Shown in pieces: positions 1-64,000 of a stretch of DNA of 64,000 bases. The notes beneath the pieces were generated by a model. The model was not told the DNA's origin and did not search any database. It saw only the letters and a list, made by a program, of their open reading frames with translations. The stretch covers positions 62,001 through 126,000 of the forward strand of contig NZ_CP015090.1 of the NCBI RefSeq assembly GCF_001975705.1. Direction: 5' to 3'. The number at the start of each line of letters is the position of its first letter. Within the stretch, counting starts at the first letter, position 1. This DNA is from Salipiger abyssi (GTDB lineage: Bacteria > Pseudomonadota > Alphaproteobacteria > Rhodobacterales > Rhodobacteraceae). The position numbers and the translations under genes were made by a program.

Positions 1-473
1 AGCCCGGCCTTGGAGGCGGCATAACACAGATGCTCGGCAAAGCCCCGGTGCCCGGCGATGGAGGTGATATTGACGATGGCGCCGCCGCCGCCAGCCGCCA
101 CCCGGGCGCGGGCAAACGCCTGACAGGCGATCAGCGCGGCGCGCAGGTTGATGCCCATGACGGCCTCATAGCCCGCCTCGGTCATGTCGAAACTGCTCTC
201 CAGCACGTTGATGCCGGCGCTGTTGATGAGGAAATCCGCCGGCCCGGCCTCGGCCATGGCGGCGCGGGCGGCGGCGGCCTCGCTCAGATCCGCCTGCACC
301 GTGCGGCAGCCGGTTTCGGCGGCGAGGCTGTCGAGATCCGCCTGCGTGCGGGTGATCGCCACGACCTGCGCGCCGCGCGCGGCCATGAGCGTGGCGCAGG
401 CGCGGCCGATGCCCTTGCCCGCGCCGGTGATGATGACGGTCTTGCCTGTGAAGGCTTGGCCGGTGAGATCCAT
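1..473 (-). CDS. Short-chain dehydrogenase resembling L-xylulose reductase (DCXR-like), 3' end outside window
   Basis: The first 157 residues are present; the C-terminus lies beyond the window edge. The NAD(P)-binding glycine motif TGAGKGIG is at residues 16-23, a TQADLDSL stretch typical of dicarbonyl/L-xylulose reductases follows the second beta strand, and the catalytic Tyr151-x3-Lys155 falls in the last few codons visible. That family interconverts L-xylulose and xylitol with NADPH. It is the last visible gene of the minus-strand pentitol operon, 23 bp after the FGGY kinase. The pentitol setting supports a role in polyol/ketopentose interconversion, but SDR specificity cannot be read from sequence alone, and other sugar or polyol dehydrogenase activities are possible. 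Confidence 0.75.
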   Translation of the reverse strand, partial: MDLTGQAFTGKTVIITGAGKGIGRACATLMAARGAQVVAITRTQADLDSLAAETGCRTVQADLSEAAAARAAMAEAGPADFLINSAGINVLESSFDMTEAGYEAVMGINLRAALIACQAFARARVAAGGGGAIVNITSIAGHRGFAEHLCYAASKAG

Positions 474-496
474 GTGATGTGTCCTTTGTCCCGGGT

Positions 497-2113
497 CTAG
501 TCGGTCAGCGCCCTGCGCCGGGCGCGGCTGTCGCGCGCGAGGCTCTGAAAGGCGAGGAATGTGTCGTAGCGCGCGCCGTGCAGCGCCGCGGTGAGCCCGT
601 CCGACGGCGCGCAGCGCCTGGCGACCCGCGACATGGCGGGCATCGCGGCGGGGAGGTCGGGATAGGCGCGCGCCGCCACCGCCCCCAGCATCGCCGCGCC
701 CAGCAGCACCGGCTCGTCGCTTTCGGTGATCTCGACCACCCGTCCGGTCGCATCGGCGAGGATCTGCCGCGTCAGCGGATGCGCGCCCGCGCCGCCCGAG
801 ACCGAGATCACCCGCGTCGGCGCGCCGTTGGCGTCCTGCGTCTCGACGATCTGTCGCAGCCCGTAGCCCAGGCCGCAGATGCCCGCCACATAGAGCGCCA
901 CCAGCGAGTCGACCCCCTGCGCCATGCCCTGCCCGGCGATCACCGCGCGGGCCTCCGGATCGGCAAAGGGCGCGCGGTTGCCGAGGAACTCCGGCACCAC
1001 ATGCAGATCGTCGGCCAGCCGCAGCGCGCCGGCGGCATCGCCGCCCAGCTCCAGCGCCCGGTCGGCAAGCCAGGGCACCAGCCCCTTGTCGCCCGCCAGC
1101 CGCGTGGCCTCGTCATGCGCCGGGTGCAGCGTGACCAGATGCGCGATGGCCGCGCCGGCGGCGCTCTGCCCGCCCTCGTTCAGCCACATGCCCGGCACCA
1201 TGGCCGAGTAATACGGCCCCCAGACACCCGGCACAAAGGCCGGCTCGCGCGTTGTGGTCATGGTGCAGGAGGAGGTGCCGAAGACATAGCCCAGACACTC
1301 CGTCGCCGCCCCTGCCCCGCCGGAGGCCGCGACCGTGCCGATGCCGCCCGCATGCGCGTCGATCAGCCCGGCGGCCACGGCAATGCCCGGCGCCAGCCCC
1401 ATGGCGGCGGCGGCCTCCGCGGTCAGCCCCTGCCCCAGCGCGGTGCCCGGCGGCACCACCGAGGCGCCGATGCGGGCAAAGCCCTGCTCCGCCAGATCGC
1501 CAAGGCCGATGGCGTGGAAATAGCCCGGATCGAACCGCCCCTCATGGGCGAGATAGGTCCATTTGCAGGTCAGCGTGCAGGAGGACCGCTCCAGCGCGCC
1601 GCTCGCCTTCCAGGTCAGGAAATCGGTGAGATCGAAGAACTGCTCCGCCGCCACATAGACCTGCGGACGGCTCTCCTTCAGCCACAGCAGCTTGGGCGTC
1701 TGCATCTCCGGCGAGATCCGCCCGCCGACATATTTCAGCACGTCGTGATCGCCGGCATTGATCCGCTCGGCCTGCGCCGTGGCGCGGTGATCCATCCAGA
1801 CGATGATGTCGCGCTCCGGCGCGCCGTCGTCGCTCACCGGCAGGCCGCCCGCCGCGCCCATCACCACCAGCGAACAGGTGGCGTCAAAGCCGATGCCCGT
1901 CACCCGCGCCGCATCGAGCCCCGCCACCGCCGCGCGCACCGAGGCGCAGACCGCGTCCCAGACCTGCGCCGAGCTCTGCTCCACCAGCCCGGCATCGTCG
2001 CGATAAATCGCGATGTCGCGCTTGGCCGTCGCCAGCAGCGCCCCGGCCCTGTCGAACACCCCCGCCCGGGCCGAGCCCGTGCCCACATCGACGCCGATGA
2101 AGAGATCACCCAT
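497..2113 (-). CDS. FGGY-family pentulose kinase, D-ribulokinase type
   Basis: About 538 residues, normal for FGGY kinases. The N-terminal phosphate motif GVDVGTGSARAG opens the protein and the FGGY C-terminal half carries the glycine-rich VSGGAGAHPLTRQIL stretch. The sequence style (GIGFDATCSLVV, IIVWMDHRA, LTCKWTYL) is that of the ribulokinase-like 5-carbon kinase branch rather than xylulokinase or glycerol kinase. Next to a ribitol dehydrogenase it would phosphorylate D-ribulose to D-ribulose-5-phosphate. An ATG eight codons upstream exists (2137), but the one at 2113 has a strong AAGGAG ribosome site seven bases ahead and was chosen. Substrate is inferred from neighbours and subfamily; L-ribulose or another pentulose is possible. 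Confidence 0.82.
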   Translation of the reverse strand: MGDLFIGVDVGTGSARAGVFDRAGALLATAKRDIAIYRDDAGLVEQSSAQVWDAVCASVRAAVAGLDAARVTGIGFDATCSLVVMGAAGGLPVSDDGAPERDIIVWMDHRATAQAERINAGDHDVLKYVGGRISPEMQTPKLLWLKESRPQVYVAAEQFFDLTDFLTWKASGALERSSCTLTCKWTYLAHEGRFDPGYFHAIGLGDLAEQGFARIGASVVPPGTALGQGLTAEAAAAMGLAPGIAVAAGLIDAHAGGIGTVAASGGAGAATECLGYVFGTSSCTMTTTREPAFVPGVWGPYYSAMVPGMWLNEGGQSAAGAAIAHLVTLHPAHDEATRLAGDKGLVPWLADRALELGGDAAGALRLADDLHVVPEFLGNRAPFADPEARAVIAGQGMAQGVDSLVALYVAGICGLGYGLRQIVETQDANGAPTRVISVSGGAGAHPLTRQILADATGRVVEITESDEPVLLGAAMLGAVAARAYPDLPAAMPAMSRVARRCAPSDGLTAALHGARYDTFLAFQSLARDSRARRRALTD

Positions 2114-2194
2114 GGCTTGCTCCTTGCTGTCCGGCATGCCCGGATATTGCGGCGGCGGCGCCCCGGAGGAGGAGATCGGGCACCGCCGCCCCGC

Positions 2195-2926
2195 TCACAT
2201 CCGCTCGAAGGCGGTGGGCATCACGATCAGGTCGCGCACCGTCACCTGCCGCTTGCGGGTGAGCATGAATTCCAGCGCGTCGGCGACCTCTTCGGGGTCC
2301 ATCAGCGCGCCGGCTTCCTTGGCCTTGCGCAGGTTCTCTTCCGGCCAGTCGGCCAGCAGCGCCGAGATCACCGGCCCGGGCGAGATCTGCGCGACCTTCA
2401 CGCCATAGGGGATCATCTGCCGCCGGATCCCCTGCATGAAACTGGTGATCGCCCATTTCGAGCCGGAATAGACCGGCTCCCAATAGGCCGGGTAATGGCC
2501 CGCGATGGAGTTGGTCACCACGATATCGCCGCTCCCCCGCTCCATCATATGGGGCATCACAGCGTGGATGTTCTTCATCACCGCATTGACGTTGAGGTTC
2601 AGCATCCGGTCGATGGTGGCCGGGTCGCTCTCCCACAGATCGCCGCCGATATAGGCGCCGGCATTGCAGTAGAGGATGTCGATCCGCGCCACCTTGGCAA
2701 GGATCTCCGGCACCATGGCGTTGCAGCTGTCGAAATCGAGCAGGTCGGTCACCTGCGCCACGGCGTGCTCGCCGTATTTCGCCACCAGCTCGGCCAGCGC
2801 GGCCTCGTTGCGGTCGACCATGACCACGGTGCAGCCGTTCCTGAGCAGCATTTCGACGGCGGCCAGACCGATGCCAGAGGCGGCGCCGGTGACGACGGCG
2901 ACCTTGCCCTTCAGCGATTCAGACAT
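2195..2926 (-). CDS. rbtD: Ribitol 2-dehydrogenase-like SDR
   Basis: A 243-residue classical SDR. It has TGAASGIG at residues 13-20, NAGAYIGG at 88-95, catalytic Ser140, Tyr153 and Lys157. Several stretches match Klebsiella-type ribitol dehydrogenase as I recall it: NAGAYIGG, the WEPVY before the catalytic tyrosine, and the C-terminal VTVRDLIV. The family oxidises ribitol to D-ribulose with NAD+. It sits between the ABC permease and the FGGY kinase in the same orientation, so transporter, dehydrogenase and kinase form a complete ribitol route. The start has an AGGAG site. Some relaxed activity on xylitol or arabitol is known in this family and cannot be excluded. Confidence 0.85.
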   Translation of the reverse strand: MSESLKGKVAVVTGAASGIGLAAVEMLLRNGCTVVMVDRNEAALAELVAKYGEHAVAQVTDLLDFDSCNAMVPEILAKVARIDILYCNAGAYIGGDLWESDPATIDRMLNLNVNAVMKNIHAVMPHMMERGSGDIVVTNSIAGHYPAYWEPVYSGSKWAITSFMQGIRRQMIPYGVKVAQISPGPVISALLADWPEENLRKAKEAGALMDPEEVADALEFMLTRKRQVTVRDLIVMPTAFERM

Positions 2927-2998
2927 GCGCTTCTTCTCCTGATAAATCTCGATAGTCCGGGGAGACGGGCGCCCCGCCAGGGGCCGCCCGGCGGGCCG

Positions 2999-3970
2999 TC
3001 ACCACTCGCGGCCGATATAGATGGCGAGCAGGATGATCAGACCCTTGATGACGTCCTGAAGGTAGGGGTTGATCCCCATCAGGTTCAGGCCGTTGTTGAG
3101 GATGCCCAGCAGCACCGCGCCGATCAGCGTGCCGAGGATCAGCCCCCGGCCCCCGGCGATGGCGGTGCCGCCCAGCACGACCGCCGCGATGGCGTCGAGC
3201 TCGAAGCCGACCCCGGCATTGGGCTGGCCCGACATCAGCCGACCGGTCAGGATGATCGCCGCCAGCGCCGAGGTCAGCCCCGAGATGCCGTAGACCGCCA
3301 GCTTGACGATCTGGGTCTTCACCCCCGACAGCTTCGCCGCCAGCTCGTTGCCGCCGATGGCATAGACATGGCGGCCAAAGGGCGTGCGTTGCAGCAGCAC
3401 CCAGGCCAGCGCATAGATCACCACCATGGCGATCACCGGCACCGGCACGATGCCGACGCGGCCGATGCCGAACCACGAGATCCAGGACGGAATGCCCGAG
3501 ATCGGGTAGCCGCCGGAGTAAAGCAGTCCGAAGCCGCGCGCGATGCCCATGGTGGCCAGCGTCACGATGATTGCGGGCATGCGGCCCCAGGCCACCATGA
3601 TGCCGTTGAAGAGCCCCAGCCCGACGCCGACCCCCAGCCCCGCCAGCAGGCCGATCCAGCCCGGCAGCTCCATATTGACCATGAGCCCGGCGGCAATGGT
3701 GCCCGACAGCGCCATGACCGCGCCGACCGACAGGTCGATGCCGCCGGTCAGGATCACAAAGGTCATGCCCACGGCGAGGATGCCGACGATGGAGACCTGC
3801 CGCAGCACGTTCATGATGTTGGAGACCGAGAAGAAATTCTCCGAGGCAAAGCCCATCAGGACCGAGACCACGATGAGCCCGATCAGCGGCAGCGCAAGCG
3901 GCGAATGCAGGAGCCAGCGCAGGCTGACCCCTCCCTTGCCCTGCTCGGCAGAGTTGGCGTTATGCGACAT
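2999..3970 (-). CDS. ABC transporter permease, ribose/RbsC type
   Basis: A 323-residue inner-membrane protein with about eight to ten hydrophobic segments and the BPD_transp_2 permease layout. The conserved [16 protein letters not shown] stretch sits in the first third and the ATPase-contact loop [15 protein letters not shown] near residue 265. The start overlaps the end of the ATPase gene by 11 bp, implying translational coupling. With the upstream ATPase and binding protein it forms a high-affinity monosaccharide/polyol importer. Embedding among ribitol, ribulose and xylitol enzymes makes a pentitol the likely cargo. The family assignment is firm; the cargo is inferred. Confidence 0.9.
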
Positions 3971-5462
3971 GTCTGACCCTCCCGGTCGTGGCGTGGGACA
4001 TGATTTCCTCGGAATTGATGGCGTCGCCCTCGACGGTCGCGACGATCCCGCCCTGGCGGAAGACGCAGACCCGGTCCGACATGCCGATCACTTCGGGCAG
4101 CTCGGAGGAAATCATGATGATGGCATAGCCCTGCGCGGTGAACGCGCGCATGAGCTGGTAAATCTCGGCCTTGGCGCCGACGTCGATGCCGCGTGTCGGC
4201 TCGTCGAAGATCAGCACCTTCATCTGGTGGTTCAGCCAGCGGGCGATCACCACCTTCTGCTGGTTGCCGCCCGACAGCGTATCGACCCGCGCCATCGGGC
4301 CCGGCGCCTTGACGCGGACCTCCTTCATCGCGGCCTCGGTATCGGCCAGCTCCTTCTTGAGGTCGATGAACCAGTGGCCGCGGCGATACTTGCCGTAATT
4401 GTTGATCGAGATGTTCTGAAGGATCGGGAAACTGGTGATCAGCCCCTGTTCCTTGCGGCTTTCGGGCAGCAGGCCGATGCCATGCGCCAGCGCCTCGGCG
4501 GGCTCCCTGAACCGGGTTTCCACCCCGTCCACCAGCACCTTGCAGCGCGCCGCCGGGAACGCGCCCAGCATCGCCAGCGCGGTTTCCGACCGGCCCGAGC
4601 CCACCAGCCCGGCAAAGCCGAGGATCTCGCCCTCGCGCAGCACGAAATCCGACACCGGCCCGCCCTTGCGGAGCTGCACCTCCTCGCATTCCAGCATGAC
4701 CCTGGCATCGGCGCGCGGGCCGGGCTTTTCGGGAAAGCTGTTCTCGATCCGGCGCCCGACCATCATCTCGACCAGCCGGTCGGTATCGGTCTCGGACACC
4801 AGGCAATCGCCGACGAACTCGCCGTCGCGCAGCACGGTGATGCGGTCGCAGATCTCGAAGATCTCTTCAAGATGGTGCGAGATGAAGATGATCGCCACGC
4901 CCTGCTTGCGCAGTTCGCGCATCACCTTGAAGAGATGCGCCACCTCCGAGGGGGTCAGCGTCGCGGTGGGCTCGTCCAGCACGAGGATGCGCGCATTCAG
5001 CGACAGCGCCTTTGCGATCTCGACGAATTGCTGTTCCGCGACCGAGAGCTTGGCGATGGGCACATCCAGCGGCACGTCGACCTCGAGCCGGGCGAGGATC
5101 TCTTTCGCGCGATCATGCATGGCGCGGCGGTCGAGCAGGCCGAAGCGATTGCGGATCTCGCGGGCGAGAAACATGTTCTCCACCGCCGTCAGATAGGGGA
5201 TCAGGCTGAATTCCTGAAAGACGATGCCGATGCCCGCCGCGATGGCCTCGTCGTAATTCGAGAACTGGCGCGGCTCGCCCTCGATGGTGATGGTGCCCTC
5301 GCTGGGCTGGATGATGCCGGTGAGGATCTTCATCAGCGTCGATTTGCCCGCGCCGTTCTCGCCCAGCAGGGCGTGAACCTCGCCGGCCCGCACATCCAGA
5401 TCCACCCCGTGCAGCACCTGGATCGTGCCGAAGCGCTTCTTGATTCCGGTCAGTTGCAGCAT
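3960..5462 (-). CDS. ABC transporter ATPase with two nucleotide-binding domains, RbsA/XylG type
   Basis: A 500-residue tandem ATPase. The first domain has Walker [10 protein letters not shown] (34-42), signature LSVAEQQ and Walker [13 protein letters not shown]. The second has signature [15 protein letters not shown] and Walker [16 protein letters not shown] but the degenerate GLVGSGRSE in place of Walker A, the normal asymmetry of sugar ABC ATPases. It energises the neighbouring permease for pentose/polyol uptake. It follows the binding-protein gene after a 69-bp gap holding a strong hairpin, which probably lowers ATPase expression relative to the binding protein. Confidence 0.92.
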
Positions 5463-5493
5463 GGTTGGGCAGCCTTGGGACGTTGCGGAAAAG

Positions 5494-5522
5494 CGCCACC
5501 CCCACGCCGGGCGGGGGTGGCG
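5494..5522 (-). terminator. Strong intergenic hairpin between binding protein and ATPase genes
   Basis: Perfect 10-bp stem CGCCACCCCC / GGGGGTGGCG with a 9-base loop. On the minus strand it is followed by CTTTTCC, a weak U tract. It lies 9 bp past the binding-protein stop and 31 bp before the ATPase start. Such hairpins commonly cause partial termination or protect the 3' end of binding-protein mRNA so that the periplasmic component is made in excess. Confidence 0.6.
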
Positions 5523-5531
5523 GTGTCGGGT

Positions 5532-6446
5532 TTACCAGCTGAAATCGGCGGCATTCTCGGCATCGACCACGCGCACGTCGATCGGCACCTCGGCGGGCAC
5601 CACGCGTGCGCCCCATTTCTGCGCCAGCGCCATGGCGAGGCCGACGCGCACCTGATCGCGCGGGAACTGCGCGGTGGTCTCGATGAACGGCCCGCCCGCG
5701 GCGATGGCCTCCACCGCTTCCGGCGCCCCGTCGACCGAGGTCAGCTTGATGTCGCGGCCCGAGCCCTGGATCGCCGCCAGCGCACCCATGGCGCCGCCGT
5801 CATTGACCGAGAAGATGCCGGCGAGGTTCTGGTGCGACTGGATCATGTTCTCGACCACGCCAAGCGCGACCGAGCGGTCCTGACGGCCGTTCTGGGTGTC
5901 GACCAGCTCGATGCCCTCGTATTCGTCGAACGCCGCCTTGCAGCCCTCGACGCGCTGAAGGATCGGCACCACCGGGATACCGTCGAGGATCGCGACCTCG
6001 CCCTCGCCGCCCAGCTCGTCGGCGAGATACTTGCAGGACTGATAGCCCGCGTCGCGGTTCTTGGAACCGACAAAGGTGTCGACCGGGCCGTTGGCATTGG
6101 CATCGACCGCGACGACGATCACGTCCTGCGCCTTGGCCATGTGCACGGCGGCCTCGATGCCGGCGCTGTCGGTCGGGTTCAGCAGCAGGATGTCGATGCC
6201 CTGGGTCAGCATGTCCTCGACATCCGAGATCTGCTTGGCCACGTCATGGCCCGCATCGGTCACCACGACCTCGGCGCCAAGATCCTCGGCGGCGCCCATC
6301 AGCGCCTCCTGCATCGAGACGAAATAGGGGTTGTTCATCTCCTGGAAGGTCATGCCGATCTTCAGCCCGTCGTCCTGGGCCGAGGCCGGCGCGGCCATCG
6401 AGAGTGCGAGTGCAGCCGCCGATGCGGCTCCGAGCAGATGTTTCAT
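5532..6446 (-). CDS. Periplasmic sugar/polyol-binding protein, Peripla_BP_4 family
   Basis: A 304-residue solute-binding protein with an obvious Sec signal peptide (basic MKH, hydrophobic core, AxA-type site near residue 23, mature start about QDDGLKIG). The body follows the ribose-binding pattern: GMTFQEMNNPYF at the start of lobe 1, a DAGHDVAKQ region, LLNPTDSAG, VDANANGPV, and FSVNDGGAMGAL near the hinge. It delivers substrate to the downstream permease and ATPase. A GGGAGG ribosome site precedes the ATG. It is the first gene of the transporter operon, immediately after the AraC gene. Ribitol, xylitol or a related pentitol is the inferred ligand. Confidence 0.9.
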   Translation of the reverse strand: MKHLLGAASAAALALSMAAPASAQDDGLKIGMTFQEMNNPYFVSMQEALMGAAEDLGAEVVVTDAGHDVAKQISDVEDMLTQGIDILLLNPTDSAGIEAAVHMAKAQDVIVVAVDANANGPVDTFVGSKNRDAGYQSCKYLADELGGEGEVAILDGIPVVPILQRVEGCKAAFDEYEGIELVDTQNGRQDRSVALGVVENMIQSHQNLAGIFSVNDGGAMGALAAIQGSGRDIKLTSVDGAPEAVEAIAAGGPFIETTAQFPRDQVRVGLAMALAQKWGARVVPAEVPIDVRVVDAENAADFSW

Positions 6447-6544
6447 CAGGGTATCCTCCCAAGTTTTCTGCGGCAGGCAAAGCCCGCCCCTGTCCGGACG
6501 GCACCCCGCCGCCCGAATTCGTGTACGTCCGGTATCCGTCTGGT

Positions 6545-7429
6545 TCAGTCCGCCTCCGAGAACACCCCGTTCGCCGCAAAGGTCGTCCGGAACTGCGAGG
6601 GCGACATGCCCTTCAGCCTCACGAAATGACGGTTGAAATTGGAGAGGTTGGAGAAGCCGACATCATAGCAGATCTCGGCCACCTTGGCCTCCGGACGGGT
6701 CAGGAGCATCTGGCAGGCCAGATCCACCCTGAGCTGGTTCTTGTAGCGCACCAGGGTCGAGCCGGTGTGCCGTTTGAAAGCCCGCGAAAAGGCGCTGGGG
6801 CTCTGGTTGACCATCTGCGCCAGGTCTTTCTCGTCGATATTCTCGGTCAGGTTCTCGCGCAGATAGGCGATGGCCTTGTTGACCCCGCTCTCCTTGAGGG
6901 ACTCGAGGTCGAGCTCGTAGCTCAGGCTCGCCAGCACCTCCGGATCGGGCGCGCGTGCCAGCAGGTCGAGGATCTCCCAGAACAGCGCCAGCCGGCGCAG
7001 GCCCTGTGCTTCGAAAAGCTCCATCATCAGCGGCTTGATCTGCGCCGCCGTCGTCTCGTCGAAGAGCAGCCCGCGATGGCTGCGGTCGAGCAGCGGGCGG
7101 ATCGCCTCCATCTCGGGCATCGCGGCGGCGGCATCTTCGATAAACGCCTCGGGAAACTGGATGACAAAGGAGCGCTCGGGCACGACCTCGCCCGGCGCGA
7201 TATCGGAAATCCAGTTCTGCGGCAGGTTCGGGCCGGTCATGATCAGTTGCCCGGGGCCGAACGCGCCGATGTGATCGCCGATATAAAACGTGCCATGCGT
7301 GTCCACGACGAGGTGGATTTCGTATTCGGGATGGTAATGCCAGCGCACGGTCCGGAACGGATAGCCGTGCATCCAGGCGGCAAAGCTCTCGCCCTTGCGG
7401 ATGTGCACGAGTTCCAGATCGGGTTGCAT
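6545..7429 (-). CDS. AraC-family transcriptional regulator
   Basis: A 294-residue regulator. The N-terminal half is a cupin-like sensor containing VRWHYHPEYEIHLVV (residues about 29-43), and the C-terminal hundred residues form a double helix-turn-helix, with NIDEKDLAQMVNQSPSAFSR and the second helix unit ending in YDVGFSNLSNFNRHF. It is placed between the xylulokinase and the transporter operon, all on the minus strand, and most likely activates one or both pentitol units in response to a sugar or polyol. Co-transcription with the upstream kinase is unlikely because a 249-bp gap with its own palindromes precedes the gene. Confidence 0.88.
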   Translation of the reverse strand: MQPDLELVHIRKGESFAAWMHGYPFRTVRWHYHPEYEIHLVVDTHGTFYIGDHIGAFGPGQLIMTGPNLPQNWISDIAPGEVVPERSFVIQFPEAFIEDAAAAMPEMEAIRPLLDRSHRGLLFDETTAAQIKPLMMELFEAQGLRRLALFWEILDLLARAPDPEVLASLSYELDLESLKESGVNKAIAYLRENLTENIDEKDLAQMVNQSPSAFSRAFKRHTGSTLVRYKNQLRVDLACQMLLTRPEAKVAEICYDVGFSNLSNFNRHFVRLKGMSPSQFRTTFAANGVFSEAD

Positions 7430-7547
7430 TCACTCTCCTCCGTCGCGCGCCCTGCCCGATCTCCACCCGGGCCGGTCGCGTGCTGAGACGGTAACGCTCC
7501 GGCCCGCGCCGCTCTACCTCAGATCGGAAATTTGCCCGATACTTTTT

Positions 7548-7557
7548 TGACATGTCA
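7548..7557. promoter_or_regulatory. 10-bp palindrome TGACATGTCA upstream of the AraC gene
   Basis: Perfect palindrome TGACATGTCA about 120 bp upstream of the AraC start, flanked by the T-rich ACTTTTTT. Its place in the only sizeable gap ahead of the regulator suggests an operator or part of the promoter, but no recognised box is matched. Confidence 0.3.
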
Positions 7558-7594
7558 TTCGCGGATATCTGCAAAGCGCCACGGGACACCATGC

Positions 7595-7620
7595 CGCGGC
7601 GCGGAGCGTTCCGCGCCGCG
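7595..7620. terminator. GC-rich hairpin downstream of xylB
   Basis: Perfect 11-bp stem CGCGGCGCGGA / TCCGCGCCGCG around a GCGT loop, 59 bp past the xylulokinase stop on the minus strand. There is no U tract after it, so it may only stabilise or attenuate the transcript. Confidence 0.4.
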
Positions 7621-7678
7621 TTGCAGCGGAAAGACCCATGTATAAGCGACGGTAAGCGCCGGATCCCCGGCCCGCCGC

Positions 7679-9139
7679 TCAGAATTCCAGCGATTTCACT
7701 GCCGGATATCCGCGCATATAGGCGTCATACTTTTTCGCATAGGCCTCGCGCAGATCCGTATCGGGCAGGATCTCCTCGCCCACCTCCGGCTGCGCAAAGA
7801 TCGCGTCGCCCGTCTCGCCCGTGGCCGCAGCCGCCGCCAGCTTCGCCGCCCCGAAGGCGGCGCCGAAATCGCCGTCCTTCGGCACCAGCAGGCGCAGCCC
7901 GGTGATGCTGGCGCAGAGGGTGAGCCAGGCCCGCGACCGCGCGCCGCCGCCCACCGCAAAGGCCGCCTCGATCGGCGTGCCCGCCTTGCGCAGCACCCGC
8001 ACGCTGTCGGCAAAGGCCATCGCCACGCCCTCCATCACCGCCTGCACCATCTCGGGCAGGGCGACGTCGCGGCGCAGCCCGACAAAGGCCCCCGCCGCGC
8101 CGGGATCGTTCAGCGGCGTGCGCTCGCCGGAAAGATAGGGCAGGAAGGTCACCCGCGCCGGCGCCTCGACCCGTTCGGGCACCAGCGCCGCCAGCTCCGG
8201 CACGCCGCGCCCGGTGATCTCGGACAGCCAGCTCATCGAATCCGAGGCCGAGAGGATCACCCCCATCTGGTGCCAGGTCTCCGGCACCGCGTGGCAGAAC
8301 GTGTGCACCGCGTCGCCGGTATTAGGCTGGTAGCGGTCGCTCGCCGCGAACAGCACGCCGGATGTCCCCAGCGACAGGAACCCGGTGCCGGGGCGCATCA
8401 CGCCCATGCCGCAGGCGGTGGCGGCGTTGTCCCCTGCCCCGCCGGCAACCGGCACCTGCGCCACACCCCAGCGCTCGGCCAGATCCTTGCGCAGATGGCC
8501 CGACACGTCCGAGCCCTCGACCAGCGCTGGCATGTGGTCGCGCGTCAGCCCGGTGGCCTCCAGCAGCGTATCCGACCAGTCGCGCCGGCCGGTATCCAGC
8601 CACAGCGTGCCGGCGGCATCCGACATCTCCGAGACATGCTCGCCGGTCAGCCACAGCCGCAGGTAATCCTTGGGCAGCAGCACCTTGGCGGTCTTCGCAA
8701 AGATCTCCGGCTCGTTCTCGGCGACCCAGAGCAGCTTGGGCGCGGTAAAGCCCGCCATCACCAGATTGCCGGCGATGCCGTGGAAATCCGCCCGCGCGGT
8801 CAGCGTCTCGCATTGCGCGCCCGAGCGCCCGTCATTCCACAGGATGCAGGGCCGCAGCACCGCGTCCGAGGCATCGAGCAGCGTCGCCCCGTGCATATGC
8901 CCCGAAAGGCCGATGCCCCGAAGGGTCGCCAGCGCCTCCCCGTGCGAGGCGCGCAAGCTGTCCAGCACCGTCTCGGTGGCGGCGATCCAGTCGGCGGGCG
9001 CCTGTTCGGACCAGCCCGAATGCGGGCGCGACACGTCCAGCGCCGCATGCGCCACCGCCACCGTCTCGAACCGCTCGTCCACCAGCATCGCCTTGATGCC
9101 CGAGGTGCCCATGTCGATCCCGAGATACATGGCGCTCAC
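7679..9139 (-). CDS. xylB: Xylulokinase
   Basis: A 486-residue FGGY kinase close in length and motifs to XylB: N-terminal [36 protein letters not shown], the [15 protein letters not shown] stretch near residue 235, [11 protein letters not shown] and [11 protein letters not shown]. It phosphorylates D-xylulose to D-xylulose-5-phosphate, feeding the pentose phosphate pathway. It starts with GTG overlapping the stop of the polyol dehydrogenase (GTGA); an in-frame ATG three codons later (9130) with GGAG upstream is an alternative. Together with the upstream dehydrogenase it gives a two-step xylitol or D-arabitol route. Confidence 0.92.
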
Positions 9140-10173
9140 TCCGGCATCGCGATCTGGAGCTTCACATCGGTGTCGCGCGCCTCGACCGCGCGGTCGAAAC
9201 CAGCGATGCTCTCTTCGAACGGCACGGTGCCCGAGATCAGCGGTGTCAGATCCACCTTGCCCGAGGCCATGAGCGCAATCGCCCGGTCATAGACATTGGC
9301 GTAGCGGAACACCGTCTCGACCCGCAGCTCCTTGGCCTGGAGCCCGACGATATCCACCGGCACCGGATCGACCGGCATGCCCACCAGCACGATCGCGCCG
9401 CCGGGCCGGGCCAGTTCATGCATGCCGAGAATGGCCGGCGCTGCGCCGGAGCATTCAAAGACCACATCTGCGCCCCAGCCATCGGTGGCCGCCGCCACCG
9501 CCTCGGCCACCGGCGTCTCGCGGATATTCACCGTCTCGATGCCGTCATAGGCGCCGATGATGTCGAGCTTGGGCTGGGCGAGATCGGCGACGATCACCCT
9601 GGCGCAGCCGCCCGCGAGGGCCGCCAGCGCCACCATCATGCCGATCGGGCCGGCGCCGGTGACCACCGCGATATCGCCCGGCTGGATGCGCGCCCGCAGC
9701 GCCGCCTGCATGCCGATGGCGAAAGGCTCGACCATGGCGCCCTCGGCAAAGCTGACGCTCTCGGGCAGCTTGTAGGTAAAGGCGGCGGGGTGGATCACCT
9801 CGGGGGTCAGGCAGCCATGCACCGGCGGCGTCGCCCAGAAGCGCACCGCCGGATCGACATTGTAGATCCCCAGCTTGCTGGCGCGGCTGTCCGGGTCGGG
9901 AATGCCGGGCTCCATGCAGACCCGGTCGCCGGGTTTCAGCCCGCTCACCTCGCTGCCGCATTCGATCACCGTGCCCGAGGCCTCGTGCCCCAGCACCATC
10001 GGCTCGGTCACCACGAAATGGCCGATCTTGCCATGGGTGTAATAATGCACATCCGAGCCGCAGATACCGACCGTATGGGTCTTGATCCGCACGTCGCGCG
10101 GCCCGAGCGTGCCGGGACTGTCGAACTCCCGCAGGGCGAGCCTGCCCTTTTCCTCCAGAACCAGCGCCTTCAT
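9136..10173 (-). CDS. Zinc-dependent polyol dehydrogenase, xylitol dehydrogenase (D-xylulose reductase) type
   Basis: A 345-residue medium-chain dehydrogenase. Catalytic zinc ligands appear as Cys38 ([10 protein letters not shown]), His63-Glu64 (GHEASG) and the VEPFAIG glutamate; the NAD+ Rossmann motif is GAGPIGMM. The structural-zinc lobe has no cysteines ([18 protein letters not shown]), as in sorbitol/xylitol dehydrogenases that lack the second zinc. It would oxidise xylitol to D-xylulose, which the overlapping xylulokinase consumes. A longer frame upstream exists, but the ATG at 10173 has GGGAGGAA ahead of it and matches the family N-terminus. Sorbitol or D-arabitol activity is possible. 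Confidence 0.88.
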
Positions 10174-10600
10174 GCAGTGTTCCTCCCTTGGATCGTCCGT
10201 TCGTGCCCTCTGTGCTGTCGCGCCGCGCGGGGCTTGTAAATGAAAACCCGCCGGCACCTGAAAATTTTGCACTGCGGCGGAAAAATCGTATCGACCCCCG
10301 GCCCGAAACCGCCCGAAACCCCGGAAAATGCCGGGGCGCGCGCCGAAAGCGGCCAGAGGCACCTGTGCTGATTCGAACACGGCCCCGCCGTCGCCGCCAT
10401 CCCGCAAACGGCCCTATCCATCGAATATTGTGGAAAACTCTTGCGCGAATCCGGCGATTCCGACAATAGTCACGGAAAAGCGTTCGAACACGCCAATTTC
10501 CGTGAACACGAAGTGGCGCCACAGCCACCGGCCCCGGATCTTGGCGTCATGAAACGACAAGACAGGCGCTTGCACAAGGCGCAAGAGGCGGCAGAGACAG
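10174..10600. other. Intergenic region between the pentitol operon and repA
   Basis: A 427-bp gap separating divergent genes, with no credible gene. It contains a DnaA-box-like TGTGGAAAA (10429-10437, reverse TTTTCCACA), a 10-bp direct repeat TTCGAACACG (10372-10381 and 10483-10492) and the palindrome GTGGCGCCAC (10513-10522) about 80 bp before repA. These are plausible parts of the repABC promoter and of the divergent polyol-gene promoter; none is proven. Confidence 0.5.
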
Positions 10601-11815
10601 ATGGAAGATATCTTCGTTCAGGAAGACCTCAATACGGTTATACGCGAGCATTCGGAAATGCTCGCCACCCAGCTCCATGCGCAGGGTGAGAGCCTGTTTC
10701 CGCCCGATGCCTCCAAGAGCATGCGCAAGTTCACCTCCGGCGAGGCAGCGGCGATGCTCGGCGTCAATGACAGCTACCTGCGCAAGCTGCATCTCGAAGG
10801 CCGCGGCCCCTCGCCCGAGCTGACGCCGGGCAATCGCAGGCTCTATTCCGTGCAGGATCTCGTGGATCTGCGGGTGCTGCTGGAAAAGACCGCCCGCAAG
10901 CCCGGCGATTACCTGCCCGGACGGCGCCTCGCGCCCGAGGGCAGCGACAGCAAATATATCGACCGCATGCAGATCATCGGCGTGATGAACTTCAAGGGCG
11001 GCTCGGGCAAGACCACCACCTCCGCGCATCTGGCGCAGCGGCTGGCGCTGCTCGGCTACCGCGTGCTGGCCATCGACCTCGATCCGCAGGCCTCGCTCAC
11101 CGCGCTGCACGGCGTGCAGCCGGAATACGACCTGCTCGACGGCGGCACGCTCTACGACGCCATCCGCTATGACGATCCGGCGCCGATCTCCACCGTCATC
11201 CGCAAGACCTATATCCCCGGGCTCGATCTCATCCCCGGCAATCTCGAACTGATGGAATTCGAGCACGACACCCCGCGCGCACTGGCGCAGGGCAATGCTG
11301 GGCTGTTCTTTTTCCGGGTGAAAGAGGCTCTGTCCCAGGTCGATTCCGACTATGACGTCGTGGTGATCGACTGCCCGCCGCAGCTCGGCTTTCTCACCAT
11401 GTCGGCGCTCTCCGCCGCCACCGGCGTGCTGGTGACCATCCACCCCGAGATGCTCGACGTGATGTCGATGTCGCAATTCCTGCGCATGACCGCCGACCTG
11501 ATGGACGTGATCGCCGAATCCGGCGCCGACATGAAACACGACTGGATGCGCTATCTGTTAACGCGGTATGAACCCACCGACGCCCCTCAGAACCGGATCG
11601 TCGCCTTTCTCCGGACCATGTATGGCGAGAAGGTGCTGAACGCGCCGATGCTGAAATCCACCGCGATCTCGGATGCCGGGCTGACCAAACAGACACTCTA
11701 CGAGGTCGAGCGCTCAGCCTTCACCCGGTCCACCTATGATCGCGCCATCGAAAGCCTGAATGCGGTGAACGATGAGATCGCCGCGCTGATTCAGGCGACA
11801 TGGGGACGCAAATGA
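10601..11815 (+). CDS. repA: Plasmid partition ATPase RepA (ParA family)
   Basis: A 404-residue ParA-type ATPase of the repABC class. An N-terminal DNA-binding region of about 120 residues (TSGEAAAMLGVNDSYLRKLHLEG, a MerR-like helix-turn-helix) precedes the deviant Walker A KGGSGKTT at 132-139; DLDPQASL follows and DYDVVVIDCPPQLG marks the Walker A' region. RepA with ADP represses the repABC promoter, and RepA-ATP with RepB drives segregation. It is the first gene of the repABC operon; its stop overlaps the repB start (ATGA). Length is typical of the family. This places the window on a low-copy plasmid or chromid. Confidence 0.97.
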   Translation: MEDIFVQEDLNTVIREHSEMLATQLHAQGESLFPPDASKSMRKFTSGEAAAMLGVNDSYLRKLHLEGRGPSPELTPGNRRLYSVQDLVDLRVLLEKTARKPGDYLPGRRLAPEGSDSKYIDRMQIIGVMNFKGGSGKTTTSAHLAQRLALLGYRVLAIDLDPQASLTALHGVQPEYDLLDGGTLYDAIRYDDPAPISTVIRKTYIPGLDLIPGNLELMEFEHDTPRALAQGNAGLFFFRVKEALSQVDSDYDVVVIDCPPQLGFLTMSALSAATGVLVTIHPEMLDVMSMSQFLRMTADLMDVIAESGADMKHDWMRYLLTRYEPTDAPQNRIVAFLRTMYGEKVLNAPMLKSTAISDAGLTKQTLYEVERSAFTRSTYDRAIESLNAVNDEIAALIQATWGRK

Positions 11816-12819
11816 CCGATAGCCGCAAGAAACGCATGTCGATGCTCGACAGTCTCGCCGCCGCCGGATCGGGCAGCGCCGCGCCGTCGATGATGTCCAC
11901 CAACCGTGCCCTGCGCTCGGCGCGCAACGCGGTCGACAATCACCATGTCTGGGAGCTCGACCCCGGCGCCATCGACGACGACCGCATGCGCGACCGGCTC
12001 GACCCGGCGGATGTGATCGACCTGCGCCACGCCATCGAACAGAACGGCCAGACCGTGCCGATCCTGGTGCGCCGCCACCCGAGCGAGCCCGACCGCTACC
12101 TGCTGGTCTATGGCCGCCGCCGGCTGGAGGCGATCCGCCAGTCCGACAGTGTGACCAAGGTCCGTGCGCTGGTGGCCAGTCTCGACGACAGCGCCGCGAT
12201 GCAGGCGCAGATCTCCGAGAACATGGCCCGGCGCGACCTCTCCTATATCGAAAAGGCGCTCTTTGCGCAGGAGCTGGTAGAGCAGGGCTTCGGCAATCAG
12301 GCCCGCGTGGCCGAGGTGCTGACGGTGACGAAATCCTCCGTCTCCATGGCCATGGCCATCGCCGGCAGCGTCGGGCGCGAGCTGATCGAGGCGATCGGCG
12401 CCGCGCATGGCATCGGGCGCCCGCGCTGGGAGGCCCTGTCGCGCGCCATCGACGAGACCGGCGCCGACCGCGCCGAACTCGCCGCCCTGGCCGAGCGGGT
12501 GCACACAGAGGCGGAAACCGCCCTCGTCCGGCAGGAGCCCGTGCCCGAGGATGTCTCCGTCGCCGCGTTCGAGGCAGTGCTGAAAGCGGTGAGCGCCTCC
12601 CCTGCCCCGCGCCGGAGCACCGCGCAGAGCACGGGCAAATCCGCGCCCGCAAAACATCCGATCACCATCGGTGGCCGCAAGGCAGGCAGCGTCAAACGCA
12701 CCGCCAAGGGCCTCGCCATCGACCTAGACGAGCCCGGCTTTGCCGACTGGCTCGAGGCCGAAGCACAAGAGGTGATCGAAGAGCTTCACGCCCGCTGGAG
12801 AACCCGGGCGGAAGACTGA
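11812..12819 (+). CDS. repB: Plasmid partition protein RepB (ParB family)
   Basis: About 335 residues, typical for RepB. The ParB/Srx domain is visible from residue 80: TVPILVRRHP, then the CTP-binding GRRR at 101-104 and QISENMARRDLSYIEKA at 133-149, followed by a helix-turn-helix (VAEVLTVTKSSVSMAMAIAG). It binds centromere-like palindromes and stimulates RepA. The ATG at 11812 overlaps the repA stop and has GGGGAC upstream; an ATG four codons earlier (11800) is the alternative. The gene is followed by the regulatory repB-repC gap. Confidence 0.96.
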   Translation: MTDSRKKRMSMLDSLAAAGSGSAAPSMMSTNRALRSARNAVDNHHVWELDPGAIDDDRMRDRLDPADVIDLRHAIEQNGQTVPILVRRHPSEPDRYLLVYGRRRLEAIRQSDSVTKVRALVASLDDSAAMQAQISENMARRDLSYIEKALFAQELVEQGFGNQARVAEVLTVTKSSVSMAMAIAGSVGRELIEAIGAAHGIGRPRWEALSRAIDETGADRAELAALAERVHTEAETALVRQEPVPEDVSVAAFEAVLKAVSASPAPRRSTAQSTGKSAPAKHPITIGGRKAGSVKRTAKGLAIDLDEPGFADWLEAEAQEVIEELHARWRTRAED

Positions 12820-12940
12820 GGAAGAGCAGCAAAACCAAAAAGGAGGCACGGCACAGGCAAAAGAAAAGGTCCCGCAAAGACGGCGCTTCACGAGACCCAG
12901 ACTTGTTTTTCGCACTCTCAAGCTAGTGGTCGGCAACGTT
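12820..12940 (-). ncRNA. Candidate counter-transcribed incompatibility RNA (ctRNA) in the repB-repC gap
   Basis: repABC operons encode a small antisense RNA between repB and repC that limits RepC. Here the minus strand has a good intrinsic terminator: stem GGTCTCG / CGGGACC (12891-12897 with 12868-12874) followed by TTTTCTTTT (12867-12859). This fits the 3' end of a short RNA transcribed away from repC. I could not identify a convincing promoter, so the 5' end, probably 12930-12990, is uncertain. Confidence 0.5.
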
Positions 12941-12941
12941 C

Positions 12942-12980
12942 CCCGCAAGTCCAAAGTGATTCGCGGACCGGGATTTTTTT
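12942..12980 (+). terminator. Attenuator hairpin immediately upstream of repC
   Basis: On the plus strand CCCG-(CAA)-GTCC pairs with GGAC-CGGG around a 12-base loop and is followed by seven consecutive T residues (12974-12980), 17 bp before the repC ATG. This is a rho-independent terminator shape in the leader, fitting the model in which ctRNA binding favours premature termination upstream of repC. Confidence 0.6.
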
Positions 12981-12997
12981 GTCTTCGTGATAAATTC

Positions 12998-14227
12998 ATG
13001 GACTATCGACCCATCACGCCTTTCGGGCGGCCGGTGGAGGCTGGCCAATTGCAGGCGAGCCTCCGGCATCGTGACGCGGAAACCACCCCCTGCCCCGCCG
13101 TCGACAAGTGGCAGGCCCTGCGCAGCCTTTCCGCCGCGCGCGAAATCTACGGCCTCTCGGATCGCGACCTCGCTGTGTTGCAGGCGCTCATCAGCTTTCA
13201 CCCCGAGACCCGGCTCGACCCGAGCGCCGGCGCCCCGGTGGTCTACCCGTCCAACGCCTCGATCTGCGAGCGGCTGAACGGCATGCCCTGCTCGACCATG
13301 CGCCGCCATCTCGGCCATCTCGTCGCCGCCGGCATCCTCCTGCGCCGCGACAGCCCGAACGGCAAGCGCTACGCCCGCCGCCTCGCCGGAACCAAGGTCG
13401 CCTATGGCTTCGACCTCACGCCCCTCGCGCATCGCTTTGCCGAATTCCAGGACGCCGCCGAGCGGCTGAAGGCCCGCAACGACCGCCTGCGGCACCTGCG
13501 CGAGATCGTCAGCCTGATGCGCCGCGACCTCGCCGCCCTCGCCGAGTTCGGCGCCATGGAACATCCGGACGCCGCTTCATGGGATGCCTTCGACGACCTC
13601 GCCCGGCTCACCGCACGGACGCTGCGCCGCAAGCTCGACGAGGACAAGCTGACGGCCATTCAGGCCACTCTGACCGACGCATTGACCACCGCGCAGCAGG
13701 CGCTGGAGCTTGTGAAAACACCGAATCTGAGCAGCAGTGACGACCGGATTGAGCAGCACCATCAGAGTTCAGAAAAAGACTCTTTTGAATCTGAACACGG
13801 CTGTGAAAGCGCTAAGGCGAACACCACACCGGGGCAGAACAAGGAGCTTGGTGTCGCCGAGGCATCCGCAAACGCTTCGGCAACTGTCGTGCCGTTGCCA
13901 GAGACCCGTACGCCGCCTTTACGGATGGTTCTCTCCGTTTGCGGAGAATTGCAGAGCTACAGCCCGGATCCCATTCGCGGCTGGCCGGACCTGATCGCAG
14001 CGGCCGAGAGGCTCTATCCTATGGCCGGAATCTCGCCGGATTGCTGGGAAGACGCGGTAGGTGTGATGGGGCGCGAGCAGGCCGCCATCGTGCTGGCGGC
14101 GATGCTTGAACGGTTCACCGAGATCCGCTCACCAGGAGCCTATCTGCGGCATCTGGCGCGAATGGCATCCGAAGGCAGATTTTCCAGCGGCCCGATGCTC
14201 GCCGCGCTCACACGACGCGCGGCCTGA
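12998..14227 (+). CDS. repC: Replication initiator RepC
   Basis: A 409-residue replication initiator. The N-terminus MDYRPITPFGRPVEAGQL is the usual rhodobacterial RepC beginning, which fixes the start at 12998 although an in-frame GTG lies at 12926; that longer form would run through the leader attenuator. The N-terminal winged-helix region (SNASICERLNGMPCSTMRRHL) binds the origin, which in repABC plasmids lies inside repC; a lower-GC stretch at about 13730-13810 is the likely place. The C-terminal domain contains WEDAVGVMGREQAAIVLAAML, conserved in the family. Expression is controlled by the leader hairpin and ctRNA. Confidence 0.95.
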   Translation: MDYRPITPFGRPVEAGQLQASLRHRDAETTPCPAVDKWQALRSLSAAREIYGLSDRDLAVLQALISFHPETRLDPSAGAPVVYPSNASICERLNGMPCSTMRRHLGHLVAAGILLRRDSPNGKRYARRLAGTKVAYGFDLTPLAHRFAEFQDAAERLKARNDRLRHLREIVSLMRRDLAALAEFGAMEHPDAASWDAFDDLARLTARTLRRKLDEDKLTAIQATLTDALTTAQQALELVKTPNLSSSDDRIEQHHQSSEKDSFESEHGCESAKANTTPGQNKELGVAEASANASATVVPLPETRTPPLRMVLSVCGELQSYSPDPIRGWPDLIAAAERLYPMAGISPDCWEDAVGVMGREQAAIVLAAMLERFTEIRSPGAYLRHLARMASEGRFSSGPMLAALTRRAA

Positions 14228-14231
14228 GATC

Positions 14232-14245
14232 TTCACAGCTGTGAA
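14232..14245. promoter_or_regulatory. Centromere-like palindrome, copy 1 (TTCACAGCTGTGAA)
   Basis: Perfect 14-bp palindrome TTCACAGCTGTGAA starting 5 bp after the repC stop. Perfect 14-16 bp palindromes beside repABC genes are the usual RepB (ParB) binding sites of these plasmids, so this is the best candidate parS. Confidence 0.75.
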
Positions 14246-14256
14246 CACTCGCAACG

Positions 14257-14272
14257 GTTCACAGCTGTGAAC
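14257..14272. promoter_or_regulatory. Centromere-like palindrome, copy 2 (GTTCACAGCTGTGAAC)
   Basis: Perfect 16-bp palindrome containing the same 14-bp core as the copy 25 bp upstream. The two centres are about 26 bp apart, close to two and a half helical turns. I saw no third copy near repA or in the repB-repC gap. Confidence 0.75.
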
Positions 14273-14387
14273 GTCCGGTTCGCGCCTGGATATGCGCGCA
14301 TTATCGGACATGGCGAAAATCCTCAGGGGAGGGCGGTTTTCGTGCTAAAATGTGGAATGAAGCGCCGTCATCGAATAGGCTGAAGAG

Positions 14388-15278
14388 ATGATCCAGACCC
14401 ACTCAGATCCCGATACAGGCTCTCACACCCTACCCGGACTGCCCACCTGGGTCACCCGGAGATCTGCCGAAAATGCCGAAGATGTGGCGTTTTTGTCGGG
14501 CGCAGCGCTGATCCATCTGCACCACGCCCTCAACCGTCCGGGCATCCCCCACACTCTTCTCCGCGACCGCCTTGCCCTGAGCGCCGCAGAGGCCTGCCTG
14601 ACCTCAAGTGGACGCCCCGAACGCGCCGCCGATCTGCGCGACGTCCTGCATCTGCTACGACCCGGAGACCACCCCGGCCCGGCGGGTGAGATCTACCTGA
14701 GCTGGCGGCGTGCTGTCGAGCGGCCGGTCTCTGCCAAGGCGCTGCACCGCGCATTGCCCGCCCATTCCGCCGACCGGATCGCAACCTGGCTCGATGCGGG
14801 ACAGGGCGTTCCGATGCGGCGGACGGCGATGGTGCTGGAGCGTGTTCTGACCGATGCGCCGCAGGACGAGATCGCGGCCCTGATCCTGGCCGATGCGACC
14901 CTGTCGCGGGCGCTGGGGTGGGATCATCTTGTGCCGCTCCTGGCGGGGCGGTTGAGCCGGCGGGATCTGCGCAAGAGCGGGGACGAGCTGCGGCATGCCT
15001 GCCATCGTGCGGCTGTCGCAGCGGTGCCGGAGATCGCGGGGCTCGCCGGGGATCTCGCCCGCCGTGCCGCGCGGCTGGAGGCGGTGGCGCCGAAGTTGCG
15101 GGCGAAACCGGCGGCGCAGGCGGTGGCGCTGTTCCTGAGCCGGGATGCGCTGAGCGCCGGAGGGTTGAAACATCTGATGTCAGACCGCGCGGCGCGGCGT
15201 TTCTGCGACCGGCTGGTGGCGCTCGGGGCGGTGTGTGAACTGACCGGGCGCGAGACCTTTCGGCTCTACGGGGTGTGA
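14388..15278 (+). CDS. DUF1403 family protein
   Basis: A 296-residue, mostly helical, Ala/Leu/Arg-rich soluble protein without signal peptide or membrane segment. The opening LPGLPTWVTRRSAENAEDVAFLSGAAL and the WLDAGQGVPMRRTAMVLE stretch match the DUF1403 proteins found on alphaproteobacterial plasmids. Its function is unknown. It directly follows the repABC palindromes and overlaps the start of scpB by 4 bp (GTGA), so the two are translationally coupled. The partnership with an ScpB suggests a role in chromosome/plasmid organisation or segregation, but that is inference from context only. Confidence 0.7.
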   Translation: MIQTHSDPDTGSHTLPGLPTWVTRRSAENAEDVAFLSGAALIHLHHALNRPGIPHTLLRDRLALSAAEACLTSSGRPERAADLRDVLHLLRPGDHPGPAGEIYLSWRRAVERPVSAKALHRALPAHSADRIATWLDAGQGVPMRRTAMVLERVLTDAPQDEIAALILADATLSRALGWDHLVPLLAGRLSRRDLRKSGDELRHACHRAAVAAVPEIAGLAGDLARRAARLEAVAPKLRAKPAAQAVALFLSRDALSAGGLKHLMSDRAARRFCDRLVALGAVCELTGRETFRLYGV

Positions 15279-15883
15279 GCATGGCCGGGGACCGCGCCGA
15301 ACCGGATCTCGACCGCGAGCTTGTCGATCTGCCGCCGGAGCTGCGCTGGCGCGAATGGATGCGGCGTATCGAGGCGGTGCTGTTCGCCAGCGCGTCGCCG
15401 GTGCCGCGCGAGGATCTGGCGCGGGTCGTGGGGCAGGGCGCTTCCGTCGAGTTGCTGGTCGAGGATCTTGCCGCCGATCTGGAGGGCCGCGCCTTTGCGG
15501 TGGCGGCGGTGACCGGCGGCTGGATCCTGCGCACCCGTCCGGCCTATGCGCCGGCGATCCGGGCGGCGGCGGATGTGGGGCAGCAGGTGCTCGACCTGAA
15601 CGAGTTCGACATCGCGGTGCTGGCGGCCATCGCCTATCACCAGCCGATCACCCGCGACGGGCTAAAGGACATCTTCGGCAAGGAGATCGCGCGCGACCTG
15701 ATCGGGCGGCTGAACGCGCGCAAGCTCATCGCCACCGGTCCGCGCAGCCCGCGCCGGGGCGCGCCTTATACCTTTGTGACCACCGAGCAGTTCCTCGTGG
15801 CCTTCGATCTGGAGAGCCTCAGCGATCTGCCCGACCGTGAGCGGCTGGAGGATGACGGGCTGACCGCGCCCGCCGGTGGCTGA
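15275..15883 (+). CDS. scpB: Plasmid-encoded ScpB-family segregation protein
   Basis: A 202-residue protein with the tandem winged-helix layout of SMC-Scp subunit ScpB: RIEAVLFASASPVPREDLARVVG in the first domain and LDLNEFDIAVLAAIAYHQPITRDGLKDIFGKEI in the second, ending with PRRGAPYTFVTTEQFLVAF. ScpB bridges SMC head regions in bacterial condensin. This copy has its own operon with DUF1403 and no ScpA or SMC gene beside it. It starts with GTG overlapping the DUF1403 stop. It may serve plasmid compaction or maintenance, or act with the chromosomal SMC-ScpA; neither is tested. Confidence 0.85.
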   Translation: MSMAGDRAEPDLDRELVDLPPELRWREWMRRIEAVLFASASPVPREDLARVVGQGASVELLVEDLAADLEGRAFAVAAVTGGWILRTRPAYAPAIRAAADVGQQVLDLNEFDIAVLAAIAYHQPITRDGLKDIFGKEIARDLIGRLNARKLIATGPRSPRRGAPYTFVTTEQFLVAFDLESLSDLPDRERLEDDGLTAPAGG

Positions 15884-15887
15884 GGGC

Positions 15888-16667
15888 TCAGGCGGCGCGC
15901 ACCACCGAACAGGCGGCGCAATAGTCCAGAAGCGCCCGGACCTGGGGCGAGTCCGGCAGAATGTTTGCCGGGTCGACGCCGAAGATGGTCACGACGGCCT
16001 GCGCCTCGCCCTGCCAGTCGAGCACGGGCGCGGCGGCGGCGACGAGGCCGGGGATGAAATTGCTGTCCACCGAGGCAAATCCCTGCGCGCGGATCGTGTC
16101 GCGAAGCGTCTCTAACCCTGCGGAATTCGCCGGTACATCGGGCAAAAGCGCGGGCTGGCGCGCGGCGCGGCGCAGCTCGGTCTCGCGCATGGGGCGGATC
16201 GCGGCCTGCGGGGCGTAGGCGAGAAAGATCCGTCCGGTGGCGGAGGTCAGCAGGGGCAGGGTCGTGCCCAGCCCGATCGAGGTCACCGTGGGCGAGAGGC
16301 CGCGCTGCCAGCGCACCACCGTGGCGCCGTCATTGGCCCAGACCGCGAGCAGCGCCGTCATGCCCGTCTGCGCCGCCAGATCCGGCAGCCCGTCGGCAGA
16401 GCTGTTGACGAAATCGTGCCGCCCGATGGCGGCGAGCCCGAGTTGCAGCGCCTCCGGCCCGAGATCGTAGCGCCCGGAGCGGCCCTCCTGCCGGACCAGC
16501 CGGGCGGTGACGAAGGAGGCGAGATAGCGGTGCACCTTGCTCGGCGGCATGCCGCAGCCGCGCGCGATGTCGGAGAGCGTGAGCGGGCCGTCCTGCCGCG
16601 CCATGAAGGCCAGCACGCCTAGCGCCGTGTCCAGCGATTTCAGCCCGTGGCCCACCTCGTCCGTCAT
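15888..16667 (-). CDS. IclR-family transcriptional regulator
   Basis: A 259-residue IclR regulator: N-terminal winged helix (LTLSDIARGCGMPPSKVHRYLASFV, about residues 29-53) and a GAF-like effector domain with the conserved LPLLTSATGRIFLAY and GFASVDSNFIPGLVAAAAPV stretches. It overlaps the thioesterase stop by 4 bp (ATGA), so the two form a minus-strand operon divergent from the aromatic CoA genes. IclR proteins in such loci usually sense the aromatic acid or its CoA ester. Palindromes of the TGGAAA..TTTCCA type seen at 24.06 and 30.8 kb resemble IclR boxes and are candidate targets. Confidence 0.9.
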   Translation of the reverse strand: MTDEVGHGLKSLDTALGVLAFMARQDGPLTLSDIARGCGMPPSKVHRYLASFVTARLVRQEGRSGRYDLGPEALQLGLAAIGRHDFVNSSADGLPDLAAQTGMTALLAVWANDGATVVRWQRGLSPTVTSIGLGTTLPLLTSATGRIFLAYAPQAAIRPMRETELRRAARQPALLPDVPANSAGLETLRDTIRAQGFASVDSNFIPGLVAAAAPVLDWQGEAQAVVTIFGVDPANILPDSPQVRALLDYCAACSVVRAA

Positions 16668-17068
16668 TCCGCTTTCTCCAACCTCTCGCGAAAGGCGTTC
16701 ATGTCACCCGCGACAATACCGTCCTTGCCGCGGATGAAAAGACAGCGCACTTCGCGGCCCTCGAAAGCCAGCCTCTCGCCGACCCGGCCCTCATAGGCGA
16801 GGGTCACGCTGCGCGCCGACCATTTCTCGACCGAGACATGCAGCTCCAGCAGGTCGCCATCCCGAATCGTGCTGCGGAACTGCGCCTGCGCATCGGCGAG
16901 CCCGAGCCCGAGACTGTCGAGATCCCGGCAGAGTTTCTGATGTCCGCCGAGCGGGCGCAGCAGCTTTTGGAAACCCGCATCCATCCAGCGAAAAATGTTC
17001 GGATAAAAGACGATACCGGCGGGATCGCAATCTCCGAAAGTCACGTCGACGGTCATCAGATGGGCCAT
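16664..17068 (-). CDS. Hotdog acyl-CoA thioesterase, 4-hydroxybenzoyl-CoA thioesterase type
   Basis: A 134-residue hotdog-fold protein. The N-terminal FGDCDPAGIVFYPNIFRWMD (residues 11-30) carries the Asp15-Pro-Ala signature of the Pseudomonas 4-hydroxybenzoyl-CoA thioesterase class. Beside an aryl-CoA monooxygenase and an aryl-CoA ligase, the natural reaction would be hydrolysis of gentisyl-CoA or another hydroxybenzoyl-CoA to the free acid, as in the ligase/hydroxylase/thioesterase triads described for salicylate and 4-hydroxybenzoate. It is divergent from the monooxygenase with a 89-bp shared promoter region that has an A+T-rich GTATTATAAAAATG. Confidence 0.85.
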   Translation of the reverse strand: MAHLMTVDVTFGDCDPAGIVFYPNIFRWMDAGFQKLLRPLGGHQKLCRDLDSLGLGLADAQAQFRSTIRDGDLLELHVSVEKWSARSVTLAYEGRVGERLAFEGREVRCLFIRGKDGIVAGDMNAFRERLEKAE

Positions 17069-17157
17069 GGAGTTTTCCGTATTATAAAAATGTTTGCACG
17101 ATTTAGAATTTTATCCTATCCATTCCTCAACGTCCATAGCTTCGGGAGGGAGGAAGG

Positions 17158-18300
17158 ATGTCCCAGCTGTCGACCATCGAAATTCTGGGGGGAGGGCCCG
17201 GCGGGCTCTATACCGCGATCCTGATCCGCCGGCTGCTGCCGCATGTGAAAGTGCGGGTAACCGAGCAGAATCCGGAAGGCGCGACCTTTGGATTCGGTGT
17301 GGTGTTTTCCGACCGTGCGCTCGATTTCCTGAAAGCCGACGATGCCGAGACCCATGACCTGATCGTGCCGCATATGGAGCGCTGGCAGGACATGACGCTG
17401 AACCTGCCGAAAGGGCAGGTGACGCTGGACGGCGTGGGCTTTACCGCCGTGGGGCGGCTGGAGCTGATCGAGATCCTCAAGGACCGCGCCCGCGATCTGG
17501 GTGTCGAGATCCGTTTCAAGACCCGCATCGACTCGCTCGACGCATTCGACGCGGATCTGGTGATCGGCGCCGACGGGCTGAACTCGCTGATGCGCCAGTC
17601 GTTCGAAGACCAGTTCAGGCCGAAAATCGAGTATTTCGACAACCACTTTGCCTGGTTCGGCGCGACCATTCCCTTTGATACGCTGACCCAGACCTTTATC
17701 GAGACCGACAAGGGCCCGCTCAACGCGCATCACTACCGCTTTGCGCCGGATCGCAGCACCTTCATCGTCGAATGCGAGGATGCGACCTACAAGGCCTTTG
17801 GCTTTGACGCGATGAGCGAGGAAGAAAGCGCCAAGCTGTGCAGCACGCTGTTCGCCGATGTGCTCAAGGGCACCGATCTGGTGATGAACAAATCCAACTG
17901 GCGGCAGTTCCCGCGGCTCTGGTGCGAAAGCTGGATCGCCGGGCGCAACGTGCTCTTGGGCGATGCGGTGCATACGGCGCATTTCTCCATCGGGTCGGGC
18001 ACGCGGCTGGCCATGGAGGACGCGATTGCGCTCATCCATGCGCTGAAGGATCACGACGATATCGACGAGGCGCTCGCCGCCTATCAGGCGCAGCGCCCGC
18101 CGGTGGCGCGCAAGATCGTCGATGCCGCCAATACCTCGGCCACCTGGTACGAGAGCTTTGGCGAGAAGCTGCGGCTCGCGCCGATGGATTTCGCGCATGA
18201 TTACCTGATGCGCTCGGGCCGGATGACGCCGGAGCGGCTGCATCAGATCGCGCCGAAATTCGCCGCCGATTACGAAGCCTACAGCGCCGTTCACGGCTGA
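17158..18300 (+). CDS. FAD-dependent aryl-CoA monooxygenase, salicylyl-CoA 5-hydroxylase-like
   Basis: A 380-residue group A flavoprotein monooxygenase: FAD dinucleotide motif GGGPGG (11-16), the DG motif DLVIGADGLNS (133-143) and the GD motif LLGDAVHTAHFSIGSG (266-280). The sequence style (EQNPEGATFGFGVVFSD, WCESWIAGRNVLLGDAVH) is that of salicylyl-CoA 5-hydroxylase and the N-terminal half of 2-aminobenzoyl-CoA monooxygenase/reductase; the C-terminal reductase half is absent. It would hydroxylate a benzoyl-CoA-type substrate using NAD(P)H and O2. Ligase and thioesterase genes on either side support the aryl-CoA role. Salicylyl-CoA, 4-hydroxybenzoyl-CoA and anthraniloyl-CoA all remain possible. 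Confidence 0.82.
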   Translation: MSQLSTIEILGGGPGGLYTAILIRRLLPHVKVRVTEQNPEGATFGFGVVFSDRALDFLKADDAETHDLIVPHMERWQDMTLNLPKGQVTLDGVGFTAVGRLELIEILKDRARDLGVEIRFKTRIDSLDAFDADLVIGADGLNSLMRQSFEDQFRPKIEYFDNHFAWFGATIPFDTLTQTFIETDKGPLNAHHYRFAPDRSTFIVECEDATYKAFGFDAMSEEESAKLCSTLFADVLKGTDLVMNKSNWRQFPRLWCESWIAGRNVLLGDAVHTAHFSIGSGTRLAMEDAIALIHALKDHDDIDEALAAYQAQRPPVARKIVDAANTSATWYESFGEKLRLAPMDFAHDYLMRSGRMTPERLHQIAPKFAADYEAYSAVHG

Positions 18301-18405
18301 ACGCGGGGGCGCGGCCCCCGGTTCTCTCAACCCCTGCAACGAGAGGGGCAGGGCGCCTCTGGCGGGCGCCCCACGGCCCCCGTTTGCCGACGTCACGGAG
18401 ACCAG

Positions 18406-20025
18406 ATGACGGATATGACCAGCACACATGCGACCGGCGCCATCCCCGACCCCGTCGCCGAGCGCACCCCCGGCGCGGACGAGATCGGCTATGTGAAGGC
18501 CGATCACCGGAACGGGTCCGAAATCCTCTGGCAGAACCTGAGCCGGAACCCCGACAAGACCGCCGTGATCGGCCCGCTTGGGCATATGAGCTATGCGGAG
18601 CTGATCGCCGAGGCGGCGCGCTGGGGCAATGCCTTTGCCGATGCCGGGCTGGCGCGCGGCGAGCGGATCGCGTTTTTCCTCGACGACACGCCGGCCTTCG
18701 CGGCGGCCTTCTTTGGTGCGGTTCGGGCAGGGTTCGTGCCGGTTCTGCTCAATATCCAGACCCGCCCGGATGTGCTGCAATATTTCCTTCAGGATACCGA
18801 GGCGCGCTATGCGGTGGTCGATGCGGAGCTGTCGGCGATCTTTTCCGGCGACACGCTGAAGGACACGAAGCTGGAGAGCATCGTGGTCACCAATGGCGAT
18901 GTGACCGGGCCGGGCCGGATCGGGGCGGCGACCTTCCTCGACGGCCACGGGACCGAGCTGGAAGCCGCCGATACCGGCCCCGACGACATGGCGTTCTGGA
19001 TGTATTCCTCGGGCTCCACCGGGCGGCCCAAGGGCATCGTGCATCTGCATCACGACATGGCCTATATCCAGCAGAGTTTCGGCGACCATATCCTCAAGCT
19101 GCGCGAGGACGATATCTGCTATTCCGTGCCCAAGGCCTATTTCGCCTACGGGTTCGGCAATTCGCTGGTCTTTCCGTTTTGCACCGGGGCGACGACGCTG
19201 TTCATGCCGGGCCAGCCGCGCCCCGACGTGGTGCTGGGGGCCATCGAGATCTATCGCCCGACGGTGCTGTTCGGCCTGCCGACGCTCTACACGGCGCTGG
19301 CGCGCAGTGCCGCGCTGGAGGCGCATGATCTGAGCTCGCTGCGCCAGTCCATGTCCGCCGCCGAGATCCTGTCGGAAGATGTCTACAACACCTGGAAAGA
19401 GCTGGTGGGCCACGGGCCGACCGAGGGGCTGGGCTCGACCGAGCTGCTGCATGTGTATCTGTCGAACGCGCTCGACGATCACCGGATCGGGGCGGCGGGG
19501 GCGCGGGTGCCGGGCTATGAGGTGCGGCTGGAGACGCCGGACGGTGTGCCGGCCGAGCCGGGCGAGGAGGGGGTGATGTTCGTGCGCGGGCATTCCTCGG
19601 CGCCGACCTACTGGAACCGCCCGGACAAGACCGCCGAGACCATGCGCGGCGACTGGATCTATACCGGCGACCGTTTCATCGAGCGCGACGGGTTCTACTA
19701 CTTCCAGGGCCGCGCGGACGATCTGATCAAGGTCTCCGGGCAATGGGTCTGGCCGCTGGAGGTCGAGCGCTGCCTGAACGAGCACCCGGATGTGCACGAA
19801 TGCGCGGTGCTGGCGGTGCAGCTTGCCGACAAGCGCATGGCGCTGCGGGCCATCGTGAGCCTCGTCGCGGGCGTGGCGGCGAGCGACGAACAGACACTGA
19901 AACTGCGCGATTACGTCAAGACGCAGCTCACGCCGTTCAAATCGCCAAGGCTGTTCGAATACGTGGCCGAGCTGCCCAAGACCGGCACCGGCAAGATCGA
20001 CCGTCAGGCGCTGGTCGCGGGCTGA
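18406..20025 (+). CDS. Benzoate-CoA ligase family protein (aryl-CoA synthetase)
   Basis: A 539-residue acyl-adenylate-forming ligase. The P-loop YSSGSTGRPKG is at 200-210, GLGSTELLHVYLSN forms the A5-like acyl-binding motif, WIYTGDRF contains the ATP-ribose aspartate, and the catalytic lysine is in GTGKIDRQAL near the C-terminus. The STELLH motif and overall layout match benzoate/4-hydroxybenzoate/anthranilate-CoA ligases. It activates an aromatic acid with ATP and CoA for the monooxygenase encoded 105 bp upstream. The TRAP binding-protein gene follows within 28 bp, linking uptake to activation. Confidence 0.87.
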   Translation: MTDMTSTHATGAIPDPVAERTPGADEIGYVKADHRNGSEILWQNLSRNPDKTAVIGPLGHMSYAELIAEAARWGNAFADAGLARGERIAFFLDDTPAFAAAFFGAVRAGFVPVLLNIQTRPDVLQYFLQDTEARYAVVDAELSAIFSGDTLKDTKLESIVVTNGDVTGPGRIGAATFLDGHGTELEAADTGPDDMAFWMYSSGSTGRPKGIVHLHHDMAYIQQSFGDHILKLREDDICYSVPKAYFAYGFGNSLVFPFCTGATTLFMPGQPRPDVVLGAIEIYRPTVLFGLPTLYTALARSAALEAHDLSSLRQSMSAAEILSEDVYNTWKELVGHGPTEGLGSTELLHVYLSNALDDHRIGAAGARVPGYEVRLETPDGVPAEPGEEGVMFVRGHSSAPTYWNRPDKTAETMRGDWIYTGDRFIERDGFYYFQGRADDLIKVSGQWVWPLEVERCLNEHPDVHECAVLAVQLADKRMALRAIVSLVAGVAASDEQTLKLRDYVKTQLTPFKSPRLFEYVAELPKTGTGKIDRQALVAG

Positions 20026-20053
20026 GCGCAGGATTGAAAAGGGAGGAAACGCA

Positions 20054-21022
20054 ATGAGGATCTTCAGGAGCATCTGCCTGGCCACGGCCTTTGTCGCGGG
20101 GTTCGGCGCGAGTGTGCAGGCGCAGGTCATGTCCTTCTCGACCCCGCCGCAGGGTTCGGTCTGGAACACCATGGCCACGGTGATCGCCGGCGAGGCACGC
20201 GACAGCGGCGCCATGGCGCTGGTGGTGCAGCCCTATGGCGGCAATGCGCAGATGATGCAGGCGGTGAACGACCAGCTTGCAGAGTTTTCGCTCAACGATG
20301 TGAACGACGTGATCACCGCCGTGGAGGGCTCGGGCGAATACCGCATGGCGATGCCGAACCTGCGGGTGGTGGCGCGGATCAACCCGTTCCCGGTCGGGCT
20401 CTATGTCAAGGAAAGCTCCGGCATGACGGCGGTGGCGGATCTCAAGGGCAGGAGCGTGCCCTCGGGCTGGGATGCCTTCCCCATCGCGCGCTCGCATATC
20501 TCGGCCATCCTCGCCGCCGGGGGGCTGAGCTGGGACGATGTGAAACAGGTGCCGGTGCCGGAACTGATCCGGGGCTCCGACGACATGGCCTCGGGCCGGG
20601 TCGACAGCGCGTTTTTCGCGGTGGGCGGCCCCAAGGTGGCCGAGGTCGACGCTTCGGTCGGCGGCGTGCGCTATCTGAGCGTCGAGGCCAATGACGAGAC
20701 GCTGGCCAGGATCCAGGAGGTGCGCCCGGCCTTCTACTTCACCGAAGTGACCCCGGCGCCGGTGCGCGTGGGCGTGGCCGAGCCGATGCAGTTCGTCACC
20801 TGGGACAATGTGCTGCTCGCCGGCGCGCATGTGCCGGACGAGAAGATCGAGCAGCTTCTGACCGTGGTCTTCGATCAGAAGGACGCCATCGGCGAGGCCT
20901 ATCCGCCGCTGCGTGCGCTGAATCTCGACACTGCCTACAAGGCCTATCCGGGGGTCGAGTATCACCCCGGCGCCAAGGCGTTCTTCGAGGCGCGCGGCAT
21001 TGAGATGTCGCCCGCCGGCTGA
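20054..21022 (+). CDS. TAXI-family TRAP transporter substrate-binding protein
   Basis: A 322-residue periplasmic protein with a signal peptide ending in VQA-Q near residue 23. The body follows the TAXI (TRAP-associated extracytoplasmic immunogenic) pattern: FSTPPQGSVWNTMATVIAGEA, PYGGNAQMMQAVNDQLAEFSLND, and LRALNLDTAYKAYPGVEYHPGAKAFFEARG, split here only for brevity. It captures substrate for the fused permease encoded downstream. Position right after the aryl-CoA ligase, with only 28 bp between, makes an aromatic acid the probable ligand; TAXI ligands are poorly known. Confidence 0.88.
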   Translation: MRIFRSICLATAFVAGFGASVQAQVMSFSTPPQGSVWNTMATVIAGEARDSGAMALVVQPYGGNAQMMQAVNDQLAEFSLNDVNDVITAVEGSGEYRMAMPNLRVVARINPFPVGLYVKESSGMTAVADLKGRSVPSGWDAFPIARSHISAILAAGGLSWDDVKQVPVPELIRGSDDMASGRVDSAFFAVGGPKVAEVDASVGGVRYLSVEANDETLARIQEVRPAFYFTEVTPAPVRVGVAEPMQFVTWDNVLLAGAHVPDEKIEQLLTVVFDQKDAIGEAYPPLRALNLDTAYKAYPGVEYHPGAKAFFEARGIEMSPAG

Positions 21023-21105
21023 TCCGGCTTGCGTGACCGATCCGGGGCAGGGCGCGCGCGTGCCCTGCCTTTTCCGGCTCTCTTCCAGCACAAGGAGGCG
21101 CTTTC

Positions 21106-23025
21106 GTGGACCATCAGACCGGCACCGAATCCAAACCGCTGATCGTCGGGATCCTTGCGGGCCTGCTCACGGTTCTGACCGTGTTTCAGGCCGCCGATCT
21201 GCCCTCGCGGCTGGGCTATTCCTATTACACCGAACAGTTCCTCGCGCTGGTGCTGGGTCTCAGCCTCGCGCTGGTGTTCCTGACCAAACCCGCCCGCAAG
21301 CAGGACCGTTCCGGCGCGCCGCTCGACTGGCTGCTGGCGCTGGCGGGGCTCGGGCTGGGGCTTTACGTGGCCCTGGCCTATCCCGGCCTCGTGTCGCGCG
21401 CCATGAGCCTGCCCGCCGACGCGCTGATCACCGGGGCCGCGCTGTTCCTGCTGGTGCTGGAGGGGCTGCGGCGCACGGTGGGCTGGACGCTGGTCATCGT
21501 GGTCGCGGTCATCGTCGGCTACGGGCTGATCGGGCATCTGGTGCCCGGCGTGCTGCAAACCCGCCAGGTCGCGCCGGAGCGCATGGCGGTCTATCTCGCC
21601 TTCGATCCCAACGGGCTGCTGGGGCTGACGCTGAACGTGGCGGCTACGGTGGTGGTGGCCTTCGTGCTCTTTGGCCAGCTCCTGCTGCGCTCGGGCGGGG
21701 CGGAGTTCTTCAACGATATCGCCATGGCCACAATGGGCCGGCAGCGCGGCGGGGCGGCCAAGATCTCGATCGTGGCCTCGGGGCTTTTCGGCTCGATTTC
21801 GGGCGTGGTGGTGTCGAATATCGTCGCCACCGGCGTGGTGACGATCCGACTCATGGTGCAGTCGGGCTTTCGCCGTACCACCGCCGCCGCGGTGGAGGCC
21901 GTGGCCTCGACCGGCGGGCAGATCGCGCCGCCGGTGATGGGGGCGGTGGCCTTCCTGATGGCCGATATCCTGCAAAAGCCCTATTCCGAGATCGTGGTGG
22001 CCGCCATCGTGCCGGCGCTACTCTATTACGTGGCGCTTTTTGCGCAGGCCGATCTTCAGGCGGCGAAGCAGCAGATCCGTCCGCTGGATACCGAGGACAT
22101 CCCGGCGACGCGCGCCGTTCTGGGCAAGGGTTGGGTCTTTATCCTGCCTTTCGCGGCTATTGTCGCGGCGCTCTTCTGGTTCAACCAGCGCGCGGAGACC
22201 GCCGCGCTCTGGGGCGGGGCGATGGCGCTGGGGATCGGGCTCACCACCGGCTACGGCGCCACCCGGATGAAGCCGCGCGAGCTCTGGAATGCGGCGCAGG
22301 AGACCGGCTTTTCCATTGTCGATATCATCATGATCTCGGCGGCGGCGGGGTTCATCATCGGCGTGCTGAACGTCACGGGCCTGGGTTTTGCCGCCACCTT
22401 CGCGCTGGTGGGGCTGGGCAAGGGCAGCCTGCTGACGCTGCTGCTGATCTCTGCCGTGGTCTGCCTGGTGCTGGGCATGGGCATGCCGACGGTGGGGGTC
22501 TACCTGCTGCTGGCGGTGCTGATCGCGCCCTCGCTGGTGCAGTCGGGAGTCGAGCCTATCGCAGCCCATCTCTTCATCTTCTACCTCGGGATGATGTCCA
22601 TGGTGACGCCGCCCATCGGCATCGGCGCGTTCTTTGCCGCCGCCATCGCCAAGGCGCCGCCCATGGCCACCGCCTGGGAATCCATGCGCTTTGGCTGGAC
22701 CGCCTATATCGTACCCTTCCTTTTCGTCTTCTCGCCGGCGCTCTTGCTGATCGGCGAGCCGATGGAGATCGCGCTGGCGGTGGTGACGGCGGTGCTGGGG
22801 GTCTATGCGATCTCGGCGGCGTTCGTGGGCTGGCTGCACGGGCCGACCGGGGCGCTGCGCCGGGTGCTGACCGGGCTTGCCGGTGTGGCGCTGCTGCTGC
22901 CGCCGGGGGTGGGCGGCGACAGGACGCTGTGGATCAACGCGGCGGGGTTCGTGGCGCTGGCGCTGCTCTGGCGGCTGGGCCGGGCCGAGCTGGCGCGCGC
23001 GCCGCATCCCGAGAACGGGCATTGA
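21106..23025 (+). CDS. TRAP transporter fused permease (DctQM-type, TAXI-associated)
   Basis: A 639-residue inner-membrane protein with many hydrophobic segments. The N-terminal part corresponds to the small DctQ-like subunit and the rest to the DctM domain, with the repeated signatures GSISGVVVSNIVATGVVTIRLM and GMPTVGVYLLLAVLIAPSL. TAXI systems characteristically use such fused permeases. It starts with GTG at 21106, supported by AAGGAGG eight bases upstream. It acts with the preceding binding protein in sodium- or proton-coupled uptake, probably of the aromatic acid metabolised by this locus. Confidence 0.88.
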   Translation: MDHQTGTESKPLIVGILAGLLTVLTVFQAADLPSRLGYSYYTEQFLALVLGLSLALVFLTKPARKQDRSGAPLDWLLALAGLGLGLYVALAYPGLVSRAMSLPADALITGAALFLLVLEGLRRTVGWTLVIVVAVIVGYGLIGHLVPGVLQTRQVAPERMAVYLAFDPNGLLGLTLNVAATVVVAFVLFGQLLLRSGGAEFFNDIAMATMGRQRGGAAKISIVASGLFGSISGVVVSNIVATGVVTIRLMVQSGFRRTTAAAVEAVASTGGQIAPPVMGAVAFLMADILQKPYSEIVVAAIVPALLYYVALFAQADLQAAKQQIRPLDTEDIPATRAVLGKGWVFILPFAAIVAALFWFNQRAETAALWGGAMALGIGLTTGYGATRMKPRELWNAAQETGFSIVDIIMISAAAGFIIGVLNVTGLGFAATFALVGLGKGSLLTLLLISAVVCLVLGMGMPTVGVYLLLAVLIAPSLVQSGVEPIAAHLFIFYLGMMSMVTPPIGIGAFFAAAIAKAPPMATAWESMRFGWTAYIVPFLFVFSPALLLIGEPMEIALAVVTAVLGVYAISAAFVGWLHGPTGALRRVLTGLAGVALLLPPGVGGDRTLWINAAGFVALALLWRLGRAELARAPHPENGH

Positions 23026-23043
23026 GGCGGGGGAGAGACGCAT

Positions 23044-23871
23044 ATGGCATTCCGGAACATCCTTCTGGCCTATAGCGGCGAGGCCGCCTTTCTCAGCAGT
23101 CTGCGCCACGCGCTGAAGATTGTCCGCCAGCACGATGGCTGGCTGACCGGCGTGTTCCGCAACGGTCCGTCCTATATCGACCGTTACGGGGCCGGGCTGT
23201 CGGGAGAGCTGCGGGCAAAGCTGGAGACGGTCGAGAGCGAGGACATGCAGGCGGCGATTGCGCTTTTCCATGAGGAGGCGGCGCTGGCCGGGCTGTCGGA
23301 TAGGGTGGCGTTTCTCGATCCGGGGGAGGTGGGCGCGCTGCCGCCGAGCGAGATCGCGCGCAGCTACGATCTGGTGGTGACGGGCGCGCAGTCGCATCTG
23401 CCCAACGAAGAGCACCGCGCCGCCAGCCCCGACATGCTGGCGCTGCGCAGCGGGCGCCCGGTGCTGATCGTGCCGGATGGCTATAACGCGCCGGGTCTGG
23501 CCGATCACGCGCTGGTCGCCTGGGACGGCAAGCGCTCGGCGGCCCGGGCGCTCAACGACGCGATGGCGATTTTCGAGACCGACCGCCGCCGGGTCACCGT
23601 GCTGACCGTGGGCGCCGCGCCCGGTTCGCCGCCGCCCGGTGGGGGGATCGTGACGCATCTGCAACGCCACGATGTCGAGGCGCTGCATCTGCACAAGCGC
23701 CCGAAGCATCAGAGCATTGCGCAGCTTATCGAGGCCACGGCGGAGGAGATCGGCGCGAAGCTGATCGTGATGGGCGCTTATGAGCACAGCAAGTTCTCGC
23801 AGGACATGTTCGGCGGGGTCACCCATGAGGTGCTGCGCAATGCGCGCGTGCCGGTGCTGATGTCGCACTGA
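23044..23871 (+). CDS. Universal stress protein, two tandem UspA domains
   Basis: A 275-residue protein with two UspA-like halves. The first begins FRNILLAYSGEAAFLSSLRHALKI; the second, from about residue 155, begins HALVAWDGKRSAARALNDAM and ends with the nucleotide-binding signature GAYEHSKFSQDMFGGVTHEVL plus RNARVPVLMSH. Usp genes are often the last gene in TRAP operons, where some bind ATP and regulate the transporter. It is 18 bp after the permease and before a hairpin. Specific function unknown. Confidence 0.85.
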   Translation: MAFRNILLAYSGEAAFLSSLRHALKIVRQHDGWLTGVFRNGPSYIDRYGAGLSGELRAKLETVESEDMQAAIALFHEEAALAGLSDRVAFLDPGEVGALPPSEIARSYDLVVTGAQSHLPNEEHRAASPDMLALRSGRPVLIVPDGYNAPGLADHALVAWDGKRSAARALNDAMAIFETDRRRVTVLTVGAAPGSPPPGGGIVTHLQRHDVEALHLHKRPKHQSIAQLIEATAEEIGAKLIVMGAYEHSKFSQDMFGGVTHEVLRNARVPVLMSH

Positions 23872-23905
23872 GAGGCCGGCGGTCTCCTGCTTGTGAACCA
23901 GATGC

Positions 23906-23932
23906 GCGGCGCCTCGGCAAAGAGGGCGCCGC
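23906..23932 (+). terminator. Hairpin after the TRAP/Usp operon
   Basis: Stem GCGGCGCC / GGCGCCGC (8 bp) around an 11-base loop, 35 bp after the Usp stop, followed by GCTTTGGGTTT. The U tract is weak, so this is a probable but not strong terminator. Confidence 0.45.
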
Positions 23933-24063
23933 GCTTTGGGTTTCGGGGGTGGAAAAGAGCCGTTTTGAGCGGGTTTCCCCGGCCACACGATAATTTGGAA
24001 CAATCGGTCCAGATTCTTCGGTATCTTTGTTGACAGCTCCAGATTTCGGGTGTTACCCATAAT

Positions 24064-24087
24064 TTGGAAATTATAAATAATTTCCAA
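24064..24087. promoter_or_regulatory. 24-bp operator-like palindrome TTGGAAATTAT-AA-ATAATTTCCAA
   Basis: Perfect inverted repeat with 11-bp arms separated by AA. The TGGAAAT / ATTTCCA ends resemble the known IclR-type box. A related half element TTTGGAA occurs 64-70 bp upstream (23994-24000). It lies about 135 bp before the first gene of the ring-cleavage operon and is a strong operator candidate for the IclR or GntR regulator of the locus. Confidence 0.6.
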
Positions 24088-24222
24088 TAATCGGCTCAAG
24101 CCGCCGCAGATCCTGCGGCGCGGCATTCCGGCATCCGCAGGGGAGGGCGGCCCGGGATGTGCCGACATAGGGCGCGCCATGTGCCGCCCGCGACAACGAC
24201 GCCTGCCCGGAGGAGGAGTGGC

Positions 24223-25134
24223 ATGAGCAAGGTTGGACTGATCGGTCTCGGCAATATGGGATTGCCGATGACCAAGACCCTGATCGCACACGGACATGAG
24301 GTGCTGGGTTACCGGCGCGGCGCGGGCGAGGATTTCCTCGCGCTTGGCGGCAAGATGGCGGACTCGCCGCGCGACGTGGCGGAGCAGACGGATATCATTC
24401 TGTGCTGCATCCCTTCTGACGACGCGCTGGCCGAGGTGATCTCCGGCCCCGATGGGATTGCCGGCGGCGACTGCACCGGGAAGATCGTGGTGGAGCTCTC
24501 CACCCTTTCCGAAGAGGCCAAGGCGCGCGAGGCGGCGCTGATCGAGGCGAAGGGCGGGGTGCTGCTAGACGGCGCGATCAGCGGGCTGCCCCCGATGGTC
24601 GAGGCGCGCAGCGCGATATTCCTGCTCAGCGGTGACGAGGCGGCGTTCGAGACGGCGCGCCCGGTGCTGGAGTCGCTGACCGAGAGCCTGTTTTACATGG
24701 GCGGTTTCGGCGCCGCGATGAAGGCCAAGCTCTGCGCCAACCTGCTGGTCGGCATCAACCTCGCCGGCATCGCCGAGACGCTGGCCTTTGGCGCCAAGAT
24801 GGGGCTCGACCAGACACGGCTGATCGAGGCGCTGCGCGGCGGCGCGGGCACGTCGCTGCAATTCCAGGCCCGCGCGGGCCGGATGGCCAGTGGCGACTGG
24901 AACACCGTGCTGGGCTCGACCGCGATGCTGGCCAAGGACCTGCACCTGATCGAGACGGCGGGCGCCGATGCGGATTGCCCGATGCCGGTGCTGTCGAGCG
25001 CCGTGCCGCTCTACGACCGTGCCATCACCGCAGGCTATGGCGACACCGATGTCGCCTCGCTTTACGCCGCCGTCGCCTCGGCGGCGGGGCTGCCCGTTCC
25101 CGGAGATGACAAAAAAGGAAAAAACGATGAGTGA
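24223..25134 (+). CDS. NAD(P)-dependent beta-hydroxyacid dehydrogenase (3-hydroxyisobutyrate dehydrogenase family)
   Basis: A 303-residue protein with the N-terminal NAD(P) motif GLIGLGNMG (residues 5-13), the substrate-binding DGAISGLP (116-123) and the catalytic lysine region GFGAAMKAKLCANL (161-174; Lys167 or Lys169). The family oxidises beta-hydroxyacids; some members act in aromatic degradation. The chosen ATG has AGGAGGAG upstream; a longer frame upstream lacks support. It leads the operon and overlaps the FAH gene by 8 bp. Substrate unknown. Confidence 0.85.
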   Translation: MSKVGLIGLGNMGLPMTKTLIAHGHEVLGYRRGAGEDFLALGGKMADSPRDVAEQTDIILCCIPSDDALAEVISGPDGIAGGDCTGKIVVELSTLSEEAKAREAALIEAKGGVLLDGAISGLPPMVEARSAIFLLSGDEAAFETARPVLESLTESLFYMGGFGAAMKAKLCANLLVGINLAGIAETLAFGAKMGLDQTRLIEALRGGAGTSLQFQARAGRMASGDWNTVLGSTAMLAKDLHLIETAGADADCPMPVLSSAVPLYDRAITAGYGDTDVASLYAAVASAAGLPVPGDDKKGKNDE

Positions 25135-26005
25135 CTACAAGCTGGGAACGGCGCGGATCGAGGGCGCCGCGACGCCGGTTGTGCTGGTGAACGGCAAGGC
25201 GCATACGCTGGCCTCGGTGCTGGGCGAGGGGGCGCCGGCGACGCTGGAGGCGGTCTTTGCCGACTGGCCGCGCCATGAGGCCGAGATTGCCGCCGCCTGC
25301 GAGAGTATAAGCGGTGACGGGCGCGACCCGGAGACGCTGGCTTTTGAGACGCCCATCGCCAACCCGCGCAAGCTGGTCTGCATCGGCACCAATTACCACG
25401 ACCATCTCGAAGAGATGAAGGTCACCCACCTGCCGGAGTTTCCCTACGGCTTCATGCGCCCGCAGACCTGCCTCGCCGCGCATCGCGAAGAGATTCCGCT
25501 GCCCGAAGGTGCGAAGATGTACGACTGGGAGGCTGAGCTGGGCATCGTCATGGGCCGCCGCTACGGCCCCTCGGACAAGGGCGATCCGCTGGAGGCGGTG
25601 GCGGGCTATACCGTGCTGAACGACCTTTCGGCGCGCGACTGGATCCACAACCGGCCCTTTGTCGGCATCGACTGGGTGATGCAGAAATCCTGGGACAAGT
25701 TCCAGCCCACGGGCCCCTGGATCACGCCCGCGCGCTATGTGGCCGACCCCGGCGATCTCGATATCGAACTGACCGTCAACGGCGTGGTGAAGCAGAAATC
25801 CAATACCGGGCGGATGATTTTCAGCGTCGCCGATATCCTGCGGCATCTGGCCGGGATGATGACGCTGGAGCCCGGCGACATCATCGCCACCGGCACCCCG
25901 GCGGGGGTGGGGTTTGGCCGCGATCCGCAGGAATTCCTCAAGCCCGGCGATGTCACGCGCGTGACCGTCGAGGGGCTGGGCACGCTGGAAAACACATTCG
26001 TCTGA
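25127..26005 (+). CDS. Fumarylacetoacetate hydrolase family protein
   Basis: A 292-residue FAH-fold enzyme. The core begins with NPRKLVCIGTNYHDHLEEM and contains the divalent-metal ligands in DWEAELGIVMG (about residues 124-134), then GYTVLNDLSARDW and PGDIIATGTPAGVGFG. FAH proteins in such operons hydrolyse acylpyruvates such as fumarylpyruvate or act as 2-oxo-4-ene-dioate hydratase/decarboxylases. The start lies inside the end of the previous gene with AAAGGAA upstream. Next to an extradiol-type dioxygenase it probably processes the ring-cleavage product. Exact reaction unknown. Confidence 0.85.
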   Translation: MSDYKLGTARIEGAATPVVLVNGKAHTLASVLGEGAPATLEAVFADWPRHEAEIAAACESISGDGRDPETLAFETPIANPRKLVCIGTNYHDHLEEMKVTHLPEFPYGFMRPQTCLAAHREEIPLPEGAKMYDWEAELGIVMGRRYGPSDKGDPLEAVAGYTVLNDLSARDWIHNRPFVGIDWVMQKSWDKFQPTGPWITPARYVADPGDLDIELTVNGVVKQKSNTGRMIFSVADILRHLAGMMTLEPGDIIATGTPAGVGFGRDPQEFLKPGDVTRVTVEGLGTLENTFV

Positions 26006-26017
26006 GGAGGACAGATC

Positions 26018-26905
26018 ATGATCACCGTCAACCGTATCGTCTATGCGGTCTTTGAAACCCCCGATCTGGAAGCGCAGATCGAGCACTACACCAAGATCAT
26101 GGGCCTGACGCTGGTCGCCCGCGATGGTGACAGCGCCTATCTGTCGGCCAGTGCAGATCACCACACGGTGGTGCTGCGCAAGGGGACGGAGGCGCGCTGC
26201 GACACGCTGGGCTTTCAACTGCCGCCGGGCACCGATCTTGGTGACTATGCCAGGCAGATCGAGAGCCACGGGCTGACCACCAAGCGCCAGTCCGATCCGC
26301 AGCCCTCGATTTCCGAGGCGCTGGTGTTCAGCGACGACAAGGGCACCAATATCGAGGCCTTCGTCTCGGCCGAGCCCGCCAATATCGGGTTTCAGCCGCA
26401 GGGCATCGTGCCGAACAAGCTGGGCCATGTGGCCTATAACTGCACCGATGTGCAATCGACGGTGAAATTCTACTGCGAGGTTCTGGGCTTCAAGGTCAGC
26501 GACTGGATGGGCGATTTCTTTGCCTTCCTGCGCTGCGGCCCGGATCACCACACCATCAATCTGGTGCAGGGGCAGAAGACCAAGATGCACCACATCGCTT
26601 TTGAGCTGCGCGACTGGACCCATATCCGCGACGCCTGCGACTGGCTGGCGCAGGACCGCATTCCGCTGGTCTGGGGGCCGGTGCGGCATGGGATCGGGCA
26701 CAATATCTCGACCTATCACCGCAATGCCGACGGGCAGATCATCGAGCTGTTCTGCGAGCTGGACCGGGTGAACGAGGCGCTGGATTGCTACGATCCGCGC
26801 CCCTACCACCAGGAGTTTCCGCAAAAGAGCGGCAAGGTCTGGGAGGATATCCAGCTCGGCGCCAATATGTGGGGCACGCCCCCGCCGGAGGGCTTTCTGG
26901 ACTGA
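26018..26905 (+). CDS. Extradiol-type ring-cleavage dioxygenase (VOC superfamily)
   Basis: A 295-residue protein with two vicinal-oxygen-chelate modules, the layout of type I extradiol dioxygenases. The metal triad is visible in the C-terminal module as His137 (GHVAYNC), His192 (MHHIAFEL) and Glu243 (IIELFCE), and HGIGHNISTYHRN supplies further conserved active-site histidine and tyrosine positions. It would cleave a catechol-like substrate next to the diol with Fe(II) and O2. It is followed by cupin and SnoaL genes. The substrate is not identifiable; a trihydroxylated aromatic is attractive given the transhydroxylase-like enzyme 5 kb away. Confidence 0.85.
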   Translation: MITVNRIVYAVFETPDLEAQIEHYTKIMGLTLVARDGDSAYLSASADHHTVVLRKGTEARCDTLGFQLPPGTDLGDYARQIESHGLTTKRQSDPQPSISEALVFSDDKGTNIEAFVSAEPANIGFQPQGIVPNKLGHVAYNCTDVQSTVKFYCEVLGFKVSDWMGDFFAFLRCGPDHHTINLVQGQKTKMHHIAFELRDWTHIRDACDWLAQDRIPLVWGPVRHGIGHNISTYHRNADGQIIELFCELDRVNEALDCYDPRPYHQEFPQKSGKVWEDIQLGANMWGTPPPEGFLD

Positions 26906-26941
26906 CACGGCCAAACCGACACCAGAGCACAGGAGGAGCAT

Positions 26942-27403
26942 ATGTCGGCACCGAAAGAGTATATCGCGGCGGATGCGGGGGAGGTCATTTCCTTTATGGG
27001 GATGGATCTCGTCTGGAAGATCGTCAACGAGCCGGAGGGCGAGTTGCTGACCTTTATCCAGGTGGCGCCGCCGGGCGGCGGCGTGCCGCTGCACATCCAC
27101 CACAATGAAGACGAGTATATCTATGTGCTGGAAGGCTCGCTGCGCTTTCAGCTCGGCGAGGATGTGTTCGACGTGGGCGAGGGCGATCACGTCTATATGC
27201 CGCGCGGCAAGGTCCACGGCTTTCGCATCACCGGCGACAAGACGGCGCGGATTCTCTTCACCCTCGCGATGAAACCCGAGAGCCGCTACGTCGAGATGTT
27301 CGAGGGTCTCGTGGGGCTTGCGCCCGAGGAGTTCGACAAGGTCGTGGAGGTCTGCGGGCGCAACCGGGTGGAGTTTCTGACGCCGCCGCAGTTGCCGGAG
27401 TGA
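26942..27403 (+). CDS. Small single-domain cupin protein
   Basis: A 153-residue cupin_2 protein. Motif 1 is HIHHNEDEYIYVLEG (residues about 52-66), giving His, His, Glu ligands, and motif 2 is MPRGKVHGFRITG with the fourth histidine. Single cupins in catabolic operons include quercetinase-like dioxygenases, isomerases and non-catalytic binding proteins. It is too short for gentisate 1,2-dioxygenase, which has two cupin domains and about 350 residues. It is 36 bp after the dioxygenase, in the same operon. Function unknown. Confidence 0.75.
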   Translation: MSAPKEYIAADAGEVISFMGMDLVWKIVNEPEGELLTFIQVAPPGGGVPLHIHHNEDEYIYVLEGSLRFQLGEDVFDVGEGDHVYMPRGKVHGFRITGDKTARILFTLAMKPESRYVEMFEGLVGLAPEEFDKVVEVCGRNRVEFLTPPQLPE

Positions 27404-27426
27404 TCATGAGAGAGGGAGGAGAGATC

Positions 27427-27786
27427 ATGACGGGAAAAGAGCTGGCGGAGGCGGTCTTTGGCCGGGTCGACGCGATGAAGCCCGAGGCCTTTGCGGAACT
27501 GCTGACGGAGGACGGCTCGTTCACCTTCGGCAATTTCCCGGCGGCGGTGGGCCGGGAGGCGGCGGCGCAGGCGGTGAGCGATTTCTTTGCCGGAATCGAC
27601 GGGATCAGCCACGACATCCAGGATGTCTGGGAAAGCGGCGATACGGTGATCGTGAAGCTGGGGGTGACCTATGACCGCAAGGACGGCCAGTCGATCACCT
27701 TGCCCTGCGCCAATATCTGGACCTGCCGGGACGGCAAGATCGCCGATTACCGCATCTATATGGATGTGAACCCGGTCTTTGCGTGA
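27427..27786 (+). CDS. SnoaL/NTF2-like small protein
   Basis: A 119-residue alpha+beta-barrel protein of the SnoaL-like family: MTGKELAEAVFGRVDAMKPE at the start, then FAELLTEDGSFTFGN, and IWTCRDGKIADYRIYMDV at the end. Such proteins act as small isomerases, cyclases or hydrolases, or as non-enzymatic ligand-binding proteins. The chosen start has GGGAGGAGAG upstream; an ATG nine codons earlier is less likely. It is the last gene of the operon before a convergent pair of hairpins. Confidence 0.72.
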   Translation: MTGKELAEAVFGRVDAMKPEAFAELLTEDGSFTFGNFPAAVGREAAAQAVSDFFAGIDGISHDIQDVWESGDTVIVKLGVTYDRKDGQSITLPCANIWTCRDGKIADYRIYMDVNPVFA

Positions 27787-27793
27787 GTATGTG

Positions 27794-27816
27794 CCCGGCC
27801 CGCGCTGCGGGCCGGG
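27794..27816. terminator. Terminator hairpin at the convergent junction, first stem
   Basis: Perfect 10-bp stem CCCGGCCCGC / GCGGGCCGGG with a GCT loop, 8 bp after the SnoaL stop. It lies between convergent transcription units and probably ends the plus-strand operon; no clear U tract. Confidence 0.55.
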
Positions 27817-27842
27817 GATGGGGAAAACCTGACCCACAAGGC

Positions 27843-27865
27843 CGGGGCGTTGTTCGAGCGCCCCG
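27843..27865. terminator. Terminator hairpin at the convergent junction, second stem
   Basis: Stem CGGGGCG / CGCCCCG with a 9-base loop, 3 bp from the end of the minus-strand GntR gene. With the stem at 27794 it forms a two-hairpin bidirectional termination zone. Confidence 0.5.
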
Positions 27866-27867
27866 CC

Positions 27868-28572
27868 TCACTCCTCCGGCGCCGTGCCCTCGTGCAGATC
27901 GCTGATCACCGCCTGCGAGGTCGAGCGGTAATGCGCTTCGAGCGCGGCGCAGGCCTCCTCGGCCTCGCGCGCCAGGCAGGCGCCCAGGATGCGCTCGTGT
28001 TCCTGCGAGACATCGCGGGTCAGCGCCGCCTCGGCGCTGTGTGCTGTGCGGAAGGCGCGGTAGCGCTCGGACTGGTCGAACAGAAGCCCCGCGAGATATT
28101 TCAGCCAGCGCGAGCTGCTCGCCGACAGAAGCTGCATGTGGAAATCCTTGTGCGCCTCGATCCAGTCGAAAGAGCCGGTCTCGCCCGGCTGCGGGATCGG
28201 GGTGCGCGAGAGCACGTGATAGGCCGAGAGGATCCGCCCCTCCCAGGCGACGTCGCCGGTGGCGATGGCATCGCGCAGCGCCTGGGTTTCGATCAGGATG
28301 CGCGTGTTCAGCACGTCCTGCACCTCGTCCTCGTCCAGTGGCGCGACGCGAAAGCCGCGCTGGCTTTCGGCGACGATCAGCCGTTCGGAGGAGAGCCGGG
28401 TCAGTGCTTCGCGCAGCGGGCTGATACCCACGGAATACTGCCCGCGCATCCAGTCGGATTTCAGCACCTTTCCCGGCGGCAGGGTGCCGAGGATGATGTC
28501 CCAGCGGATCCGGTCATAGACGCTTTCCGCGACGGTTGCCTTGCTGCCGGTCTCGCCGGATTTCTTTTGCAT
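27868..28572 (-). CDS. GntR-family regulator, FCD subgroup
   Basis: A 234-residue FadR/FCD-type regulator. The N-terminal winged helix has VAESVYDRIRWDIILGTLPPG and VGISPLREALTRLSSERLI; the C-terminal FCD domain has the metal/effector-binding residues in AHKDFHMQLL and EHERILGA and a final EAHYR. These regulators generally repress catabolic operons until an organic acid binds. It sits at the end of the minus-strand VOC/SDR block and convergent to the ring-cleavage operon, so it could control either. Confidence 0.9.
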   Translation of the reverse strand: MQKKSGETGSKATVAESVYDRIRWDIILGTLPPGKVLKSDWMRGQYSVGISPLREALTRLSSERLIVAESQRGFRVAPLDEDEVQDVLNTRILIETQALRDAIATGDVAWEGRILSAYHVLSRTPIPQPGETGSFDWIEAHKDFHMQLLSASSSRWLKYLAGLLFDQSERYRAFRTAHSAEAALTRDVSQEHERILGACLAREAEEACAALEAHYRSTSQAVISDLHEGTAPEE

Positions 28573-28672
28573 GAGCCTTACCCTTCCAAGCCGCCGGCCT
28601 GCCGTCCGGAGGACAAACTACACGCGGGGCAATCCGGCAACAACTCCGCATCGCCCCGCGCGGTGGGCCGGG

Positions 28673-29161
28673 TCAGAAGCTCTGATCGGCGATCGTGGCG
28701 AACATCTCCTTCACGGCGCTGTCGAGATAGAGGATTTCGACAAGCGTGCCCTTATCGTCGGGGTGTTCGTAATAGTTGAAGCGGGTGTCGCCGAAACTGC
28801 CCTTCTGCACCGCCTGGAAGCCGCGCGCCTCCATCTCCGCCGCCGCAGGGTCGAACTCGGTGACCTCGAACCCGAGGTGATGCACCCCGCCTGTGGGCAC
28901 GCGTTCGAGATATTCGGCATAGGTCGAGCGCCCGGAGACCGGCATCATCAGCTCGATCTGCATATCGCCCATATAGCCGAAGGCCATCTCGTAGGAGACC
29001 TCCTCCATATTGCCGCGAAACCAGGTGACCTTCGGATCGGCGGGCAGGGTCATGAAACGGCCCGTGCCCATGGTGGTCTGCATATAGGCGATGGCGGCCT
29101 TCATGTCGGGCACGACAATGCCCATCTGGAACAGCCGCCCGGGCAGGTTTTCATGTGTCAT
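28673..29161 (-). CDS. VOC-superfamily protein (glyoxalase-like)
   Basis: A 162-residue single VOC-domain protein of the glyoxalase_4 type: LFQMGIVVPDMKAAIAYM at the start, MQIELMMPVSG in the middle, then GVHHLGFEV and GTLVEILYLDS. The candidate metal ligands are the histidine in GVHHLGF and the glutamates in IELM and VEIL. Single-domain members include isomerases, epimerases and ring-cleavage accessory enzymes. It is the last gene of a minus-strand unit with two SDRs. Substrate unknown. Confidence 0.75.
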   Translation of the reverse strand: MTHENLPGRLFQMGIVVPDMKAAIAYMQTTMGTGRFMTLPADPKVTWFRGNMEEVSYEMAFGYMGDMQIELMMPVSGRSTYAEYLERVPTGGVHHLGFEVTEFDPAAAEMEARGFQAVQKGSFGDTRFNYYEHPDDKGTLVEILYLDSAVKEMFATIADQSF

Positions 29162-29185
29162 GTTGCTCTCTCCTCCTGTTTCGTT

Positions 29186-29938
29186 TCAGACGCTGGAATA
29201 GCCGCCGTCTATGACCAGCTCCGAGCCGATCATGAAGCGGGACTCGTCGGAGGCGAGGTAGAGCACCGCGTCGGCGATCTCTTCCGGCTCTGCCGCGCGG
29301 CGCAGCGGTGCGCCGCCGAGCAGCTGGTCGAGCCCTTCCGGCGTGGCGATGAGATCCGCCGTCATCGGCGTCGCGATCACGCCCGGATGCAGCGAGTTCA
29401 CGCGGATGCCGTCCTGCGCCACCTCGGCGGCGACCGCCTTGGTAAAGAGCCGCACCGCGCCCTTCGAGGCGCAGTAGATGGAAAAGCCGGGCCGGCCCAC
29501 CATGGCGAAATTCGACGACACGTTGACGATCGCGCCGCCGCCCGCGGCCTTCATATGCGGGATCACCGCGCGCACGCCCATGAAGGTGCCGCGGGCGTTG
29601 ATATTCATCACGAAATCCCACTGGTCGAGCGTGCAGTCCTCGGCATTGGCGACGGTGTAGACGCCGGCATTGTTCACCAGAATGTCGATCTTGCCGAAGG
29701 CGTCGAGCGTTTCGGCCACGACCGCCTCCCAGTCCTCTTCCTTCGAGACGTCATGCTTGCGCACCTTGGCCGTGCCGCCGGCTTCGGTGATGAGGCGCAG
29801 GGTTTCGGCCAGCCCCTCCTCGTTGACATCGGTGGCAAAGACCTGCGCGCCCTCGCGGGCCAGCGCGCGGGCATGGGCCTGACCCATGCCGCTGCCGGCG
29901 CCGGTGACGATGGCGGATTTTCCCTGAACGCGTCCCAT
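29186..29938 (-). CDS. Classical short-chain dehydrogenase/reductase
   Basis: A 250-residue SDR with TGAGSGMG near the N-terminus, NNAGVYTV, catalytic Ser in NVSSNF, and Tyr-x3-Lys in YCASKGAVRLF. The C-terminus SELVIDGGYSSV is typical of FabG-like dehydrogenases. The ATG at 29938 has AAGGAG upstream; a longer in-frame extension is not supported. It is preceded by another SDR 59 bp away in the same direction. In this locus it may oxidise a cyclic diol or alcohol intermediate; the substrate is unknown. Confidence 0.85.
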   Translation of the reverse strand: MGRVQGKSAIVTGAGSGMGQAHARALAREGAQVFATDVNEEGLAETLRLITEAGGTAKVRKHDVSKEEDWEAVVAETLDAFGKIDILVNNAGVYTVANAEDCTLDQWDFVMNINARGTFMGVRAVIPHMKAAGGGAIVNVSSNFAMVGRPGFSIYCASKGAVRLFTKAVAAEVAQDGIRVNSLHPGVIATPMTADLIATPEGLDQLLGGAPLRRAAEPEEIADAVLYLASDESRFMIGSELVIDGGYSSV

Positions 29939-29997
29939 GGCGGTTCTCCTTCCGGTTTCGGTGGATATGTGCCCCGCCGGAGCGGGGCGGGGGATGG

Positions 29998-30741
29998 TCA
30001 GACGAAGCGCCAGCCGCCATCCACGAGCAGCGTCTGCCCGGTGACGAAAGCGGCGTCGTCGGAGGCGAGGAACGCCATCGGCCCGACGAGATCGTCGGGT
30101 GTCTCGGTGCGCTTGATCGCCTGTTGCTGTGCCAGCATGTCGAACCATTGTGATTGCGGGCCGCCCTCGGTGGTCGGCGTGCGCACGAGGCCGGGGGCGA
30201 TGGTGTTCACGGTGATGCCGAACTCGCCGCTTTCCGAGGCGAGGGCGCGTGCAAAGGCGATCAGCCCGGCCTTGGAGGCGCTGTAATGGCTGTTATAGGC
30301 AAGGCCCGAGTGGAAGGTGGTGGAAGAGACGGCGATGATCCGTCCCCAGCCTTTCTCCTTCATGCCCGGCAGCACCGCCTTGGTCAGGTGGAAGATCGAG
30401 TCGAGATTGATCGACAGCACCCGGCGCCAGTCGTCAAAAGACATCTCTTCGAAAAGCTGCGCCGGATAGATACCGGCGTTGTGGACGAGGATGTCGCAGC
30501 CGCCCATTTCGGAGGCAACCTGCTGGCCCATCGCGGCGATGCTCTCGCCCGAGGACATGTCGCAATGGATGGCCAGCGCCTTGACGCCCAGCTTTTCCGC
30601 CTCTGCCACGACCTCTTCTGCCGGGGCGATATCGGCGATCACCACATTGGCGCCCTCTTCGGCAAGGCGCATGACAAACGCCTTCCCGATACCATTGGCA
30701 CCGCCGGTGACAATGGCCGTCTTACCCTTAAGACCCTTCAT
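29998..30741 (-). CDS. Classical short-chain dehydrogenase/reductase
   Basis: A 247-residue SDR: TGGANGIG near residue 12, HNAGIYPA, the Ser of AVSSTTFHSG and Tyr-x3-Lys in YSASKAGLIAF, with a C-terminal QTLLVDGGWRFV. It is the first gene of the SDR-SDR-VOC unit. GGGAGG precedes the ATG. The upstream A+T-rich region holds an operator-like inverted repeat (30811-30840). Two adjacent, clearly different SDRs suggest sequential or stereospecific oxidation steps, but the substrates cannot be read. Confidence 0.85.
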   Translation of the reverse strand: MKGLKGKTAIVTGGANGIGKAFVMRLAEEGANVVIADIAPAEEVVAEAEKLGVKALAIHCDMSSGESIAAMGQQVASEMGGCDILVHNAGIYPAQLFEEMSFDDWRRVLSINLDSIFHLTKAVLPGMKEKGWGRIIAVSSTTFHSGLAYNSHYSASKAGLIAFARALASESGEFGITVNTIAPGLVRTPTTEGGPQSQWFDMLAQQQAIKRTETPDDLVGPMAFLASDDAAFVTGQTLLVDGGWRFV

Positions 30742-30810
30742 GCTTTCCTCCCAGAACTGCCGGCCTCCTCCTCCGGGGCCGGGGAGATGCGTTGGTCGCC
30801 GCATCTCCAT

Positions 30811-30840
30811 ATTTTCCAAAATTGTAATTTAATGGAAAAT
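30811..30840. promoter_or_regulatory. Operator-like inverted repeat ATTTTCCA-N14-TGGAAAAT
   Basis: Perfect 8-bp arms with an A+T-rich 14-bp spacer, 70 bp upstream of the first SDR start. The TGGAAA half-sites match the palindrome at 24064-24087, suggesting a shared regulator. Confidence 0.5.
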
Positions 30841-30920
30841 TGTCAATCCCGATCTTGGAAGGGTGCACAAGGCGGTGTGCCCGACCGTTCGGGAACGGCC
30901 GGGCCGGGAAGGCGCATCTT

Positions 30921-30934
30921 CTTTGATATCAAAG
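30921..30934. promoter_or_regulatory. Perfect 14-bp palindrome CTTTGATATCAAAG
   Basis: A second, unrelated dyad in the same promoter region. It could be an operator for a dimeric regulator; it resembles no site I can name with certainty. Confidence 0.35.
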
Positions 30935-31073
30935 TTTTGTGCCGGCTAACATGCCCCCGGGCGAGAGCCGGGCGCATCGGGCTCTGTGCGGCGGGAATCT
31001 GCCCGCACCCTGCCGGGCAGGCGCGATCCAATGGGAATCACGCATGCCGGGCCGGGGCGGGGTCTGCGTCTGC

Positions 31074-31910
31074 TCAGAGGCGGATTTCGACCGGGTGCGG
31101 GTGCGACAGCTCCAGCGGAACCGTTTTTTCCGCGCCGTCCGGTGTCGAGAGGCGCAGCTCGATCCGGTCGGCCTGTGGCGGGATCTCGGCAAAGGCGAAC
31201 TCGCCGAACCCGTTGGTCACGGTGCGTGCCCGTTCCTTGCCGTCCTCGTGCAAGGCAACGGTGATGCCCGCCGCGCAGTCGGGCCGCCCGTCTGTCTCCT
31301 GCAAGACCGTGCCGGCCACAAGCGCATGGGTCAGCCGCCGCATGTTCTTGTAATAGACCCTCGGTTTCGCCGCCTCCATGCCGGGAAAACCCTCAAGCCC
31401 GTCGCGCGCCACCCGCTGCGCCAGTGCGTCATTGTCGAGCTTTGCGCATTGCAGCGCCGAGGTCGGGCAGGCCTGCACGGCGCGCGGCATCTCCCATCCG
31501 GCATCGAGCAGATGTGCGTCGAAGCTCCACAGATGCGCCGCGCCCGTGCCCGCGTCGCGCCGGATCATGCCGAAGGGGCAGAGCGCCTCCAGCTCCGGTG
31601 CGTGTGCCTTTTCCGGGTCGAGCAGCACGATCCCGTCCGCGCGCTTGCGCAGTGCGCCGGTGCTGTCGGCCTTGAGGCAGGGCGCGTCGTCGCAATGGCT
31701 GCACATGCGCGGCACATAGGTCAGCTCGACCTGCGTGCCGCTGCCGCGCTGGTGCTTGTCGATGCGGATCGTGTCGACCCCGGCGCCGCTCTGGGCGGCG
31801 GAATAGCCGGGGAAGTCGTTGCCGATATGCTCGTCCTTGGTGGCCAGCACGCAGTTGTGGCAGTTCACGCAAAGGTCGAGATCCACGGTCAGGGTCCATT
31901 TCGCGCTCAT
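31074..31910 (-). CDS. Iron-sulfur subunit resembling pyrogallol transhydroxylase small subunit
   Basis: A 278-residue protein. The ferredoxin-like part has Cys14-Cys17-Cys20, Cys70-Cys73-Cys78, Cys111 and Cys148; the C-terminal 80 residues form a carboxypeptidase-regulatory-like beta domain (GTVLQETDGRP, TNGFGEFAFAEIP), as in the Pelobacter transhydroxylase beta subunit. PRVYYKNMRR also matches that protein. Four cluster ligands present in the Pelobacter subunit are replaced (Thr24, Trp128, Asp131, Ala144), leaving ligands for two [4Fe-4S] clusters rather than three. No Tat or Sec signal is seen, so it is cytoplasmic. The start overlaps the large-subunit stop (ATGA). Confidence 0.85.
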   Translation of the reverse strand: MSAKWTLTVDLDLCVNCHNCVLATKDEHIGNDFPGYSAAQSGAGVDTIRIDKHQRGSGTQVELTYVPRMCSHCDDAPCLKADSTGALRKRADGIVLLDPEKAHAPELEALCPFGMIRRDAGTGAAHLWSFDAHLLDAGWEMPRAVQACPTSALQCAKLDNDALAQRVARDGLEGFPGMEAAKPRVYYKNMRRLTHALVAGTVLQETDGRPDCAAGITVALHEDGKERARTVTNGFGEFAFAEIPPQADRIELRLSTPDGAEKTVPLELSHPHPVEIRL

Positions 31911-34888
31911 GCGGCGGCCTCCTCGGTGGCGTTCACATCCGCCCAGCGGGTGATCTGGATGAGACAGCTGTTGGGGGTTATCCCGTCGGCCATGCGGCTC
32001 ATGGTCCGGGCGGGTGTCAGCAGGTTGAGGCATCCGCCGCGATCCACCGGCCCGTCGGGCGTGTCGACGGGATCGTATTCCGCGCAGGATTCCCAGGAGC
32101 CGATCACCCCGCGTGCCATCAGCGGCGTCACCCGCGCGGCGCAGAGCACGGCGCCGCGGTCGTTATGCACCTTAACCAGCTCGCCATCGGCGACACCGCG
32201 CGCGGCGGCGTCCTCGGGGTTCATCCGCACGATCCAGTAGCGGTGGCCGTCGACCAGAACGCGGTGATCGGCGATCTCGTTGACCGCGCTGTTCTTGCCG
32301 TCCGACTGGGTGTGGAAGCTGTAGCGCGGATGCGCGGTGATGAGTTGCAGGGGCCAGGGCGAGTCTGCGGCCCTGGTCGTCGTGTCGGGCGGGCGCATGT
32401 AGCGGTTGACCGCCGGGCGCGCGGGGTCGAGATCGCCCAGCCGTTTCAGCGAGCCGGGCACAAACTCGAACTTGCCCGATTGCGTGCCGAGCCCCTGACC
32501 GAAGCCCTGGCTGTAGACCGCCGGAAGCGGGTTCGGTTCGGGCAGGTTCTTGGTGCGGCCCTCGGCGAACCAGCGCATATCCACCTCTTGTGCCGCATGA
32601 TCGGCGGGGGTGGGCACGATGTAATAGCCCTTCTTGAGAAACGCCTTCCAGCTGATCTTGTCCGCCAGATCGGTCGATTCAAAGATCCGCTTGCACCAGG
32701 TGAGATCGGAACAGCCGCCCTCGGTGAACATCGCGCCCATGCCGAGCCGGGTCAGGATCCCGGCAAAGATCTGGTAGTCGGATTTCGACTCCCCCAGCGG
32801 TTCGATGGCCTTGTGCTGCATGACGATCACGCGGTGATTGAGCTGGCTCTGGTTGTGATGGATATAGCCCGCGCAATTGGCGCTTTCCGAGATGTCGTCG
32901 CGCTCGAAGGAGGTGCAGGCGGGCAGGATGATATCGGCGAATTTCGCCTCGTTCTCCATCCAGATCGCCTGCGTGACGACCGTTTCGAGGCTCTCGTGGC
33001 GATAGGCCTCGACCATACGGTTCGAGCCCGGCACCGTGCCCAGCGACGAGGCGCCGTAGCGGTAATACATATGCACGGGCGAAAAGCCGGGGCGCGGGTA
33101 TTCCATCTTGACGAACTGGCCCTCGGCCGAGAACCCGTCCCAGTAATAGCCCTCGGCCTTGCCGGTCACGATGGCATCGGCCAGCCGCTGGCGCGGGATC
33201 GCCTGCTTCACCGGGTTGATGGTGACGATATGCGGCATGCGCACATAATTGTGCATGACGCTGGCACTGTTGACCACGTCGCCCGAGATGCCGCCATCGG
33301 CATAGCCGGGGAAGTAGAAATTGTAATCCTGCGGCGCGCCCATCTGGAGATTGCCGAAATTGATCCCCGGCTTGCCCCAGCCCTGCATCGCCATCAGCAT
33401 GACCATGGCACGCGCCCATTGCGCGCCGCCGCCGCCCCGGCAGGGCCCGCCAAAGCCCGCGCCAAGGCCGCCGGCGGCGAGATAGGTCTTTTTCCCCGCC
33501 CATTGTTTTGCCAGCGCGCGGGCCACATGGGCAGGCACGCCGGTTTCCTCCTCCTGCCATTCGGGGGTTTTCGGCACGCCGTCCTCGCGGCCCAGCACAT
33601 AGGCCTCCCACTCGTCGAAGCCGGTGGTGCGGCTGGCGACATAGTCCTTGTCGTAGCTGCCGGTCACCATCCATTCATGCATGATCGCAATGGCCAGCGC
33701 CGCGTCGGTGCCCGGGCGGACCGGCACCCAGGTGCCGCCCAAGAGCTGCGCGGTGGCAGTCTTGTGCGGGTCGATATGGATGAACTCGATCCCCAGCTCC
33801 TTGGCCCAGAGCCGCCGCTCGGTGCCTTCGAACCCGGCATAGATGCCATTTGTCGTCTCCGGGTCGCTGCCCCAGAAGACGATCTGCTCGGCATGATCGA
33901 GGCAATCCTGCACCGTGCCGTAAAAGCCCGGCAGGCCGAGCCGGATGCTGTTGCCGAAATGATGGGTCGCGCCCCAGTACCAGCCTTCCCAGCTGATCGG
34001 GCTGAACTCGACCCGCGTTGCGCCGATGAGGTTGGAAAAGCGCAGAAGCGCGCTCAGCCAGTAGTTGAGATTGCCCCACTGGTGATGCGCGGGCGGTGCG
34101 GCGGCGATGGCGCCGGGGCCGTACTCGGTCTTCATCCTGCGGATTTCCGAGGCGACGAGGTCGAAGGCCTCGTCCCAGCTGATCCGCTCATAGCCGGATT
34201 TGCCGCGGTTCTGCGGGTTGCGCTCGCCGTTCGGATCCCAGTCGACCCGCTTCATCGGGTAGAGGATGCGCTTGTCGGAATAGACCTGGCTTTTCATCCC
34301 CAGCGCATGCGGGCTGAGCGTCGCCTGCCGGCGCGGGGTGAAGCTGCGCCCGCGCGCCTCCAGCGTCCAGCTTTCGGCGTCGTCCTCGGCGAGGTCGATG
34401 GGCGTGGTCCGCAGGATCTTGCCATCCTTCACATAGACGAAGAGCGGCCCGCCATTGGTGAGGTTGGTATAGCGCATGGTGCCGTCGGGCATCCTGGTGC
34501 CGCGTTTCATGCTGGCGGTGTTGATCGTATCGACGAGCTGGCCGAACCAGAGCAGCACCGCATCGTCGCCGGTCTGGGTGATCTTGAAGTTTTTCAGCGC
34601 GTCGATGAGGAAGGCGTAATCCGTCTTGGGCTGGAGCATTTTCAGCGCGGTCGCGCTGTCCATGAAGACGATCTCGGCATCGGGCGCCGGGTGACGCCCC
34701 CAGCCGGCGGTGATCTTGCCGTTTCTGAAGGTGATATGCCGGCTGAGGCTGCCGTCGCGCAGCCGCAGTTGCACGGTATGATTGCCGGTTTGCAGATGCG
34801 CCTTCACCGGGTCGAGCAGCCGGGCGGCCAGCCGCACGGCCCCCGGAAGCGCGGACAGAATCGTCCTGAGCTTGAGCGTTTGGGTCAT
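31907..34888 (-). CDS. Molybdopterin oxidoreductase resembling pyrogallol-phloroglucinol transhydroxylase large subunit, with N-terminal SCP2-like extension
   Basis: A 993-residue DMSO-reductase-family enzyme. From about residue 140 it follows the Pelobacter transhydroxylase alpha subunit closely: GGPLFVYVKDGKILRTTPID, DPNGERNPQ, AHHQWGN (His268), SWEGWYWG with the presumed Mo ligand Ser299, SDPETTNGIYAGFE, FYFPGYADGGISGD (Tyr529), and FADIILPACTSFERDDISE. The residue before the serine, Asp in Pelobacter, is Ile298. About 130 extra N-terminal residues resemble an SCP2-like fold. There is no twin-arginine signal. The start at 34888 has GGGAGGAAGGA upstream. The likely reaction is hydroxyl transfer or (de)hydroxylation on a polyphenol, without certainty. 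Coupled to the iron-sulfur subunit. Confidence 0.85.
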   Translation of the reverse strand: MTQTLKLRTILSALPGAVRLAARLLDPVKAHLQTGNHTVQLRLRDGSLSRHITFRNGKITAGWGRHPAPDAEIVFMDSATALKMLQPKTDYAFLIDALKNFKITQTGDDAVLLWFGQLVDTINTASMKRGTRMPDGTMRYTNLTNGGPLFVYVKDGKILRTTPIDLAEDDAESWTLEARGRSFTPRRQATLSPHALGMKSQVYSDKRILYPMKRVDWDPNGERNPQNRGKSGYERISWDEAFDLVASEIRRMKTEYGPGAIAAAPPAHHQWGNLNYWLSALLRFSNLIGATRVEFSPISWEGWYWGATHHFGNSIRLGLPGFYGTVQDCLDHAEQIVFWGSDPETTNGIYAGFEGTERRLWAKELGIEFIHIDPHKTATAQLLGGTWVPVRPGTDAALAIAIMHEWMVTGSYDKDYVASRTTGFDEWEAYVLGREDGVPKTPEWQEEETGVPAHVARALAKQWAGKKTYLAAGGLGAGFGGPCRGGGGAQWARAMVMLMAMQGWGKPGINFGNLQMGAPQDYNFYFPGYADGGISGDVVNSASVMHNYVRMPHIVTINPVKQAIPRQRLADAIVTGKAEGYYWDGFSAEGQFVKMEYPRPGFSPVHMYYRYGASSLGTVPGSNRMVEAYRHESLETVVTQAIWMENEAKFADIILPACTSFERDDISESANCAGYIHHNQSQLNHRVIVMQHKAIEPLGESKSDYQIFAGILTRLGMGAMFTEGGCSDLTWCKRIFESTDLADKISWKAFLKKGYYIVPTPADHAAQEVDMRWFAEGRTKNLPEPNPLPAVYSQGFGQGLGTQSGKFEFVPGSLKRLGDLDPARPAVNRYMRPPDTTTRAADSPWPLQLITAHPRYSFHTQSDGKNSAVNEIADHRVLVDGHRYWIVRMNPEDAAARGVADGELVKVHNDRGAVLCAARVTPLMARGVIGSWESCAEYDPVDTPDGPVDRGGCLNLLTPARTMSRMADGITPNSCLIQITRWADVNATEEAAA

Positions 34889-35143
34889 AGATGTCCTTCC
34901 TCCCTCGTCCCCGCCGCCGGCGCCTGAACCGGGTCGGCGCGGGTCCGTCTCCCGCCTGACTTTCAAAATGAACTTGAAGGTCAGTATGACTTCAGGCTTG
35001 CACCGGCGCGACGATCCGTCAAACAATTTCTTTCTTTTGTCATTTTTTGGAAAATATCAGCGGCTTGGGGATCCGTCGCTGTCCGCCCTTACAGCTACGC
35101 GTCGCGAATCCCGCCCCGATGGACCCTCGGGGCGGCGTGACTT

Positions 35144-35857
35144 ATGACAGGCCGGAGCGAGCGGAGAGCAGGCGCGGCGATGGGCGAGGAACAACCGGAA
35201 AAGCACGATCACCGCCCGCGCGTCGCGCAGATGCGGCGGGAGCGGCGGCGTCAGCAGATCCTTTCGGTGGTCGGTGCGCATTACCCCGGCCCAAAGGAGA
35301 TCCCGGCGACGCTGGACGACATCCTCAAGGTGGCGGGCATCTCGAAGGGTACGTTCTACAAATATTTCCCGTCGCTCGAAGACGCGGTCTCGGCCCATGG
35401 CGCGGATCTGGCACGGCAGATGATCCTCGATATGGAAGAGGTCTACAGCCCGCTGTCCACGCCGGTCGAACGGGTGGCGATGGGGTTTCAGCTGTTTCTC
35501 TATCGCGGTGTGAGCGACCGCAGCTTTGCCGCCTTCACCAGCCATATTCAGGAACTGCCGCAGGACAACCTGCTGCTGCAATACATCCTCGCAGATCTCC
35601 GCGAGGGGCGGGCCCGTGGCGCCTTTCGCATCACGGATGTGGACAACGCCGCCTGGATCTGTGTCGGCATCACCTTTGCCGCGCTCAAGCGTATTGCAGG
35701 GGGCGCAGGCGGCGAGGGGGTCATCCGCGAGACGGTGACGATGCTGCTGCGTGCGCTGGGAGCGGAGGAGGCTGCGATTGCGGCGGCGCTGGACAAGACC
35801 GGCGCAACGCTCACCGCACGCGGGCCGGAGGTGTTTTCCTGGTGGCGCACGGGCTGA
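35144..35857 (+). CDS. TetR-family transcriptional regulator
   Basis: A 237-residue TetR regulator. After a basic N-terminus (QMRRERRRQQIL) the helix-turn-helix is in TLDDILKVAGISKGTFYKYF. The C-terminal ligand domain is not assignable. It is divergent from the transhydroxylase-like operon with 255 bp between, containing a TTGGAAAAT element (35047-35055), and is the natural candidate for controlling that operon. The ATG at 35144 is used; an in-frame ATG twelve codons later (35180) with GAGCAGG upstream is also possible. Confidence 0.87.
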   Translation: MTGRSERRAGAAMGEEQPEKHDHRPRVAQMRRERRRQQILSVVGAHYPGPKEIPATLDDILKVAGISKGTFYKYFPSLEDAVSAHGADLARQMILDMEEVYSPLSTPVERVAMGFQLFLYRGVSDRSFAAFTSHIQELPQDNLLLQYILADLREGRARGAFRITDVDNAAWICVGITFAALKRIAGGAGGEGVIRETVTMLLRALGAEEAAIAAALDKTGATLTARGPEVFSWWRTG

Positions 35858-35899
35858 GATGCGATCACGAAGCCGTGAAGCTATTGAGTTGGTTTATTC

Positions 35900-35915
35900 T
35901 GGACCAATCAGTCCC
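35900..35915. promoter_or_regulatory. NemR-like operator, copy 1 (TGGACCAATCAGTCCC)
   Basis: Near-perfect dyad TGGACC-AATC-AGTCC(C) preceded by TTTATTC, about 95 bp upstream of the second TetR gene. It shares the TATT-TGGACC-R-AT-GTCC layout with the site at 36604-36619. NemR-type TetR proteins recognise TAGACC-N4-GGTCTA, to which both sites are similar. Confidence 0.6.
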
Positions 35916-36010
35916 TAACGACTATCTCCGTGGGCCAGAGAGATGCCCGTCTCTGGACCCCGGCCCTGTCGCGGGCGTAGGGTCGCGTGACGGCAGAGGA
36001 CGAGACACCC

Positions 36011-36589
36011 ATGGCGCGGCCACAGGCATATAACACACAGCAGGTGCTCGATGCGGCGCTCACGGTTTTCTGGACCAAGGGCTATGACGCGACCTCGCTT
36101 CAGGATCTGCTGGCCGCGACCAAGCTGAGCAAGAGCAGCCTCTATGGCGGGTTCGGCGACAAGCACGGGCTGTTCCTTGCCGCCTTCGACACCTATCGCG
36201 AGGCGCGGCGGTCCGAGATGCTGCACTATCTCGCGCAGGGCAGTGCGCGGGCCGGGATCGAGGCGTTTTTCCGCTCGGTGATCGGCGCGGTGGAGGCAGG
36301 AGAGCTTGCGCGCGGCTGCATGAGCGTGAACCAGGCGGTGGAGATGTCGCCGCACGATCCGCTGGTGCATGCGCGGGTCGAGTCGGATTTCCACTTTATC
36401 GAGGAGCATTTCGCCGAGGCCGTCGCGCGCGGCCAGGCGGCGGGCGAGATCAACCCCGCCCACGATCCAAAGCGTCTGGGGCGGATGCTGCTGACCGCCT
36501 TTGCCGGGTTTCAGGTGCTGGCCCGCGCGCGCTGCGCCCGTCCCGCGCTCGAAGACGCGCTCGCGGCCTATCTGGGCGCGCTGGACTAA
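36011..36589 (+). CDS. TetR-family regulator, NemR/YcaC-locus type
   Basis: A 192-residue TetR protein: the DNA-binding region is VLDAALTVFWTKGYDATSLQDLL, then LSKSSLYGGFGDKHGLFLAAF, and the C-terminal part ends with GRMLLTAFAGFQVLARARCA. FWTKGYDATSL and SSLYGGFGDKHGLF are typical of the large NemR-like branch that responds to reactive electrophiles or quinones. The ATG at 36011 was chosen over GTG at 35987 because AGAGGACGAG precedes it. A dyad operator lies upstream of this gene and another after it, in front of the hydrolase gene, implying autoregulation and control of the hydrolase. Confidence 0.87.
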   Translation: MARPQAYNTQQVLDAALTVFWTKGYDATSLQDLLAATKLSKSSLYGGFGDKHGLFLAAFDTYREARRSEMLHYLAQGSARAGIEAFFRSVIGAVEAGELARGCMSVNQAVEMSPHDPLVHARVESDFHFIEEHFAEAVARGQAAGEINPAHDPKRLGRMLLTAFAGFQVLARARCARPALEDALAAYLGALD

Positions 36590-36603
36590 AAATTTGGCTA
36601 TTA

Positions 36604-36619
36604 TGGACCGATAGGTCCA
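36604..36619. promoter_or_regulatory. NemR-like operator, copy 2 (TGGACCGATAGGTCCA)
   Basis: Perfect inverted repeat TGGACC-GATA-GGTCCA preceded by GCTATTA, 15 bp after the TetR stop and about 85 bp before the YcaC-type hydrolase. Same pattern as the site upstream of the tetR gene. Confidence 0.7.
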
Positions 36620-36704
36620 ATTGGCGCGATATCCCCGCCGGGTCCGTGAGCCGCCCGGACGGGGCGGGAAACCCTGTGCTCACGACACAAGGAAGGAAAG
36701 CATT

Positions 36705-37322
36705 ATGAGCAATGAGAGACTGACCCCGGAGAATGCCGCCGTCCTGCTGGTGGATCACCAGACGGGCCTGTCCAACGGCGTGCAGGACCAGAGCGTTCCG
36801 GAATTTATGACCGCTGTCGAGGGGCTCGCCAAGACGGCGAAGTCTTTTGGCTTGCCGACGGTGATCACCACCTCCGCCGAGGACGGGCCGAATGGTCCGG
36901 TGCTGCCGGTCATCACCGGCCACCTGCCGGACGCACCGGTGATCCAGCGCCCCGGCGAGATCAACGCCTGGGACAATGCCGATTTCGTTGCCGAGGTCGA
37001 AAAGACCGGGCGCAAGAAGCTGATCGTGGCGGGTGTCTCGACCGAGGTCTGCGTGGCCTTCGTGGCGCTCTCGGCAGTGCAGGCGGGCTATGACGTCTAC
37101 GCGGTGATCGACGCGTCGGGCACATGGAACAAGCTGGTCCAGGAAGTCGCCATCGCCCGCATGGTGCAGGGCGGTGTCAAGCCGATCACCTGGGTCGCGG
37201 TGGCCGCCGAGTTGCAGGCCGACTGGCGCAAGCCGACCGGGCAGGCGCTGGCCGAGAACATGGGCGCGCATCTGCCCTTCTACGGCAACCTGATCGCCAG
37301 CTTCATGGCCGCCAAGGGGTGA
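36705..37322 (+). CDS. Isochorismatase-family hydrolase, YcaC type
   Basis: A 205-residue cysteine hydrolase. The N-terminal VLLVDHQTGL carries the catalytic aspartate (about residue 17), RPGEINAWDNADF is the YcaC-type motif, and KLIVAGVSTEVCVAF holds the nucleophilic cysteine followed by the cis-peptide region. YcaC-like proteins have no settled substrate; amide or nitrile-like compounds are suspected. AAGGAAGG precedes the ATG. It is probably repressed by the upstream TetR through the operator at 36604, an arrangement seen for electrophile- or quinone-inducible genes. Confidence 0.85.
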   Translation: MSNERLTPENAAVLLVDHQTGLSNGVQDQSVPEFMTAVEGLAKTAKSFGLPTVITTSAEDGPNGPVLPVITGHLPDAPVIQRPGEINAWDNADFVAEVEKTGRKKLIVAGVSTEVCVAFVALSAVQAGYDVYAVIDASGTWNKLVQEVAIARMVQGGVKPITWVAVAAELQADWRKPTGQALAENMGAHLPFYGNLIASFMAAKG

Positions 37323-37337
37323 CGCTTCGCAGCGCTT

Positions 37338-37366
37338 TGCGGAAGGCATCGCGTGTGCCTTCCGCA
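37338..37366 (+). terminator. Hairpin after the YcaC-type gene
   Basis: Perfect 11-bp stem TGCGGAAGGCA / TGCCTTCCGCA with a TCGCGTG loop, 16 bp past the stop. No U tract follows. Confidence 0.5.
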
Positions 37367-37429
37367 TCTGCCGCCTCCCGAGGGGGCAAAAAATCTATTG
37401 CGCGATCATCTTCTCCCGCCTAACGTCGG

Positions 37430-37451
37430 AATCGCTACAGGTGTAGCGATT
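37430..37451. promoter_or_regulatory. 22-bp operator-like palindrome upstream of the flavin monooxygenase
   Basis: Perfect inverted repeat AATCGCTACA-GG-TGTAGCGATT, 43 bp before the monooxygenase ATG. The position suits repression. The TetR gene convergent with the monooxygenase is the likely binder. Confidence 0.65.
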
Positions 37452-37494
37452 TGTCCTGCCGGCAGCTGGCCGCGGGCAAACCAGGGAGGAGACT

Positions 37495-38673
37495 ATGAAC
37501 CAGCAATTCACCGACACTGTCGGAACCATGACGCTTGTCCGGAACGCAGAGGCGGCGGCCGATCCCATCGCGGCGAGCGCGCCCGAGACGCTGCAATTGC
37601 GGCGCCCGGCGGATGCCGCGGTCGAGGCGATCTTTGCCGGCGGGCTCGAAAAGATGACGCTGCCCCGGTCTTATGGCGGCAGCCAGGCCACCACCCGCGA
37701 GCAGCTCGAAGCCTATGCGACGCTGGCCGAGGCCGATGCCTCGGCGTCGTGGGTGGCCTGCATCTACAACGCCGTCGGGCACATGATCTGCGCCTTCGGC
37801 GATCAGGCGATCGAGGAGGTCCTTGCCAGCGACAAGCCGCGCTCTGCCGGGGTCTTTGCCCCCAGCGGCAAGGGCCGTCGCACCGAGGGCGGTTATCTGG
37901 TCACCGGGCGTTATGCCTTTGCCTCGGGCCAGCATCACGCCGGCTGGATCTTTGCGCCGATGATGCCGGAGGAGGGCGGCCCGCCCATCGCCTGCCTGAT
38001 CCCCAAGGACGCCTTTGAGGTCGAGGACGACTGGCATGTCTCGGGCTTTATCGGCACCGGCTCGAACGCGGTGCGGCTGCCGGAGACCTTTGTGCCCGAT
38101 CACCGCACCGTGCCCTTCATGGACATCGTGCATGGCAAGGGCCGGCCCTCGTCGGTCTCGGAAGATCCGTATTACCGGCAGCCCTTCGTGCCGATCATGT
38201 GCGCCGTCTCGACCGGCACGCCGCTGGGGCTGGCGCGCAAGGCGCTGCGGCTCTTCAAGGAGCGGATCGGCAAGCGCGGCATCACCTATACCAGCTATTC
38301 CAAACAGTCCGAGGCGCCGGTCACGCATCTGCAACTGGCCGAGGCGACGGCGAAGCTGGATCAGGCGGAATTCCATGCCGCGCGGCTGACCGGGATCGTC
38401 GATGAGCATATGGCCACCGGCGCGGCGTGGGATATGGAAACCCGCGTGCGCTGCCGCTCGGATATTGCCTGGACGATCAAGCTCGCCCGCGAGGTCTGCG
38501 AGATCGTCGAGCTGGGCTCGGGCGCGAGTGCGATCCATCTCAAGGATCCGCTGCCGGCGATCCTGCGCGATATCCGCACGATCTCGGTCCATGCCTTCCT
38601 GCTGTTCAGCACCAATGCCGAGCTCTATGGCCGGGTGCTGGCGGGGATGGAGCCCGATATCCCCTTCGTCTGA
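37495..38673 (+). CDS. Two-component flavin monooxygenase, acyl-CoA-dehydrogenase-like (HsaA/DszC type)
   Basis: A 392-residue protein with the acyl-CoA dehydrogenase fold as used by group D flavin monooxygenases. The N-terminal helical region (LTLPRSYGG-like MTLPRSYGGSQATTREQLEA) is followed by YATLAEADASASWVACI, the beta domain (GRYAFASGQHHAGWIFAP), FIGTGSNAV and the C-terminal helices with AREVCEIVELGSGASAIH. These enzymes hydroxylate aromatic substrates with reduced FMN or FAD supplied by a separate reductase. That reductase is encoded at 39457. A perfect palindrome lies just upstream. Substrate unknown; a FadL channel nearby suggests a hydrophobic aromatic. Confidence 0.82.
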   Translation: MNQQFTDTVGTMTLVRNAEAAADPIAASAPETLQLRRPADAAVEAIFAGGLEKMTLPRSYGGSQATTREQLEAYATLAEADASASWVACIYNAVGHMICAFGDQAIEEVLASDKPRSAGVFAPSGKGRRTEGGYLVTGRYAFASGQHHAGWIFAPMMPEEGGPPIACLIPKDAFEVEDDWHVSGFIGTGSNAVRLPETFVPDHRTVPFMDIVHGKGRPSSVSEDPYYRQPFVPIMCAVSTGTPLGLARKALRLFKERIGKRGITYTSYSKQSEAPVTHLQLAEATAKLDQAEFHAARLTGIVDEHMATGAAWDMETRVRCRSDIAWTIKLAREVCEIVELGSGASAIHLKDPLPAILRDIRTISVHAFLLFSTNAELYGRVLAGMEPDIPFV

Positions 38674-38683
38674 GCGGGGCCGC

Positions 38684-39325
38684 TCACTTCGCCCCGGGGC
38701 TCGGAACCGCTCCCTGTCCCGGGGCGCCGTGCTCGGCGTCGAGCCAGCGCATCAGCATGTCCTCGACGTCACGGGCATCCACGGCGATCTCGGGATGCAG
38801 GAGGTAGTCATGGCAGAGCCCGTCAATGGCGGAGACCAGCAGCGTCGCCTGTGCCTCGGGGGCGGGAAACCCGTCCGCCTCCAGCGCCCGCGCCACGATG
38901 CCGTTGAGCTGCTTGCGCCCCGCGATCAGCGCATCATGCACGGCTGGGCGGCGCAGCCCTTCGAGCGAAAGCTCGTAGCGGGCGAGCTGGCGGGTGCGGC
39001 CTCGGACCCAATGGCGCAGCGCATTGGCCAGAACCCGCGCGATGCGGCGCCGGGTGATGGGGCCGTCGGTCTCGGTCGCGCCGCGCCAGGCGTCGATATC
39101 GGAGACCTCGACCTCGATCAGCCGCTGCACCACCGCCGTCAGCAGCGCGTCGCGGGTGCGGTAATAGCGGCTCGTCGTGCCTTCGGGCCAGCTCAGGTGC
39201 AGGTCCACCGCGCGATGGGTGAGCCCGCGGCTGCCCTTGGTGGCCAGCACCTCGATTGCGGCATCGCCGATCATCGTCACGCGTTCGCTCGACGCGGGGC
39301 GCGTCTTTGCCGGGTCTGCCTGCAT
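38684..39325 (-). CDS. TetR-family transcriptional regulator
   Basis: A 213-residue TetR protein with helix-turn-helix AAIEVLATKGSRGLTHRAVD and the unusual recognition segment WPEGTTSRYYRTRDALL. The C-terminal domain contains TLLVSAIDGLCHDYLLHP. It is encoded between, and opposite to, the flavin monooxygenase and its reductase, so it is the obvious local repressor, probably acting on the palindrome at 37430-37451. The start at 39325 has AAAGGACG upstream; a longer upstream frame is not supported. Confidence 0.85.
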   Translation of the reverse strand: MQADPAKTRPASSERVTMIGDAAIEVLATKGSRGLTHRAVDLHLSWPEGTTSRYYRTRDALLTAVVQRLIEVEVSDIDAWRGATETDGPITRRRIARVLANALRHWVRGRTRQLARYELSLEGLRRPAVHDALIAGRKQLNGIVARALEADGFPAPEAQATLLVSAIDGLCHDYLLHPEIAVDARDVEDMLMRWLDAEHGAPGQGAVPSPGAK

Positions 39326-39456
39326 CTTTTCGTCCTTTCCCGCTGTGCGGTCGCGATTGCGGGCCGCGCGGCACTGCCGCACCCGTTGTACCCCAGCGAA
39401 CCGGCAGGGCAACACATGGGCCGGCATTGCGCGGCCCGATCCCGACAGGAGGTTTC

Positions 39457-39951
39457 ATGATCCCGAAAGACCAGTTTCTCAAGGCCATGGGCGCGTTTCC
39501 CAGTGGCGTCACGATTGTCACCACCACCGATGCCGACGGCCAGTGGCGGGGTTTTACCGCCAGTGCCTTCTGCTCCGTCTCGGCCGACCCGCCGCTGGTG
39601 CTGGTCTGTCTTGCCGACAGCGCCGACTGCCACGCGGCGTTTCAGGCCGCCGGGCGCTGGAATATCCATATCGTCGATGCGGCGCATACCGAGCTTGCCA
39701 TGCGCTTCGCCCGGCGCGGTGCCGAGAAATTCGCCGGCGATGATTTCGTAGCCGACGCCCATGGCATCCCGCAGCTGCGTGACGCGTTCGTCACGCTGCA
39801 TTGCGCGCGCCATGCCTGTTACCCGGGCGGCGATCACAGCATTCTGGTGGGGCAGGTCGGGGCCGCCGAGATCACCGACAGCGCGCCGGTCTATTACTAC
39901 CGGCGCGGCTTTCACCCGGTCGCCGAAGGGGCGGTTCAGGCGGCGGAATAG
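39457..39951 (+). CDS. Flavin reductase (HpaC family)
   Basis: A 164-residue flavin reductase-like domain protein: FLKAMGAFPSGVTIVTTTDA at the N-terminus, GFTASAFCSVSADPPLVLVCL with flavin-contact residues, and HSILVGQVGAAEI followed by YYRRGFHPV. It would supply reduced FMN or FAD to the monooxygenase encoded at 37495, with which it brackets the tetR gene. AGGAGG precedes the ATG. Length is normal for HpaC-like reductases. Confidence 0.9.
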   Translation: MIPKDQFLKAMGAFPSGVTIVTTTDADGQWRGFTASAFCSVSADPPLVLVCLADSADCHAAFQAAGRWNIHIVDAAHTELAMRFARRGAEKFAGDDFVADAHGIPQLRDAFVTLHCARHACYPGGDHSILVGQVGAAEITDSAPVYYYRRGFHPVAEGAVQAAE

Positions 39952-40289
39952 ACGCGCGGTTTCTCCCTGCCGCCTCGGGTGTGCGGGGAGATTCAAGCGC
40001 CGCTCTGGATGATTTCTCTGCAATTCGGCATTCCCGATGGGAATGGTTCTGTGATTTCCGACCCTTAGGCGGAGCCATGTCTGGCTTCGCCACAATTCCA
40101 TTTAGTGAAATTCATTGCGTAATAAAGAATTCGTGACTAGCGTCATCCCCGGCGCCGGCCGCCTTGGGAGGGGCGAGACAGGCCGATTTGGGAGAATTCG
40201 CGTGTGGATGGGGTGGAGACAGCCGCACGCGGTGTCCGGAGGCAGCGTATCGCAACCGACAGACACGGCGCCGTATTGGGAGGAGTACC
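39952..40289. other. Intergenic region upstream of the FadL-type gene
   Basis: A 338-bp gap without a gene. It holds an inverted repeat CATTCCC-GAT-GGGAATG (40029-40045), a 10-bp hairpin GGCGGAGCCA / TGGCTTCGCC (40068-40091, one wobble) that may end the reductase transcript, and a lower-GC stretch at about 40092-40140 that probably contains the promoter. GGGAGGAG precedes the next gene. Confidence 0.45.
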
Positions 40290-41420
40290 ATGAGAAAATC
40301 GAATAAGACGATTCTGGCCGCGGGCCTGTGCTGCGCGGCCTTCGCCGCCGTGCCTGCCTGGGCGACGAACGGCACGCATCTGACAGGGTTCGGCACCAAG
40401 GCACAGGGCATGGCGGGGGTCTCGCTGGCCTTTCCGCAGGATGCGCTGGCCGCCGCGAACAACCCCGCGGGCATGGCCTTTGTCGGACATCGGCTGGACC
40501 TTAATTCGCAGATGATCCTGCTGCGCACCGAGGGCCGGTTCGGCGGGCTGGACAATGAGGGCACCGGCTTTGCCCTGGTGCCGGAGATCGGCTATAACCG
40601 CCCGCTGAACGACCGCTGGACCATCGGCGTGTCGACTGCCGCCGGCGGTGGCAGCGCGAAATATGACGACCAGCTTTTCACCGGTGCGTCGGACGGCACC
40701 GAGGGGCTGTATCAGTCCACCGTGGTGCTGCCGACGGTGACCTACAAAGCGGCGCCGAACCTGGCCTTTGGCGCCTCGCTGGCGCTGGGGATCCACGGGC
40801 TGAACCTCGAGAACCTGCCCGGCGTGCCCGATCACGGCATGGAATTCGCCACCGGCGCGGGGCTGCGGCTTGGCGTGATGTGGCAGCCGACCGAGACGGT
40901 GACCATCGGCGCCATGTATGGCAGCAAGATCGAGATGGGCGAGCTCAAGGGCTATTCCGACGATGTGCTGGCCAGCGTCGACGGTGAGATCGACCTGCCC
41001 GAACAATGGGGGCTGGGCATCGCGGTGGCGCTGAGCGACAGGCTGACGCTGGCCGCCGATTACCTGCGGATCAACTGGACCGATACGCAGTTTCACGACG
41101 TGTTCGGGTTTCGCGACCAGAATGTCTATCGCGTCGGGCTGTCCTATCAGATGCGCCCGGATCTGACCCTGCGCGGCGGCGTCACCTTTGCAGACCGGCA
41201 TTTCGACGACGATTTCGTCAATGCGATCCCGCTGATCCCGGCCATCGACTCGAATGTGATCGCGGCGGGCTTCACCAAGGATTTCGGCAACGGTCGTGAG
41301 CTGAGCGGCGGGATCGAGTATGATTTCGGCGAGCGCGCGGACGGGTCCGGCCCCAGCAGGGGGGCGCATATGGATACCGATTTCGTGGTGCTCTCGGTGG
41401 GGTACGCCTGGAAATTCTGA
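40290..41420 (+). CDS. OmpP1/FadL/TodX-family outer-membrane channel
   Basis: A 376-residue outer-membrane protein with a signal peptide ending near AWA-TNGTHL (residue 25). The FadL-type hatch start NGTHLTGFGTKAQGMAGVSLAFPQ is evident in two parts, including NNPAGMAFVG, and the rest alternates polar and hydrophobic residues as beta strands, ending with VVLSVGYAWKF (terminal aromatic residue required for barrel assembly). The family imports long-chain fatty acids or hydrophobic aromatics. Next to a flavin monooxygenase, an aromatic substrate is plausible. Confidence 0.88.
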   Translation: MRKSNKTILAAGLCCAAFAAVPAWATNGTHLTGFGTKAQGMAGVSLAFPQDALAAANNPAGMAFVGHRLDLNSQMILLRTEGRFGGLDNEGTGFALVPEIGYNRPLNDRWTIGVSTAAGGGSAKYDDQLFTGASDGTEGLYQSTVVLPTVTYKAAPNLAFGASLALGIHGLNLENLPGVPDHGMEFATGAGLRLGVMWQPTETVTIGAMYGSKIEMGELKGYSDDVLASVDGEIDLPEQWGLGIAVALSDRLTLAADYLRINWTDTQFHDVFGFRDQNVYRVGLSYQMRPDLTLRGGVTFADRHFDDDFVNAIPLIPAIDSNVIAAGFTKDFGNGRELSGGIEYDFGERADGSGPSRGAHMDTDFVVLSVGYAWKF

Positions 41421-41486
41421 CATCTCTCCGGCGGGGCGTTGAGAGCGCCTCATCGCCTCGCCGTCAACACTCTGGAAAGGAACCGC

Positions 41487-42155
41487 ATGTCCGACATTGA
41501 GCTGACCGCAAGCGATGGCCACCGTCTCGGTGGCTATCTCGCCCTGCCCGACAAGACCCCGCGCGGCGGGGTCGTGGTGATTCAGGAGATCTTTGGGGTG
41601 AATGTGCATATCCGCGATGTCTGCGACCGCTTCGCCGCCGAGGGCTATGCGGCGCTGGCGCCGGCGATCTTCGACCGGATCGAGCCGGGGTTTGTCTCGG
41701 GCTATTCGCCGGAAGAGATCGCCAAGGCGCGCGCCTTTGTGCCGAAGCTCGATATCGCCGCCTGCATGCTGGATGTGGAGGCGGCGCGGGCCGAGCTGGC
41801 GCAATATGGCAAGGTGGGGATTGTCGGGTTCTGCCTTGGCGGGACGATTGCCTTTCTGGGTGCGACGCGGCTGCCGGGGATCGCGGCGGCCTCGGGCTAT
41901 TACGGGCGGCTGATCCAGGAATATGCCGATGAGGTGCCGCAGGCGCCGGTGATTTTGCACTATGGCGCGCTCGACAAGGGCATCCCGCCGGAGAACTACG
42001 AGGATGTGCGGGCGCGGCGTCCGGAGACTCCGGTCCATGTCTATGAGGGCGCAGATCACGGGTTCAACTGCGACCGGCGCCCGAGTTTCGAGCCGGAATC
42101 GGCAAAGCTCGCCTGGGCGCGGACGATGGCGTTGTTTGGCGCGGAGATCGGGTAG
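41487..42155 (+). CDS. Dienelactone hydrolase family protein
   Basis: A 222-residue alpha/beta hydrolase with the full dienelactone hydrolase residue set: Glu34 (IQEIFGVN), nucleophile Cys116 (VGFCLGG), Asp163 (GALDKG) and His191 (GADHGFNC). It hydrolyses dienelactone-type ring-cleavage products or related esters. It follows the FadL gene by 66 bp and may be in its transcript. The ATG at 41487 has GGAAAGGAA upstream. It is one of two dienelactone hydrolase paralogues in the window; only this copy keeps the glutamate. Confidence 0.88.
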   Translation: MSDIELTASDGHRLGGYLALPDKTPRGGVVVIQEIFGVNVHIRDVCDRFAAEGYAALAPAIFDRIEPGFVSGYSPEEIAKARAFVPKLDIAACMLDVEAARAELAQYGKVGIVGFCLGGTIAFLGATRLPGIAAASGYYGRLIQEYADEVPQAPVILHYGALDKGIPPENYEDVRARRPETPVHVYEGADHGFNCDRRPSFEPESAKLAWARTMALFGAEIG

Positions 42156-42208
42156 GGGCACCACGCCACGGTTGTGCGTTGCCCCGGCGCGGGACAAGGC
42201 CGAAGGCC

Positions 42209-42350
42209 GCCGCGCAAGCGCCGGACCGTCCCCGCGGTCTGGCGCTTTGGTGACGCCAGCGCGATGTGTCGAGGTCTTTCGGATTTGGCCGGGATAAATC
42301 GAGAGGCTCAAAGGGAAGAGCGCCAGCCCACGGTCCGGCGCTTGCGCGGC
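42209..42350. repeat. Inverted repeat element with 21-bp perfect arms between convergent genes
   Basis: The arm at 42209-42229 (core CCGCGCAAGCGCCGGACCGT) recurs inverted at 42330-42350. A second inner pair, CTGGCGCT and AGCGCCAG, extends the symmetry to about 40 bp per side. The element fills the gap between convergent dienelactone hydrolase and FAH genes. It may be a dispersed hairpin repeat or miniature element, or a large bidirectional terminator. Confidence 0.65.
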
Positions 42351-42371
42351 TTGCACATCTGACGAGCGTAG

Positions 42372-42391
42372 GGTGGGCAATCCTGCCCACC
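42372..42391. repeat. Hairpin GGTGGGCA-ATCC-TGCCCACC
   Basis: Perfect 8-bp stem with a 4-base loop, 6 bp beyond the minus-strand FAH stop. The GTAGGGTGGGCA..TGCCCACC form looks like a common REP-type repeat of alphaproteobacteria (from memory) and may also act as terminator. Confidence 0.5.
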
Positions 42392-42397
42392 GCTCCC

Positions 42398-43354
42398 TCA
42401 CCCCGCGACGAACCGGTTGCTCAGCGTGCCGAGGCCGGTCACCGTGACATCGACCACATCGCCGGGCCGCATCAGCACCTTGGGGTCGTGCCCGTAGCCG
42501 ACGCCGCCCGGCGTGCCGGTGCTGATGATGTCGCCCGGCGCCAGCGCATACCATTGCGAGAAATACGAAATCACCCGCGCCAGCGGAAAGATGAAATCGT
42601 CGGTATTGGCCTGCTGCATCACCGCGCCGTTGACCCGGGTAACCAGCTCCAGCGCGTTGGGATCGGCGATCTCCTCCGCCGTCACCAGCGCCGGACCCAT
42701 CGGCGAGAAGCCGGGATATTGCTTGCCCATATGCACCAGATCCCAGGCATGGCGCGCCTCGGGTGTGGTGCTGGCCTTGCCGATCAGCGGGACGTGGTCG
42801 CGGGCGGAGACGTCGTTGGTCACCATGTAGCCGGCGACGCAGGCCATGGCCTCCTCCTCGCTGACATTATGGCAGGCGCGCCCGATCACCACGCAGAGCT
42901 CGCCTTCGTAATCCACCATGTCGGGGGCCTGCGGTGGCAGCGGAATGTCGGCGAAGGGGCCGGTGACGGCGGAGGGGGCCTTGAGGAAGCCATGCGGCTC
43001 CGACGGCGGCTTGCCCTTCATCTCGGCCACATGGCCGCGATAGGCCTGACCGACCGAGACGATCAGCCGGGGGGAGGGCAGGGGGGCGAGCAGCCGGGTT
43101 CCCTCGGGCAGCAGAGCGCCTGTGGCGCGCAGGGCCTCGCGAGCGTCTTCGCCCGTCTCTTCGACACGCGCGACCATGCGGCGGACGAGATTGAGCCCCT
43201 CGGATCCGGCGCCAAGGATGTCGCGCAGATGCGGCGGCAGCCAGGTCTCGGCGGTGCCGGGGGTCGCGGCGCGGGCGAGATGCAGGATCTCGCCGCTTTC
43301 CAGAACCGCGCCGGGCTGGCCGCCGGGGATGCAGTCGATGGTGACGAGTTTCAT
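42398..43354 (-). CDS. Fumarylacetoacetate hydrolase family protein
   Basis: A 318-residue FAH-fold enzyme: LIVSVGQAYRGHVAEMKGKP opens the core, DYEGELCVVIGR (about residues 148-159) carries the metal-binding acids, then GYMVTNDVSARD and PGDIISTGTPGGVGYG. It starts within the stop of the SnoaL-like gene (ATGA). It is the last gene of the molybdenum hydroxylase operon, where it presumably hydrolyses or decarboxylates an open-chain 2-oxo acid derived from the hydroxylated ring. It is distinct from the copy at 25127. Confidence 0.85.
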   Translation of the reverse strand: MKLVTIDCIPGGQPGAVLESGEILHLARAATPGTAETWLPPHLRDILGAGSEGLNLVRRMVARVEETGEDAREALRATGALLPEGTRLLAPLPSPRLIVSVGQAYRGHVAEMKGKPPSEPHGFLKAPSAVTGPFADIPLPPQAPDMVDYEGELCVVIGRACHNVSEEEAMACVAGYMVTNDVSARDHVPLIGKASTTPEARHAWDLVHMGKQYPGFSPMGPALVTAEEIADPNALELVTRVNGAVMQQANTDDFIFPLARVISYFSQWYALAPGDIISTGTPGGVGYGHDPKVLMRPGDVVDVTVTGLGTLSNRFVAG

Positions 43355-43785
43355 GCGGCTTTCCTCCGGAAGCTGAGGTCGATGCGCCAGGTCTTGATGC
43401 GCCAGCCCTCATCGGTGCGGGTGAAGCCGCCGTTGAAGATCACCAGCGAATCCGGCGCGCCGAGCGGCGCCTCGCCATGCTCGTCGAGCGCGCCGACATG
43501 GCCGAAGACCAGCGCATAGGCTTGGCCCGTCGCGGTGGTCTCGTCTTCCACGTCGATGAGCATATTGCTGACGATGTGGCGGGTGATGCGCTCGGGGTTG
43601 CGGCGGTTCAGCACAAAGCGCAGCCCGTCCAGTCCCTCAAAGACCTCATCGGCGCGCTGAAAGGTGCAGTCGGGCACGAAGAGCCCCAGCGCGCGGTCGT
43701 AATCGAACGTGTCGGTGCAGAGCGAAAACGTGGTCATGAGGCGGCTGCACTCCGCCTCGATGGCAAGGCGCTGTAGGGTGTCCAT
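43351..43785 (-). CDS. SnoaL-like / ring-hydroxylating dioxygenase beta-subunit-like protein
   Basis: A 144-residue NTF2-fold protein: MDTLQRLAIEAECSRLMTTF at the start, YDRALGLFVPDCTFQRADE, and ITRHIVSNMLIDVEDETTA, which is the usual SnoaL_4 pattern. The C-terminus has GFTRTDEGWRIKTWRIDLSF. It is shorter than dioxygenase beta subunits and no alpha subunit is nearby, so a small hydrolase, dehydratase or isomerase is more likely. A set of 25-bp repeats lies directly upstream. Coupled to the FAH gene. Confidence 0.75.
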   Translation of the reverse strand: MDTLQRLAIEAECSRLMTTFSLCTDTFDYDRALGLFVPDCTFQRADEVFEGLDGLRFVLNRRNPERITRHIVSNMLIDVEDETTATGQAYALVFGHVGALDEHGEAPLGAPDSLVIFNGGFTRTDEGWRIKTWRIDLSFRRKAA

Positions 43786-43800
43786 GTCTCTGTCCTTTCT

Positions 43801-43875
43801 ATGTGCTGCGCGCGGGATGTCGGCAGCGTGCTGCGCGCACGACGCCGGAAGCGTGCTGTGCGCACGACAGCAGGA
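43801..43875. repeat. Three imperfect 25-bp tandem repeats
   Basis: Units at 43801-43824 (degenerate), 43825-43849 and 43850-43875 share AGCGTGCTGYGCGCACGAC. Each complete unit contains the dyad GTGC-N5-GCAC. They lie between the ferredoxin-like subunit gene and the SnoaL-like gene within the operon, just upstream of the latter. They could be binding sites or a transcript-processing element. Confidence 0.55.
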
Positions 43876-43959
43876 GCGCCCCCGCGCTCGGCGGAGACGC
43901 AATGACGATGCTGTCGGGTCCTGGAGGGGCCGGCGCCGCGACGGGCGCCGGCGAGGGGA

Positions 43960-44439
43960 TCAGGCCGCGCGCATCCGCGCGGCGGCTTTCTGTACGGCCT
44001 CGATGATCTGCGGATAGGTGCCGCAGCGGCAGAGATTGCCGGTGAGATACACCCGGATTTCCTCTTCGCTCGGCTCCGGGATCTCGGCGATGAGCTGGCG
44101 CGTCATCAGCACGAAGCCGGGGGTGCAAAAGCCGCATTGAAAGGCGCCCGCCTCGATGAAGGCCTCCTGCACCGGATCGAGTGTCTCCTCGTCCTTCTCG
44201 ATGGTCTCGATGGTGGCGCCATCGGCCAGCGCCGCGAGGAAGAGGCAGCCGGAGACCGGCTTGCCGTTCAGCACCACCGTGCAGCAGCCGCAGAGCCCCT
44301 GGCCGCAGCTCTGCCGCGCGCCATAGAGGTCGAAGCCCTGTTGCAGCAGGTCGACCAAGGTCCAGTGGCCCTGGATCTCGGCGCTGACCGCTTTGCCGTT
44401 CAGGGTGAAGTCAATCGTCTGGGTCATGACGTCTTTCAT
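43960..44439 (-). CDS. [2Fe-2S] subunit of a molybdenum hydroxylase (CoxS/XdhC-like)
   Basis: A 159-residue protein with both [2Fe-2S] clusters: Cys45, 50, 53 and 65 (plant-ferredoxin type, SCGQGLCGCC) and Cys102, 105, 137 and 139 (CGFC..CRC helical domain). It passes electrons from the molybdenum site in the large subunit to FAD in the medium subunit. GGAGGAGG precedes the ATG at 44439; the ATG four codons later is less likely. It follows the large-subunit gene directly. Confidence 0.92.
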   Translation of the reverse strand: MKDVMTQTIDFTLNGKAVSAEIQGHWTLVDLLQQGFDLYGARQSCGQGLCGCCTVVLNGKPVSGCLFLAALADGATIETIEKDEETLDPVQEAFIEAGAFQCGFCTPGFVLMTRQLIAEIPEPSEEEIRVYLTGNLCRCGTYPQIIEAVQKAAARMRAA

Positions 44440-44440
44440 C

Positions 44441-46729
44441 TCATTCCTCCTCCAGCGGCTCGCCCGCCGCCGCGCGCATGGCGCGATAGACCGTTTCGCC
44501 GGTGATCGGCATCTCCGAGACGCGCACGCCCACCGCGTTGAACACGGCGTTGGCGATGGCCGAGGAGACGCAGAACGAGCCGGTCTCGCCGACGCCCTTG
44601 GCGCCGAAGGGCCCGTCGGCCTCCGCGCCGTCGAGAATGCTGGTCTCGATCTGCGGAATGTCGAGCATGCTCGGGATCTTGTAATCGGCGAAGGATGCGT
44701 TGGTGACCTGGCCGAAATCGAAATGCACCTTCTCCTGCATGGTCTGGCCAAGCTGCATGATCGACGCGCCCGAGATCTGGTGATCGACGATCTTGGGATT
44801 GATCTGGGTGCCGGTGTCGGCGACGTTGATCATCTTCAGCACGGTGACCCGTCCGGTTTCGGTGTCGATCTCGACCTCGGCCCCGGTGGCGCCCAGCATC
44901 CAGTAGGGCGTGATATGCGGCGACTGCCCGGTCATCGGATCGGGCGGTATGTGACCGTCGGGGATGAAGCTCGCGGTGCCGACCACATGGCCGACCGGCA
45001 TGCCGTTCTTGCGGGCGAAGAGCTCCCAGATCGGCACGTTGGAGCCGGGCTGCGCACCGACCTCCGCCGCCAGCTCTTCGAGCTTGGCCTTGGCGTCTTC
45101 GGCTGCCAGCCGTGCCGCGTGCCCCATGTGATAGAGCGAGCGCGAGCCCAGCGTGCCGGTGTCATAGGGCGCCACGTCGGTATCGGGATGCACCACATGC
45201 ACCATCTCCACCGGCATGTTCAGCACCTCGGCCACGATCTGCGCATGCGCCGTGTCCGAGCCCTGGCCCATATCGACGGTGGCACAGATCAGCGTGGCGC
45301 TGCCATCGGCGCCGAGCCGCACGATCGCCTCGGAGGTCGAGGGCGCGATCGACGCCTTGATGCCGATGGCAAAGCCGCGCCCGCGCTTGACGGTGCCCTC
45401 GCCCCGCTCGAAGGGCTTGCCCCATTGGAGCCGCTCGGCCACCCGGTCGAGCACCTTTTCCACCGACGAGGTGTTGAGCGCGGTGCCGGTCGCGTGCTCC
45501 TTGCCCTCGCGCAGGATATTGCGGCGGCGGAATTCGAGCGGGTCGATGCCCAGCTCATGCGCCATCATGTCGGTGTGGTTCTCGTAGGCCCAGATGAGCT
45601 GCGGATGACCGAAACCGCGCATGGCGCCCGCGACGGGGCGGTTGGTGTACATCGAGAAGGAGTCGATGGCGACGTTCTCGATATCGTAGGGGCCGGCCGC
45701 CGTCATGCCGGCGTGAAAGGCCACCGCCGGGCCGATATCGGCATAGGCGCCGCCGTTCCAGAACACCTCGCATTTGCGCGCGGTGATGCGGCCATCCTTG
45801 TCGAGCCCGCTTTTGATCTTCAGCGTCGCGCCGTGCTTGGTGATGGTGTAGAACTGCTCTTCCATGCTGAGCGAGACCTTCACCGGGCGTTTCGCCAGCA
45901 GCGCCGCGGCGGCGACCAGCGCCTCCAGCCGGATCCAGAGCTTGGCGCCAAAGCCGCCGCCCAGATAGGGTACGCGCACCCGGATCCTGTGCTGCGGCCA
46001 GCCCAGCAGCCGCGAGATCTCGTAGCGCACGAAAGACGGGCTCTGGTTGGCGGTGTGCAGCGTCAGCCCGGCGCCGGTGGGCTCGGCCACGGTGACGGGG
46101 GGTTCCAGCGGCACATGCGCCGAGGGGTGGGTGCGGAACGTGTGTTCGAACACCCGGTCGGCCTCTTCAAAAGCGGTGTCGACATCGCCGCCATGGCGGA
46201 GCTGATAGGGAAAGCCGACATTGGTGTCGCGCACGCCCTTGAGGAACTGGATTTCCGGGATGCCGGGTTTCAGCTCGTCATGCACGAAGGTTTCGGCGCT
46301 CAGCGCCTCCATCTCGTCAAAGACCGGCTCAAGCTCGTCATAGTCCACGTCGATCAGCGCCACCGCCTCGGCGGCGACATTGGGGTCGGAGGCCAGCACG
46401 ATGGCGACGGGTTCGCCGACATAGCGCACCTTGTCGAGCGCCAGCACCGGCTGGTCGTGGAACATCACGCCGAAATGCGGATCGGGCATGATCTTGCGGA
46501 TATCCTCGCCGGTCAGCACCATGTCGACGCCGGGGCAGGCGGCGGCCTCGCTGGTGTCTATGCTGACGATGCGGGCATGCGCCACGGTGCTGCGGAAGAT
46601 CTTGCCGTAGAGCATGTTCGGCAGGCGCAGGTTGTGGATGTATTCGATACGTCCGGTCACCTTTTCCCTGGCCTCGCGCCGCGGGTGAGACTGCCCGACA
46701 GCACGGATCTGGGTAATCTGGTCGTTCAT
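44441..46729 (-). CDS. Molybdopterin-binding catalytic subunit of a molybdenum hydroxylase (xanthine dehydrogenase family)
   Basis: A 762-residue large subunit: N-terminal hammerhead domain (REKVTGRIEYIHNLRLPNML) and MPT-binding domains with YLGGGFGAKLW, AGAMRGFGHPQ and the C-terminal GAKGVGETGSFCVSSAIANAV, whose GVGE glutamate is the catalytic base. The active-site loop AMRGFG is of the xanthine-dehydrogenase/form II type, not the VAYRCSFR of true CO dehydrogenase. It inserts oxygen from water into an aromatic or aldehyde C-H bond. The ATG at 46729 was chosen; a longer upstream frame overlaps the FAD-subunit gene. Substrate unknown; the FAH partner suggests a ring compound. Confidence 0.88.
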   Translation of the reverse strand: MNDQITQIRAVGQSHPRREAREKVTGRIEYIHNLRLPNMLYGKIFRSTVAHARIVSIDTSEAAACPGVDMVLTGEDIRKIMPDPHFGVMFHDQPVLALDKVRYVGEPVAIVLASDPNVAAEAVALIDVDYDELEPVFDEMEALSAETFVHDELKPGIPEIQFLKGVRDTNVGFPYQLRHGGDVDTAFEEADRVFEHTFRTHPSAHVPLEPPVTVAEPTGAGLTLHTANQSPSFVRYEISRLLGWPQHRIRVRVPYLGGGFGAKLWIRLEALVAAAALLAKRPVKVSLSMEEQFYTITKHGATLKIKSGLDKDGRITARKCEVFWNGGAYADIGPAVAFHAGMTAAGPYDIENVAIDSFSMYTNRPVAGAMRGFGHPQLIWAYENHTDMMAHELGIDPLEFRRRNILREGKEHATGTALNTSSVEKVLDRVAERLQWGKPFERGEGTVKRGRGFAIGIKASIAPSTSEAIVRLGADGSATLICATVDMGQGSDTAHAQIVAEVLNMPVEMVHVVHPDTDVAPYDTGTLGSRSLYHMGHAARLAAEDAKAKLEELAAEVGAQPGSNVPIWELFARKNGMPVGHVVGTASFIPDGHIPPDPMTGQSPHITPYWMLGATGAEVEIDTETGRVTVLKMINVADTGTQINPKIVDHQISGASIMQLGQTMQEKVHFDFGQVTNASFADYKIPSMLDIPQIETSILDGAEADGPFGAKGVGETGSFCVSSAIANAVFNAVGVRVSEMPITGETVYRAMRAAAGEPLEEE

Positions 46730-46737
46730 GTCACACC

Positions 46738-47601
46738 TCAGGCGTTCTGGTTGGCGACCTGCTGTAGCGCGCGTTTCACGTACACCCGCACCAGCTGTGT
46801 CTTGTAGGCGGCAGAGCCGAGCTCGTCCTCGATGGTCTCGACCGACTCCGCGGCGGCCTCGGCGGCCTCGGCGATGGTCTTGTCCGAGAGGATCTGCCCG
46901 TCGATGACGGCCTCGGCCTCGGCGACCCGGATGGGCTTTTCGCCCACCGCGCCGATCACCAGCCGGGTATCCCGCGCGGTGTCGCCGTCGAGATCGGTGG
47001 TGAGGGCCACGCCGAGCGCCGGCCAGTCCTTGACCGCCCGCGTGGTGCATTTCAGATAGCTCGCCCGGCGCGCGTGCTGGGGCGGAATGATGACCTCCTT
47101 GATCAGCTCGTTGCCCGAGAGGATGGTTTCGTAATAGCCCGCATGCAGCTCGGCCACGGGGATGGTGCGCTCGCCCTCGGGGCTGATCGTCACCACCTGC
47201 GCGTCGAGCGCCACCAGCACCGGCGGCAGATCCATATGCGGATCGCCATGGGCCAGCGCGCCGCCGACCGTGGCGACATTGCGCACGCGGACATTCGACA
47301 GCAGTTTCATCGTCTGGCGGATCACCGGGGCAAAGCCCGCCAGCGCGTCGTCATGTTCCATGTCCGACAGGGTGGACATGGCGCCGATGCGAAAGCTGCC
47401 ATCGGGCAGCAGGCCCATCTGCGAGTAGCCGGGCTCGATGCGGCGCAGGCTGATGAGCTGGGTCGGATGGAACACATCCGTCTTCATCATCAGCATGAGC
47501 GCGGTGCCGCCGGACATCACGCGGATCGTCGGATCCTCGGGATCGAGCAGCGAGACCGCGCCTGCCAGGGTGTCCGGCAGGGCAAGCTCGAATGCGTTCA
47601 T
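46738..47601 (-). CDS. FAD-binding subunit of a molybdenum hydroxylase (CoxM-like)
   Basis: A 287-residue FAD_binding_5/CO_deh_flav_C protein. The flavin motifs SGGTALMLMMK (residues about 30-40) and the ATVGGALAHGDPHMDLP stretch (TVGGxxAxxxP type, about 110-126) are clear. It transfers electrons from the iron-sulfur subunit to the external acceptor. Its start overlaps the CoxG-like stop (ATGA), and the large-subunit gene follows 8 bp later. The order M-L-S matches cox-type operons. Confidence 0.92.
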   Translation of the reverse strand: MNAFELALPDTLAGAVSLLDPEDPTIRVMSGGTALMLMMKTDVFHPTQLISLRRIEPGYSQMGLLPDGSFRIGAMSTLSDMEHDDALAGFAPVIRQTMKLLSNVRVRNVATVGGALAHGDPHMDLPPVLVALDAQVVTISPEGERTIPVAELHAGYYETILSGNELIKEVIIPPQHARRASYLKCTTRAVKDWPALGVALTTDLDGDTARDTRLVIGAVGEKPIRVAEAEAVIDGQILSDKTIAEAAEAAAESVETIEDELGSAAYKTQLVRVYVKRALQQVANQNA

Positions 47602-48065
47602 GCCTTGCCCCCTTCCGCAGGCGCCAGATCGAAGGCCGCGCGCAGGCGCTTGGTGAATTCCTTCTCCATCTCGCGCGCCTTGGATTTCAGCACAGGCTGG
47701 CCGATGCTGCCGAGACGCCCGGTCAGATGCGAGTCGATGGTGTATTCGATGATCGTCTCGCCATCCTGCTCGTGCAGCTCGGTGAGCGCGGTCGAGGTCA
47801 GGCGCCCGACGATGCCTGCGGGCGTGCCGGTGACCTGGGCCTCGATCAGGTAGGGTTCCTCGATGCGGGTGATCTGCACCTCGACATCGAAGGAGAACCG
47901 GATATAGGCCACCCGCGTCTTGAGCACGGCGGTATAGTTCCGGTCGTCGATCTCTTTCATGTCGCTGACGCCGTCGACGCAGCTTGCAAAGAATTCTGCG
48001 TCGCGGACGGCGGCGAAAACGCGGTCGCGCGGGGCGGCGACGCTGATTTTTCCAGTGAGTTTCAT
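47598..48065 (-). CDS. CoxG family protein (SRPBCC fold)
   Basis: A 155-residue CoxG-like protein: MKLTGKISVAAPRDRVFAAV at the N-terminus, DAEFFASCVDGVSDMKEID and IVGRLTSTALTELHEQDGETIIEYTIDS, all characteristic of the START-like CoxG domain. CoxG proteins accompany molybdenum hydroxylases and are thought to help membrane attachment or assembly. The ATG overlaps the stop of a 21-codon leader ORF (ATGA), which may couple translation. It heads the CoxG-M-L-S-SnoaL-FAH operon. Confidence 0.88.
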   Translation of the reverse strand: MKLTGKISVAAPRDRVFAAVRDAEFFASCVDGVSDMKEIDDRNYTAVLKTRVAYIRFSFDVEVQITRIEEPYLIEAQVTGTPAGIVGRLTSTALTELHEQDGETIIEYTIDSHLTGRLGSIGQPVLKSKAREMEKEFTKRLRAAFDLAPAEGGKA

Positions 48066-48127
48066 TTGGCGGTCACCACCTGTGCAAAGGCACGGGCGCC
48101 AGACCGCAATGCGGCGGAATACTGCAT
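48062..48127 (-). CDS. 21-codon leader ORF coupled to the coxG-like gene
   Basis: On the minus strand a perfect GGGAGGAGAG ribosome site is followed by ATG and 21 codons (Met-Gln-Tyr-Ser-Ala-Ala start, Val-Thr-Ala-Lys end) and a TGA that overlaps the coxG-like ATG (ATGA). The coxG-like gene has only a weak site of its own. Either this is a real leader peptide controlling operon translation by coupling, or the strong ribosome site is incidental. The peptide has no hydrophobic or run-of-one-amino-acid feature that would indicate classic attenuation. Confidence 0.5.
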   Translation of the reverse strand: MQYSAALRSGARAFAQVVTAK

Positions 48128-48557
48128 TCTCTCCTCCCATTCTCTGTCGGTTCTACGATCCCAGCTCCCCAGGGATGCATAGCACAGTATATGTCATCTT
48201 AACCTCTTCACTGGAGATACGGAAATGATGAATCTTCACCGCGATAATGATTATTTGGAATGTTTCTAAGCGGTGTGAGCTGTGGGCTCATGCGCGGGTG
48301 GCGCGCGGATACGAGGTTATCTGCCGAACTTTGGCACCTTTTTTCGTCTTTATTTCTTTTTAGTCTTTTGATTATGGGTGATATTTTTGCTTTTTGCGTG
48401 ATCCGCCCTTGTCGGCGCTCGCCATGCCGTTCAGGGGAGACCATGGGCGGTACCGAGGGCATATTATGAGGAAAACGCAAGTTCAGACGCCAAAATGCCC
48501 CCGGCCTCGGTGGAGGAGGCCGGGGGGTCAGGCTCTGCGATCCTGCAAAAACCGGTG
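48128..48557. other. A+T-rich intergenic region upstream of the molybdenum hydroxylase operon
   Basis: A 430-bp stretch with no convincing gene; its base composition is clearly lower in GC than its neighbours around 48190-48400, with long pyrimidine-rich runs (TTTTTTCGTCTTTATTTCTTTTTAG in part). It includes a TTATTTGGAATGTTTC element (about 48251-48266). It must contain the promoter of the leader/coxG operon. A 69-codon plus-strand frame at 48260-48469 has no ribosome site and is not supported. Confidence 0.5.
48498..48526 (-). terminator. Strong terminator hairpin after the second dienelactone hydrolase gene
   Basis: Perfect 11-bp stem CCCCCGGCCTC / GAGGCCGGGGG with a 7-base loop, 31 bp past the stop on the minus strand, followed on that strand by CATTTTGG. 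A good intrinsic terminator. Confidence 0.7.
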
Positions 48558-49289
48558 TCAGGCGGTCTCGGCGAAGAAGTCGTGCATCATCCGGTAGGAC
48601 TTGCGGCAGAGCTTTTCGTCATACTGGGCGCCTTCGAAATTCGCCGAAGGGACGCAGAAGGAATGCACAGCGCCGCCGAACAGCACCGTCTGCCATTCGG
48701 CCCCGGCATTGGTCAGCTCGGTTTCCAGCTCGGTCATCATCTCCTTGGAGGTGACCGGATCGGCGCTGCCGTGGATCGCCATCACCCGCCCGGTCACCTT
48801 GCAGGGTGTGCCCGGCACGACCGGGTTGGGATTGGTGATGTGCAGCACGGTGAGCGCGTCGAAATCCTCGCCGGCGCGGGCCTGCTCCATGAGAAAGCCG
48901 CCGCCGGCGCAGTATCCCACCGCGTATTTCGGCGTGTCGGAAGTGATCAGCCCCTGCGCCTCGGCCTCGGCCAGCATCTTTTTATAGGCGGTGCCGCCGC
49001 AATCCAGCGTGAAGCCCAGATCCTTGTGCACCGCGAGCATGCCCTGGAGCAACTGGTTGAAATCCTTGGACTCGGCGTCGTAATCGGTGCCGAACATATC
49101 CGCCAGAAGCACCACATAGCGCCCCTCGGCCAGCTCGCGCGCCTGCGCGATGGTCTCGGTGCAGACCCCGTACCAGTCGGGCTGCATGAAGAGCACCGGG
49201 CGCCCGGCCGCGGCGGCGTCATCGTCGCAGACGATCAGGCCCGCATAGCTGCGCCCGCCGATCTCGTAGGGCACCTTAATTTCGATCAT
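48558..49289 (-). CDS. Dienelactone hydrolase-like alpha/beta hydrolase
   Basis: A 243-residue member of the dienelactone hydrolase family: nucleophile Cys127 (VGYCAGGGF), Asp177 (HGSADPVT) and His209 (GGAVHSFC). The glutamate that activates the cysteine in classic dienelactone hydrolases is replaced in the corresponding QPDWYG loop (residues 36-41), so the substrate or mechanism may differ. It is the last gene of a minus-strand unit with VOC, ABM and reductase genes. GGGGAGGAG precedes the start. Confidence 0.82.
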   Translation of the reverse strand: MIEIKVPYEIGGRSYAGLIVCDDDAAAAGRPVLFMQPDWYGVCTETIAQARELAEGRYVVLLADMFGTDYDAESKDFNQLLQGMLAVHKDLGFTLDCGGTAYKKMLAEAEAQGLITSDTPKYAVGYCAGGGFLMEQARAGEDFDALTVLHITNPNPVVPGTPCKVTGRVMAIHGSADPVTSKEMMTELETELTNAGAEWQTVLFGGAVHSFCVPSANFEGAQYDEKLCRKSYRMMHDFFAETA

Positions 49290-49458
49290 CGGGTCTCCTC
49301 CCCTTTTGCTCCGGCGCTCCCCCGCCAGATGTGAGCCTAATGCATAGCAGGCTTTGTATCTAGCGGGTATCCGGCCTTTCTTCGATGCCGGACGCGCCGG
49401 CCTCTGGTCTTTTTCGACGGAGCGCCCGGCCCCAACACCGGGCGCCCCGTCTCACTGC

Positions 49459-49938
49459 TCAGGCATCTTCGTACTGGTCACCAAAATCGAAGGCGTCCTC
49501 GTGGACCGAGCCGCCGTCGTAATACTCGATCTCCCAGAAGTTGCCGTCGAGATCCTCGAGATAGAAAGAGTAGATCCCGTGCCGCACGATCGGGTCGGTG
49601 ATGCTCTTGATCTTGTATTTGTCCTTCATTTCATGCGCGGCCTTGTGGGCCTCGTCCACGGCCTCCTTGCTTTCCACATCCAGTCCCCAGTGGTTCAGGA
49701 TGGTCAGCGTGTTGCCGGGCTTTTCGGTCTGGATGCAGACGATGGAGAATTTCATGCCGCAGCGTGCATGCATCCCGTCGGGGTTGTGGCGCACGCATTC
49801 CATGCCGAGGAATTCCTCGAGAAACTTGCGCGATTCCGTGAGGTTGCGGCATTCCATCGTGCCGTGGGTCATCATCAGCGGCTTGACGACAGAGTTCTGG
49901 TTGTCGGGTTTGAAAATCGGATCTGCGATTTCGAGCAT
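49459..49938 (-). CDS. VOC-superfamily protein
   Basis: A 159-residue single-domain VOC protein: MMTHGTMECRNLTESRKFLEE (residues about 22-42, with His25 as possible ligand), LTILNHWGLDVES, and GIYSFYLEDLDGNFWEIEYYD whose final glutamate is the usual third ligand. The acidic C-terminus is unusual. It may be a small ring-cleavage or isomerising enzyme. It lies between the dienelactone hydrolase and ABM genes in the same orientation with a 169-bp gap to the former. Confidence 0.75.
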   Translation of the reverse strand: MLEIADPIFKPDNQNSVVKPLMMTHGTMECRNLTESRKFLEEFLGMECVRHNPDGMHARCGMKFSIVCIQTEKPGNTLTILNHWGLDVESKEAVDEAHKAAHEMKDKYKIKSITDPIVRHGIYSFYLEDLDGNFWEIEYYDGGSVHEDAFDFGDQYEDA

Positions 49939-49982
49939 GCGTAGTCTCCTCCTTGGGGTTCGCGGTCTTCAGGGTTGTGGTT

Positions 49983-50011
49983 GCCGGCCCGGCGTCACCT
50001 GCCGGGCCGGC
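49983..50011 (-). terminator. GC hairpin between ABM and VOC genes
   Basis: Perfect 11-bp stem GCCGGCCCGGC / GCCGGGCCGGC with a 7-base loop, 19 bp past the ABM stop on the minus strand. No U tract, so a processing or partial termination site within the unit is as likely as full termination. Confidence 0.45.
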
Positions 50012-50030
50012 GGTTCAGGTTGCACTGTCC

Positions 50031-50342
50031 TCATCCGTCGCTGCGCAGCGGGCGCCAGACGGTCACCTCGCGCGGCCTGGCCAGGATCTCGTCCAGCGCG
50101 GCATTCATCGCGTCCCGATAGGGGCGCTTGAGCTGCACATTCGTCACGTCGTCCTCGTCCGACCATGTCTCGTGCAGCAGGAACCGGTTTTCGTTCGCGG
50201 CATCCCGGCCGAGCGCGGAGGAGACAAAGCTATCCTCGTCGCGCATGGCGTCGAGCACCGGATCGAGGGCGGCCCGAAACCGCGCCTCCTGGCCCGGCCT
50301 GATCTCGAAGCTCACCACATAGGTCACGCTTGTCTTTGCCAT
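50031..50342 (-). CDS. Antibiotic biosynthesis monooxygenase (ABM) domain protein
   Basis: A 103-residue dimeric alpha+beta-barrel protein of the ABM family: VTYVVSFEIRPGQEARFRAA, then SALGRDAANENRFLLHETWSD and an HRPRD-type end. ABM proteins act as cofactor-free quinol monooxygenases (YgiN type) or as small heme-degrading or accessory proteins. AGGAGGAG precedes the ATG. It is 25 bp after the reductase gene. A quinol monooxygenase role would fit an aromatic locus, but is not proven. Confidence 0.78.
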   Translation of the reverse strand: MAKTSVTYVVSFEIRPGQEARFRAALDPVLDAMRDEDSFVSSALGRDAANENRFLLHETWSDEDDVTNVQLKRPYRDAMNAALDEILARPREVTVWRPLRSDG

Positions 50343-50367
50343 TTCGGCGCTCCTCCTCCGGGCCGGT

Positions 50368-51402
50368 TCAGCTGGCGACGGCCTTGGCGAGGTCGGCTTC
50401 GGTGGTGAAGGGGTCGGCGAAGAATTCCGCATCGTCGAGCCCGTTCAGACGCGAGAACTCGTCGCGCGCGGCGTCGACCATATTGGGATTGCCGCAGGCA
50501 TAGACCTGATGGCCGGACATGTCGGGGATGTCCTCCAGCACCGCCTGATGGACAAAGCCGGTGCGGCCCGTCCAGTCGGCGCCGGGCTCGGAAACCACGG
50601 GCACGAAGTCGAAATTGGCGTGCTCCCGGGCCCAGGTCTCGGCCAGCTCGTGCATATAGATGTCCTGCGCATTGCGCCCGCCCCAGTAGAGCGTCATCGG
50701 GCGGTCGATGCCCTCGGAAAGCGCGTATTCGATGATCGCCTTGATTGGCGCGAAGCCGGTGCCGCTGGCCAGGAAGACGATCGGCTTGTCGCTGTCCTCG
50801 CGCAGGAACATGGTGCCGAGCGGGCCCTCGAATTTCATGATCTCGCGCGGTTTCATGTTCGAGAAGGCGTGATCGGTGAAGGCGCCGCCGGGCGAATGCC
50901 GCAGGTGCAGCTCGATGTCGATGACCCCGTGCACGCTGGGCTTGTTGGCGATGGAATAGGAGCGGCGGCGGCCGTCCTTCAGCAGGATGTCGACATACTG
51001 GCCGGAGATGTGCCGGAACTCGGCGTTCTGCGGCAGGCGCAGATGCATGACGATGATGTCGTCGGTCAGCCGGTCGATGGCATGCACGCGGCAGGGGACG
51101 ATTTTCGGCTGCTGCGCCTGAAGCTTCAGCTCTTCCGCCTCGATCACCAGATCGCTCAGCGGCGAGGCCTGGCAGAGCAGCGCAAAGCCCTCGGCCTTTT
51201 TCGATTCCGGCAGCATCGCCTCGATATATTCGCCGTAATCGACGGTGCCGCTGGTGATCCTGGCGCGGCAGGTCGCGCAGGTGCCGCGGCGGCACGAATA
51301 GGCAAGCTGATGTCCCGAGTCGAGCGCGGCGCTCAGGATGCTTTCGCCTTCTTCGACGTCGAAGGTTTTGCCGCTCGGTTGCAGCTCGACACGGTAGCTC
51401 AT
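50368..51402 (-). CDS. Ferredoxin-NAD(P)H reductase component of an oxygenase ([2Fe-2S]-FAD-NAD)
   Basis: A 344-residue three-domain electron-transfer protein. The N-terminal [2Fe-2S] domain uses Cys37, Cys42, Cys45 and Cys77; the FAD motif is RSYSIAN in the middle; the NAD-binding motif is LASGTGFAPIKAI and the C-terminal CGNPNMVDAARDEF closes the fold. It resembles phenol hydroxylase, benzoate dioxygenase and CDP-glucoseen reductases. It should deliver electrons to an oxygenase or dehydratase, yet no such partner gene is in the window. Divergent from a LysR gene 113 bp away. Confidence 0.88.
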   Translation of the reverse strand: MSYRVELQPSGKTFDVEEGESILSAALDSGHQLAYSCRRGTCATCRARITSGTVDYGEYIEAMLPESKKAEGFALLCQASPLSDLVIEAEELKLQAQQPKIVPCRVHAIDRLTDDIIVMHLRLPQNAEFRHISGQYVDILLKDGRRRSYSIANKPSVHGVIDIELHLRHSPGGAFTDHAFSNMKPREIMKFEGPLGTMFLREDSDKPIVFLASGTGFAPIKAIIEYALSEGIDRPMTLYWGGRNAQDIYMHELAETWAREHANFDFVPVVSEPGADWTGRTGFVHQAVLEDIPDMSGHQVYACGNPNMVDAARDEFSRLNGLDDAEFFADPFTTEADLAKAVAS

Positions 51403-51514
51403 GGTTTTCCTCCCTTGGTGCAAGCGCCGCCTCGACGGCGCGATTGCTTAAATCTGGAACCATTCTATAATCAGCGTCCGGGAGGCTGCCAAATGACGTT
51501 AACTCATCGACTTC

Positions 51515-52462
51515 ATGATCAATCAGAATGATCACCGCCGCGCGCGCCGCCTGACGCCGGCGATTTCCGCGCTTGCGGCCTTTGAGGCCGTGGTGCGCAA
51601 CGGCAGCTTCACGGTTGCCGCCGAGGAGCTTGCGCTGACCCAGAGCGCGGTCAGCCGTCAGGTGAGCGGGCTGGAGCAGCTTCTGGGGGTCGCGCTGCTG
51701 GAAAAGAACCGCCGTCGGCAGGTCGTGGTGACCGCCTCGGGCGCCTATTACGCCGAGCAGATCCGCCAGGTGCTGACCCATCTCGCCGCCGCCACGACAG
51801 AGGCGATCACGCTCGGTGACCGGGGCGGGGTGCTGCGGCTTGGGATTCCGCCAACCTTCGGAAGTCTTTGGTTAATTCCGAGGATGCCGAGTTTCTTTCA
51901 GGCCCATCCGAATGTCACGGTGGAGTTCTCCACGCGGCTGCCGTCGCGGCCTCATTCCGGTCCGGGCGACCTGCATGCGCTGATAGATTTCACCACCGCG
52001 CCGGGGCCGGATGCGGTCTGGGAGGAGCTGATCCAGCTCGAATTGCGGGCGGTCGCCACCGAAGAGATCGCCGACGCGATCCGGCGTTCCGACAAGGGTG
52101 GGCTGGCCAATGTGCATGCGCTTTTGCACACGTCCGAGCGCTCGAACTGGCTGGGGCTCTTCGGCGAGTTGCAGCTCGATATCCTGCGGCAGCAACCGCT
52201 GCTGACCTTCGAGAATTATACCATGCTGTTGCAGGCGGCGGTGCGTGGGCTTGGCGTGGCGCTGGCGCCCAACGAACTGATTGAAAACGATCTTTCCGCC
52301 AAACGGCTGGTGCATGTGTCGGATCTGTCGGCCAAGTCGCGCAGCGTCGGCTATCTGGTCTTTCATCAGGAAATGAGCGCCTACCCGCCGCTTGTCGCCT
52401 TTCGCGAATGGCTGCACGATACGATGAAGGAGGGGCGGCCTGCGGTTCCCGGAGTCGGATAG
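51515..52462 (+). CDS. LysR-family regulator, GcvA type
   Basis: A 315-residue LysR protein. The N-terminal helix-turn-helix is ALAAFEAVVRNGSFTVAAEEL followed by LTQSAVSRQVSGLEQLLG; the effector domain has LRLGIPPTFGSLWLIPRMPSF and the C-terminal GLGVALAPNELIENDL. It is divergent from the reductase/ABM/VOC/hydrolase unit and most likely its regulator. The shared 113-bp gap contains a GCGCCG-CCTCGA-CGGCGC hairpin (51424-51441) and an A+T-rich segment. Confidence 0.9.
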   Translation: MINQNDHRRARRLTPAISALAAFEAVVRNGSFTVAAEELALTQSAVSRQVSGLEQLLGVALLEKNRRRQVVVTASGAYYAEQIRQVLTHLAAATTEAITLGDRGGVLRLGIPPTFGSLWLIPRMPSFFQAHPNVTVEFSTRLPSRPHSGPGDLHALIDFTTAPGPDAVWEELIQLELRAVATEEIADAIRRSDKGGLANVHALLHTSERSNWLGLFGELQLDILRQQPLLTFENYTMLLQAAVRGLGVALAPNELIENDLSAKRLVHVSDLSAKSRSVGYLVFHQEMSAYPPLVAFREWLHDTMKEGRPAVPGVG

Positions 52463-52514
52463 GCGGTTGGCACTTCATGAGGAAACGGAATGTTCCTGAA
52501 CGGCGCCGAGCCCG

Positions 52515-53417
52515 CTATCCGGCGTCGGTTTCATAGCTTGCGAGCTGCCGGTCGAAGGCCTCCAGCAATGCGTCGAGATCGCGGCCGAGCACCATGCCGC
52601 GAGGCCGGATGATCGCCAGCCGGAAACGGTAGGCGCCGGCGAAAGGCCGCACCAGCCCGCCCTGGCCGGCATGCACCCGCGCGGTGAACGGATCGACCAG
52701 CGACACGCCCAGCCCGCGCAGCACCAGCGCCGAGACGATGCTCGACAGATGCGAGCGGACCACGACCTCGGGGCTCTCGCTCATCTGCGCGAAGGCACGG
52801 TTCATCATGCTGCCGGTGGCGGTGTTGTCGGCAAAGGCCACCACCGAATGGCCGAGGAAATCCTCGAACCCGAGCTGCTCCCGCACCGCCAGCGGATGGC
52901 TGCGCGGCAGGATGCAGAGATAGGGCAGCTCGACCGTGCGGATCAGGTCGACATCGTGCTCGTGCCGCGTGGGGGAGGTGAAGCCGAGCTGGCTCTGCCG
53001 GGTGGCGACGCGGCGGATCACGTTGTTGGTCTGCATGGATTCCAGCGAGATGCGGAAATCCGGGCGCGCCTCCAGCAGCTCCACCAGCGTGTCGGGCAGC
53101 ACCGAATGCGCCAGCGCCGGCATGGCGGCGACCGAGACGCTGCTCTGCTTGCCGAGGCGGATGTCGCGCGCGGTCTTTTCGATGGCGCCGAGCCCGACAA
53201 AGGCGCGCTCGACCTCGACGGCGAGCTGCCGCGCCTCGGGGGTGGGCACGATCTTGCCGCCGAACCGGGTGAAGAGCCGCAGCCCGGTGCGGGTCTCCAG
53301 ATCGCGGATCAGCCGGCTCACCGCCGGCTGCGACACGTTCATGATTTCCGCGGCACCCGAGACGCTGCCGCATTCGAGCACGGTGTGAAACGCCTCAAGG
53401 GCGCGTTGCGACAGCAT
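52515..53417 (-). CDS. LysR-family regulator
   Basis: A 300-residue LysR protein: ALEAFHTVLECGSVSGAAEIM and VSQPAVSRLIRDLETRTGLRLF at the N-terminus, then an effector domain containing VSVAAMPALAHSVLPDTLVEL and LRGLGVSLVDPFTARVHAG, typical of the amino-acid/opine-responsive NocR/OccR-like branch. It is divergent, with only 47 bp, from the [2Fe-2S]/FAD dehydrogenase genes and presumably controls them. A LysR-type dyad lies in that gap. Confidence 0.9.
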   Translation of the reverse strand: MLSQRALEAFHTVLECGSVSGAAEIMNVSQPAVSRLIRDLETRTGLRLFTRFGGKIVPTPEARQLAVEVERAFVGLGAIEKTARDIRLGKQSSVSVAAMPALAHSVLPDTLVELLEARPDFRISLESMQTNNVIRRVATRQSQLGFTSPTRHEHDVDLIRTVELPYLCILPRSHPLAVREQLGFEDFLGHSVVAFADNTATGSMMNRAFAQMSESPEVVVRSHLSSIVSALVLRGLGVSLVDPFTARVHAGQGGLVRPFAGAYRFRLAIIRPRGMVLGRDLDALLEAFDRQLASYETDAG

Positions 53418-53421
53418 TTCT

Positions 53422-53451
53422 ATAACATTCCTGCATATAGGTCGGTGTTAT
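53422..53451. promoter_or_regulatory. LysR-type dyad ATAACA-N18-TGTTAT
   Basis: Inverted 6-bp arms in the 47-bp gap between a divergent LysR gene and the dehydrogenase genes. Placement and A+T-rich arms match a LysR recognition site controlling both directions. Confidence 0.5.
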
Positions 53452-53464
53452 TGTTATTTGATTT

Positions 53465-53818
53465 ATGGCGGGATTTGCAAGGAAACTGGCGGTGAACAGC
53501 GAATTTCCTTTCCCAGCCAAGAGCCTGCCGCCGCCCATGTATACCCGTTCCGAGCCGGTCACGACGCCGGTGCATTTCACCTTCGAGGGCAGGCCGATGC
53601 AGGCGCAGGCGGGCGAGACGGTCGCCGCGGCGCTGCTGGCGGGCAATGTCGGCGCCGTTCGCAGCACCCCGGTGAGCGGCGCGGCGCGGGCGCCCTATTG
53701 CATGATGGGGGCCTGTTTCGAATGCCTGGTGACGATCGACGGGCGGCCCAACCGCCAGGCCTGCATGACCGAGATCCGAGAGGGCATGGCGGTGACGCGC
53801 CAGAAGGGCGCCGCATGA
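53465..53818 (+). CDS. [2Fe-2S] subunit of an amino-acid/opine-type dehydrogenase (HcnA/LhpF-like)
   Basis: A 117-residue small ferredoxin-like protein with Cys79, Cys84, Cys87 and Cys100 (YCMMGACFECLV..RQAC) after FTFEGRPMQAQAGETVAAALL. This is the pattern of the gamma/A subunits of hydrogen cyanide synthase and D-hydroxyproline dehydrogenase. No strong ribosome site supports the first ATG; the internal Met25 (53537) is an alternative start that better matches the family length. Its stop overlaps the FAD-subunit start (ATGA). Confidence 0.82.
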   Translation: MAGFARKLAVNSEFPFPAKSLPPPMYTRSEPVTTPVHFTFEGRPMQAQAGETVAAALLAGNVGAVRSTPVSGAARAPYCMMGACFECLVTIDGRPNRQACMTEIREGMAVTRQKGAA

Positions 53819-55194
53819 GCCGGCAGGATCTGTGCATCATCGGCGCCGGCCCCGCGGGCATGGCGGCGGCTGTGGCGGCGCGGCAGAACGGGCTGAGCGT
53901 GACGGTGCTGGACGAGGCGCCGCGCCCGGGCGGGCAGATCTATCGCGACATCACCCGCGCGCCGGAGCCGCGGCAGGCGCTGCTGGGCCCCGACTATCGC
54001 GCCGGCGCCGGGCTGGCGCAGGCCTTTGCAAAGAGCGGCTGCACGCATCTGGCGGGCGCCACGGTCTGGCATATCGAGCAGGACGGCGCCGGATTTGCGC
54101 TGTCCTACTCCATGGCGGAGGGCTCGCGCGTGGTCGAGGCCGATGCGCTGATCGTGGCCACCGGCGCGCTGGAACGCCCCATGCCGCTGCCCGGCTGGAC
54201 ATTGCCCGGGGTGACCACCACCGGCGCCTTGCAGATCCTGATGAAAAGCGCGGGCGTGCTGGCGGAGTCTCCGGTGCTTGTGGGCTCCGGGCCGCTGCAA
54301 CTGCTGCTGGCGGCGCAGCTCGTGGCGGCGGGCCGTCCGCCGCGCGCCATCGTCGAGACCGTGCCGGCGGAAAACATGCGCCACGCGCTGAAACACCTGC
54401 CGCGCGCCTTGCGCGGGGCGGGCTATCTGGTGAAGGGCGCGGGGCTGCTGGCAAGGCTGCGCCGCGCCGGGGTGCCGATCTACCGCGACGCGCGCGACAT
54501 CGTGCTGGAGGGCGAGGATCGGCTGGAGGCGGTAAGCTTTACCATACGCGGGCGCGCCCACCGGATCGAGACGGGCAGCGCCGGGCTGCATCACGGGGTG
54601 GTGCCCAATCCGCAGGTCACCCGGCTGATGCGCTGCGAACATCGCTGGCACGAGGGTCAGCGCGCCTTTGTGCCGGTTTGCGACGCCTATGGCGAAAGCT
54701 CGGTGCCCGGGCTTTTTGTGGCGGGCGACGGGGCGGGCATCCGGGGCGCGCGCTCGGCGGCGCTGGCCGGGCGGCTGGCGGCGCTGCGGGTGGCGGAAAG
54801 GGCAGGGCAGGCGGTGTCGCCCGAGATCGTAAAGCTGCGCCGCGCAATGGCGCGGGACGCGGCGGTGCGGCCGTTCCTGGAGACGCTCTATGCGCCCTGC
54901 GCGCAGGCGCTCTCGCCGGCGGAGGACACGCTGGTCTGCCGCTGCGAAGAGGTCACCGCCGGGCAGATCCGCGCCGCCGCAAAGGCCAACGCGCCCGGGC
55001 CGAACCAGGTGAAATCTTTCCTGCGCACCGGCATGGGCCCCTGTCAGGGCCGGGTCTGCGGGCTCGCGGTGACGGCGCTTCTGGCCGAGAGCAGCGGCCG
55101 CAGCCCCGATGAGACCGGCTATTTCCGCATCCGCCCGCCGCTCAAGCCGCTGTCGCTGAGCGAGCTGGCCGAATTTGTGCCCCAAGAGGAGTGA
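53815..55194 (+). CDS. FAD/NAD oxidoreductase subunit with C-terminal [2Fe-2S] (HcnB/LhpE-like)
   Basis: A 459-residue pyridine-nucleotide-disulfide-type flavoprotein: FAD motif GAGPAG (10-15), LIVATGALERPMPLPGWTLP, a second dinucleotide motif LVGSGPLQLLLAAQL and GLFVAGDGAGIRGARSA. The C-terminus has a BFD-like [2Fe-2S] site at Cys375, Cys377, Cys410 and Cys415. This is the alpha/B subunit layout of hydrogen cyanide synthase, opine oxidase and D-hydroxyproline dehydrogenase. The usual third, DadA-like subunit is not adjacent; a suitable one is encoded at 62500. Coupled to the small subunit upstream. Confidence 0.85.
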   Translation: MSRQDLCIIGAGPAGMAAAVAARQNGLSVTVLDEAPRPGGQIYRDITRAPEPRQALLGPDYRAGAGLAQAFAKSGCTHLAGATVWHIEQDGAGFALSYSMAEGSRVVEADALIVATGALERPMPLPGWTLPGVTTTGALQILMKSAGVLAESPVLVGSGPLQLLLAAQLVAAGRPPRAIVETVPAENMRHALKHLPRALRGAGYLVKGAGLLARLRRAGVPIYRDARDIVLEGEDRLEAVSFTIRGRAHRIETGSAGLHHGVVPNPQVTRLMRCEHRWHEGQRAFVPVCDAYGESSVPGLFVAGDGAGIRGARSAALAGRLAALRVAERAGQAVSPEIVKLRRAMARDAAVRPFLETLYAPCAQALSPAEDTLVCRCEEVTAGQIRAAAKANAPGPNQVKSFLRTGMGPCQGRVCGLAVTALLAESSGRSPDETGYFRIRPPLKPLSLSELAEFVPQEE

Positions 55195-55300
55195 CCCCGC
55201 GCCGCGCATCCGGTTCGCGAGGCCGCGCTGCTATCGGGCCGTTTTTCATCCCCCGCTTTGCGCCTTGCGCCAAAGCACAATTCCAGACCAGGAGACCCTC

Positions 55301-55645
55301 ATGATCACCCGTCACATCCCGGGCAAGATTCACCACCGCGTCGTCGAGCATGGCGACACGCTTTATATCGGCGGGCTGGTTGCCAGCGACAAGAGCAAGG
55401 ACATGAAGGGCCAGGCCGAAGAGATCTTCGGCAAGCTCGACGAGCTTCTGGCGCTGGCCGGCAGTTCCAAGGAAAAGCTGCTCTCGGTGACGATCTACTC
55501 CGCCGCCTTCGATCAGAAGGACGGCTTCAACGCCGCCTGGACCGAGTGGCTGGATCCGGCGCATTTCCCGGTGCGCGCCTATATCGGCGGTGCCGAGCTG
55601 TCCCCGGGCACGCTGGTCGAGATCACCACGGTGGCGGCGAAGTAA
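55301..55645 (+). CDS. RidA-family protein
   Basis: A 114-residue RidA/YjgF/UK114 protein with the conserved Arg92 (FPVRAYIGG) and Glu108 near the C-terminus (LVEITTVAA). RidA enzymes hydrolyse reactive enamines and imines formed by amino-acid dehydratases and flavin amino-acid oxidases. Its place 106 bp after the dehydrogenase subunits fits removal of an imine product. GGAGA precedes the ATG. Some RidA paralogues have other or no catalytic roles. Confidence 0.87.
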   Translation: MITRHIPGKIHHRVVEHGDTLYIGGLVASDKSKDMKGQAEEIFGKLDELLALAGSSKEKLLSVTIYSAAFDQKDGFNAAWTEWLDPAHFPVRAYIGGAELSPGTLVEITTVAAK

Positions 55646-55673
55646 GCCGCGCCTTCCCCTATCTCCCCGACTG

Positions 55674-55701
55674 GCCCTCCGCTGCGGCGGGGGGCTTTTT
55701 T
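55674..55701 (+). terminator. Intrinsic terminator after the RidA gene
   Basis: Stem GCCCTCCGC / GCGGGGGGC (one T-G wobble) with a TGCG loop, followed directly by TTTTTT. A classical rho-independent terminator 28 bp past the stop. Confidence 0.85.
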
Positions 55702-55728
55702 GTGCGTATCCGTCAGGCGGGCAGGGGA

Positions 55729-55790
55729 GAGGTCCCGGGTCGAGCCCGGGAAGGGTGCGCCTCCCGCCCTGGACTTGATCCGGGGCCTCC
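55729..55790. repeat. Inverted pair of REP-like units
   Basis: Unit 1 (55729-55750) GAGGTCCCGGGTCGAGCCCG and unit 2, inverted (55767-55790), reading GGAGGCCCCGGATCAAGTCC on the minus strand, agree at about 17 of 22 positions. The GGCCCCGGRTCRAGYCC style is a frequent dispersed repeat in alphaproteobacteria. It lies between convergent terminators. Confidence 0.6.
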
Positions 55791-55810
55791 ACGCCCGCCA
55801 CGCATGAAAA

Positions 55811-55836
55811 CGCCCGCCGCATGCGCGCGGCGGGCG
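55811..55836 (-). terminator. Intrinsic terminator of the hydantoinase operon
   Basis: Perfect 10-bp stem CGCCCGCCGC / GCGGCGGGCG with a 6-base loop, 24 bp past the HyuB stop, followed on the minus strand by TTTTC. Confidence 0.75.
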
Positions 55837-55860
55837 TAACACCTTGCGAAGAGAGGCCGC

Positions 55861-57579
55861 TCAGATCTGCGCCAGCGCCGCGTCGAGCTTGGCCCTGCCA
55901 TAGAGCGCCTCGGCCCGTTCCCGGCTCATGCGCCCGTCGCGCAGGTCGCCCGCCAGCGCCACCGGGTCGCGCTCTGCCGCATCGCCGTAGCCGCCGCCGC
56001 CCGGGGTTTCCAGCCGGACGTTCTCGCCCGCCTCCAGCGTCAGATTGGCGATCATCGGGCTCAGCTCCTCGGCATGATCGCTGCCGGCGTTCTTCACCAG
56101 ATTCGCCGGGCGCCCCGCCGTGCCGCCGCGTGCGCCGGGGGCGCCCTCGCGGTGGCCGTCGGAGCGGGCGGTGAAGATCACCCCGCCATGCGGCGCCGAG
56201 ATCTGCCGGGCGATGCCCATGCCGCCGCGATAGCGCCCGGCGCCGGAGCTGTCCTCGACCAGGGCGTATTCGTCGACGATCAGATCGTATTCGATCTCCA
56301 GCGGTTCGATGGGCAGGTTGGAGGAGTTGGTGACATGCACATGCACCCCGTCCATGCCGTTCCCCAGCGCCCGCGCGCCGGCGCCGCCGCCGATGGATTC
56401 GAGATAGACATAGCCCTCGTCCCGGCCCCGGCGCTTGCCGGCAAAGACCATCACCGGCACGATGTCCTGCCCGGCGGCCTGGCCGCGATCCTCGGGCAGA
56501 AGCTGCGAGAAGGCGCCGATGAGCGCACGCACCACCTTGTTGCAGGTGATCGAGCGGGCGCCGGTGGCGGCGGGCTGGCGCGGGTTCAGCAGGCTGCCCT
56601 CGGGGGCGGAGATCTCCACCCCGTCGAACATGCCGGAATTGGGCAGGAGATACGGGTCGAGCAGCGTCTTGACCACGTATTAGACCGAGGCGTTGAGCGC
56701 CGAGGCCACCACGTTGAGCCCGCCGCGCGCCTGCGGGCCGGTGCCCTCGAAATCGACAATGAGCCGGTCGCCCCTGACCGTGACATTGGCCTGGATCGGC
56801 ACCTCGACCGGGCCGAGCCCGTCACTCTCGATCTTGGAATGAAAGCTTGCGGTGCCGTCCTGCATCTCGGCGATGCGGTTGCGCAGGCGCTGCGCGGTAT
56901 AGGCAAAGAGATCCTCGACCAGTTCATCGACCTTGTCGGCGCCCAGCGTATCGGCGAGCTCGCGCATCAGCCGCGCGCCGCGCTCGTTCGCCGCCGCCTG
57001 CACCTTGATGTCGAGCCAGCGTTCCTCGGAGGAGCGCGAGTTGAGCGAGATCATCCGCAGCAGATCCTCATCCAGCACACCGGCGCGGAAGAGCTTCATC
57101 ACCGGCAGCCGCAGCCCCTCTTCGAAGATCGAGGTGGCGCCGCCATGGATCGAGCCCGGCACGGTGCCGCCGACATCCGAATGGTGGCCGATATTGGCGG
57201 TGAAATAGCGCAGCCGCCCGTCGGCAAAGACCGGGGTCACCACCGAGATATCCGGCGTATGCGTGCCGCCCGCCACATAGGGATCGTTGCAGATGAAGAC
57301 GTCGCCCTCGACCATGCGCTCGATCGGATAGGCCTTCAGCACCGCGCCGACCGAGCCCATGAGCGAGCCCAGATGCAGCGGGATGTGGCTGGCCTGTGCG
57401 ATCAGCCGCCCGTCGGCGGAGAACAGCGCCACCGAGCAATCCTTGCGCTCCTTGATGTTCGACGAGAACGAGGCGCGGATCATCGAGGTGCCGATCTCGT
57501 CGGCCACCGCCAGCAGACGGTTGGTAAAGACCTCCATGGCGATGGGGTCGGAGAGGGCGGGTTTGCGTGTGTCGTTCAT
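55861..57579 (-). pseudogene. hyuB: Hydantoinase B / oxoprolinase subunit, interrupted by an in-frame TAA
   Basis: The reading frame from 57579 to 55861 encodes a full-length HyuB (about 572 residues) except for one TAA codon at residue 300 (56680-56682). The 299-residue upstream part has SDPIAMEVFTNRLLAVADEIG and CNDPYVAGGTHTPDI; the downstream part continues in the same frame with VVKTLLDPYLLPNSGMFDG and ends with TPGGGGYGDAAERDP, both normal HyuB sequence. The stop precedes a TAC codon where the family has an aromatic or similar residue, so a single base change such as TAT or TAC to TAA explains it. A GTG/ATG restart could yield a separate C-terminal piece. Inactivation, readthrough or a sequencing error are all possible. 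Confidence 0.85.
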
Positions 57580-57582
57580 GGC

Positions 57583-59607
57583 TCAGACCTCGATAATCAT
57601 GGTGCCCGACGCATCCACGCGCAGCCGCTGTCCCGGCTCGACAATGGTGGTCGAGGACATTTCCTGGACGATGGCGGGGCCTTCGACATAGGGCCCGACG
57701 GGCAGGCGGGCGCGTTCGTAAAGGCTGGTCTCGTACCAGCCGCCGTCGAAATAGACCTGCCGAGAGCCGATCACCGGGTCGCCCTCCTGCGCGCTGTAAC
57801 CGGTCTCGGCGGAGGCCGCCGAGGCGCCCTTGACCGAGAGCCGCAGGTTGACGATCTCGACCGCGCGGTCCTCGATGTCATAGCCGTATTCCTGCCGGTG
57901 GGCGGCGCGGAACCCGTCGAGGAAGGTGTCGTAGCCGGCCTCGGGGCCGTCGAGCGCCACCTGCACCTCGTGGTTCTGCCCGTCATAGCGCGCATCCACC
58001 ACATAGAGCATGGCGCGGCGGTCTTCCGGCACGCCCTCGTTCTCCAGCCAGGCGTTGCCCTGCTCCAGCATCTCGCGAAAGGCGGTGCCGATCTCCGGCC
58101 AGCGGTCGGGCGAGGCGGTGGAGACGCCGGTGCGCACGAAATCGAACCCCACATCCGAGAGCAGGATGCCGCGGGCGCACATGGTGCCGGGCTGGGCGGG
58201 CACGATCACCGTCTTCATGCCGGTCTCGACCGCCACGGCGGCGGCGTGCAACGGCCCCGCGCCGCCATAGGCGAAGAGCGCGAAATCCTGAAGCCGGTGG
58301 CCCTTTTCGGTGGAGACCGCGCGGATCGCCCGGCCCATATTGGCCACGGCGATGCGCAGGATGCCAAGCGCGGCCTCTTCGACGCTCAGCCCCAGCGGTT
58401 TGGCGATCTTGTTCTCGATGGCGGCGCGGGCGGCCTCGGTATCCACCTGCATGCGCCCCGAGAGCAGCGTGTCGGAGGCGAGCCGGCCCAGCACCAGATT
58501 GGCGTCGGTGGTGGTGGGCTCGGTGCCGCCCTGGCCATAGGCGACGGGGCCGGGATAGGCGCCGGCCGAGCGCGGCCCGACCTTCAGCGCGCCGGCATCG
58601 TCCAGCGCCGCGATGGAGCCGCCGCCGGCGCCGATCACGTTGATATCGAGCATCGGGCAGCGCACCGGGTAATCCGCCACCAGCCGCGAGGTGGTGAAGG
58701 CCGGGCGACCCTCTTCGACCAGCGACACATCGGTGGAGGTGCCGCCGACATCATAGGTGACGATATTGGGATAGCCCGAGACGCCGGCCACCTTGGCCGC
58801 GCCCACCACGCCCGCCGCCGGGCCGGAAAGGCAGGTGCGCACAGGGAAGCTGCGCACCGCGTCCACCGACATCAGCCCGCCATTGGAATGGATCGTGCGC
58901 GGCGCGCTTTCGATGCCGATATCAGCCAGCCGTTGCAGGAAGCGTTCGAGATAGCGGTCCATGCGCGGCCCGACATAGGCGTTGATCACCGTGGTCGAGA
59001 AGCGTTCGAACTCGCGGAACTCCGGCAGCACCTCGGACGAGATCGAGACATAGGCGTTTGGCAGCACCTCGCAGACGATCTCGGCGGCGCGGCGTTCGTG
59101 GCGCCCGTCGCGATAGGCGTGCAGGAAGCAGATCGCCACCGCCTCGGCGCCGGCGTCGCGCAGGGTTTCGGCGGCGGCGCGCAGCTCGCCCTCGTTCAGC
59201 GGCTCCAGCACGTCGCCATCGGCGTTCAGCCGTTCGGTGACCTCCAGCGCCATGTAGCGCTCGACCAGCGGCTCGGGTTTGGTGATGGCATAATCGTAGA
59301 GATGCGGGCGGGTCTGGCGCCCGATCTCCAGCACGTCGCGCGCGCCTTTGGTGGTGATCAGCCCGGTCGGCACGCCGCGCCGCTCGATCACCATATTGGT
59401 GGCCACCGTGGTGCCGTGGCCGACGAATTCGAAGGCCTCGGGCGCGACGCCCAGCTCTTCGACATAGTGGCGCAGGCCGGTCTCGATCGCCTCGGACGGG
59501 TCGTGCGGCGTGGAGGAGGTCTTGAAGTGGATGGCCTTGCCGGTTCCGGTCTCGAGGGCCGTGAAATCGGTGAAGGTGCCGCCCACATCGAAGCCGATAC
59601 GGTACAT
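57583..59607 (-). CDS. hyuA: Hydantoinase A / oxoprolinase subunit (ATP-dependent)
   Basis: A 674-residue HyuA-type protein of the ASKHA fold: N-terminal YRIGFDVGGTFTDFTAL (phosphate loop), GHGTTVATNMVIERRG, TYDVGGTSTDVSLVEEG near residue 290, and AYGGAGPLHAAAVA. With HyuB it forms ATP-dependent hydantoinase, 5-oxoprolinase or acetone/acetophenone carboxylase-type enzymes. It lies 3 bp before hyuB and after the TRAP genes. If HyuB is truly inactive, HyuA alone is unlikely to work. Substrate unknown; a cyclic amide is the simplest guess. Confidence 0.88.
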   Translation of the reverse strand: MYRIGFDVGGTFTDFTALETGTGKAIHFKTSSTPHDPSEAIETGLRHYVEELGVAPEAFEFVGHGTTVATNMVIERRGVPTGLITTKGARDVLEIGRQTRPHLYDYAITKPEPLVERYMALEVTERLNADGDVLEPLNEGELRAAAETLRDAGAEAVAICFLHAYRDGRHERRAAEIVCEVLPNAYVSISSEVLPEFREFERFSTTVINAYVGPRMDRYLERFLQRLADIGIESAPRTIHSNGGLMSVDAVRSFPVRTCLSGPAAGVVGAAKVAGVSGYPNIVTYDVGGTSTDVSLVEEGRPAFTTSRLVADYPVRCPMLDINVIGAGGGSIAALDDAGALKVGPRSAGAYPGPVAYGQGGTEPTTTDANLVLGRLASDTLLSGRMQVDTEAARAAIENKIAKPLGLSVEEAALGILRIAVANMGRAIRAVSTEKGHRLQDFALFAYGGAGPLHAAAVAVETGMKTVIVPAQPGTMCARGILLSDVGFDFVRTGVSTASPDRWPEIGTAFREMLEQGNAWLENEGVPEDRRAMLYVVDARYDGQNHEVQVALDGPEAGYDTFLDGFRAAHRQEYGYDIEDRAVEIVNLRLSVKGASAASAETGYSAQEGDPVIGSRQVYFDGGWYETSLYERARLPVGPYVEGPAIVQEMSSTTIVEPGQRLRVDASGTMIIEV

Positions 59608-59632
59608 TGTGTCAGGTCCTTTGCAGTCAGTC

Positions 59633-60922
59633 TTATTGCGCCGTCGGCATCAGCAGATCGGGCAGGAACAGCGTGATCTGCGGCACGAAGGCCACCAGAA
59701 GCGCCACGGCGATCATCGCCAGGTAGAATGGGGCCAGCGAGCGGGTCAGCTCGCCCATGCGGATGTCGGCCACGGTCATAACGGTGTAGAGCACAAGTCC
59801 CACCGGCGGGGTGATGGTGCCGATCATCATGGTCACCACCACGGTCACCCCCAGATGCACCGTGTCGATGTCAAAGCTCGACGCGATGGCCAGCAGCGTC
59901 GGAACCAGCAGCACCAGCGCCGCCAGCACCTCCATGAACATGCCGACGATCAGCAGGATCACGATGATCAGCGCGATCGCCGCCGCCTTGGAGACGAAGA
60001 GATCCTGCATCAGCCCGACCATCTCCAGCGGCAGCCGCTGGATCGAGATGATCCAGCCGAAGACCGCAGAGACCGCGATGATGAAGAGCGTCGCCGCCGA
60101 GGTCCGCACGGTGCCGAGCAGCGCCTCGGCGATCTGCCGGCGGTCGAACCCCATGGAAATCGAGCCGATCACCAGGATATAGAGCACCACCACGACCGAG
60201 GCTTCGGTGGGGGTGAAGACGCCGGCGAGGATGCCGCCGAGCAGGATCACCGGCGCCATCAGCGCGGGCAGCGCGCGCCAGAAGGCGGTGACCACCTCGG
60301 CAAAGCTGGCGCGCGGCAGGCGCGGCGCGGTCTCGCGCCCGGTGACCACCAGCAGGTAGATGATCACCATCAGGGCAAAGCCGCTCAGCAGCCCCGGCAG
60401 CGCGCCGCCGAGAAACAGCCGCCCGACGGATTCCTCGGCGAGAAAGCCATAGACCACCAGCGTGATCGAGGGCGGGATGATCGGCCCCATGGTGGCCGAG
60501 GCGGCGGTGACGGCGGCGGAGAAGCGCCTGGAATAGCCGGCCTGCTCCATGGCGCGGATCTCGACCGAACCGAGGCCCCCGGCATCGGCGACGGCAGAGC
60601 CGGACATGCCGGCAAACAGGATCGAGGCCACCACGTTGACATGGCCCAGCCCGCCGGTGATGTGGCGCACCAGCACCCCGGCAAAGGCAAAGATGCGCTC
60701 GGTCACGCCCATGCCGTTCATCAGGTTGCCGGCGAGCAGGAACATCGGGATCGCCAGCAGCGAAAAGCTCTCGATGCCGCCCGAGGCGCGCAGGGTGAGC
60801 TGGATCTCCGGCAGCCCGGCCAGCAGGATATAGACCGCCGAGGTCACCAGCATGGTATAGGCGACCGGCAGGCCGAGGATCAGCAGCCCGAAGAAGAGCG
60901 CGAGAAAGATCGCGGTGGTCAT
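59633..60922 (-). CDS. TRAP transporter large permease subunit DctM
   Basis: A 429-residue membrane protein with about twelve hydrophobic segments. DctM signatures are present: GSAVADAGGLGSVEIRAM, TMGPIIPPSITLVVYG and TITPPVGLVLYTVM. It is the channel-forming subunit of a tripartite, ion-driven importer with DctQ and DctP. The start overlaps the DctQ stop (ATGA). It lies between the transporter subunits and HyuA, so its cargo is probably the hydantoinase substrate. Confidence 0.93.
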   Translation of the reverse strand: MTTAIFLALFFGLLILGLPVAYTMLVTSAVYILLAGLPEIQLTLRASGGIESFSLLAIPMFLLAGNLMNGMGVTERIFAFAGVLVRHITGGLGHVNVVASILFAGMSGSAVADAGGLGSVEIRAMEQAGYSRRFSAAVTAASATMGPIIPPSITLVVYGFLAEESVGRLFLGGALPGLLSGFALMVIIYLLVVTGRETAPRLPRASFAEVVTAFWRALPALMAPVILLGGILAGVFTPTEASVVVVLYILVIGSISMGFDRRQIAEALLGTVRTSAATLFIIAVSAVFGWIISIQRLPLEMVGLMQDLFVSKAAAIALIIVILLIVGMFMEVLAALVLLVPTLLAIASSFDIDTVHLGVTVVVTMMIGTITPPVGLVLYTVMTVADIRMGELTRSLAPFYLAMIAVALLVAFVPQITLFLPDLLMPTAQ

Positions 60923-61416
60923 GTGTCGGCCTCCGCCGGTGCGCCGCGCAGCTCGGTCCAGACCGCCTCCAGCGCGAAGAGAATGGTCATGCCCGCGCCG
61001 ATGCCGAAGGGCAGCAGGATCAGCACGAATTTCGAGGTCAGCGGCCCCTTGGGCACGGTGCCGAATTCCAGCCGCGACATCAGCGGGTAGAGCTGGCGCA
61101 CCTGGGTGATGACATAGGCCAGCACCGCCACCACCAGCAGGTGCAGCACGATGCGCAGCCAGCGCCGCAGCGCCGGGCGGGTGAGAGTGTCGAGCAGGTC
61201 GAGCCCGATATGGCCGCCCTCGCGATAGACCAGGGCGGCGCCCAGAAAGGTCATCCAGATCAGCGAGATTTCCGCGATGTCGTCGGTCATGTGAACCGGC
61301 GCGTTGAACACGTAGCGCGAGACGATCTGGACGCTGAGCGCGCCGATGATCGCCACTGCCAGCGCCGCGCAGAACCAGAGCGTCAGGCGGTGCAGGCCGG
61401 AAAGCAGGGTTGTCAT
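60919..61416 (-). CDS. TRAP transporter small permease subunit DctQ
   Basis: A 165-residue protein with four predicted membrane segments and the DctQ signature WMTFLGAALVYREGGHIGLDL (residues about 51-71). It pairs with DctM. It lies 70 bp after dctP and overlaps dctM by 4 bp. Typical length and layout. Confidence 0.92.
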   Translation of the reverse strand: MTTLLSGLHRLTLWFCAALAVAIIGALSVQIVSRYVFNAPVHMTDDIAEISLIWMTFLGAALVYREGGHIGLDLLDTLTRPALRRWLRIVLHLLVVAVLAYVITQVRQLYPLMSRLEFGTVPKGPLTSKFVLILLPFGIGAGMTILFALEAVWTELRGAPAEADT

Positions 61417-61486
61417 GGCAAGGGTCCGGGTTGGGGATGCGCGGGCCGGAAACCGGCCCGCGGCGCCTGTCCGCGCGGTGGCGGGA

Positions 61487-62479
61487 TTACTTCATCGCCT
61501 GGATCTGATCCCACCAGCCTTCGGGCAGCAGCCCCTCTTCTTCGAAGGCCGGGACCGAGTCCGCGACTTTGGCGGCAAAGGCCGCGCGGGTCTCGGCGGA
61601 CATCTCGCAGAAGGTTACGCCCTCGGCCTCCATCGTGGCGCGGTTGGGCGCGGTCTGCTCCTCGACCAGCGAGACGAAGTAATCGCCCGCATCCTCTGCG
61701 GCCTGGGTGACGATGGCCTTGTCCTCGTCGGAGAGCTGCTGGAAGGCGCTTTCGGCGACATAGACGGAGTTCTGCGGATACATCATCTGCGCGTCGGTCA
61801 CATAGGGCAGAACCTCGTAGAATTTCGAGGAAAAGACCTGCTCACCGGCGCTTTCGGCCATATCGGCGACACCCTGGCTCAGCGCCATGTAGGTCTCGCC
61901 ATAGGCGATGGTGACCGGCACGGTGCCGATGGCTTCCCAGCCGGCGACGAACATCGGCAGGTTGGGCGAGCGGGCGCGCTTGCCGGCGATGTCCTCGGGG
62001 CTTTCGACGCAGGACTCTTTGGTCAGGAAGACGCGGGGCAGGCGGAACCAGTTGGTGGCGAGGATACGGACGTTGAACTCGTCGCGCAGCCGTTGCTGGA
62101 GCCCGGCGGCGAGATCGCTTTCCATGAAGGCGAGGAAATGGTCCTGATCCTCGAAGACGAAGGGAATGTCGACCACGCCGAACTCGGTGACCAGGTTCGA
62201 GGCGTTGGAGCCCGAGGAGATATAGCCCTCCTGCGCGCCCACCGCCATGGCCTCGATCTGCGCCGGGCCGGAGCCGAGCTGCGAGCCCTCGTAGAAATCG
62301 ACCTGCACGCGGCCCTCGGTGCGCTCGGTCACCAGCTCGGCAAAGCGCTTGGAGGCCTGGGTGACCGGCGCGCCGGGCGGGTTGATGCCGCCGAAAGTCC
62401 ATTTGACATCGGCGCTGGCGGGCGCGGCGAGGAGGCCGGCGGCGAGCAGGGCGGCGAGGGAGAGACGGGTATATGTCAT
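61487..62479 (-). CDS. TRAP transporter substrate-binding protein DctP
   Basis: A 330-residue periplasmic binding protein with signal peptide cleaved near APASA-DVKW (residue 23). DctP-family features: FGGINPPGAPVTQASKRFAEL, then RVQVDFYEGSQLG, and MALSQGVADMAESAGEQVFS. The usual substrate-binding arginine of DctP proteins is probably in NWFRLPRVFLT. It supplies DctQM; cargo probably an organic acid or cyclic amide used by HyuAB. The DadA-like gene ends 21 bp upstream in the same direction. Confidence 0.92.
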   Translation of the reverse strand: MTYTRLSLAALLAAGLLAAPASADVKWTFGGINPPGAPVTQASKRFAELVTERTEGRVQVDFYEGSQLGSGPAQIEAMAVGAQEGYISSGSNASNLVTEFGVVDIPFVFEDQDHFLAFMESDLAAGLQQRLRDEFNVRILATNWFRLPRVFLTKESCVESPEDIAGKRARSPNLPMFVAGWEAIGTVPVTIAYGETYMALSQGVADMAESAGEQVFSSKFYEVLPYVTDAQMMYPQNSVYVAESAFQQLSDEDKAIVTQAAEDAGDYFVSLVEEQTAPNRATMEAEGVTFCEMSAETRAAFAAKVADSVPAFEEEGLLPEGWWDQIQAMK

Positions 62480-62499
62480 GGTGGGATCCTGTTGGTTTT

Positions 62500-63612
62500 T
62501 CAGTTTGGTTGTTGAAAGCGTTGCGCCGTAAAGTTGGCGAATTCAGGGGGCCTCTGCCCGTTCATGATCCACTGCGCGAGCGGCCCACGGTGAGCCGGCG
62601 CGAGGGTCACGCCGGAATGGGTCGTGGCGACGAAGATCCCCGGATGGGTCGGCGATTCGTCATAGACCGGGTGGCCGTCCGGGGTGAGCACGCGGAGGGC
62701 GGCCCAGCTTCGCACGATCCGCAGATTGCCGATCGCCGGGAACAGCCGTACCGCGCGGCTGGCGAGCTGGCGCATGCCGGCGCCGGTCGAGCGATCTTCG
62801 GCGGTCTCTTCCTTGGTGTCGCCGATCAGGATCGTGCCCTCGGCGGTCTGTCGCAGGCCGGAGGTCACCGCCGGCAGCACCGGGGCGCTGCGCTCGGTCA
62901 CCAGGATCTGGCCCTTCTGCGGCAGCACGATCTCGGGAAAGCCGAAGGGCCGGGCGAGATCGTTGGTCGCCAGCCCCGCCGCGATCAGCACCTTTCCGGC
63001 GCGGGCGCAGAGCCCGTCGGCGTCGATGCGGTAGCCGGCGTCTTCCGGGGTGATGGCGGTCACGGCGATATTCGACATCAGCGTCGCGCCCGCCTGCTGC
63101 GCCGCGAGGCTGAGCCCGCGATAGAGCGCCAGCGAATGGCAGGCGCCGTCGAGCGAAGACACCGAGGCGCCGCTGACCTCGGGGCCGATGCCCGGCATGA
63201 TCCCGGCCAGCTCGTCGCGGTCGATCATGCGCACGTCGTCGCCCGGCAGCTCATGCGCCGCGACACGCCCGATCATCGCGGCGCGCTTGTCGAATTCCGC
63301 CTCGCCGAGACAGAGATGCAGCCCCAGCCCGGTCTCGTAATGGGTATCGACACCGGCAAGCTCGCGCAGCTCGTCCTGAAGCTCCGGCCAGGCGCGCACG
63401 GCGCTGCGCGTCCATGTGGCATAATCGCGGCTGTTGGCGCCTTTGCTCTGCGCCCAGACCAGCCCAAAATTGCCACGGCTGGCGCGGAAGCTGGTGTCGG
63501 AGGCGTCGAGGATGAGCACCCGCGCGCCATCGCGCGCCATGCCGAGCGCGGTGGCCGTGCCGACGAGCCCGCCGCCGACAACCACGATATCCCAAATGCC
63601 CAGATCCTTCAC
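62500..63612 (-). CDS. DadA/HcnC-like FAD-dependent amino-acid dehydrogenase
   Basis: A 370-residue DAO-fold flavoprotein: FAD motif VVVGGGLVG (10-18), then SRGNFGLVW (45-53), a hallmark of the HcnC/D-hydroxyproline dehydrogenase beta-subunit branch, and the C-terminal ATTHSGVTLAPA. It would oxidise an amino or imino acid. It leads the TRAP/Hyu operon. The GTG at 63612 gives a normal N-terminus; a TTG at 63675 would add 21 residues that overlap nothing recognisable. It may complete the [2Fe-2S]/FAD subunits encoded at 53465-55194 as a heterotrimer. Confidence 0.83.
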   Translation of the reverse strand: MKDLGIWDIVVVGGGLVGTATALGMARDGARVLILDASDTSFRASRGNFGLVWAQSKGANSRDYATWTRSAVRAWPELQDELRELAGVDTHYETGLGLHLCLGEAEFDKRAAMIGRVAAHELPGDDVRMIDRDELAGIMPGIGPEVSGASVSSLDGACHSLALYRGLSLAAQQAGATLMSNIAVTAITPEDAGYRIDADGLCARAGKVLIAAGLATNDLARPFGFPEIVLPQKGQILVTERSAPVLPAVTSGLRQTAEGTILIGDTKEETAEDRSTGAGMRQLASRAVRLFPAIGNLRIVRSWAALRVLTPDGHPVYDESPTHPGIFVATTHSGVTLAPAHRGPLAQWIMNGQRPPEFANFTAQRFQQPN

Positions 63613-64000
63613 CTTGCTCTCACCGTCGCTGGAAAATGTCGCGAGGATTAAGCGACCGGGGTTGCCATAACGCAAATATCAATGCCTTCAGTTGATATTC
63701 TGAAATGTTATAGTGGCGTCACCGGAGCGCCGCGATAGACGGGGGCCCGTGACATCTCTTGCCCCGGCGCCGTCACGGGTGGGTGCGCCTATCGCGTCTC
63801 CTTATATATGAAGATAGCATTATATTATAGGTGATGCGCTTATCCCGCTTCGGGGTGATTCAAGGTGCTGCTCGCGGCGGTGGCTGGCCATGCGCCGGCG
63901 TTCTCGGTTCAAATAAGCCGCAAACCCGGGTTGTAAGCGCACAATCCCTGAGCGCTTGGTGGATAACGTGGCTTCTAGCTATGACATGAAATTATTTCTC
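63613..64000. other. Promoter region of the DadA/TRAP/Hyu operon and window end
   Basis: About 390 bp with no gene I can support. It contains the inverted repeat at 63675-63699, an A+T-rich CTTATATATGAAGATAGCATTATATTATAGG stretch in part (63800-63831) and nothing else recognisable before the window ends. The minus-strand operon promoter must lie here. Confidence 0.5.
63675..63699. promoter_or_regulatory. Inverted repeat AATATCAA-N9-TTGATATT
   Basis: Perfect 8-bp arms with a 9-bp spacer, about 63 bp upstream of the DadA-like start. The A+T-rich dyad in an otherwise GC-rich sequence is a good operator candidate for the operon; the binder may be the LysR at 52515 or a regulator outside the window. 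Confidence 0.55.

Follow-up and report, generated by a model that had tools for sequence, protein, structure and literature searches.

Introduction

The pyrogallol transhydroxylase of Pelobacter acidigallici (PgtL/PgtS, AthL; PDB 4v4c) has a small subunit with three 4Fe-4S clusters, which take up 12 Cys residues. To our knowledge, the only characterised members of its family are this enzyme and resorcinol-type hydroxylases, both from anaerobic metabolism. The dihydroxybenzoate hydroxylase of Thauera is comparable to the resorcinol hydroxylase RhL/RhS, and the anaerobic resorcinol cluster contains dehydrogenase E1 genes. Our likening to RhL/RhS of Azoarcus anaerobius was made through the family description in PMC10100899, which groups RhL and PgtL among the Ser-ligated MopB enzymes, in the same RhL/PgtL family. 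No protein named RhL occurs among the matches listed in our searches. The DMSO, TMAO, and S-oxide reductases (7l5i, 1dmr, 1tmo) are more remote from the enzyme studied here, with 28-32% identity and a different pocket, and we know of no PF21423-type partner subunit in them. Acetylene hydratase and the catechol dehydroxylases have another type of Mo ligand and are far more distant (56 bits); their much lower scores eliminate them as assignments.

Results and Discussion

The window is a 64,000-nucleotide stretch of Salipiger abyssi DNA (contig NZ_CP015090.1) whose RepA/RepB genes support the plasmid character claimed for it in the preliminary description. The features discussed below are as follows.

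10601-12819: RepA/RepB
17158-18300: flavin monooxygenase
24223..25134, plus strand: beta-hydroxyacid dehydrogenase, 3-hydroxyisobutyrate-dehydrogenase-like (Pfam; NCBIfam under cut-off)
25106..26005, plus strand: FAA hydrolase-family protein (Pfam PF01557)
26018..26905, plus strand: type-I extradiol dioxygenase (H137, H192, and E243 present; PDB 3b59, 108.6 bits)
26942..27403, plus strand: cupin protein (Pfam)
27406..27786, plus strand: SnoaL-like protein (Pfam)
27868..28572, minus strand: GntR/FCD regulator (Pfam)
28673..29161, minus strand: small VOC protein (glyoxalase_4), methylmalonyl-CoA-epimerase-like (Pfam PF13669; TIGR03081 far under cut-off)
29186..29938, minus strand: SDR-family oxidoreductase (Pfam adh_short_C2)
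29998..30741, minus strand: SDR-family oxidoreductase, downstream of the small-subunit gene on the same strand (Pfam adh_short_C2)
31074..31910, minus strand: small subunit, 278 aa, ferredoxin-like, with two 4Fe-4S ligand sets (third lost; cysteine mapping) and a C-terminal beta domain (4v4c_B, 153 bits)
31907..34888, minus strand: large subunit, 993 aa, Mo-bisMGD type, of the pyrogallol transhydroxylase/resorcinol hydroxylase kind
34508..34888, minus strand: domain with the fold of SCP2 (sterol carrier protein 2), spanning roughly residues 1-127 of the large subunit
35180..35857, plus strand: TetR-type regulator (Pfam TetR_N), divergent from the large-subunit gene

A transhydroxylase homologue with an altered pocket

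The two subunit genes overlap by 4 bases and, as had been proposed, resemble both transhydroxylase subunits: the large subunit is 51% identical to P. acidigallici PgtL across 841 residues, and the small subunit is 37% identical to its Pelobacter counterpart. The PF21423 and MopB domains of the large subunit (Pfam) place it in the PgtL/RhL-type family in the wide sense, and its predicted fold matches 4v4c over 829 residues. Pelobacter His144 and Ser175 align with His268 and Ser299, and the spacing of 31 noted earlier is exact in both proteins; Tyr404 and Tyr560 align with Tyr529 and Tyr675. The Mo-ligand Ser of the bisMGD fold is thus kept along with the His and both Tyr residues of the pocket, and His144, Ser175, and Tyr404 are invariant in 80/80 loci, in the best 120 of 5019 query matches, and in the best 120 of 4982 Pelobacter-type matches. 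The query departs from the Pelobacter enzyme at Arg153 and Asp174, which are retained in 117/120 and 120/120 of those Pelobacter-type matches and are replaced here by Trp277 and Ile298. We take both to be pocket residues by role, Asp174 being one that touches the substrate in the Pelobacter enzyme's structure. A further change is Trp354 to Phe479. The organism's own genome holds no close second copy of the large subunit, the next best match being 30% identical.

At the N-terminus, about the first 130 residues make up a domain with an SCP2 fold, although the Pfam SCP2 profile scores 15.6 bits, below its 21.3 cut-off. An extension of more than 100 aa is present in 118 of the best 120 query matches versus none of the best 120 Pelobacter-type matches. 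SCP2 domains that stand alone or are fused to enzymes (human MFE-2, UbiJ, the C-terminal part of the alkylsulfatase SdsA1) have this fold in common with residues 1-127, but they are only 7-20% identical, and here the domain is joined to the N-terminus of a molybdoenzyme. We found no paper describing the fusion or its operon among the open-licence PMC literature.

The small subunit keeps Cys at 8 of the 12 cluster positions, and the four that are missing (23, 126, 129, and 145) make up one set. This set corresponds to the middle cluster if the cysteines are assigned to clusters A, B, and C by the ferredoxin convention. The alignment comprises 81 rows (80 loci plus the query), and, once three rows with gaps are dropped, at most one Cys is left at the lost-cluster positions in 77 of the 78 complete rows. 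The small-subunit gene lies within 5 kb of the large-subunit gene at 75/81 loci (56/60 in the sister group and 19/21 in the query clade, both defined below), with short contigs scored as misses. The earlier assignment of a beta-barrel C-terminus holds insofar as the Pelobacter alignment reaches query residue 244; the CarboxypepD_reg match at residues 198-274 is below threshold (Pfam, E 1.1e-5), and the domain is presumably the beta-barrel domain of the Pelobacter structure. The preliminary description mentions neither the N-terminal domain nor the substitutions at 153 and 174, and it passes over the loss of Fe-S ligands.

Sequence comparison places the query enzyme in a lineage separate from the Pelobacter group and marked by the SCP2-type domain, the changes at 153 and 174, and the loss of cluster ligands. 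A first tree was built from 96 rows hand-picked from 322 plus two outgroup rows, and an AU test was run on a 53-row tree with groups named after the first tree had been seen; it rejects a grouping of the query and Pelobacter groups that omits the query's Asp174 cousins (p-AU 3.6e-15). The large subunit is the homologue it was said to be, but it stands apart from the Pelobacter enzymes. The query clade is of the Ile/Val174 type and its sister group is of the Asp174 type. The lineage spans many genera usually held to be aerobic, among Burkholderiales, rhizobia, pseudomonads, and Salipiger. A Thauera member also falls within the SCP2-fused lineage in the tree, and a 993 aa protein of Georgfuchsia toluolica, an anaerobe, is 74% identical to it across 99% of its length (P0252), so the lineage is not confined to aerobes. 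Matches at E<=1e-150 occur in 3/295 genomes sampled from the organism's own family, its own genome counted and the other two being of the Asp174 type, and in 1/398 genomes of the phylum sample, again its own. The gene is therefore sporadic, and these counts rule out a long-standing family trait.

Gene neighbourhoods of the two groups

The comparison covers the 80 best loci out of 588. Burkholderiales and rhizobia weigh heavily among them, so what follows are not counts of independent events. Genes were called with a home-made scorer rather than a published gene finder. Sequence for the 5-10 kb control is limited: of the 81 loci, 59 extend for 9 kb in both directions, 5 do not reach 5 kb in either direction, and 17 are intermediate. 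We counted as strict extradiol dioxygenases only two-domain proteins of at least 250 aa with three metal ligands, which leaves 51 of a 72-protein loose set that takes in single-domain VOC proteins too. A strict dioxygenase lies within 5 kb at 38/60 sister-group loci versus 7/60 at 5-10 kb (50/60 versus 9 with the loose set), and an FAA hydrolase at 45/60 versus 2. Both are within 5 kb at 34 of the 60 loci and form one unbroken gene run with the Mo enzyme at 27; the Mo enzyme and a strict dioxygenase share a run at 28 (34 with the loose set). The main dioxygenase cluster retains its HHE ligands in 40/40 members. The remaining 22 sister loci have no strict dioxygenase within 5 kb; some contigs are short. 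Locus L090 has other partner genes. Acyl-CoA ligases of the AMP-dependent type (32/60 within 5 kb versus 4 at 5-10 kb) and outer-membrane proteins of the OmpW, FadL, MetA, or DUF1302/1329 kind (27/60, yet 16 at 5-10 kb) hint at a hydrophobic substrate.

The query clade presents a different picture, with an extradiol dioxygenase within 5 kb at 0/21 loci and an FAA hydrolase at 4/21. SDR genes are found within 5 kb at 12/21 loci versus 4/60 in the sister group, SnoaL genes at 5/21 versus 0/60, and 10/21 loci have an NMT1/Phosphonate-bd gene (Pfam) that we take to be 4,5-dihydroxyphthalate-decarboxylase-like. Since SDR and decarboxylase-like genes replace the dioxygenase and FAA hydrolase, the pathway of this clade may differ. 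The proposed coupling of the Mo enzyme to oxidative ring cleavage is backed by the sister group (38/60 within 5 kb, 27/60 in gene runs) but not by the clade to which the plasmid enzyme belongs.

On the plasmid itself, the dioxygenase has the 2-His-1-carboxylate ligands and VOC double domain of a type-I extradiol enzyme, and it scores under the equivalog cut-offs of the HpaD/catechol 2,3-dioxygenase families. Together with one flavin monooxygenase it substantiates the oxygen-dependent surroundings first described, as Pfam does the GntR and TetR regulators. The dioxygenase and FAA hydrolase pair lies in a convergent operon 5 kb from the Mo enzyme, and given the 0/21 count in the clade the plasmid pairing rests on this one operon. 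The whole arrangement is retained in another Salipiger abyssi (98% and 96.6% identity for the large subunit and dioxygenase), a relative so near that it says little. In the rhodobacterial cousin Gemmobacter aquaticus (L040), both subunit genes adjoin GntR, dioxygenase, and FAA hydrolase genes, which fall in the window's own protein clusters at 35-41% identity. The GntR/FCD regulator belongs to the same protein cluster as GntR genes found no more than 10 kb from the Mo enzyme at L036, L040, L053, L084, and L087.

Function of the plasmid enzyme

We put at roughly 45% the probability that this is a Mo enzyme of the transhydroxylase/resorcinol-hydroxylase kind, from the SCP2-fused lineage, that puts or moves a hydroxyl on a hydrophobic phenol whose product is ring-cleaved by the dioxygenase and FAA hydrolase. 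The heterodimeric Mo-bisMGD enzyme would most likely act without O2, with Mo held via Ser299 and flanked by His268, Tyr529, and Tyr675. The expected substrate is a phenol that exceeds pyrogallol in hydrophobicity and bears fewer hydroxyls; the Mo centre would add a hydroxyl to its ring or shift one along it, and the SCP2 domain may help to capture or present it. A vicinal-diol product could then be cleaved by an extradiol dioxygenase and split by an FAA hydrolase; on the plasmid, we infer, these last two steps would fall to the products of 26018-26905 and 25106-26005. We know of no substrate or activity for the members of the lineage shown here. The neighbour counts in its own clade (extradiol 0/21, FAA hydrolase 4/21), Ile in place of Asp174, the 22 sister loci with no strict dioxygenase within 5 kb, and the other partners at L090 count against this explanation. 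Losing the middle Fe-S cluster would also hamper the electron export that a net hydroxylation needs.

The same loss would suit a reaction without net electron flow and so, with the 51% identity to PgtL and the retained His144, Ser175, Tyr404, and Tyr560 positions, speaks for a true pyrogallol-phloroglucinol transhydroxylase (or phloroglucinol/hydroxyquinol interconverter) in a polyphenol pathway. That assignment has a very slim chance of being correct: Arg153 and Asp174 have become Trp and Ile, the lineage is separate, none of the best 120 Pelobacter-type matches has the SCP2-type extension, and phloroglucinol, the established product, offers no vicinal diol to an extradiol enzyme. On the strength of the residue changes, the lost cluster, and the AU test, we reject the strict transhydroxylase. 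Given the altered pocket, the missing cluster ligands, the added SCP2 domain, and an extradiol pairing not conserved in the clade, the polyphenol route by hydroxyl shuffling first envisaged is not supported. An RhL/RhS orthologue, which would convert a small resorcinol to a hydroxyquinol with water-derived oxygen and pass electrons to respiration, is unlikely. It would accord with the RhL/PgtL grouping in the family description of PMC10100899, with the Thauera member inside the SCP2-fused lineage and its Georgfuchsia relative, and with dehydrogenase E1 genes near the Thauera-branch locus L026, but position 174 is different in the query clade, where an E1 gene is present within 10 kb at 0/21 loci.

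It is in our view distinctly unlikely that the enzyme is an oxidoreductase or hydratase whose hydrophobic substrate is polycyclic or not a phenol, such as a terpenoid or steroid ring, with the SDR, SnoaL, P450, and Rieske neighbours as its pathway. The SCP2-fold domain, the SDR and SnoaL counts of the clade, P450-like genes (identified by eye; L023, L027) and Rieske-type genes (L016, L042) within 10 kb, and the removal of a polar residue from the pocket by Asp174 to Ile/Val would all suit such a substrate; the Tyr and His residues around Mo, however, are those of the phenol-using homologue, and aromatic-ring genes abound on the plasmid island. We give a slim chance to the plasmid copy being a passenger or having no link to the dioxygenase, with the two SDR genes as its only partners. 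The distance to the convergent operon and the 0/21 count are consistent with this, but the arrangement is retained in the close Salipiger relative (L008), for the little that tells, and the GntR-dioxygenase-FAA set recurs in Gemmobacter.

Conclusions

The lineage stands out by its new domain fusion, its trimmed electron-transfer subunit, its many genera usually held to be aerobic, and, in the sister group, its gene runs with a dioxygenase, which lead to concrete substrates and operons open to testing. The loss of one cluster's ligands bears on the mechanistic question of what purpose Fe-S clusters serve in an enzyme that carries out no net electron transfer. We advance tentatively, and consider rather doubtful, a general and hitherto unrecognised aerobic-proteobacterial route in which the SCP2-fused Mo enzyme hydroxylates or isomerises hydrophobic resorcinol-like phenols (e.g., alkylresorcinols) with water-derived oxygen, followed by the dioxygenase, FAA hydrolase, and acyl-CoA ligase; the open-licence PMC literature yielded no link between the enzyme and alkylresorcinol, orcinol, or sorgoleone as substrates. 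If such a route exists, anaerobic-style ring activation coupled to oxidative cleavage would stand in for the customary flavin or diiron monooxygenase step, and the Ile/Val174 clade would be its substrate-shifted branch.

Active Site and Phylogeny of the Large Subunit

The large subunit of the molybdenum enzyme was compared with its relatives using the numbering of the Pelobacter acidigallici pyrogallol-phloroglucinol transhydroxylase (PgtL/PgtS). His144, Ser175, and Tyr404 are invariant in the 80 loci and in the 120 query and 120 Pelobacter matches listed (the best 120 of 5019 and the best 120 of 4982, respectively). Their query counterparts are His268, Ser299, and Tyr529, and Tyr675 corresponds to Tyr560; the preliminary description had claimed that His268 and Ser299 are 31 residues apart, as are His144 and Ser175, and this spacing is exact. 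The family is divided at two more positions, Arg153 and Asp174 of Pelobacter, which we take to be substrate contacts in that structure. Arg153 is retained in 117/120 and Asp174 in 120/120 of the Pelobacter-type matches (best 120 of 4982). Among the query matches (best 120 of 5019), position 153 is Tyr or Trp in 119/120, as it is in 80/80 loci, and position 174 is Asp in 55/120 and Ile or Val in 65/120, with Asp in 60/80 and Ile in 20/80 of the loci. The query thus differs from Pelobacter at both sites, having Trp277 for Arg153 and Ile298 for Asp174.

A tree of 98 large-subunit rows, including two outgroup rows on long branches, splits off the Pelobacter-type group (support 100) and, separately, the Ile/Val174 group with the query (support 98). 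Between them lie the Asp174 rows of the SCP2-fused lineage, the relatives with an N-terminal SCP2-fold domain. A second tree of 53 rows under a mixture model recovers the same Pelobacter-type and Ile/Val174 groups (support 100 and 96). With these 53 rows, and with groups defined once the first tree had been seen, a topology uniting the query's group with the Pelobacter group to the exclusion of the Asp174 rows was rejected (p-AU 3.6e-15). The SCP2-fused lineage is not restricted to aerobes, because a Thauera protein falls within it in the 98-row tree and a Georgfuchsia toluolica protein is 74% identical to the Thauera member. RhL, of the Azoarcus anaerobius resorcinol hydroxylase, is perhaps the nearest characterized relative.

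Iron-Sulfur Clusters of the Small Subunit

The small subunit of Pelobacter has 12 cluster cysteines, which the ferredoxin convention divides into three groups of four:

Set A: Cys13, Cys16, Cys19, Cys149
Set B: Cys23, Cys126, Cys129, Cys145
Set C: Cys68, Cys71, Cys76, Cys109

Sets A and C are intact in 79/79 and 78/78 gap-free rows, respectively (Pelobacter excluded from both counts). At most one set B Cys is found in 77/78 gap-free rows, and the query has none, with Thr24, Trp128, Asp131, and Ala144 there instead. The sole exception, L083, is a Myxococcota-type MAG that branches close to the base of the SCP2-fused lineage and pairs an SCP2-fused large subunit with a small subunit retaining all 12 cysteines (10001–13760); it is possibly a transitional form linking the Pelobacter type with the type that has two clusters. 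In related enzymes such as NarH, the set B cluster sits between A and C, and its loss would therefore break electron transit along the small subunit. Such a loss is compatible with a reaction that moves few or no electrons on balance, or with an alternative electron exit, and proves neither. In Xenophilus azovorans (L022, 12976 onward), the small-subunit gene is apparently frameshifted past residue ∼98, through error or decay.

Gene Neighborhoods of the Two Groups

Genes were called and clustered in the 80 loci plus the window, with the 5–10 kb interval as a control. Of the 60 Asp174 loci, 38 have a two-domain extradiol dioxygenase carrying all three ligands within 5 kb (7 at 5–10 kb), 45 an FAA hydrolase (2), and 32 an acyl-CoA ligase (4); contig ends curtail the control interval, and related strains each count as a locus of their own. 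Admitting single-domain VOC proteins raises the dioxygenase count to 50/60 (9 at 5–10 kb). Strict dioxygenase and FAA hydrolase both occur within 5 kb in 34/60 loci, and the two share a single same-strand run with the large subunit in 27/60 (32/60 by the looser set). The main dioxygenase cluster retains the His-His-Glu ligands in 40/40 members and matches the HpaD family far under the equivalog cutoff. Outer-membrane proteins of types associated with hydrophobic compounds are a weak hint, since they occur within 5 kb in 27/60 loci, yet in 16 at 5–10 kb.

One Asp174-type locus (L090, 5086–12444), from a genome of the window's family, has TPP-enzyme-like, crotonase-like, and beta-hydroxyacid dehydrogenase genes (named by eye) in place of the dioxygenase and FAA hydrolase; the gene sets of L026 and L059 partly resemble it. 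Such loci are perhaps a non-oxygenolytic branch.

The Ile/Val174 clade (21 loci, counting the window) departs from this pattern. No extradiol dioxygenase was found within 5 kb (0/21) and no acyl-CoA ligase near the molybdenum enzyme (0/21); FAA hydrolase occurs in 4/21, SDR in 12/21, and SnoaL in 5/21. A decarboxylase-like gene lies within 5 kb in 10/21, for which Pfam gives NMT1 and Phosphonate-bd only and which presumably resembles 4,5-dihydroxyphthalate decarboxylase. Where present, within the range L009–L021, this gene is positioned behind the small subunit.

The Plasmid Locus

Downstream of the small subunit in the window are two SDR genes, a small VOC protein, and a GntR regulator. A convergent plus-strand operon encodes a beta-hydroxyacid dehydrogenase, an FAA hydrolase, an extradiol dioxygenase with all three ligands present, a cupin, and SnoaL. 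This gene order is retained in a very close relative (L008), and the GntR, dioxygenase, and FAA clusters also adjoin the molybdenum enzyme in Gemmobacter aquaticus (L040) at 35–41% identity. Other features of the window are as follows:

10601–12819, plus strand, RepA and RepB plasmid partition genes, both above cutoff
17158–20025, plus strand, flavin monooxygenase and adjoining benzoate-CoA ligase-family protein, further left in the window
42398–43354, another FAA hydrolase, adjoining the xanthine-dehydrogenase-family hydroxylase
43351–43785, SnoaL protein, adjoining the same hydroxylase
43960–48065, minus strand, second molybdenum enzyme, a xanthine-dehydrogenase-family hydroxylase (2Fe-2S, Mo, and FAD subunits), with a CoxG protein

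The flavin monooxygenase resembles the N-terminal half of salicylyl-CoA 5-hydroxylase (387 bits, under cutoff), and the ligase-family protein scores above its cutoff. The island holds many genes for handling phenols and aromatic acids, and some of their enzymes may share a pathway. It lies near RepA and RepB, a putative repABC-type plasmid origin.

Proposed Reaction

We propose that the molybdenum center would add or move a ring hydroxyl without O2, that the product would be a vicinal diol and substrate for extradiol ring opening, and that an FAA hydrolase would then split the ring-cleavage product. We place this whole proposal slightly below even odds (about 0.45). For the hydroxyl step we favor net hydroxylation, because a pyrogallol-to-phloroglucinol transfer takes away the vicinal diol; the lost Fe-S cluster, however, speaks against net hydroxylation. 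In the sister (Asp174) group, gene order gives good support to a coupling of the molybdenum enzyme with ring cleavage; in the query, the evidence for this coupling is a single convergent operon close by.

Searches of the open-licence literature brought up no account of the SCP2 fusion, of a small subunit with two clusters, or of the operon. RhL and PgtL are grouped together as recent members (PMC10100899), catechol dehydroxylases are kept apart from transhydroxylase (PMC7028382), and transhydroxylase is described in anaerobic tannin breakdown (PMC10470551); PMC12366328 and PMC11887054 added nothing further on the SCP2-fused lineage.
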